Below, piece after piece: positions 1 through 25,352 of a stretch of DNA of 25,352 bases. Position 1 is the stretch's first letter, and each line of letters begins with the position of its first letter. The notes beneath the pieces were generated by a model, which was not told the origin of the DNA, ran no database searches, and saw nothing but the letters and a program-made list of their open reading frames with translations. Source of the DNA: a bacterium (GTDB lineage: Bacteria > UBP15 > UBA6099 > JAJRTR01). The position numbers and the translations under genes were made by a program. Where the stretch lies: assembly GCA_024278215.1 (NCBI GenBank), contig JAJRTR010000023.1, forward strand, positions 1 through 25,352, given 5' to 3'.

Positions 1-1
1 C

Positions 2-3000
2 GAAGTCGCTGTGCTGGCGGTGGACGGAGCGAGCAACACGTCGACAATCGCAACTGCATCATACGACATAGATTACACGATACCGACAATCAATGTGGCA
101 ACACCTGCATCGGGGACGTGGCAGTCGGCTCAGTTCGAGGTCGACACGACCGAGGCGGACACTGGCGGCGCGCTGCTTTCCGAGTGCCGTTATCGCGTGG
201 AATCCAACAGTGTCGAAACACTTGCGTGGCAGGTGTATACATGCGGCGAGTACGCAACGGTAACGGTGGGCGCGACGGGCTACTGCCAGAACGAAGGGTC
301 GGGTATGTGCGAAGTCGCGGTGCTGGCGGTGGACGGAGCAAGCAATACGTCGACAATCGCAACGGCATCATACAACATAGATTACACAATACCGACGACA
401 AGCATCGCGAGTCCTGCGTCGGGGACGTGGCAGTCGGCGCAGTTCGAGGTGGACACGACCGAGGCGGACACGGGCGGCGCGTTGCTGTCGGAATGTCGTT
501 ACCGAGTGGAATCCAATAGTGTCGAAACACTTTCGTGGCAGACATATACGTGCGGCGAGTACGCAACAGTAACGGTGGGCGCGACGGGCTACTGCCAGAA
601 CGAAGGGGCGGGTATGTGCGAAGTCGCTGTGCTGGCGGTGGACGGAGCGAGCAATACTTCGCTGATAGCGAGTGCGACATACAGCATAGATTATTCGAGT
701 CCGACAGTAACTTTGAATTCGCCTGCAACAGGGACATGGGAGTATACGGATTTTGATATTGATGTGGACGAGACAGACAGCGGCGGGTCCGCGCTGCTGA
801 GTTGCGAGTATCACGTCGAATCGAACACGGTGGAAACAGTTGCATGGACATCGTATGGCTGCGGCGCCACGCCGACGGTCACAGTTGGCGGCAGCGGCAA
901 CTGCGATTTCGAGGGAACGAATAGATGTCTGGTCGAGCTGCGGGCGACCGACAACGCGGGCAATGTGCAGACGAGCGCGAGCGCGACATACTCGATAGAT
1001 TTCTCCAGCCCGACAGTAGCGATCAACACGCCTGCCTCGGGCACCTATAAGAACGATGATTTCGTCGTCGACGTTACAAACGACGACGGCGGAGGTTCTC
1101 CCCTTACGACTTGTGAATATATGGTGGAAGCGAATTCGTCGGAAACAGTTTCGTGGTCGGCCTACACATGCACGAGCGATCCTACTATTACAGTGGGCAC
1201 CGCATCGGATTGCGATGTGATGGGAGACAATAAATGCGCTGTATATTTCAGGAACACCGATACGGCGGGGAATGTATCGGACATGGCGAGCCGCACATTC
1301 TCGATAGATTATGCGAGCCCGACAATCGGGATCGCCACACCTGTCGCGAGTTCCTATCAGAACGAAGAATTTACAGTCGACGTAACAAATGCCGACACAG
1401 GCGGGGCGTTGCTGTCGACGTGCGAATACAAAATAGAAGCAAACGCGTCGGAAACAGTAGCATGGACGGGATACGGTTGCGGAGTCGACCCATCTGTAAC
1501 AGTGGGAGCGGGAGTTAACTGTGACGTCGAGGGCGCGGACATGTGCGTCATATATCTGAGGAGCACCGACAACGCGGGCAATATCGCGGACACAGCGAGC
1601 CGCGCATTCTCGATAGATTATTCGAGCCCGACGACGACGATCAACAGCCCGGCCTCAGGAACATGGGAAATTGCGCAGTTTGAAGTGGATGTGACAAACA
1701 GCGACACGGGCACATCCTCGCTTTCATCATGCGAATACAGTGTCGAAAGCAACGGTGTGGAAACGCGCGCCACGGAGACATATACCTGCACGGCCAATGC
1801 CACGGTAACAGTAGGCGCGGGGCTGGATTGTCGCGACGAAGGGATCAACACATGCCGCATATTGTTCAAAAACACCGACGGCGCGGGCAATATCGACCTG
1901 TCGGCCACCCGCACATTCTCTATAGATTACTCGAGTCCGACAGTCACCATTAATTCACCGACAATCGGCGACTGGATCGGCGCGGCCGGATTTACCGTCG
2001 ATATTATCAACGCCGACACCGGCGGCTCCGGCCTTTCAACATGCGACTACCGCGTAGTGAGCGGCGCGACGGAAACAGTCGCGTGGACGGGATATACATG
2101 CACAAGCAACACCGACATATCCGTGGGCGTTTCAAACAATTGCGACTTCGAAGGAACGAACGCCTGCGAGGTGTACTTCAGAGGCACGGACACCGCCGGG
2201 AACGTCGCGGCGACGTCGTCGCGGCAGTTTTCGGTGGACTTCTCGAGTCCGACAGTTACAATCGACGGCCCGGCGGCGAGTTCGCCGGTGGGCAGTTCGG
2301 GGATCACGGTTCTGGTAACAAACACGGACACCGGCGGGTCGAACCTCGCGACATGCGAATACCGCGTCGAGAGCAACAGCGTCGAAACCCGCGCATGGAC
2401 TGCCTATACATGCACGTCGGACCCGACACTTACATCCGGAGGCGGCAACGACTGTGACTTCGAGGGAACGGACAAGTGCGAGATATTCCTGAGGGCGACA
2501 GACGATTCCGGGAATGTCGCAACGACGCAATCGAGAACATTCTCCGTCGACTTCAGCGAACCGACAATAACAGCACGCGAAACCGTGGACATGGATGGCG
2601 ACGGCTACCTGGACGCTATCCATGTAATATTCTCGGAAAATATCGATGATTCACATATAGTAGCGTCCGAGTTCGATGTCGAAAGCGTCACTGGCGAGGC
2701 GTTCGCTACCAACACGCTCGGCGACACGGAAGACGACGCCGACATTTACATAACATTTACACAGGGCACAACATGGAACACGGGCGACCTGCCCACACTG
2801 GAGTATACAGGACCGAACGCTACAGACCTCGCGAGCAACACAGTCACGGTAGACGGCGCGCCTGTAGCCTGCACCGACACCGCCGGGCCGGTCGTGTGGT
2901 CGGCGGCGACATTCGATGACGATGGTGACGGAACCATCGACCATATAAAAGTGACACTCAGCGAATCCGCCTCGGACACGACATTCGTGGCGGGCAACTG

Positions 3001-6000
3001 GAGTGTGAGCGACACGGCGTCCGTCGACGGTCTCAGCACAGGCGGCGCGATAACAAGCGAAACCGATACCGCCGATGACGATATTATTTATATCGCGATC
3101 ACAGCCTCCGCCACGCTGGATACCGACCTGATCGACGAAGTCTATGACACGACCGTCAGCGGCGGCGCGCTTACCGACATGAGCGGCAACACGATATCCG
3201 ACTGCGACAGCGCATGTGTCACGGAAACGGACGGCGCGGCACCTGTCGTGAAATCGACAATTGCCGAAGATACGGACATAAACGGATACCTCGATACTGT
3301 TACCCTGACATACAGCGAAGCGGTAGCGGGAACCGGGATTATAGCCGACTGGACGCTGACCGACGCATCCGGTTCCATTGATCTGCTGTCCGGCCTTACC
3401 GACGCGAGCGCGACGGTTTCGTCCGACACTATCACATTTACACTCGCGGACAATACGGGAACGACCGGCGCTCCTTCTTATGCCTACAGCGGAACAGATA
3501 TTCATGATACAAGCAGCAACGATATGGCCGCGACGGGCACGACACCCGTGACAGACGGCGCGAAACCCGTGATCACGGCAGCGACAGTACTCGACGACAC
3601 AAGGGATGGAACGATGGACCTTGTGAAAGTCGCCTTCAGCGAATCGGTCGACGACTCGACATTCGCGACGACAGGCTGGACTGTGAGTTCCGCAACTGTC
3701 AACGGGATGAAAACAGCAGGCTTCACAAATGAGACAGACACTGCGGACGACAACACTATCTACCTCGACATCACAGCGGCAACAACAGATGATACGGACC
3801 TCGTTACAGAGGAATACCAGACACAGGTGAGCGGCGGTGTTCTGGCGGACGCGGCGGGAAATACAGTGGCCGACTGCGCGACGAACGGATGTGTGGTCGA
3901 GCAGGACGGCGCGTCGCCGGTCGTCATAGCGGTCTCGGCGATGGACGACAACGCGGACGGCACTATCGACACAATGAAAGTAACACTGACGGAAGCCATA
4001 ACCGACGCGGACTTCGACGCGGCGCGCTGGACAGTGGCGGACACGACGACTATCGACGGCTTGAGAAGCCCGGTGCAATCGGAAACCGACACTGCCGACG
4101 ACGATACAATATATATAGCGGTGAGCGGAGCCACGCCGGACGACACCGCTCTGGACACGGAAACATACGACACAACAGCCACAAACGGGCAGCTTCACGA
4201 CGCGGCGAACAATTATATGGTCGACCTCGCCGGGGGTGATATAACCGAAACAGACGGCGCGGGACCGGCAATAATCGGTACAGACGCGTCCGCGGGCTCC
4301 AGCACTGTGATGGTCTACTTCTCGGAGAACGTCTACAATGCCACCGGTTCTCCCGCTTCACCCGGAGGCGACCTGGACGCCGCGGACATCACTTACACGG
4401 ACAATGTGCAGGGAACACGGACCATAGTGAGTTTCAATACTACGGCAGGCACGGCGACCGGAACGCTGATACTTTCCGGGGTTGTGGATTTTGTCGATGA
4501 TCTCGCGACGGATACGATACAGGTTGCTGCTGCATCCATATACGACGGCAACGACAACGCGGCCGGAAGCAACGCAAGCGCAACGCTCCAGGACAGTTCG
4601 ATACCTGAAATCGTCAAAGCGTATCAGTTCGACACGGACGGCGATGGGAATATCGACGAAATAGCTCTCGAATTCTCCGAGTTCATTGACGACTCGACGG
4701 TGTCGACGACGGACGCCGCGCGGTTCGCGTTCGGCGCCACAAACTGCCTGACTGTCGACGACACGACAGACGCGGCGGGCGCTTCCGCGAGCAATTCCAT
4801 CGACCCGGACATCGCAAACGACCAGTACATAACGCTCTTTACAGACGACTCGTCAGTTGCGGGCACCGATAAAAAGGAAATGATATATACGACATCGGCA
4901 GGCGTGTTCAGCGACTTCGGTGGAAACGATGTCGGGACGGACGCGGCGATCACGGAAGTCGACAGGGCAGCGCCCGCGTATCTGTATTCCACCATGCAGG
5001 ACACCGACGCGACCCCGAACGGTTATGTGGACCGGATAGTTGTCGTATTCTCCGAAGACATGACCGATCCCGGCAACGACTCGGCAAACTGGACGCTGTC
5101 GAATATTCCCAGCGGCGGAACAGTAAGCACAATCGGACGCACGGCGACGGCGGAGATCACAATCGCCCTGACGGAAGGCGGCGGGGCGGCGGACACCGCT
5201 GTCGGCTCGCTTCAGATTTCATTCGACGGCACGGCAACTTCCATTCATGACGCTGACGCCAACGCCGCCGCTTCGTTCGGTCCCGTGGTCCCGATAGACG
5301 GTGCCGCGCCTGTTGTCATTGCAGCTTCCACGGCGGACAGCAATATTGTCGACGGATACGTGGACACTGTGCTGATAACTTATTCCGAAGCCGTCAGAAC
5401 AACAGCGGGCGACGGCGCGCTCGACATCGCCGACCTGGCCTCCAACACGCTCACCGGTGAGACCTACGCATCGGGAAGCGGAACGGTGACACTGACGTTC
5501 ACGGCGACAAATTCAATGAACGTCGACGCTTGGGACACGGACGAAGTGCCTGCGACGGTAACTTACGCGACAGGCACCGGTTCCCTGGACATTGTAGACG
5601 TGTCGGACCAGGCGAACGAAGCGATAGCACAGGCGTTCGCGGCTGTGACGGACGGCGCGGTGCCGATAATCGTCGCTGCGCGCACAGGCGAGGCAACAGG
5701 CACTGAAAACGGGTTCGTCGATATTATCCGTCTGACATATTCCGAACCGGTGACGATACCCGCGGGCGCACGGAGCGAGTTTGCCGTCGCGGACCTCGCA
5801 TCCAACAACCTCACGAACGAATCGTGCGCGGTCGGCGGCTGCGGAAGTGGAACGCAATATATAGAAATAAGCGTAACCAACACGGAAAACGCGAGCGCGT
5901 ACGACACCGAGGAGACACCGGCGAATATCGTTTACACGCAATCGGCCGGAATAGTTCAGGACATGTCCGCCGCCGCGAACGACGCGCCCACACAGACGTT

Positions 6001-9000
6001 CAGCAGTGTCACGGACGGCGCGGGACCGTGGCTGCAGGCGATAAGTCTGTATGACACGACAACAAGCAGTTCGGCCTATTCAAACAACCTGACAATCGGG
6101 GTTTCATTCGACACAGTGACAGGCAGCGCGGTGGATATGTTGTTCGCGCAGGACTCGGGCTTCGCTTCCAACACCGCCGGGTGGGCGGCCTTCAGTTCGC
6201 CGACGACATACACACTTACTGACGCGCAGGGCACGCGCACGGTATACCTCGAACTTCGCGATTCCTCCGGGAACATCGGCGCTTATGTAAGCAATGAAAT
6301 AATAATTGATACGGTCATGCCCGCGGTGACGCTCGGGCAACCCAACGGCGGCGAGACGATAACAGGCCTGCCGGGATATACCTATAACATCACATGGGCC
6401 GCAAGCGACGATAACATCGAGGACGCGCCCATATCGCTTTATCTCGACATAAACGATGGAGCCACGGTTACAACGACCATTGCCACAGGGCAACTCGACA
6501 CGGGTTCGTACACGTGGGACCCGCCTGAAAACGAAACGGACAATGCCTGGATAAGAATCGTCGCAACAGATAAAGCAGGCAATGAAACTACCGATTACAG
6601 CGACTCGCCGTTCAGCCTTGACAGCGAGACTCCGAGCGTCACACTCGAAGACCCCGCGCCGACTGAAGAATGGAAAGGCGGCGGCAGCCAGGACATCACA
6701 TGGACAGTAGTGGACGCGCATATCACAGGCGCGAGCCCGATAGCAATTTACTATTCGACAGACGGATTCACATCCACAAATACAATCACCACCGGTGTCG
6801 GCAGGGGAACTCCGGTCGGCGGCGACAGCTACCAGGGCACATATACGTGGAACCCTGTCGATTCGATAACGGACAATGTCGAGATCAGGGTCGTCGCAAC
6901 CGACGACTCGGGACTCCAGGGCCAGAGCCTGGATGTTGCTATTGTTATCGACAGTACTCCGCCGAACACCGGCTCGATAACAATCGTCGACAACTCCGGC
7001 TGGACAAACGACACAACGCCGGAACTGCAAATCGCCACTCTGGACAACACTTCGGAGGCGATGCAAAGCAGCGACACGATGAAGCTGGCCTGCACGGAAG
7101 CGGGGCTCGCTTCCGCCACCGCCGTTCCTTACGCGACATCGGTTACGACCTTCGACATCACCACCGGGCCGGGCTGCGCCGACGCGGACGGAGAAATATA
7201 CGTCTGGGTCGAGTTCGCCGACGTCGCAGGCAATATCCAGACTACGCATGTCAGCGACAGCACCAACCTCGAACGCGACGCCACAGACATCGTCACCGCC
7301 GTCCAGGGCTGCAACGACACGAGTTGCACGAGCCCGATATCGCCGCCGCCCGCATATGCCGTGGTTCCCGATCCATATTTCGAATGGACCGCCCCGACAT
7401 CCGGCGCGGGCATCGCGCCCATGGAAGGCTATTCCGTGGTGCTGACGCTCCGCACCGATCCGGACCCCGCCTCGTGCACCGTTCACGTCACGACCGAATC
7501 GAAACACTTCTCACAGTCCGAAGTCGCGGCTGTCGTGCAGGGCACCAACGGCGAGGCGACCGTATGGATCAAACCCATAGACAAGGCAGGCAACTGCGGA
7601 CAGACAGCATCTTATGACGTCAATGTGGACATCTTCGCGCCGGATTCGCCGACTATCACCGTGTCGAACTATGAATATCTCGACGCTTCCACCACCCCGG
7701 ACACCTACTGGGTCAAAGGCCTGAACCCGTTCAACATGACCGTGCGGTACCAGGAAGCCGCATCCATCGACGTAATATACACATCGTTCAACCAGGACGC
7801 TCCCGACTATATGATACTTTCCCACGACTGGAATTCCGCGTCGACTATATATGACGACAACACGGTCGGCGCCATGTTCATAACATCGTTCTCGGGCGTC
7901 GAGACGGAAGGCAGCGGCGACGGTGCCGCCATCCCGACACCGAGCGCGAGTGACGGCTTCGCCTATACCTGGACTCTTAATCCCCTCGAGACCAACGCGA
8001 CATACTACATAAGGTCGAGAGGCACGGACCAGGTCGGCAACGACAGCGGCTGGTCTTCCGACACGCTTTACATCAATATCGACTCGACAAAACCGACATT
8101 CACACTGCTCGAAGTCAAAACAGACGATGGAAACACCTCGATATCGGCCAACGACTACGATGTCTTCACAAACGACACAACTCCTGAATTCGCCGGTATC
8201 CTTACAGACGCTGAAAGCGGTCTCAACAGGGTCGACTATATATGCGACAACGGTAACGACTGCGGTGGCAACATGCCCGATACCTGGACCACCGGTGACA
8301 CGGGCAGCGCGGTGTGGAGCGTGACAACACCCGTCATTTCAGGACACAACGACGTCCACCTCAGGGGCTTCGATAATGTGTATAACTACACGACTTCCGG
8401 CGACGGTGCCGTCGCCGACGCCGACGTCTTCATCGACAACATGCCCCCGCTCAGCGCGTCGGCGTCGATTGTCGCAACGTCAACCGTCGGCACGCAGATA
8501 GACCTGTCGTGGTCCATTCCGCTCGACCAGGGCGACGGCACGGGTGCCGTGGACGGCGCGACGGAATCATACGGTGAAGCACAGGACTGGTACCGCGTCG
8601 GCGACGTCGGTGTACAGATCGTACGAACCGACGTTATAACGCTGGCGACAACTACCGTTCTCACGTGGACGACGGATACTTCATTCACTGACACCGGTCT
8701 TTCTCCCGACAGTGTTTACAGGTACGATTTCATAACGCGCGACAATAACAGTGAAACGCGTGGCTCATGGCACAACCAGACGGCGACATACACGTTCCAG
8801 GTCAGCACTATCCCGAACGCCGTGTTCATATCCAGCCTGGACGTAAGCTACGACCCGCCGAGCGCGCAGGGGGGGAACGACGAGGGCCACACCATTATCG
8901 TCAATAATGATCCCAACGGCAACGTGCTGCCGGTCAATTTCGAGATCACCATGACTTCAATCGACGGTGTGCCCGATGGTACTGTCACGGCGACGACCAG

Positions 9001-12000
9001 CATCGCCGTGAAGTTTATAAACCTGCTCGAGAACACAACATACTGCTTCACCCTCGTGGCCGTAAGCGACGATGGAGTAAGGACAACTACATCCGCCGAA
9101 GAGTGCGAAAAAACTATCGACTTCGCCGATGTAACGCCGCCGGTGTTTACAGGGGTTCAGTCCGTGACAGACCCGTTGACCGGCGGCACGCTCGTGCTGG
9201 CATGGGATGCCGCCACAGACGATTCGGCTCCGATTACATACAAAATTTTCGTTTCCGAAACTTCACGCAGCTACGACTTTAACAGCCCGATTGCCGAAAC
9301 CACGGACCTGAGCGCGACTATTACCGAACTTGTTCCCGGCACTCCTCTGCAAAACAACAATACGTACTACTTCGTAATGCGCGCCCAGGACGGCTCACTC
9401 GCCGCCAACATTACAAGTTCCACCAACACGCCCGAACTATCCGGCGTTCCCACTCTCGACGACATACCGCCTACCATCACCGACAACCAGGCAGGCGACG
9501 ACAACTGGTATGCCTCCGACCCCGGCCTCATCTATGACGTGGACTTCACGGACACAGGCGGCGCGCTCCTCGACAATGTCCAGTACACCATGTGGAGCGG
9601 CTCCGCATTCTCCAGTTCCGAAGTTCTCACCTGGACGAATATCGCTTCCGGCATCGACGCGGCCACCTATACCGCCGAATGGGGTGTCGACTTCAGCTCG
9701 GCTGTCGACGGGCGCAACTACGTTTCTGTGCGCGGCTACGACAACTTCGCCAACCTTTCCGCGCCTGCCACCGATGTATTCTATGTGCAGAAAGATACAA
9801 CACCGCCCTCCATCGCCGACAACCAGACGGGCGACGACTCATGGCGCAACTCTGATCCCGGCGCGATATACGACGTAGACTTCACAGACGGCAATTACTC
9901 GCTGCTCGATAACGCACAGTATACTGTCTGGTCCGCATCCGGCATGAGCGCGGGCACAGGCACGGAAGTCATCGCCTGGACAGACATCGCCGCAAGTATA
10001 GATTCCGCCACATACTCGACCAACTGGAGTGTGGACTTCAGCAGCCTCGGCGAAGGGTACAACTTCGTTTCCGTCCGAGCATACGACAATGTCGCGAATG
10101 CAAGCTCCGTCGCGACGGATGTCTTCTACATTAAAAGAGACACCACGCCGCCGACTGTCACCGACAACCAGGCGGACGACGACATCTGGCGCAACACCGA
10201 CCCCGGCGCGATATACGACGTAGACTTCGCGGACACCGGCGGTTCGCTGCTCGACAGTGTGCAGTATACCGTATGGAGCGGTGCCGGCTTCAGCGGCAGC
10301 GAGCAGGTCGCCTGGACGAATATTGCAACGGGCGTGTCCTCAGGCACATATACGACCGACTGGGCCGTCGATTTCGACGCCGCGGCCGAGGGCTACAACT
10401 ATGTTTCCGTACGCGCCATTGACGGCGTCGGCAACATTTCCGCCGTGGCAACGGATACGTTCTCATTTAAGAAGGACACAACCGGCCCTTCCGTCACCGA
10501 CAACCAGACGGGCGACGACACATGGTACGACAATGCGTCCACACCGGTGTTCGATGTCGACTTCGGCGACACGCTTTCGCAACTCGACAACATCCAATAC
10601 ACAATATGGTCCGGTGCCGGCATGAGCGGCACGGAGTTCATTACATGGACCGACATCGCCGACAACCTCGACTCGGCCGCTTATTCGACAGACTGGTCCA
10701 TCGACATGGCCACTCTGACCGACGGCGTAAACTATATTTCCGTGCGTGCCTACGACATGATCGGCAATATTTCAGACGTTTCCACAGATGTCTTTTATGT
10801 CAGGATGGACACATCGCCGCCGACTATTACCGACAACCAGACGGGCGACGACACATGGCGCAATACCGACCCCGGCCCGATCTTCGACGTCGACTTCAGC
10901 GACTACGGCTCTCAACTCGACAACATACAGTATTCCATATGGGACGGAGCACTACTGTCGGGTACGGAAGTTATCGGCTGGACGGACATCGCCTCCTCGA
11001 TAAATGCCACGGAATACAACACGGACTGGGCTGTCGACTTCGCGTCGGCGGTCGAGGGTTTCAACTACGTTTCAATCCGCGCCTACGACAATCTCGGCAA
11101 TGTTACCGATGTCGCGACCGACGCGTTCTACATCAAAAAGGACACCACGCCGCCGGTAGTCACGGATAATCAGTCCGGCGATGACACATGGTACGATGCG
11201 GATCCGGGTGCGGTGTTCGATGTCGACTTCACCGACGCGGGCGGTTCACAACTGGAGAACGTGCAGTATACAGTCTGGAGCGCGTCCGGCATGGGATCGG
11301 GCACGGGAACCGAGGTCATCTCCTGGACCGACATCAGCGCCGGCATCGCCTCCGATTCATATACGGTCGACTGGGCCGTCGACTTCGGGTCTTTGAACGA
11401 GGGCTTCAACTTTGTCACCGTCCGCGCTTACGACACGGTGGGGAATGTCTCGACCGTCGCTACCGACGTGTTCTACATAAAGAAGGATACCATCGGACCC
11501 GCGATAACCGACAACCAGACGGGGGACGACACATGGTATAACGACGCGTCGACTCCCGTGTTCGACGTCGACTTCAGCGACATCGACGCTTCGCTGCTCT
11601 CCAATGTACAATATACTGCCTGGAGCGGCGCGGACTTCTCAGGCTCGGAAGTTATTACATGGACAGATATTTCAACAGGAATAAACAGCGCCACATACAC
11701 GACCGACTGGAGCATCGACATCCCGTCGGTCGCCGACGGAATAAATTATATTTCCGTCAGGGCTTATGATATCGCCGGCAACGTATCATCCGTCGCGACA
11801 GACGCTTTCTATGTGAAAAAAGACTCGACGCCACCTTCGTTTACAGACAACCAGACAGGCGACGACACTTGGCGCAACACCGATCCGGGCGCTGTATTCG
11901 ACATCGACTTCAGCGACTCCGGCGCGCTGCTCGATAAAGTTCAGTACACCATCCGCGACGCCTCGGGCCTCGGCGGCTCCGAAGTCGTCGCCTGGACAGA

Positions 12001-15000
12001 CATCGCCGCTTCCATAGATTCCGCCGCCTACACGACAGATTGGGCCGTCGATTTCGATTCCTGCGTCGAAGGGCTCAACTATGTCTCCGTACGCGCCTAC
12101 GACCAGGTCGGAAACCTGATGCCGACAGCCACGGATGTCTTCTATGTTAAAAAAGATACAACATCGCCGACTGTCGCGGACAACCAGACGGGCGACGATA
12201 CATGGTACGCGCTAAGTCCCGGCGCGGTGTTCGATGTCGATTTCTCCGACGGCGATTTCTCCCTGCTCGACAAAGTCCAGTATGCTGTCTGGTCCGCCTC
12301 CGGCATGGGCGCGGGCACAGGCACGGAAGTTATCACCTGGACCGATATCGCAACCGGCGTCGGTTCCGCGAGCTACACCACTCAATGGGGCGTCGATTTC
12401 GCCGGGCTCGACGATGGATATAACTACGTTTCCGTCCGTGCCTACGATACCGTCGGCAATGTCTCGGAAGCGGCCACCGATGTATTCTATATAAAGAAAG
12501 ACACAACCGGGCCCGCGATAACCGACAACCAGGCGGGTGACGATACATGGTACAACGCCTCGGCGACTCCGGTTTTCGATGTGGACTTCGGCGACTCCGA
12601 CGGCTCGCTGCTCGACAACGTGCAATATTCCGTGTGGTCCGCCTCCGGCATGGGCGGCACGGAAATCATCGCCTGGACAAATATCGCTTCGGACATCAAT
12701 CAGTCAACATACACCACCGACTGGCAGGTGGATATGCCCGGCCTGCAGGACGGCACCAACTACGTCACAGTGCGCGCCTACGATACCGTAGGTAATGTAT
12801 CCGCAACCGCCACAGATGTTTTCTATGTGAAGAAAGACTCGACGCCGCCCGCCGTCACTGACAACCAGCCGGGCGACGACACCTGGTATGCGGAAGACCC
12901 GGGTGCGGTGTTCGACGTCGACTTCAGCGACACGAGTGGCTCGCTGCTCGATAAACTGGAATATACGATATGGTCCGGCGCGGCGATGTCCGGCTCGGAA
13001 GTCATCACCTGGACGACTATCGCCGACAATCTGAATACCGAAACTTACACGGATAACTGGGCTGTAAACTTCGCAAGCGCCGCCGAGGACAATAACTATG
13101 TCTCCGTACGCGCCTACGACATGGTCGGCAATGTTTCCAGTGTCGCGACCGATGTGTTTTATGTTAAAAAAGACACCACGAAGCCGCAGATCGTCGACAA
13201 CCAGGCTGGTGACGATACATGGTATAACGCTTCGGCAACGCCGGTATTCGATGTGGACTTCGAAGACCCCGACGGTGCCGACCTCGACAACGTGCAGTAT
13301 ACAGTGTGGTCGGGAACCGGCATGAGCGGCAGCGAAATCATCACCTGGACGGACATCGCCTCCGGCATAAATTCGGGGACCTACACTGACGACTGGCAGG
13401 TCGACATCGCCGGCCTCGAAGACGGTTTCAATTACGTTTCCGTCAGGGCTTTCGACTCCGTGGGCAACCGTTCGGCGACAGGAACGGATGTCTTCTACGT
13501 AAAGAAGGACTCGACACCGCCCACGATTACGGATAACCAGGACAACGACACCACCTGGCACAAAAGCGATCCCGGCGCCGTGTATGATGTCGACTTCGGC
13601 GACGACGGCTCTTTGCTTAATGTCGCCAGATATACAATATGGACCGAAGCTTCGATGGGCGGCGAACAGGTTATCGAATGGACGGCAATCGCGGAAAACA
13701 TCGACGCGGCAACCTATTCGGATAACTGGGGCGTCGACTTCGACAACATGGCGGAAGGCTACAACTATGTGTCTGTCATCGCATACGACAATGTCCTGAA
13801 CGTATCCGCCGTCGCCACCGATGTATTCTACATACTGAAAGACACACTTGCGCCGACCGCGCAGATTTTCTCCCCCACTTCGGGCACAAGCATCTCGGAC
13901 GGCTCGGTCATCATAACAGGCACAGCCGACGACGAAGGCGATGCGATTTCTTATTCCGTCGAATACAGCCCCGACAGCGGTACTTCCTGGAAGGAAATAG
14001 CTTCCGGAAATGAAGGGGTTGTCTCCGGCACATTCACCACATGGGACACTTCCGAACTCTCCGGCGATTACACCATCAGGCTCAGTGTCACGGACATTTC
14101 GGGCAACCTCACACAGGATTCCGTCACAGTCAATATCTCCAACGCCGTGACAATCTCAGGCACGATACCGGCGGACAAGTGGGCGATGATTTCCATCCCC
14201 GGCAACCCGGTGACAACCAATCCCGCTTCGTTCCTCGGCAGCACGAGCTACGCCATCAGGAAATGGGACCCGGCCGTCACGCAGGACGACCCGATACTCG
14301 CGAAATACAAAACCGAGTTCTCGATTGGCTCGGGCGACGGATTCTGGGTAATGCCCTTCGACGACAGCATCAGCTACAGCCTTACCGTCGAGGTGTCGGA
14401 CACAACCGCTTTCCAGACGGTACACCTCGAGAACGGCTGGAACCAGATCGGCGTGCCCTACAACAGGGCGATGCTGCTCGGCGACGTGATGGTGAAAAAC
14501 ACAAGCACCGGCGAGACCCTCAGCATGTCCGCCGCAGCCGACAACAACTGGATCGTCGGCGGCACGGCCTATTCATATAACGGGAGCGGCTACGACCAGG
14601 TCGCGGACACTGAAAAACTGTCGCAGAGCGAAGGCTACTTCATAAAATGCGGCGACGTTTCACTGCTGCCGTCGGGCTGCGACCTGCTGTTCGATCCCGG
14701 CTCGGAAAGGCTCGGCGGCATCGCCCGCGTCATCAGGCAGCCTACTTTCGACTTCAAACTCCAGGTGGCCGCGCAGGGCGGCGGTGTCGAGGACACAGAC
14801 AACTTCATCGGCGTGGTTTCCAACGGGCGCCTCGCCTATGACGGTCTGGACAAACCCGAACCGCCTACTATCGAACCCTACATAAGCCTGTACTTCCCGC
14901 AGCCCGACTGGGGCGGCATGGCCGGTCGCTACGCCAACGACATCCGCGGCTTCTACACAGGTGTCTCCACCTGGAAATTCGCTGTCGACACAGACCTCGA

Positions 15001-15700
15001 CGGCAAGGACATTACAATTACCTTCCCGCTCAGGGCCTACGACGCCGACCGCTACAATGTCACCGTCGAGGACCTCACAACCGGCGCGCAACTCGATATC
15101 GCGTCGCCGTATACATTCAGAAGCGACGGCAACACCAGGGAATTCAAAGTTTCCGTCGACGCGAAAGATGTCGGCGAGGAAACCCTCACACACACCATAA
15201 AGAAGGGCTGGAATCTCGTGACGATACCGCTCGACCCGCGAACCACCGACGCTCGCATGCACCTTGCGGACGACTTCCAGGATACGCTCAACATGTACCA
15301 GTTCTATGAAAACGAGTTCTACGACCCGGACAGCAACCAGAAAGTAGACATACAGGCCGGAGTCGGCTACTGGCTCTATTCCGACGAAGAAAAGACGATA
15401 GACATCTCCGGCAAGGCGATCCCGAACGCGCTTCCGCTGGAACTCCCGCTCTCGAAAGGCTGGAATATTATCGGCGATCCTTATAGAATCGATATTCCGT
15501 GGGGGGATAATATCGGCATTGAATTCGCCGGTACCAGATACACTCTCGAAGAGGCCGACAACCTGGGTATTGTGGATTCCCGGCTTTACGTATATGATAA
15601 CGGTGCATATTCAGTAAATGAAACAGGTACCATGAAAGCTTGGAATGGTTACCTGATTAAAGTCAGAGACAAATGTACGATTATTTTCAGCAGTCAGTAA
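2..15700 (+). CDS. Giant mosaic extracellular repeat protein (5' partial)
   Basis: The reading frame is open from base 2, so the true start and any signal peptide lie outside the window; 5,232 codons are visible before the TAA stop. The product is built almost entirely of beta-sandwich-type repeats. In order these are eight ~103-residue Cys-containing repeats, about ten SbsA/Big_5-like Ig domains with acidic D-x-D-x-D-G type motifs, two 'NGGE...I.W' modules, a stretch of Ig and fibronectin-III-like domains (about 6960-9450), thirteen ~112-residue 'TDNQ.GDD.W' repeats, one more Ig-like domain, and a C-terminal block with four 'GWN.I..P' modules. It is rich in Asp, Thr and Ser. No LPXTG, PEP-CTERM or recognised T9SS tail is visible; it ends in FSSQ. 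The paired cysteines and acidic loops fit an extracytoplasmic, calcium-stabilised surface protein or adhesin. That role is inferred from architecture; the exact function is unknown. The downstream barrel gene begins six bases after the stop, so the two are probably one operon. Confidence 0.9.
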   Translation, partial: EVAVLAVDGASNTSTIATASYDIDYTIPTINVATPASGTWQSAQFEVDTTEADTGGALLSECRYRVESNSVETLAWQVYTCGEYATVTVGATGYCQNEGSGMCEVAVLAVDGASNTSTIATASYNIDYTIPTTSIASPASGTWQSAQFEVDTTEADTGGALLSECRYRVESNSVETLSWQTYTCGEYATVTVGATGYCQNEGAGMCEVAVLAVDGASNTSLIASATYSIDYSSPTVTLNSPATGTWEYTDFDIDVDETDSGGSALLSCEYHVESNTVETVAWTSYGCGATPTVTVGGSGNCDFEGTNRCLVELRATDNAGNVQTSASATYSIDFSSPTVAINTPASGTYKNDDFVVDVTNDDGGGSPLTTCEYMVEANSSETVSWSAYTCTSDPTITVGTASDCDVMGDNKCAVYFRNTDTAGNVSDMASRTFSIDYASPTIGIATPVASSYQNEEFTVDVTNADTGGALLSTCEYKIEANASETVAWTGYGCGVDPSVTVGAGVNCDVEGADMCVIYLRSTDNAGNIADTASRAFSIDYSSPTTTINSPASGTWEIAQFEVDVTNSDTGTSSLSSCEYSVESNGVETRATETYTCTANATVTVGAGLDCRDEGINTCRILFKNTDGAGNIDLSATRTFSIDYSSPTVTINSPTIGDWIGAAGFTVDIINADTGGSGLSTCDYRVVSGATETVAWTGYTCTSNTDISVGVSNNCDFEGTNACEVYFRGTDTAGNVAATSSRQFSVDFSSPTVTIDGPAASSPVGSSGITVLVTNTDTGGSNLATCEYRVESNSVETRAWTAYTCTSDPTLTSGGGNDCDFEGTDKCEIFLRATDDSGNVATTQSRTFSVDFSEPTITARETVDMDGDGYLDAIHVIFSENIDDSHIVASEFDVESVTGEAFATNTLGDTEDDADIYITFTQGTTWNTGDLPTLEYTGPNATDLASNTVTVDGAPVACTDTAGPVVWSAATFDDDGDGTIDHIKVTLSESASDTTFVAGNWSVSDTASVDGLSTGGAITSETDTADDDIIYIAITASATLDTDLIDEVYDTTVSGGALTDMSGNTISDCDSACVTETDGAAPVVKSTIAEDTDINGYLDTVTLTYSEAVAGTGIIADWTLTDASGSIDLLSGLTDASATVSSDTITFTLADNTGTTGAPSYAYSGTDIHDTSSNDMAATGTTPVTDGAKPVITAATVLDDTRDGTMDLVKVAFSESVDDSTFATTGWTVSSATVNGMKTAGFTNETDTADDNTIYLDITAATTDDTDLVTEEYQTQVSGGVLADAAGNTVADCATNGCVVEQDGASPVVIAVSAMDDNADGTIDTMKVTLTEAITDADFDAARWTVADTTTIDGLRSPVQSETDTADDDTIYIAVSGATPDDTALDTETYDTTATNGQLHDAANNYMVDLAGGDITETDGAGPAIIGTDASAGSSTVMVYFSENVYNATGSPASPGGDLDAADITYTDNVQGTRTIVSFNTTAGTATGTLILSGVVDFVDDLATDTIQVAAASIYDGNDNAAGSNASATLQDSSIPEIVKAYQFDTDGDGNIDEIALEFSEFIDDSTVSTTDAARFAFGATNCLTVDDTTDAAGASASNSIDPDIANDQYITLFTDDSSVAGTDKKEMIYTTSAGVFSDFGGNDVGTDAAITEVDRAAPAYLYSTMQDTDATPNGYVDRIVVVFSEDMTDPGNDSANWTLSNIPSGGTVSTIGRTATAEITIALTEGGGAADTAVGSLQISFDGTATSIHDADANAAASFGPVVPIDGAAPVVIAASTADSNIVDGYVDTVLITYSEAVRTTAGDGALDIADLASNTLTGETYASGSGTVTLTFTATNSMNVDAWDTDEVPATVTYATGTGSLDIVDVSDQANEAIAQAFAAVTDGAVPIIVAARTGEATGTENGFVDIIRLTYSEPVTIPAGARSEFAVADLASNNLTNESCAVGGCGSGTQYIEISVTNTENASAYDTEETPANIVYTQSAGIVQDMSAAANDAPTQTFSSVTDGAGPWLQAISLYDTTTSSSAYSNNLTIGVSFDTVTGSAVDMLFAQDSGFASNTAGWAAFSSPTTYTLTDAQGTRTVYLELRDSSGNIGAYVSNEIIIDTVMPAVTLGQPNGGETITGLPGYTYNITWAASDDNIEDAPISLYLDINDGATVTTTIATGQLDTGSYTWDPPENETDNAWIRIVATDKAGNETTDYSDSPFSLDSETPSVTLEDPAPTEEWKGGGSQDITWTVVDAHITGASPIAIYYSTDGFTSTNTITTGVGRGTPVGGDSYQGTYTWNPVDSITDNVEIRVVATDDSGLQGQSLDVAIVIDSTPPNTGSITIVDNSGWTNDTTPELQIATLDNTSEAMQSSDTMKLACTEAGLASATAVPYATSVTTFDITTGPGCADADGEIYVWVEFADVAGNIQTTHVSDSTNLERDATDIVTAVQGCNDTSCTSPISPPPAYAVVPDPYFEWTAPTSGAGIAPMEGYSVVLTLRTDPDPASCTVHVTTESKHFSQSEVAAVVQGTNGEATVWIKPIDKAGNCGQTASYDVNVDIFAPDSPTITVSNYEYLDASTTPDTYWVKGLNPFNMTVRYQEAASIDVIYTSFNQDAPDYMILSHDWNSASTIYDDNTVGAMFITSFSGVETEGSGDGAAIPTPSASDGFAYTWTLNPLETNATYYIRSRGTDQVGNDSGWSSDTLYINIDSTKPTFTLLEVKTDDGNTSISANDYDVFTNDTTPEFAGILTDAESGLNRVDYICDNGNDCGGNMPDTWTTGDTGSAVWSVTTPVISGHNDVHLRGFDNVYNYTTSGDGAVADADVFIDNMPPLSASASIVATSTVGTQIDLSWSIPLDQGDGTGAVDGATESYGEAQDWYRVGDVGVQIVRTDVITLATTTVLTWTTDTSFTDTGLSPDSVYRYDFITRDNNSETRGSWHNQTATYTFQVSTIPNAVFISSLDVSYDPPSAQGGNDEGHTIIVNNDPNGNVLPVNFEITMTSIDGVPDGTVTATTSIAVKFINLLENTTYCFTLVAVSDDGVRTTTSAEECEKTIDFADVTPPVFTGVQSVTDPLTGGTLVLAWDAATDDSAPITYKIFVSETSRSYDFNSPIAETTDLSATITELVPGTPLQNNNTYYFVMRAQDGSLAANITSSTNTPELSGVPTLDDIPPTITDNQAGDDNWYASDPGLIYDVDFTDTGGALLDNVQYTMWSGSAFSSSEVLTWTNIASGIDAATYTAEWGVDFSSAVDGRNYVSVRGYDNFANLSAPATDVFYVQKDTTPPSIADNQTGDDSWRNSDPGAIYDVDFTDGNYSLLDNAQYTVWSASGMSAGTGTEVIAWTDIAASIDSATYSTNWSVDFSSLGEGYNFVSVRAYDNVANASSVATDVFYIKRDTTPPTVTDNQADDDIWRNTDPGAIYDVDFADTGGSLLDSVQYTVWSGAGFSGSEQVAWTNIATGVSSGTYTTDWAVDFDAAAEGYNYVSVRAIDGVGNISAVATDTFSFKKDTTGPSVTDNQTGDDTWYDNASTPVFDVDFGDTLSQLDNIQYTIWSGAGMSGTEFITWTDIADNLDSAAYSTDWSIDMATLTDGVNYISVRAYDMIGNISDVSTDVFYVRMDTSPPTITDNQTGDDTWRNTDPGPIFDVDFSDYGSQLDNIQYSIWDGALLSGTEVIGWTDIASSINATEYNTDWAVDFASAVEGFNYVSIRAYDNLGNVTDVATDAFYIKKDTTPPVVTDNQSGDDTWYDADPGAVFDVDFTDAGGSQLENVQYTVWSASGMGSGTGTEVISWTDISAGIASDSYTVDWAVDFGSLNEGFNFVTVRAYDTVGNVSTVATDVFYIKKDTIGPAITDNQTGDDTWYNDASTPVFDVDFSDIDASLLSNVQYTAWSGADFSGSEVITWTDISTGINSATYTTDWSIDIPSVADGINYISVRAYDIAGNVSSVATDAFYVKKDSTPPSFTDNQTGDDTWRNTDPGAVFDIDFSDSGALLDKVQYTIRDASGLGGSEVVAWTDIAASIDSAAYTTDWAVDFDSCVEGLNYVSVRAYDQVGNLMPTATDVFYVKKDTTSPTVADNQTGDDTWYALSPGAVFDVDFSDGDFSLLDKVQYAVWSASGMGAGTGTEVITWTDIATGVGSASYTTQWGVDFAGLDDGYNYVSVRAYDTVGNVSEAATDVFYIKKDTTGPAITDNQAGDDTWYNASATPVFDVDFGDSDGSLLDNVQYSVWSASGMGGTEIIAWTNIASDINQSTYTTDWQVDMPGLQDGTNYVTVRAYDTVGNVSATATDVFYVKKDSTPPAVTDNQPGDDTWYAEDPGAVFDVDFSDTSGSLLDKLEYTIWSGAAMSGSEVITWTTIADNLNTETYTDNWAVNFASAAEDNNYVSVRAYDMVGNVSSVATDVFYVKKDTTKPQIVDNQAGDDTWYNASATPVFDVDFEDPDGADLDNVQYTVWSGTGMSGSEIITWTDIASGINSGTYTDDWQVDIAGLEDGFNYVSVRAFDSVGNRSATGTDVFYVKKDSTPPTITDNQDNDTTWHKSDPGAVYDVDFGDDGSLLNVARYTIWTEASMGGEQVIEWTAIAENIDAATYSDNWGVDFDNMAEGYNYVSVIAYDNVLNVSAVATDVFYILKDTLAPTAQIFSPTSGTSISDGSVIITGTADDEGDAISYSVEYSPDSGTSWKEIASGNEGVVSGTFTTWDTSELSGDYTIRLSVTDISGNLTQDSVTVNISNAVTISGTIPADKWAMISIPGNPVTTNPASFLGSTSYAIRKWDPAVTQDDPILAKYKTEFSIGSGDGFWVMPFDDSISYSLTVEVSDTTAFQTVHLENGWNQIGVPYNRAMLLGDVMVKNTSTGETLSMSAAADNNWIVGGTAYSYNGSGYDQVADTEKLSQSEGYFIKCGDVSLLPSGCDLLFDPGSERLGGIARVIRQPTFDFKLQVAAQGGGVEDTDNFIGVVSNGRLAYDGLDKPEPPTIEPYISLYFPQPDWGGMAGRYANDIRGFYTGVSTWKFAVDTDLDGKDITITFPLRAYDADRYNVTVEDLTTGAQLDIASPYTFRSDGNTREFKVSVDAKDVGEETLTHTIKKGWNLVTIPLDPRTTDARMHLADDFQDTLNMYQFYENEFYDPDSNQKVDIQAGVGYWLYSDEEKTIDISGKAIPNALPLELPLSKGWNIIGDPYRIDIPWGDNIGIEFAGTRYTLEEADNLGIVDSRLYVYDNGAYSVNETGTMKAWNGYLIKVRDKCTIIFSSQ
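68..2545 (+). repeat. Type A repeats: eight 103-104 residue Cys-rich Ig-like modules
   Basis: Eight tandem coding repeats begin at 68, 377, 686, 995, 1304, 1613, 1922 and 2234. The first six steps are exactly 309 bp and the last two are 312 bp. Each starts with I/V-D-[YF]-x-x-P-T and carries four conserved cysteines, in contexts such as S-C-E-Y, Y-T-C, a third before x-x-E-G, and a fourth before a beta strand, then ends in a D-x-A-G-N loop. Four Cys per module suggests two disulfides, which fits an oxidising extracytoplasmic location. The first two copies, and the fragment before base 68, are nearly identical in DNA. Copies 3-8 are much more diverged. The array clearly continues upstream of the window. 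Confidence 0.93.
2546..6026 (+). repeat. Type B repeats: SbsA/Big_5-like Ig domains with acidic calcium-type loops
   Basis: About ten repeats of roughly 105-120 residues follow the type A block. Most open with an acidic loop (DMDGDGYLD near 2590, DDDGDGTID near 2917, DTDGDGNID near 4630, with weaker forms DNADGTID and DTRDGTMD) followed directly by a strand resembling V-x-V-x-[FY]-S-E-x-[VI]. That strand is characteristic of SbsA-type bacterial Ig-like domains. The acidic loops resemble EF-hand/dockerin/thrombospondin-type calcium ligands, so calcium-dependent stiffening is a reasonable inference. One unit near 4270-4600 lacks the acidic loop. Many units close with a T-D-G-A-x-P linker into the next one. 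Confidence 0.85.
6320..6949 (+). repeat. Two 'NGGE...I.W' (Kre9/KNH-like) modules
   Basis: Two adjacent modules start at 6320 and 6632. Each has a V-T-L-x-x-P opening, a Gly-rich turn, a Y-x-I-x-W or D-I-T-W strand, and a closing strand resembling N-x-x-I-R-[IV]-V-A-T-D. This is the pattern of the short beta-sandwich modules often described as Kre9/KNH-like in bacterial surface proteins. The second copy has the Gly-rich turn G-G-G-S-Q. They separate the type B block from a heterogeneous Ig/fibronectin-III stretch. Family assignment rests on motif resemblance only. Confidence 0.6.
9458..13846 (+). repeat. Type D repeats: thirteen ~112-residue 'TDNQ.GDD.W' modules
   Basis: Thirteen tandem modules have their D-N-Q motif codons at 9482, 9818, 10163, 10499, 10832, 11165, 11510, 11846, 12179, 12524, 12860, 13196 and 13532, giving steps of 333-345 bp. 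Each reads D-x-x-x-P-x-[IV]-x-D-N-Q-x-G-D-D-x-W, then [FY]-D-V-D-F, Q-Y-x-[IV]-W, a W-T-x-I strand, a D-W-x-V-D strand, N-Y-[VI]-S-V-R-A-Y-D and T-D-x-F-Y-[VI]-K-K. Modules 2, 6 and 9 carry a G-T-G insertion and are 345 bp long. The modules fall into three classes arranged in a higher-order order. Predicted to be beta-sandwich Ig-like stalk domains. Confidence 0.93.
14158..15697 (+). repeat. C-terminal block of four 'GWN.I..P' modules
   Basis: The C-terminal ~510 residues contain four related segments: DKWAMISIPGNP near 14180, NGWNQIGVPYNR near 14435, KGWNLVTIPLDP near 15205 and KGWNIIGDPYR near 15460. Each is followed by a G-[FY]-[WFL]-[VIL] strand (GFWVMPF, GYFIKCG, GYWLYSD, GYLIKVR) and a short strand ending the unit. 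Such GWN modules occur at the C-termini of many large bacterial exoproteins. Between the second and third lies an unrecognised ~180-residue segment (about 14700-15190). This block could be the secretion or anchoring domain, but no known sorting signal is present. Confidence 0.75.
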
Positions 15701-15706
15701 CAGGTT

Positions 15707-18157
15707 ATGAAAAGGTCTATTGCAATGTCACGAAATGCGGGTGAAATAAAGCCGGCAGGCAAGCTATTCCTGTGGCTTGCGGTAATGCTTACCCTGTTCG
15801 TGTGCGTGTCTGTTCACGCGCCTGTTCTGGCAGTGGACATGTCCGGCACGCGGTCTTTCTCTAAAGATGGCGTAATAGTCTATCCCGGCCCCAACGCCGT
15901 TCTCAAATCACGCAGACCCGTAATAGGCGCGGACTACATAAACATCCCCGGCAAAGTGTGGTACGAACCGACACTGATCGTGGACGGCCAGGACGTCACT
16001 CAATATTGCGACATAAACAGGGGCTACATCTTCTATAAGCCTCCTGTTGCACTCCTGCAGGGCGAACACGATGTCGAGTTGTTGCTTTCGGCAAACGCGG
16101 AAACGCCGAAACCCTATGCGAAGTGGTCTTTCTCCGTAGGCTGGACGCCTCCCCTTCGATATGTCTATCCCCCGGCTCAGACCATCACTGACAACACCGC
16201 CCCCGCTATCGGTGTCAACTTCAACGAAATGCCGGAATCCGTCAATCCCGAAACTGTAAAATTGATCGTTGACGGCCGCGACGTTACCGGCAACAGTTTT
16301 GTATCCGAAGATTCCATTTTATATATTCCCGAAAAAGCGCTGTACGAAGGTGTGCACACAGCAGTTGTTTCCGCACACACGCCCACCGGCAAAAGACTCG
16401 ATTCCATCGTGTGGAAGTTCAAGGTCGAACCCCCCGCTCCCGAAGGAGTTGCGGCGCAGGGCGCTCCCCAAAAAACATCACCCGACGAACGTCACAAAAA
16501 ACGCGGCATAGACAGCGCCAGGCTCATGAGCGGCACAAAACGGCGCGACATGACCATTGCGAGAGCGACACAGTATGTCGAGCAGATGTCGGCACCCGCG
16601 GAAACACAGCCGCCCCCGGAAACACAACCTGCCGCAACCACCATCGTCGCCCTGAAACCCGAAGCAACCGTCCAGAAACCCACCGAAGAAGAAACTCTCG
16701 CTAAGGGCTTCCTCATGCCGACGATGGGCGAAGGCCCCGATTACGGTATCACGCAGGCTTACACAACAGAGCCCTACACGGAATTCGCCTACAACACTTC
16801 CTACGGCTTTGAAAAAGTTAAGGTCAACGGTGCTGAAGATAAAAGTTCACAGCGACCGCACGACGCCCTGATATACAAGGTAGGGCTTCGCACACAGACA
16901 TCCCTGCTCGGCGAGGACAACACATCGCGCATGTTTTCCACGACAATCACCATGAACGGCACAAGCGACGGCGACGATACGGAATCCTTAACCGACCTGA
17001 AAGTTTTCACCGCAAAGCTTAAAACCGATAATACCCTGACCCAGATGTATGACATCCACCCGAGATACACGCCCTATTCACTAAGCGGCTCGAGACTTCT
17101 CGGCGGCGAATACAAGGTCAACATGGGAAACGCGAACATGCACGTATTCGGCGGGAAATTCAAGAACAACCGCGGCGGCAACAGAATCGACCTCTACGGT
17201 GCGCGCTACGACAATGAAATGCCCGCGAAAGGCATAAAATACGGCATTCAATATGTAACCAACACGCTGACAAGGCTCAGGGGCGGCAACAAAGTTTTCA
17301 ACTCTATCGCCGGTTTCAACGCCGAAAAGAAACAAAAAAATGGAACGACAAAAGTCGAGTTCGCTCAGAGCCGCTATAGTGGGCTGGGCGACGACACCGC
17401 ATATAAAATAGAACACAATTACAGAAAAAAGAAACTCTATGTTTCCTCAAAATACGAGGACGTCGGCAGCTTTTTCAGGTCCGAAAGCGGATATGCGTCC
17501 AAAGGTCTTAAAGAGTTCAACACTTCGATGCAGTACAGATTCAACAAAAGGCTCACGACTGTTCTGGGATTCAAACGCCGGAAATTCGAGGAAGGCGGCA
17601 GCCGCACAAAATCTATTCCTCTCATCGTGAAATTCCTGCCTCTGGCAAACAAGCCTTCGACCACCCTCGAACTCAACTTCAAGAAAACGGACTATGAAAA
17701 GGGTAACGTCACAAAAGATACAATGACTTATAATTATAAGCTCAGGCATGATCTCGGCACAATCAGCACCTTCCTGTCTTATAAAGAAGAAAGCAAGGAG
17801 CGGCGCGGTGTGCCGGTCGACGAAGTCGAGCGCATCTCAAACATGCAGCTCAAGTGGCCGTTCGTCGAAAATATCGACGCTGTGTACAAGTTGTCAAAAG
17901 TCTACAACAACAAATACGGACCGGAAACAAAAAATATCTACGGCATCAAATATGAGCTTTCCGACTGGAGCGACTTCTCCATATCATACGAAACCGTAAA
18001 CAAGCTGCAACCGTCTCTCGACCGCGAATCGAGAAAACTCCGCTACTCGATGGTCAACCCCGAAACGAACTCGGAGATACTCGTCGAAATCAAGCAAAAC
18101 CTTTTCCTCGATTACACCGAAAACTATTCCCTGTTCAAATATTCCATATTCTATTGA
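15707..18157 (+). CDS. Secreted protein with two Ig-like domains and C-terminal outer-membrane beta-barrel
   Basis: An 816-residue product. It has a basic N-terminus, a hydrophobic core at about residues 20-36 and a likely signal peptidase I site after residue 42 (V-L-A|V-D). Residues ~50-148 and ~150-240 are two copies of an Ig-like domain, each with an L-I-V-D-G-x-D-V-T strand. Residues ~240-345 form a Pro/Glu/Thr-rich linker with a basic patch. The last ~460 residues are alternating polar/aromatic strands separated by charged turns and end in Y-S-I-F-Y, as expected of an outer-membrane barrel with a C-terminal aromatic. A second start at 15725 has a better-placed AAAAGG upstream and would shorten the N-terminus by six residues. 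The six-base gap to the giant gene implies co-transcription, perhaps translational coupling. A role in export or anchoring of the giant protein is inferred from context only. No specific family is recognised. Confidence 0.85.
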   Translation: MKRSIAMSRNAGEIKPAGKLFLWLAVMLTLFVCVSVHAPVLAVDMSGTRSFSKDGVIVYPGPNAVLKSRRPVIGADYINIPGKVWYEPTLIVDGQDVTQYCDINRGYIFYKPPVALLQGEHDVELLLSANAETPKPYAKWSFSVGWTPPLRYVYPPAQTITDNTAPAIGVNFNEMPESVNPETVKLIVDGRDVTGNSFVSEDSILYIPEKALYEGVHTAVVSAHTPTGKRLDSIVWKFKVEPPAPEGVAAQGAPQKTSPDERHKKRGIDSARLMSGTKRRDMTIARATQYVEQMSAPAETQPPPETQPAATTIVALKPEATVQKPTEEETLAKGFLMPTMGEGPDYGITQAYTTEPYTEFAYNTSYGFEKVKVNGAEDKSSQRPHDALIYKVGLRTQTSLLGEDNTSRMFSTTITMNGTSDGDDTESLTDLKVFTAKLKTDNTLTQMYDIHPRYTPYSLSGSRLLGGEYKVNMGNANMHVFGGKFKNNRGGNRIDLYGARYDNEMPAKGIKYGIQYVTNTLTRLRGGNKVFNSIAGFNAEKKQKNGTTKVEFAQSRYSGLGDDTAYKIEHNYRKKKLYVSSKYEDVGSFFRSESGYASKGLKEFNTSMQYRFNKRLTTVLGFKRRKFEEGGSRTKSIPLIVKFLPLANKPSTTLELNFKKTDYEKGNVTKDTMTYNYKLRHDLGTISTFLSYKEESKERRGVPVDEVERISNMQLKWPFVENIDAVYKLSKVYNNKYGPETKNIYGIKYELSDWSDFSISYETVNKLQPSLDRESRKLRYSMVNPETNSEILVEIKQNLFLDYTENYSLFKYSIFY

Positions 18158-18213
18158 CCCGACATAAGTGCTGAAATTTGCCTGCACGCTTTTTTCCGGT
18201 ATTCTCACACGCA

Positions 18214-18242
18214 CGAAAAAACCGGGCTCGCGCCCGGTTTCG
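18214..18242 (-). terminator. Intrinsic terminator after fliE, probably bidirectional
   Basis: A GC-rich hairpin has stem ACCGGGC (18221-18227), loop TCGC and stem GCCCGGT (18232-18238), extended by A/T pairs on both sides. On the minus strand it is followed by a run of six T, a classic intrinsic terminator about 40 bases after the fliE stop. On the plus strand it is followed by a looser T-rich stretch, so it may also end the giant-gene/barrel transcript arriving from the left. Confidence 0.85.
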
Positions 18243-18281
18243 TGGTTTCGTTTCTTTCCTGTTATTATGTATAAATTTTGT

Positions 18282-18590
18282 TTACATAGACATTCTAAGT
18301 GTCTGCTGATAGGCTTCGACAAGCCGATTCCTGATCTCAAGTGTGAGATTCAACGCAAGCGCGGCTTTCTGCCCGGCGATCATGACTTCCGATACGTCGT
18401 CTATATCACCCATCGCAAGCTGGAAACTCTTCTTGTCGGCATTTTTAATGGTAGCATTAACATCCTCGACAGCGTTTTTTATGATTTCGCCGAAAGTGGC
18501 GCCTTCGTATTTGCCGGGTACGTTAAAAGCCTTAACTTTGACATCGTCGAAAATATTCGGCGGTACCGGTGGTGTCGGTCCTATTTTCAT
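18282..18590 (-). CDS. fliE: Flagellar hook-basal body protein FliE
   Basis: A 102-residue protein of the expected FliE length. FliE joins the MS ring to the proximal rod of the flagellar basal body. Recognisable features are the central F-x-[ED]-I-I-K-N-A-V-E-D-V-N segment and the C-terminal part, D-D-V-S-E-V-M-I-A-G-Q-K-A, then L-x-L-x-L-E-I-R-N-R-L-V-E-A-Y-Q-x-x-L-R-M, which is the FliE signature. A ribosome-binding site AGGAAGGG lies about 9 bases before the ATG. It starts 20 bases after the end of flgB on the same strand. fliF does not follow; a terminator does. Confidence 0.93.
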   Translation of the reverse strand: MKIGPTPPVPPNIFDDVKVKAFNVPGKYEGATFGEIIKNAVEDVNATIKNADKKSFQLAMGDIDDVSEVMIAGQKAALALNLTLEIRNRLVEAYQQTLRMSM

Positions 18591-18610
18591 GTTCTATACC
18601 CTTCCTTTTA

Positions 18611-19033
18611 TCATCTTGACGATATTGCCTTGTTGAGCCCCTTGAATGTGGCCGACATCCTTTCCATCACAGCGTCATAGAGCAACTGGTTCTTTGCCAG
18701 CTGCGCCATTTCCACATCGAGGTCCACATTGTTGTCGTCTGCGCGCGATAACGTGTCGTTCTGTCTCCATATTTCCGGCACTACATCGTGCAAATCCGTT
18801 TTGGGGTTGATAGGCATGTGCCTGGCATCAGTCCGCCAGCCGGGAATTCGCGTAGGATTCTTTTCAAGGGCCATTTTGAAGGCGTCCTCGAAACGAACTT
18901 CATTGCGCTTGTAGTGCGGGGTTTCCACATTGGCGAGGTTGTTCGCAATAACCTTCTGTCTTAATGTGGTAGTGTCGATCTGCTTACGCAATGCGATGTA
19001 CATCTTGCTGTCGTATAATTTATCCAGTAACAT
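18611..19033 (-). CDS. flgB: Flagellar proximal rod protein FlgB
   Basis: A 140-residue protein, close to the ~138 of enteric FlgB. FlgB forms part of the proximal rod in the periplasm and is exported by the flagellar type III apparatus. The N-terminus contains the rod/hook-family motif I-A-N-N-L-A-N-V-E-T-P-x-Y-K-R (about residues 29-43). The C-terminal helix has D-V-E-M-A-Q-L-A-K-N-Q-L-L-Y-D-A, typical of FlgB. The start is supported by GGGAG eight bases upstream. In most flagellated bacteria flgB is followed by flgC; here fliE follows directly. No convincing sigma54 or sigma28 promoter was found in the AT-rich upstream sequence. Confidence 0.93.
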   Translation of the reverse strand: MLLDKLYDSKMYIALRKQIDTTTLRQKVIANNLANVETPHYKRNEVRFEDAFKMALEKNPTRIPGWRTDARHMPINPKTDLHDVVPEIWRQNDTLSRADDNNVDLDVEMAQLAKNQLLYDAVMERMSATFKGLNKAISSR

Positions 19034-19193
19034 AGCATTCGCTCCCTGACTGGAATTCTATTATTATTTCGTCAAATTGGCAAGCCATTTAATAAAATAT
19101 CACAGAAAAGTTATTTAGTGACAACATTCTGTCGATTACAGCGTGATAATGGGGCCAATGGCAATACTGCTTAATTAACAACAACCGACTTGA
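19034..19193. other. AT-rich non-coding leader upstream of flgB
   Basis: About 160 bases between flgB and the inserted element, with no credible ORF. This interval should hold the flgB promoter reading leftward. The minus strand has a weak TTGTCA/TATTTT pair with 19-bp spacing, which is too poor to call. No GG-N10-GC sigma54 pattern was found. Confidence 0.4.
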
Positions 19194-19198
19194 ATTTG

Positions 19199-19376
19199 GA
19201 GCCAATTGCAAAATTCTGATTCTGCTGCGGTCGGCTGCTATTGTCCATAGCTGCGTTGTCGGCGCAAAATCGTCCTCGACGTACTCTGCAAGTACGCCTG
19301 CGAGGATTTTTCACCTCCGCCTTGTTCTGAACAATTTCGCTCGACCTCGCTACGAACATAATTTTGCAATTGGCTC
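19199..19376. mobile_element. MITE-like element, 178 bp, with perfect 17-bp TIRs and ATTTG target duplication
   Basis: The left end GAGCCAATTGCAAAATT (19199-19215) and right end AATTTTGCAATTGGCTC (19360-19376) are perfect inverted repeats. Identical ATTTG pentamers flank the element directly, at 19194-19198 and 19377-19381, as expected of a 5-bp target-site duplication. The interior holds a hairpin at 19266-19310 (AAAATC..CCTCG / CGAGGATTTT around GTAC...GTAC) and no transposase. It is therefore a non-autonomous element that would need a transposase in trans. It sits between leuD and flgB, outside genes. The transposase family is unknown. Confidence 0.8.
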
Positions 19377-19377
19377 A

Positions 19378-19468
19378 TTTGGAGTGCGACAATTTATTGT
19401 CGCTTTCGCGGCCCGGGTGTTAATTCCCGGCGGAAAGGCAAGGTGGTGATGAATCACCGCACTCCAAA
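19378..19468. repeat. REP-like paired-palindrome (cloverleaf) element
   Basis: An outer 11-bp perfect inverted repeat, TTTGGAGTGCG (19378-19388) and CGCACTCCAAA (19458-19468), encloses three smaller palindromes: GCGACAAT/ATTGTCGC (19386-19403), a CTTTC..CCCGGG / CCCGG..GGAAAG hairpin (about 19403-19437) and GGTGAT/ATCACC (19445-19458). Each end is a palindrome plus a GCACTCCAAA tail in inverted orientation. That is the layout of paired REP units (BIME-like). It could also serve as a transcription stop for leuCD, but there is no T-run. The MITE abuts its left edge. Confidence 0.7.
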
Positions 19469-19517
19469 GCGCTTCATGCTCTCACGTATAAACGGTATTG
19501 GGCATAATGGGGTATTA

Positions 19518-20003
19518 TCAACCTTTGTTTTTCAGATATTGTAGTAATCCACCACTCTCGATGATCTCCATCGCGAACCCCGGCATCGGCTGAAAGCTTA
19601 TCGTTTTGCCGTTTGTAAGGTCGCGCACTTCACCCGCCATCGGGTCGATCTCGATCTCATCGCCGTCTTTTATTATCTCATCCGCGTTGGGCGCTTCTAT
19701 TACAAGGAAACCGCCGTTGATCGCGTTGCGCATGAATATCCGCGCGAAACTCGACGCGATTACCGCTTTAACACCCGCGCCCCGCAGCGCCCACACCGCA
19801 TGTTCTCGGCTTGATCCGCATCCGAAGTTGTGCCCCGCGACGACAAAATCGCCTTCTGTCACTTTCGCAGTGAAGTCCGTATCCAGGTCCTCGAGACAGT
19901 GTTTCCCCATTTCTCGCTCGTCGAACTTCACCATGTAACGGGCCGGGATAATCTCGTCTGTATTTATGTCGTTTCTCCGGTAAACGTGTGCTTTGCCTCT
20001 CAT
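19518..20003 (-). CDS. leuD: 3-isopropylmalate dehydratase small subunit (LeuD)
   Basis: A 161-residue short LeuD/HacB-type subunit of the aconitase superfamily. With LeuC it isomerises 2-isopropylmalate to 3-isopropylmalate in leucine synthesis. Visible motifs are N-D-I-N-T-D-E-I-I-P-A-R-Y near the N-terminus and G-H-N-F-G-C-G-S-S-R-E-H-A, the conserved swivel-domain active-site segment. The specificity loop after I-I-P reads Y-M-V-K, closer to the Y-L-V pattern of isopropylmalate enzymes than to the Y-L-R-T of methanogen homoaconitase, so isopropylmalate is favoured. The start lies one base after the leuC stop with GGAGGA upstream, indicating tight coupling. leuB and leuA are not in the window. 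Confidence 0.92.
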   Translation of the reverse strand: MRGKAHVYRRNDINTDEIIPARYMVKFDEREMGKHCLEDLDTDFTAKVTEGDFVVAGHNFGCGSSREHAVWALRGAGVKAVIASSFARIFMRNAINGGFLVIEAPNADEIIKDGDEIEIDPMAGEVRDLTNGKTISFQPMPGFAMEIIESGGLLQYLKNKG

Positions 20004-20004
20004 T

Positions 20005-21270
20005 TCAGATCCTCCTCGGGTCGGTTATGAAACCCCTGACAGCCGATGCGGCGACAGTTGCGGGGCCGGCGAGATACACTTCGGATTTCGGGTGTCCCAT
20101 GCGGCCCGTGAAATTCCTGTTGGTTGTCGATATGCACTTTTCGCCTTCACCCAGTATGCCCATGTGGCCGCCGAGGCACGCCCCGCATGTCGTGCTCGAA
20201 ACGGCGCATTCGGCATCCGCGAATATCGCCAGCAATCCTTCGCTCATCGCCTGTTTCCACACCTCTGTCGAACCCGGCACCACCAGCATCCTCACGCCCG
20301 GCGCGATCTTTTTCCCTTTTAATATCGACGCCGCGATCCGCAGGTCTTCTATCCTTCCGTTGGTGCACGAGCCGAGATACGCCTGGTCGATCTCGACTTC
20401 TCCTTCGTCGATCTCGGTAACACTTCTGCCGTTGGACGGCAGATGCGGAAACGCAACCATAGGCTCGAGGCACGACACATCTATGGAAATCGTCCTGCTG
20501 TATTGAGCGTCCGCATCCGAGCGGACAACCTCGTAATCTTCGACGCCGCGCGCTTTTAAATATTCCTCCGTCACCGAATCCGGCTCGATTATTCCCGTTT
20601 TAGCGCCTGCTTCGATCGCCATATTCGTGATCGTCATGCGCGCGCTCATCGAAAGGCCTGGCAGGGTGTCGCCGGTTAGTTCGAGCACTTCGTAGAGTGC
20701 GCCGTCCACGCCGATCATCCTTATGAGTTCAAGCACAATATCCTTCGAGCACACACCTTCGGGAAGTTCACCCGAAAGTTCCACCCTGATCGAAGACGGC
20801 ACTTTGAACCACAGGCGGCCTGAATAAATCGCCGCCGCGAGGTCCGTGCTGCCCACTCCCGTGGCGAACGCGCCGAACGCGCCGTGTGTGCAAGTGTGCG
20901 AGTCCGCGCAGATTATCGTTTCGCCGGGTTTCACAAGTCCCTTTTCCGGCAGCATCACGTGGCACACGCCGTTGCGGCCCACATCATAAAACTTTTTTAT
21001 CCCGTGTTTTTTCACCCATTTGCGCAGCCGCAGGTTGAGTTGAGCCGAAGCAATGTCTTTGTTCGGCACGAAATGATCCGGTATCACCACAATGCGGTCC
21101 GGGTCCGAGACACTGTCCATTCCGTTTTTTTCGAGCATATCTATCGCAGGCGGAGTGGTTACATCATGGCACATGATCACGTCCAGTTTCGCGTCGACAA
21201 TCTCGCCCGGTTCCACGCTGTCCACACCGGCGTGGGCGGCCAGTATTTTTTCCGTTATCGTCATTCCCAT
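20005..21270 (-). CDS. leuC: 3-isopropylmalate dehydratase large subunit (LeuC, short HacA-like type)
   Basis: A 421-residue aconitase-family [4Fe-4S] enzyme, the short archaeal/Thermotoga-like LeuC class rather than the ~466-residue enteric form. The cluster ligands are visible as Cys302 in G-S-C-T-N-G-R and Cys362/Cys365 in C-G-A-C-L-G-G-H. The segment [13 protein letters not shown] is also characteristic. The start is placed at the ATG at 21270, with GGAG about 8 bases upstream; an upstream TTG at 21285 overlaps that GGAG and is unlikely. It forms an operon with leuD. Homoaconitase or citraconate/methylmalate use cannot be excluded from sequence alone, but the LeuD loop favours isopropylmalate. 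Confidence 0.93.
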
Positions 21271-21302
21271 TTCATTATTCTCCAATAAACAGGCTGGTAA
21301 TA

Positions 21303-21331
21303 AATATAGTGCCGAACCGGACCGTTGGCAA
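21303..21331 (-). promoter_or_regulatory. Sigma70-type promoter of leuCD
   Basis: On the minus strand TTGCCA (21331-21326) and TATATT (21308-21303) are separated by exactly 17 bases. Transcription would begin near 21296, leaving a leader of about 26 bases before the leuC ATG. That is too short for a leucine attenuator or T-box, so no such control is expected here. Confidence 0.6.
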
Positions 21332-21434
21332 TTTTACAGAAAATTATTATCGAGTCGGTTCAATGCAGCAGCATCCTGTGACCGCGAACATGCCCGAAAA
21401 TGAGAAATAACATCTATATTCAGAACCGATATTC

Positions 21435-21464
21435 TGATATACTGAAGTAGAGTTCGATACTTCA
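21435..21464 (+). promoter_or_regulatory. Extended -10 and adjacent operator-like inverted repeat before the corrinoid gene
   Basis: TGATATACT (21435-21443) matches an extended -10 element (TGn-TATACT); there is no good -35. Overlapping its last base is a perfect 7-bp inverted repeat, TGAAGTA (21443-21449) and TACTTCA (21458-21464). It would lie across the predicted transcription start, the usual place for a repressor operator; alternatively it is a short leader hairpin. It does not resemble a cobalamin riboswitch, which would need about 200 bases. Confidence 0.4.
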
Positions 21465-21489
21465 CATAATGAAGCTTGAGGAGCAAGCG

Positions 21490-22113
21490 ATGGATCAACT
21501 GAAAGAATACGTTAAGAGCGGAAAAGCGAAAGAAACAACCGGCAGGGTTCAGGAACTTATAGCCGGCGGCATGGACCCGGAAAAGATACTGAAAGAAGCC
21601 CTGATCCCGGCGATGGACGAAGTGGGCGACCTGTTCCAGAAGGGCGAATATTTTGTTCCGGAGATGCTCGTCGCCGCCCGCGCCATGAAAGGTGGAGTGG
21701 ATGTCCTCAAACCGCTGCTTGTCGAAAGCGGTGTCGAGGCCGTCGGTAAAATTGTTGTCGGAACTGCAAAGGGCGACCTGCACGACATAGGCAAAAACCT
21801 TGTCGTCATGGCGCTCGAGGGCGCGGGTTTCGAGGTGGTTGACCTTGGTGTCGACGTCGCTGCCGAGAAATTTGTTGCCGCAGTCAAAGAACACAAGCCT
21901 GTCGCTGTCGGACTCAGCGCGTTGCTCACTACAACGATGGCGTCAATGCAGGAAGTTATAGAAATGCTGGAGAAAGAAGGCTTGCGCGGGAGTGTCAAGG
22001 TCATGGTCGGCGGTGCGCCGCTGGACCAGGAATTCGCCGACGAGATCGGCGCGGACTTCTATGGCGCGGACCCCACCGCCGGAAAAAACTACGCCAGAAG
22101 CCTTGTCGAATGA
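21490..22113 (+). CDS. Methyltransferase-type corrinoid (B12-binding) protein
   Basis: A 207-residue protein with a helical cap domain (about residues 1-85) followed by a Rossmann-like B12-binding domain. Cobalamin ligands are visible as D-x-H-x-x-G with the lower-axial His98 (G-D-L-H-D-I-G-K-N), then G-L-S-A-L-L-T-T-T-M and a V-M-V-G-G-A-P turn. Size and motifs match the MtaC/MtbC/MttC corrinoid proteins that carry methyl groups between a substrate methyltransferase and a second acceptor enzyme. The substrate cannot be read from this subunit. Start 21490 is chosen because GAGGAG lies about 7 bases upstream; the in-frame ATG at 21469 has no ribosome-binding site. It is divergent from leuCD, and no methyltransferase or reactivation gene lies beside it. 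Confidence 0.9.
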   Translation: MDQLKEYVKSGKAKETTGRVQELIAGGMDPEKILKEALIPAMDEVGDLFQKGEYFVPEMLVAARAMKGGVDVLKPLLVESGVEAVGKIVVGTAKGDLHDIGKNLVVMALEGAGFEVVDLGVDVAAEKFVAAVKEHKPVAVGLSALLTTTMASMQEVIEMLEKEGLRGSVKVMVGGAPLDQEFADEIGADFYGADPTAGKNYARSLVE

Positions 22114-22193
22114 CCTGCTGCAAGTTTTCCGCTGTCACGATCCGGGGTTGAAGCGCAAATTCAGGTCTTGTCCCAATACCCCAATTACTAAAA

Positions 22194-22214
22194 CCGCATA
22201 TTTCAACAATGCGG
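22194..22214 (-). terminator. Weak terminator-like hairpin between convergent genes
   Basis: CCGCAT (22194-22199) and ATGCGG (22209-22214) form a 6-bp stem with a 9-base loop. On the minus strand it is followed by TTTTAG, so it may end the glycosidase transcript about 50 bases after its stop. The stem is short and the T-run poor. Nothing better was seen for the corrinoid gene on the plus strand. Confidence 0.3.
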
Positions 22215-22265
22215 CCCAAAGTGTTACCAGTTTTTTTTGACACGAACTCCCGAACTTCAGCTCTA

Positions 22266-25058
22266 TCAACGTCCCCTCGCGGACTTGAACATCGCCGCCC
22301 ATTCGCGTGTGAGCCTGATGTATTTGACGCCGTCTTCTAAAGTAGGCTCGATCTCGGTGCCTTCGTGCAGTTCGTTCCAGGAGACGATGCAGACCCAGTC
22401 CGCACCGGAGTCGATGGCGGCCCGCCATGTTTCGGCGTAGGTTTTACCGTCGTGCCTTTTCACGATTGTGCCGGGGCGGCCGTCGTAGAGCGGGCTGCCC
22501 TCGAAACCGTGCACCGAAGTGTTGTCGAAGCCCGGTATCACTGTCGCGAGGAACACGTCGTGGTGGGCGTGAGTGATTTTTGAAACAGCGTCGAATATCG
22601 TGAACAGATGCCCGTAGCCTGTGACGAAAGTGCCGTCTGGTTGTGCGACTTCTATATCTTTGCCGCCCCAACGTGCGCGGTAGAGACCGGTGGTGTCGTA
22701 GTAGTACTGACCGTCGACCAGCGACAGCAGCTCGTCTTTCGGAGGCGCGTAGCTGTCGCCGACAACGAATATTCCCGCTTTCGTCATCTGCTCGAATCTC
22801 CCGCGATATTGCTCGAACGGCTTTTCGCGCAGACCGGTCGGGCCGATTACCACAATCGGTTTACCATTGGTTTTCGCCCACAACGGGTCACGGCCCAGCG
22901 CCATCATTTCTTTTACAAAACCATCCACGTCGTCGCCGGTCCAGTACCACGATACTTTAAGATTCAGATTATTTTCTTTTATCAGTTCGATACCTTTCCT
23001 TATGACATCCGCCGAGTAGGGGTGCATGAAAAGGACAACGTCGATGCCGGCCTTCTGCATCAACTTCAGTTGTGAACGCATGACACGCGTATCCATCGAG
23101 TCGTAGTAGCCGAAGTTCGAATAGGATTCTATGTCGGGCCACGGAGTTCCCACATATCTTACTTTATGCGCGGCCGCGAGTGTTTTCGGCGGATCGTTGT
23201 ACCACAATTTCTTTTCTTTATCGTAATAGGTCTTGAAGTCCTCGTCCCAGTGCCGCCAGCGAGAGAACCTGACAAAGTCGAAATCGATAATATATTCGCC
23301 GGGCTCGCGGCATTCCATCCCGATCGTCAGGCGGGCAGTGCCGGCGGGTGTCGTCTCCTTCGTATCGCTTACCTTAAAGCTGTCCGGGAACGTGTATCTC
23401 TCGTTGTACATGCGTGTGTGGGACGACATTTTCGTTCGGTATTGTTTTCCGCCTTCGACGATACTGAGCCATAAGTTATCGACCGGTTTGTTCTGGATAT
23501 ATGCCATAGTGATATACATCTTCGGCTTTTCCCGCACCAGCGCCGCAGGCATTTCAAATCCCAGGGTGAGCTTATTGCCTTCCGCTCCGAGCGACTCGCC
23601 GCGCACACGGAACAGCCCCTTGTCGTTATCGACAATCTCGACATTCTTCATGTTGGAATCAAGTATCTCGAAGTCGCCGCCCGCGCCCTCCCTTTTGAAA
23701 TCGATCCCCTGGAAAGTGCTGCCGAGCGTGCCGCCGGGTGCCCCGTACCACGTGTACAGGCTTGCGAAAACAAGCGGTTCGGGCTGTGAAGCTTCGACCG
23801 CGCGGTCTGCCTTCTCGGAAGAGTAAAATCCCATGCAAGGTATAATCAGGAACATCGCGAAGACAGTGAAAACAGCGCCGAACCCCCTATGCGGCCGTTC
23901 ACTCCGGGCTTCGCCTTTGTATCCTGCCGTAAACTTGAGCGTAATCAGCGATACGAGCGCGAGAGGAATGAAAAAATAGCCGTGGAAAGCCGGTATGTGA
24001 TTCTCGAGAAGCACGCCCGCGTCTACGCCGAACGTAAGAAGCGCGGCGAGCGACATCGCAAGTCCTGCCGCAAGTGGAAGCACCCACGAAGCCTGCGCGA
24101 CTGCGAATGCAAGTATTCGGTGCAGCGTCAGCACCGTCAGCGCGGCACACACCGCGACCACCCAGACCTGCCAGCCGGCGGGAGAGAGGTCATAAAGCAA
24201 ATAGAAATAAGCCGCCGCCGCAATATTTCCGATAAGCAGCATGTAATTTATTGCTTTGCGGAACGGCCGGTTCGTGATCTCCCATGCGACCGCGAGACCG
24301 AACCCGGCGGTCACTCCCACGACAACGGCGATCACGAGCGTGTCGAACGGAGCGGCGCAGCGCGAAGCGAGAAACTCGGGCTTGCCGAACACCATGAACG
24401 CGAAATGAAGCGGGAACCCCATGAGCAGCAGAATGAATGTTTTCGCGGCGCCGCCTGCCGGGCACTCCTCATTTTCTGCATTAGCATCTTTCGTATCAAC
24501 TTTGCTTTCGCCGGCCCACCGCGACGAAAATAGGCCCCATAATGCCAACAGCAACACTACCACGAAAAAGGCAGACAACATGTTCTGGTTGTATGCGTTA
24601 TCGAACCGGCGGATGAGAAGGTGGAACGCCGCCGCCCACATTATGCCACCCGCGACGAGCGCGGCACCGAACGATCTGTACCTCGACGGGAAACTTCGCT
24701 TGTTGACAAATGACAGCACACCGACAAAGAACATCGGGTAGCCGGTGAAAACGAAAAACAGGCCACGCACGAATGTTTCCTGGTCAGGCGCGAACATGAA
24801 GTATCTGCCTGCGATTGCGAGCGCTGTTCCGATCATGAGCGACGCCGCGGGTTTCCACAACCATGTCAGCAGCGCGGCGGCGACCGGCGCGAGCAGCATC
24901 GTTGCCGCAAGTGGCAGCAGCCTGTCGGTGATGCCGGGCGCTATGGGTATGTCGCGCAACGCCTGAATATAAAACAGCGTGTTGATTCCCGTCACAATCA
25001 TTACCCACACGGGAACGGAGATGAAACCGGACCGGGCGTTCGACGTAGATTTATCCAT
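22266..25058 (-). CDS. Polytopic membrane protein fused to a GH99-like glycosidase domain
   Basis: A 930-residue protein. Residues ~13-430 contain 12-13 hydrophobic helices arranged as six, a hydrophilic loop at about 180-205, and six or seven more. A segment beginning L-Y-T-W-Y-G (about 455) resembles the first strand of GH99 enzymes (Y-x-W-Y-G). A beta-rich insert of about 130 residues follows. The barrel then resumes at H-W-D-E-D and G-Y-Y-D-S-M-D, with A-G-I-D-V-V and the C-terminal motif W-N-E-L-H-E-G-T-E-I-E-P. In GH99 (endo-alpha-1,2-mannosidase/mannanase) the two Glu of the equivalent E-W-x-E motif are the catalytic residues; here they are Glu896 and Glu899, both kept. The domain probably faces the periplasm or outside. 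The start at 25058 is supported by GGAGGGA; an in-frame upstream start at 25148 lacks one. The exact glycan substrate is unknown. Confidence 0.85.
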   Translation of the reverse strand: MDKSTSNARSGFISVPVWVMIVTGINTLFYIQALRDIPIAPGITDRLLPLAATMLLAPVAAALLTWLWKPAASLMIGTALAIAGRYFMFAPDQETFVRGLFFVFTGYPMFFVGVLSFVNKRSFPSRYRSFGAALVAGGIMWAAAFHLLIRRFDNAYNQNMLSAFFVVVLLLALWGLFSSRWAGESKVDTKDANAENEECPAGGAAKTFILLLMGFPLHFAFMVFGKPEFLASRCAAPFDTLVIAVVVGVTAGFGLAVAWEITNRPFRKAINYMLLIGNIAAAAYFYLLYDLSPAGWQVWVVAVCAALTVLTLHRILAFAVAQASWVLPLAAGLAMSLAALLTFGVDAGVLLENHIPAFHGYFFIPLALVSLITLKFTAGYKGEARSERPHRGFGAVFTVFAMFLIIPCMGFYSSEKADRAVEASQPEPLVFASLYTWYGAPGGTLGSTFQGIDFKREGAGGDFEILDSNMKNVEIVDNDKGLFRVRGESLGAEGNKLTLGFEMPAALVREKPKMYITMAYIQNKPVDNLWLSIVEGGKQYRTKMSSHTRMYNERYTFPDSFKVSDTKETTPAGTARLTIGMECREPGEYIIDFDFVRFSRWRHWDEDFKTYYDKEKKLWYNDPPKTLAAAHKVRYVGTPWPDIESYSNFGYYDSMDTRVMRSQLKLMQKAGIDVVLFMHPYSADVIRKGIELIKENNLNLKVSWYWTGDDVDGFVKEMMALGRDPLWAKTNGKPIVVIGPTGLREKPFEQYRGRFEQMTKAGIFVVGDSYAPPKDELLSLVDGQYYYDTTGLYRARWGGKDIEVAQPDGTFVTGYGHLFTIFDAVSKITHAHHDVFLATVIPGFDNTSVHGFEGSPLYDGRPGTIVKRHDGKTYAETWRAAIDSGADWVCIVSWNELHEGTEIEPTLEDGVKYIRLTREWAAMFKSARGR

Positions 25059-25077
25059 GGGTGATCCCTCCGTGAGT

Positions 25078-25107
25078 AGTGTACCAAAGCGGTATCGGTC
25101 CGCGCAA
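25078..25107 (-). promoter_or_regulatory. Possible promoter of the membrane-glycosidase gene
   Basis: On the minus strand TTGCGC (25107-25102) and TACACT (25083-25078) are 18 bases apart. Transcription would start just before the GGAGGGA ribosome-binding site, giving a very short leader. Both hexamers are imperfect. Confidence 0.4.
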
Positions 25108-25230
25108 GTTGCGGAGATGAATGAAGGCCCGCCAGGGCGATTCAGCACAAAGAGTTGTCACGAAAACTTTACGTTGAAAGCCGGCGCTTTCCGTTTCGGC
25201 GTTCATTAGTATAACGGCGATAACAGAAAA

Positions 25231-25309
25231 TCCTGGAATGTAAAAACGTCAGTTTTTGCGAAATGCGACTTCTTCACAGTTGCAACGACACAGTCGTTGC
25301 ATTCCAGGA
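25231..25309. repeat. Second paired-palindrome (REP-like) element
   Basis: An outer 10-bp perfect inverted repeat, TCCTGGAATG (25231-25240) and CATTCCAGGA (25300-25309), encloses two hairpins: AAAAAC/GTTTTT (25242-25257) and TGCAACGAC/GTCGTTGCA (25281-25301). The plan, a palindrome plus an outward tail at each end in inverted orientation, is the same as at 19378-19468, but the sequence is different. No ORF is present. The rest of 25110-25352 shows nothing recognisable. Confidence 0.65.
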
Positions 25310-25352
25310 ATTTCAGATGTACCGTTGAGGACAGTTACTTGTGAACGGATAC

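Follow-up and report, generated by a model that had tools for sequence, protein, structure and literature searches.

A giant modular surface protein of a UBP15 bacterium and the conserved tail and partner gene that may hold it on the cell

Huge bacterial surface proteins are already known (PMC11573180), and in a survey of fibrillar adhesins nearly half lacked a known anchor and new anchor domains were expected (PMC8286594). The window analyzed here, a stretch of 25,352 nucleotides that makes up the entire contig C198 of a UBP15 genome (GCA_024278215.1; 4.55 Mb in 207 contigs), begins inside a very long coding frame. It raises the question of what kind of protein is encoded and how such a protein would be held on the cell.

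The reading frame and its missing 5′ end

The frame contains no stop over 5,232 codons and is open at the left edge of the window (Table 1). The dN/dS ratio was 0.04–0.14 among near-identical Cys-rich modules and, in a comparison with a 54% identical in-frame relative from the genome DeMMO6_30, 0.22 in the core and 0.28 in the tail. The frame is real and under purifying selection or strong coding constraint, and these values and the relative bear out the original prediction of a single uninterrupted 15.7-kb frame running to the window edge. An assembly artefact was rejected for the window itself, because the 13 stalk modules are only 47–75% identical to one another and another genome carries both core and tail intact. 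Collapse is a risk only for the first three Cys-rich modules, with 83–89% DNA identity, which makes the exact module count provisional.

When the first 3 kb of the window were searched against the rest of the genome, a match was found on one other contig, C144. The right end of C144 matches the same Cys-rich repeat and stops inside it. Its last 77 bases are identical to window positions 11–87; counting from window position 1, 86 of 87 bases agree, and the sole difference is synonymous. The frame on C144 starts with an ATG at C144:42144 (= L004:18748), preceded by a Shine-Dalgarno-like AGGAG, and encodes a classical Sec signal peptide (MRPKNVFGMLLLSFLISIIATGAAQA, read by eye), an N-domain of ~185 residues, and two Cys-rich modules. 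None of the remaining contigs matched this part of the protein. Joined directly, C144 and C198 give about 5,620 residues as a minimum; further repeat copies may be missing. The true start and signal peptide, which had been expected beyond the contig, lie on C144, and the protein is larger than the more than 5,200 residues first given.

A dispersed palindromic repeat of ~180 bases lies ~410 bases upstream of the start of the giant gene and again within the window. It has terminal inverted repeats (GAGCCAATTGCAAAATT ... AATTTTGCAATTGGCTC) and a strong single-strand fold (z −6.9), and at least 174 copies, 93–99% identical, were counted in the 4.55-Mb genome (control, 0). Several contigs start inside this repeat, which matched no Rfam family and looks MITE- or REPIN-like.

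Table 1. Features of the giant gene, its neighborhood, and the window
Feature	Location	Strand	Description
Giant gene, 5′ end	C144:42144-43396		Open frame at contig end
Giant gene, 3′ 5,232 codons	Window 2..15700	+	Open frame and coding constraint
Cys-rich Ig-like modules	Window 2..2563	+	A partial module (2-85), then eight full ones (86-2563); HMM census; NCBIfam OmpL47-type match
Acidic-loop (DxDxDGxxD ... FSE) modules, probably Ca-binding	Window 2564..5977	+	Residues 853-1992; HMM census
Mixed Ig/FnIII region	Window 5978..9478	+	To residue 3159; in conserved core (54% to L053)
Stalk of 13 modules, 112 aa each	Window 9479..13858	+	Residues 3160-4619; HMM census
Last Ig-like module ahead of tail	Window 13859..14125	+	One module
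GWN tail	Window 14126..15697	+	Residues 4709-5232; 524 profile positions
Gap between giant gene and P0002	Window 15701..15706	+	6 bases, operon-like spacing
Partner gene P0002, 816 aa	Window 15707..18157	+	Signal peptide; two Ig-like domains at about residues 45-250; beta-rich C-terminal domain at 359-816
FlgB-like and FliE-like genes	Window 18282-19033	-	Adjacent, FlgC not between
FlgC	C128:24002-24442		On another contig
Dispersed palindromic repeat	Window 19199-19377; C144:41553-41736		Two of the genomic copies
LeuD- and LeuC-like genes; corrinoid-binding-type protein	Window 19518-22113	-; +	Adjoining; named by eye
960-residue protein	Window 22266-25148	-	Long polytopic membrane N-terminal half, GH99/WbsX-like C-terminal domain

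Modules of the giant protein

A module census of the giant protein by HMM confirmed the order that had been read from the window (Cys-rich, acidic-loop, Ig/FnIII, stalk, and GWN modules) and counted exactly the 13 uniform stalk modules predicted. The claim of at least four unrelated repeat classes, however, was wrong for two of them. The Cys-rich modules are 103 residues long with four cysteines each; the eight full ones occupy residues 29–854, and two more lie on C144. Their HMM scored 39 bits on a stalk module, compared with 9 bits for the best of 2,600 shuffles, and a profile–profile comparison of the two kinds of module gave E = 5e-8 over 92 columns. At the level of sequence profiles, the Cys-rich and stalk modules are homologous. 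Both also resemble the OmpL47-type repeat of NCBIfam (NF047446), scoring 117.9 bits (stalk half) and 55.6 bits (Cys half) against a cut-off of 40. The giant protein differs from this family in having one array of 13 modules and another of at least 10, and an AlphaFold model suggests Ig-like sandwiches in it, rather than a membrane barrel. This model, which covered the last two stalk modules, the Ig-like module, and the tail, was all-beta, with a pLDDT of about 70–85 over most of the stalk modules. The best structural matches were common Ig/FnIII chains, including the giant adhesins SiiE and the 1.5-MDa ice-binding protein, with middling scores that point to a shared fold only; in the fold search of the tail, most rows reflected the stalk and Ig-like part, and the tail itself was barely probed.

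Canonical DxDxDGxxD loops occurred five times in the giant protein against 0.28 expected (maximum of three in 500 shuffles) and were also present in the DeMMO6_30 relative. Given this excess and the loops of the relative, the acidic-loop modules are likely to bind calcium. Within the mixed region, an FnIII match was found at about positions 8834–9091 of the window. In the GWN tail, a W-x-F beta domain is flanked on either side by two GWN modules; the tail had no gathering-level match in Pfam or NCBIfam. Weak matches to the Pfam Plectin-repeat and DUF1737 families were seen in some of six aligned tails (three members each, best E 5e-5).

The relative in DeMMO6_30 (L042 = L053) comprises 2,648 residues and is open at its contig edge. 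It aligns with residues 1210–3166 of the giant protein at 54% identity and then jumps to residues 4611–5232, again at 54%, such that the 13-module stalk is absent. Another contig of the same genome, L149, opens with a signal peptide, followed by an N-domain that shares 28% identity with that of the giant protein and then by acidic-loop modules, with no Cys-rich modules; it likely carries the 5′ half of the relative's gene. As judged from these alignments, both repeat arrays are lineage-specific, the absence of the Cys-rich array being read from this probable N-terminal half.

A tail that travels with a partner gene

The gene immediately downstream of the giant gene encodes P0002 (Table 1), homologues of which were found both elsewhere in this genome and among relatives from the same order. 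P0002 had no Pfam match, and a profile of its C-terminal domain (residues 359–816) retrieved nothing from Pfam or PDB. The AlphaFold prediction, made from a seven-row alignment, had a mean pLDDT of 34 and gave no usable model, and the amphipathic-strand signal (z 3.3) was nearly matched by that of a soluble beta control (z 2.8), a poor separation. The C-terminal domain is probably an outer-membrane barrel. The genome is diderm, encoding Omp85 and four secretins.

A member of the partner family lay directly downstream of the tail at all eight loci of the tail subfamily: the giant gene, C84 of the same genome (946 residues), DeMMO6_30 (partner split over two contig ends), UBP15_UBA6099, ADurb.Bin236, USMO, USCA (with a tail truncated at the start of the contig), and RA.bin91. 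Because four of these loci are 97–98% identical, they represent five distinct cassette lineages, which share no more than 55% identity. Proteins bearing the tail are between 946 and more than 5,600 residues long. Pairwise identities of tails and partners correlated at 0.99, with few independent points, and the same two clades of cassettes appeared in the tail tree and the partner tree. Orphan partners fell between the two partner clades, and the cassette could therefore not be shown to have duplicated as one unit. The close relatives are all uncultured; ADurb.Bin236 is listed as unclassified Bacteria at NCBI, another carries the UBP15 label, and a search of the literature on UBP15 found nothing useful.

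Of the 18 GWN-tail matches in the genome of the giant protein, which lie on frames as long as 5,232 codons, six were full-length, and both orphan tails and orphan partners were present. Four full-length, more distant tails had no adjacent partner, and three other large proteins (on C118, C151, and C20) carry half-tails close to the N-terminus. The N-terminal half-tails and the partnerless full-length tails mean that the GWN module is more than a C-terminal docking signal. The half-tails sit where a binding module might be, and distant GWN/W-x-F tails were found in many phyla, as could be expected if the GWN tail were a ligand-binding (e.g., sugar-binding) working tip and the downstream gene encoded an ordinary outer-membrane protein sharing the operon. 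However, the partner is kept at eight of eight subfamily loci despite the very different sizes of the proteins, and the domain is strictly C-terminal in the giant protein and in all full-length tails; we therefore consider a working tip unlikely.

Among the distant tails, eight loci in Armatimonadota (L068–L072, L074, L077, and L098) encode a GWN/W-x-F protein of ~945 residues followed by a protein of ~665–750 residues that is Ig-like at its start and beta-rich at its end. The downstream protein was rejected as a P0002 homologue, since the two are not detectably homologous (hhalign probability 0.1%).

Proposed docking at the outer membrane and its alternatives

The best reading of the locus, which we hold with moderate confidence, is a fibrillar adhesin whose GWN tail docks onto an outer-membrane partner dedicated to it. 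The giant protein would be exported by Sec to the cell surface as a fibre, and P0002, in the outer membrane, would receive the GWN tail and keep the fibre attached to the cell, by analogy with SprF and SprB. The tail would form the membrane-proximal base, the stalk would act as a spacer that sets length, the Ca-type loops and disulfides may stiffen the rod, and the N-domain and Cys-rich modules would be the distal part meeting other cells or surfaces. A surface fibre of distinct segments had been proposed from the window, and the Sec signal peptide, the beta-sandwich modules, the Ca-type loops, and the diderm genome with Omp85 fit this proposal. The GWN modules had been taken for either tip or base; a base is favored and a tip disfavored, because they form the conserved end, which is inherited together with the partner gene that follows it. 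We infer a role in adhesion, and no adhesive or ligand-binding domain was recognized in the giant protein by Pfam.

Fibrillar adhesins with Ig-like stalks (PMC8286594) share with the giant protein great length, surface export (here the signal peptide on C144, read by eye), and a tandem beta-sandwich stalk (here 13 stalk and eight or more Cys-rich modules, with an all-beta model). In contrast to them, the giant protein has no recognized adhesive domain or known anchor and has a new tail and partner. SiiE and MpIBP, giant Ca-binding adhesins of type I secretion, likewise consist of long Ig-like chains with Ca-type loops, and their modules are structurally similar. The likeness is one of common fold only. 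In place of a C-terminal type I signal, the giant protein has a Sec signal peptide, along with a partner gene, and the N-terminal signal peptide on C144 does not fit a type I secreted adhesin of the SiiE or LapA type. For two-partner secretion, P0002 is not of the Omp85 type of TpsB (no Pfam match), and the Omp85 matches of the genome lie on C176 and C193.

In Flavobacterium johnsoniae, the type B substrate SprB (669 kDa) of the type IX secretion system (T9SS) is anchored by the adjacent PorP/SprF-type shuttle SprF (PMC9143113), and the species also has type B substrates and a shuttle that are orphans (PMC12618676). The locus resembles this system in its giant, repetitive, Sec-exported surface protein, its conserved C-terminal domain, its adjoining downstream cognate gene (outer-membrane in SprF, predicted to be so here), and its several paralogous pairs plus orphans (PMC9143113, PMC12618676). 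It differs in that the tail is ~520 residues of GWN modules with no T9SS C-terminal sorting domain, and the partner is an 816-residue protein with Ig-like domains, not PorP/SprF. No NCBIfam T9SS C-terminal sorting domain family matched P0006 or any A1 member at E values up to 1. PorP/SprF (TIGR03519) had no match in the genome or two relatives, compared with 14 and 16 in the Bacteroidota positive controls (Imperialibacter and Flexithrix), and SprA/Sov was absent above the cut-off from the same three genomes, compared with scores of up to 2,332 bits in the controls. Gene order, size class, and orphan pattern, together with SprA-like stretches of ~95 residues (35 bits against a cut-off of 200) in proteins of 1.1–1.25k residues from the same order, might still speak for a true substrate of a strongly diverged T9SS whose partner is a diverged PorP/SprF, but against the strong controls and the unmatched tails this is very improbable. 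The pair would, by analogy, work like SprB-SprF, but it is not a member of T9SS by the tests made.

Secreted proteins of ~1.1–1.25k residues ending in F were also noted in the same order (L135:4053-7799, L136:5039-8413, L152–L154, and L158), some of which carry the short SprA-like stretch. In relatives, such proteins occur near other giant Ig proteins of ~4–4.5k residues, perhaps as a second giant/outer-membrane pairing.

Release of the giant protein as a soluble matrix or biofilm protein, the pair being merely co-regulated, would agree with the absence of any sortase motif or known anchor domain found in it, but we think this highly unlikely, because it leaves the conservation of the partner unexplained and nearly half of the known fibrillar adhesins likewise have no known anchor (PMC8286594).

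Returning to the docked fibre, the giant surface protein itself is real but ordinary in kind, and the novelty lies in the unnamed tail/partner cassette. A conserved tail always travelling with a probable outer-membrane partner suggests a new way to hold giant fibres on the cell, and the locus offers a concrete anchor candidate in which both conserved parts are without Pfam or NCBIfam names. The two homologous arrays (ten or more Cys-rich and 13 stalk modules), present in one genome and missing in its relative, amount to a natural experiment: since the core, tail, and partner are kept, the fibre seems to change in length with its docking end untouched. More tentatively, and with some doubt, the GWN tail and the P0002 family may constitute a docking system at the outer membrane that is of independent origin and unrelated to type IX, in which the tail could follow any stalk and each fibre would have a single partner of its own. 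If this is true, the similar arrangement in Armatimonadota, where a probable outer-membrane protein comes after a GWN/W-x-F protein, would make such docking a theme shared across phyla.
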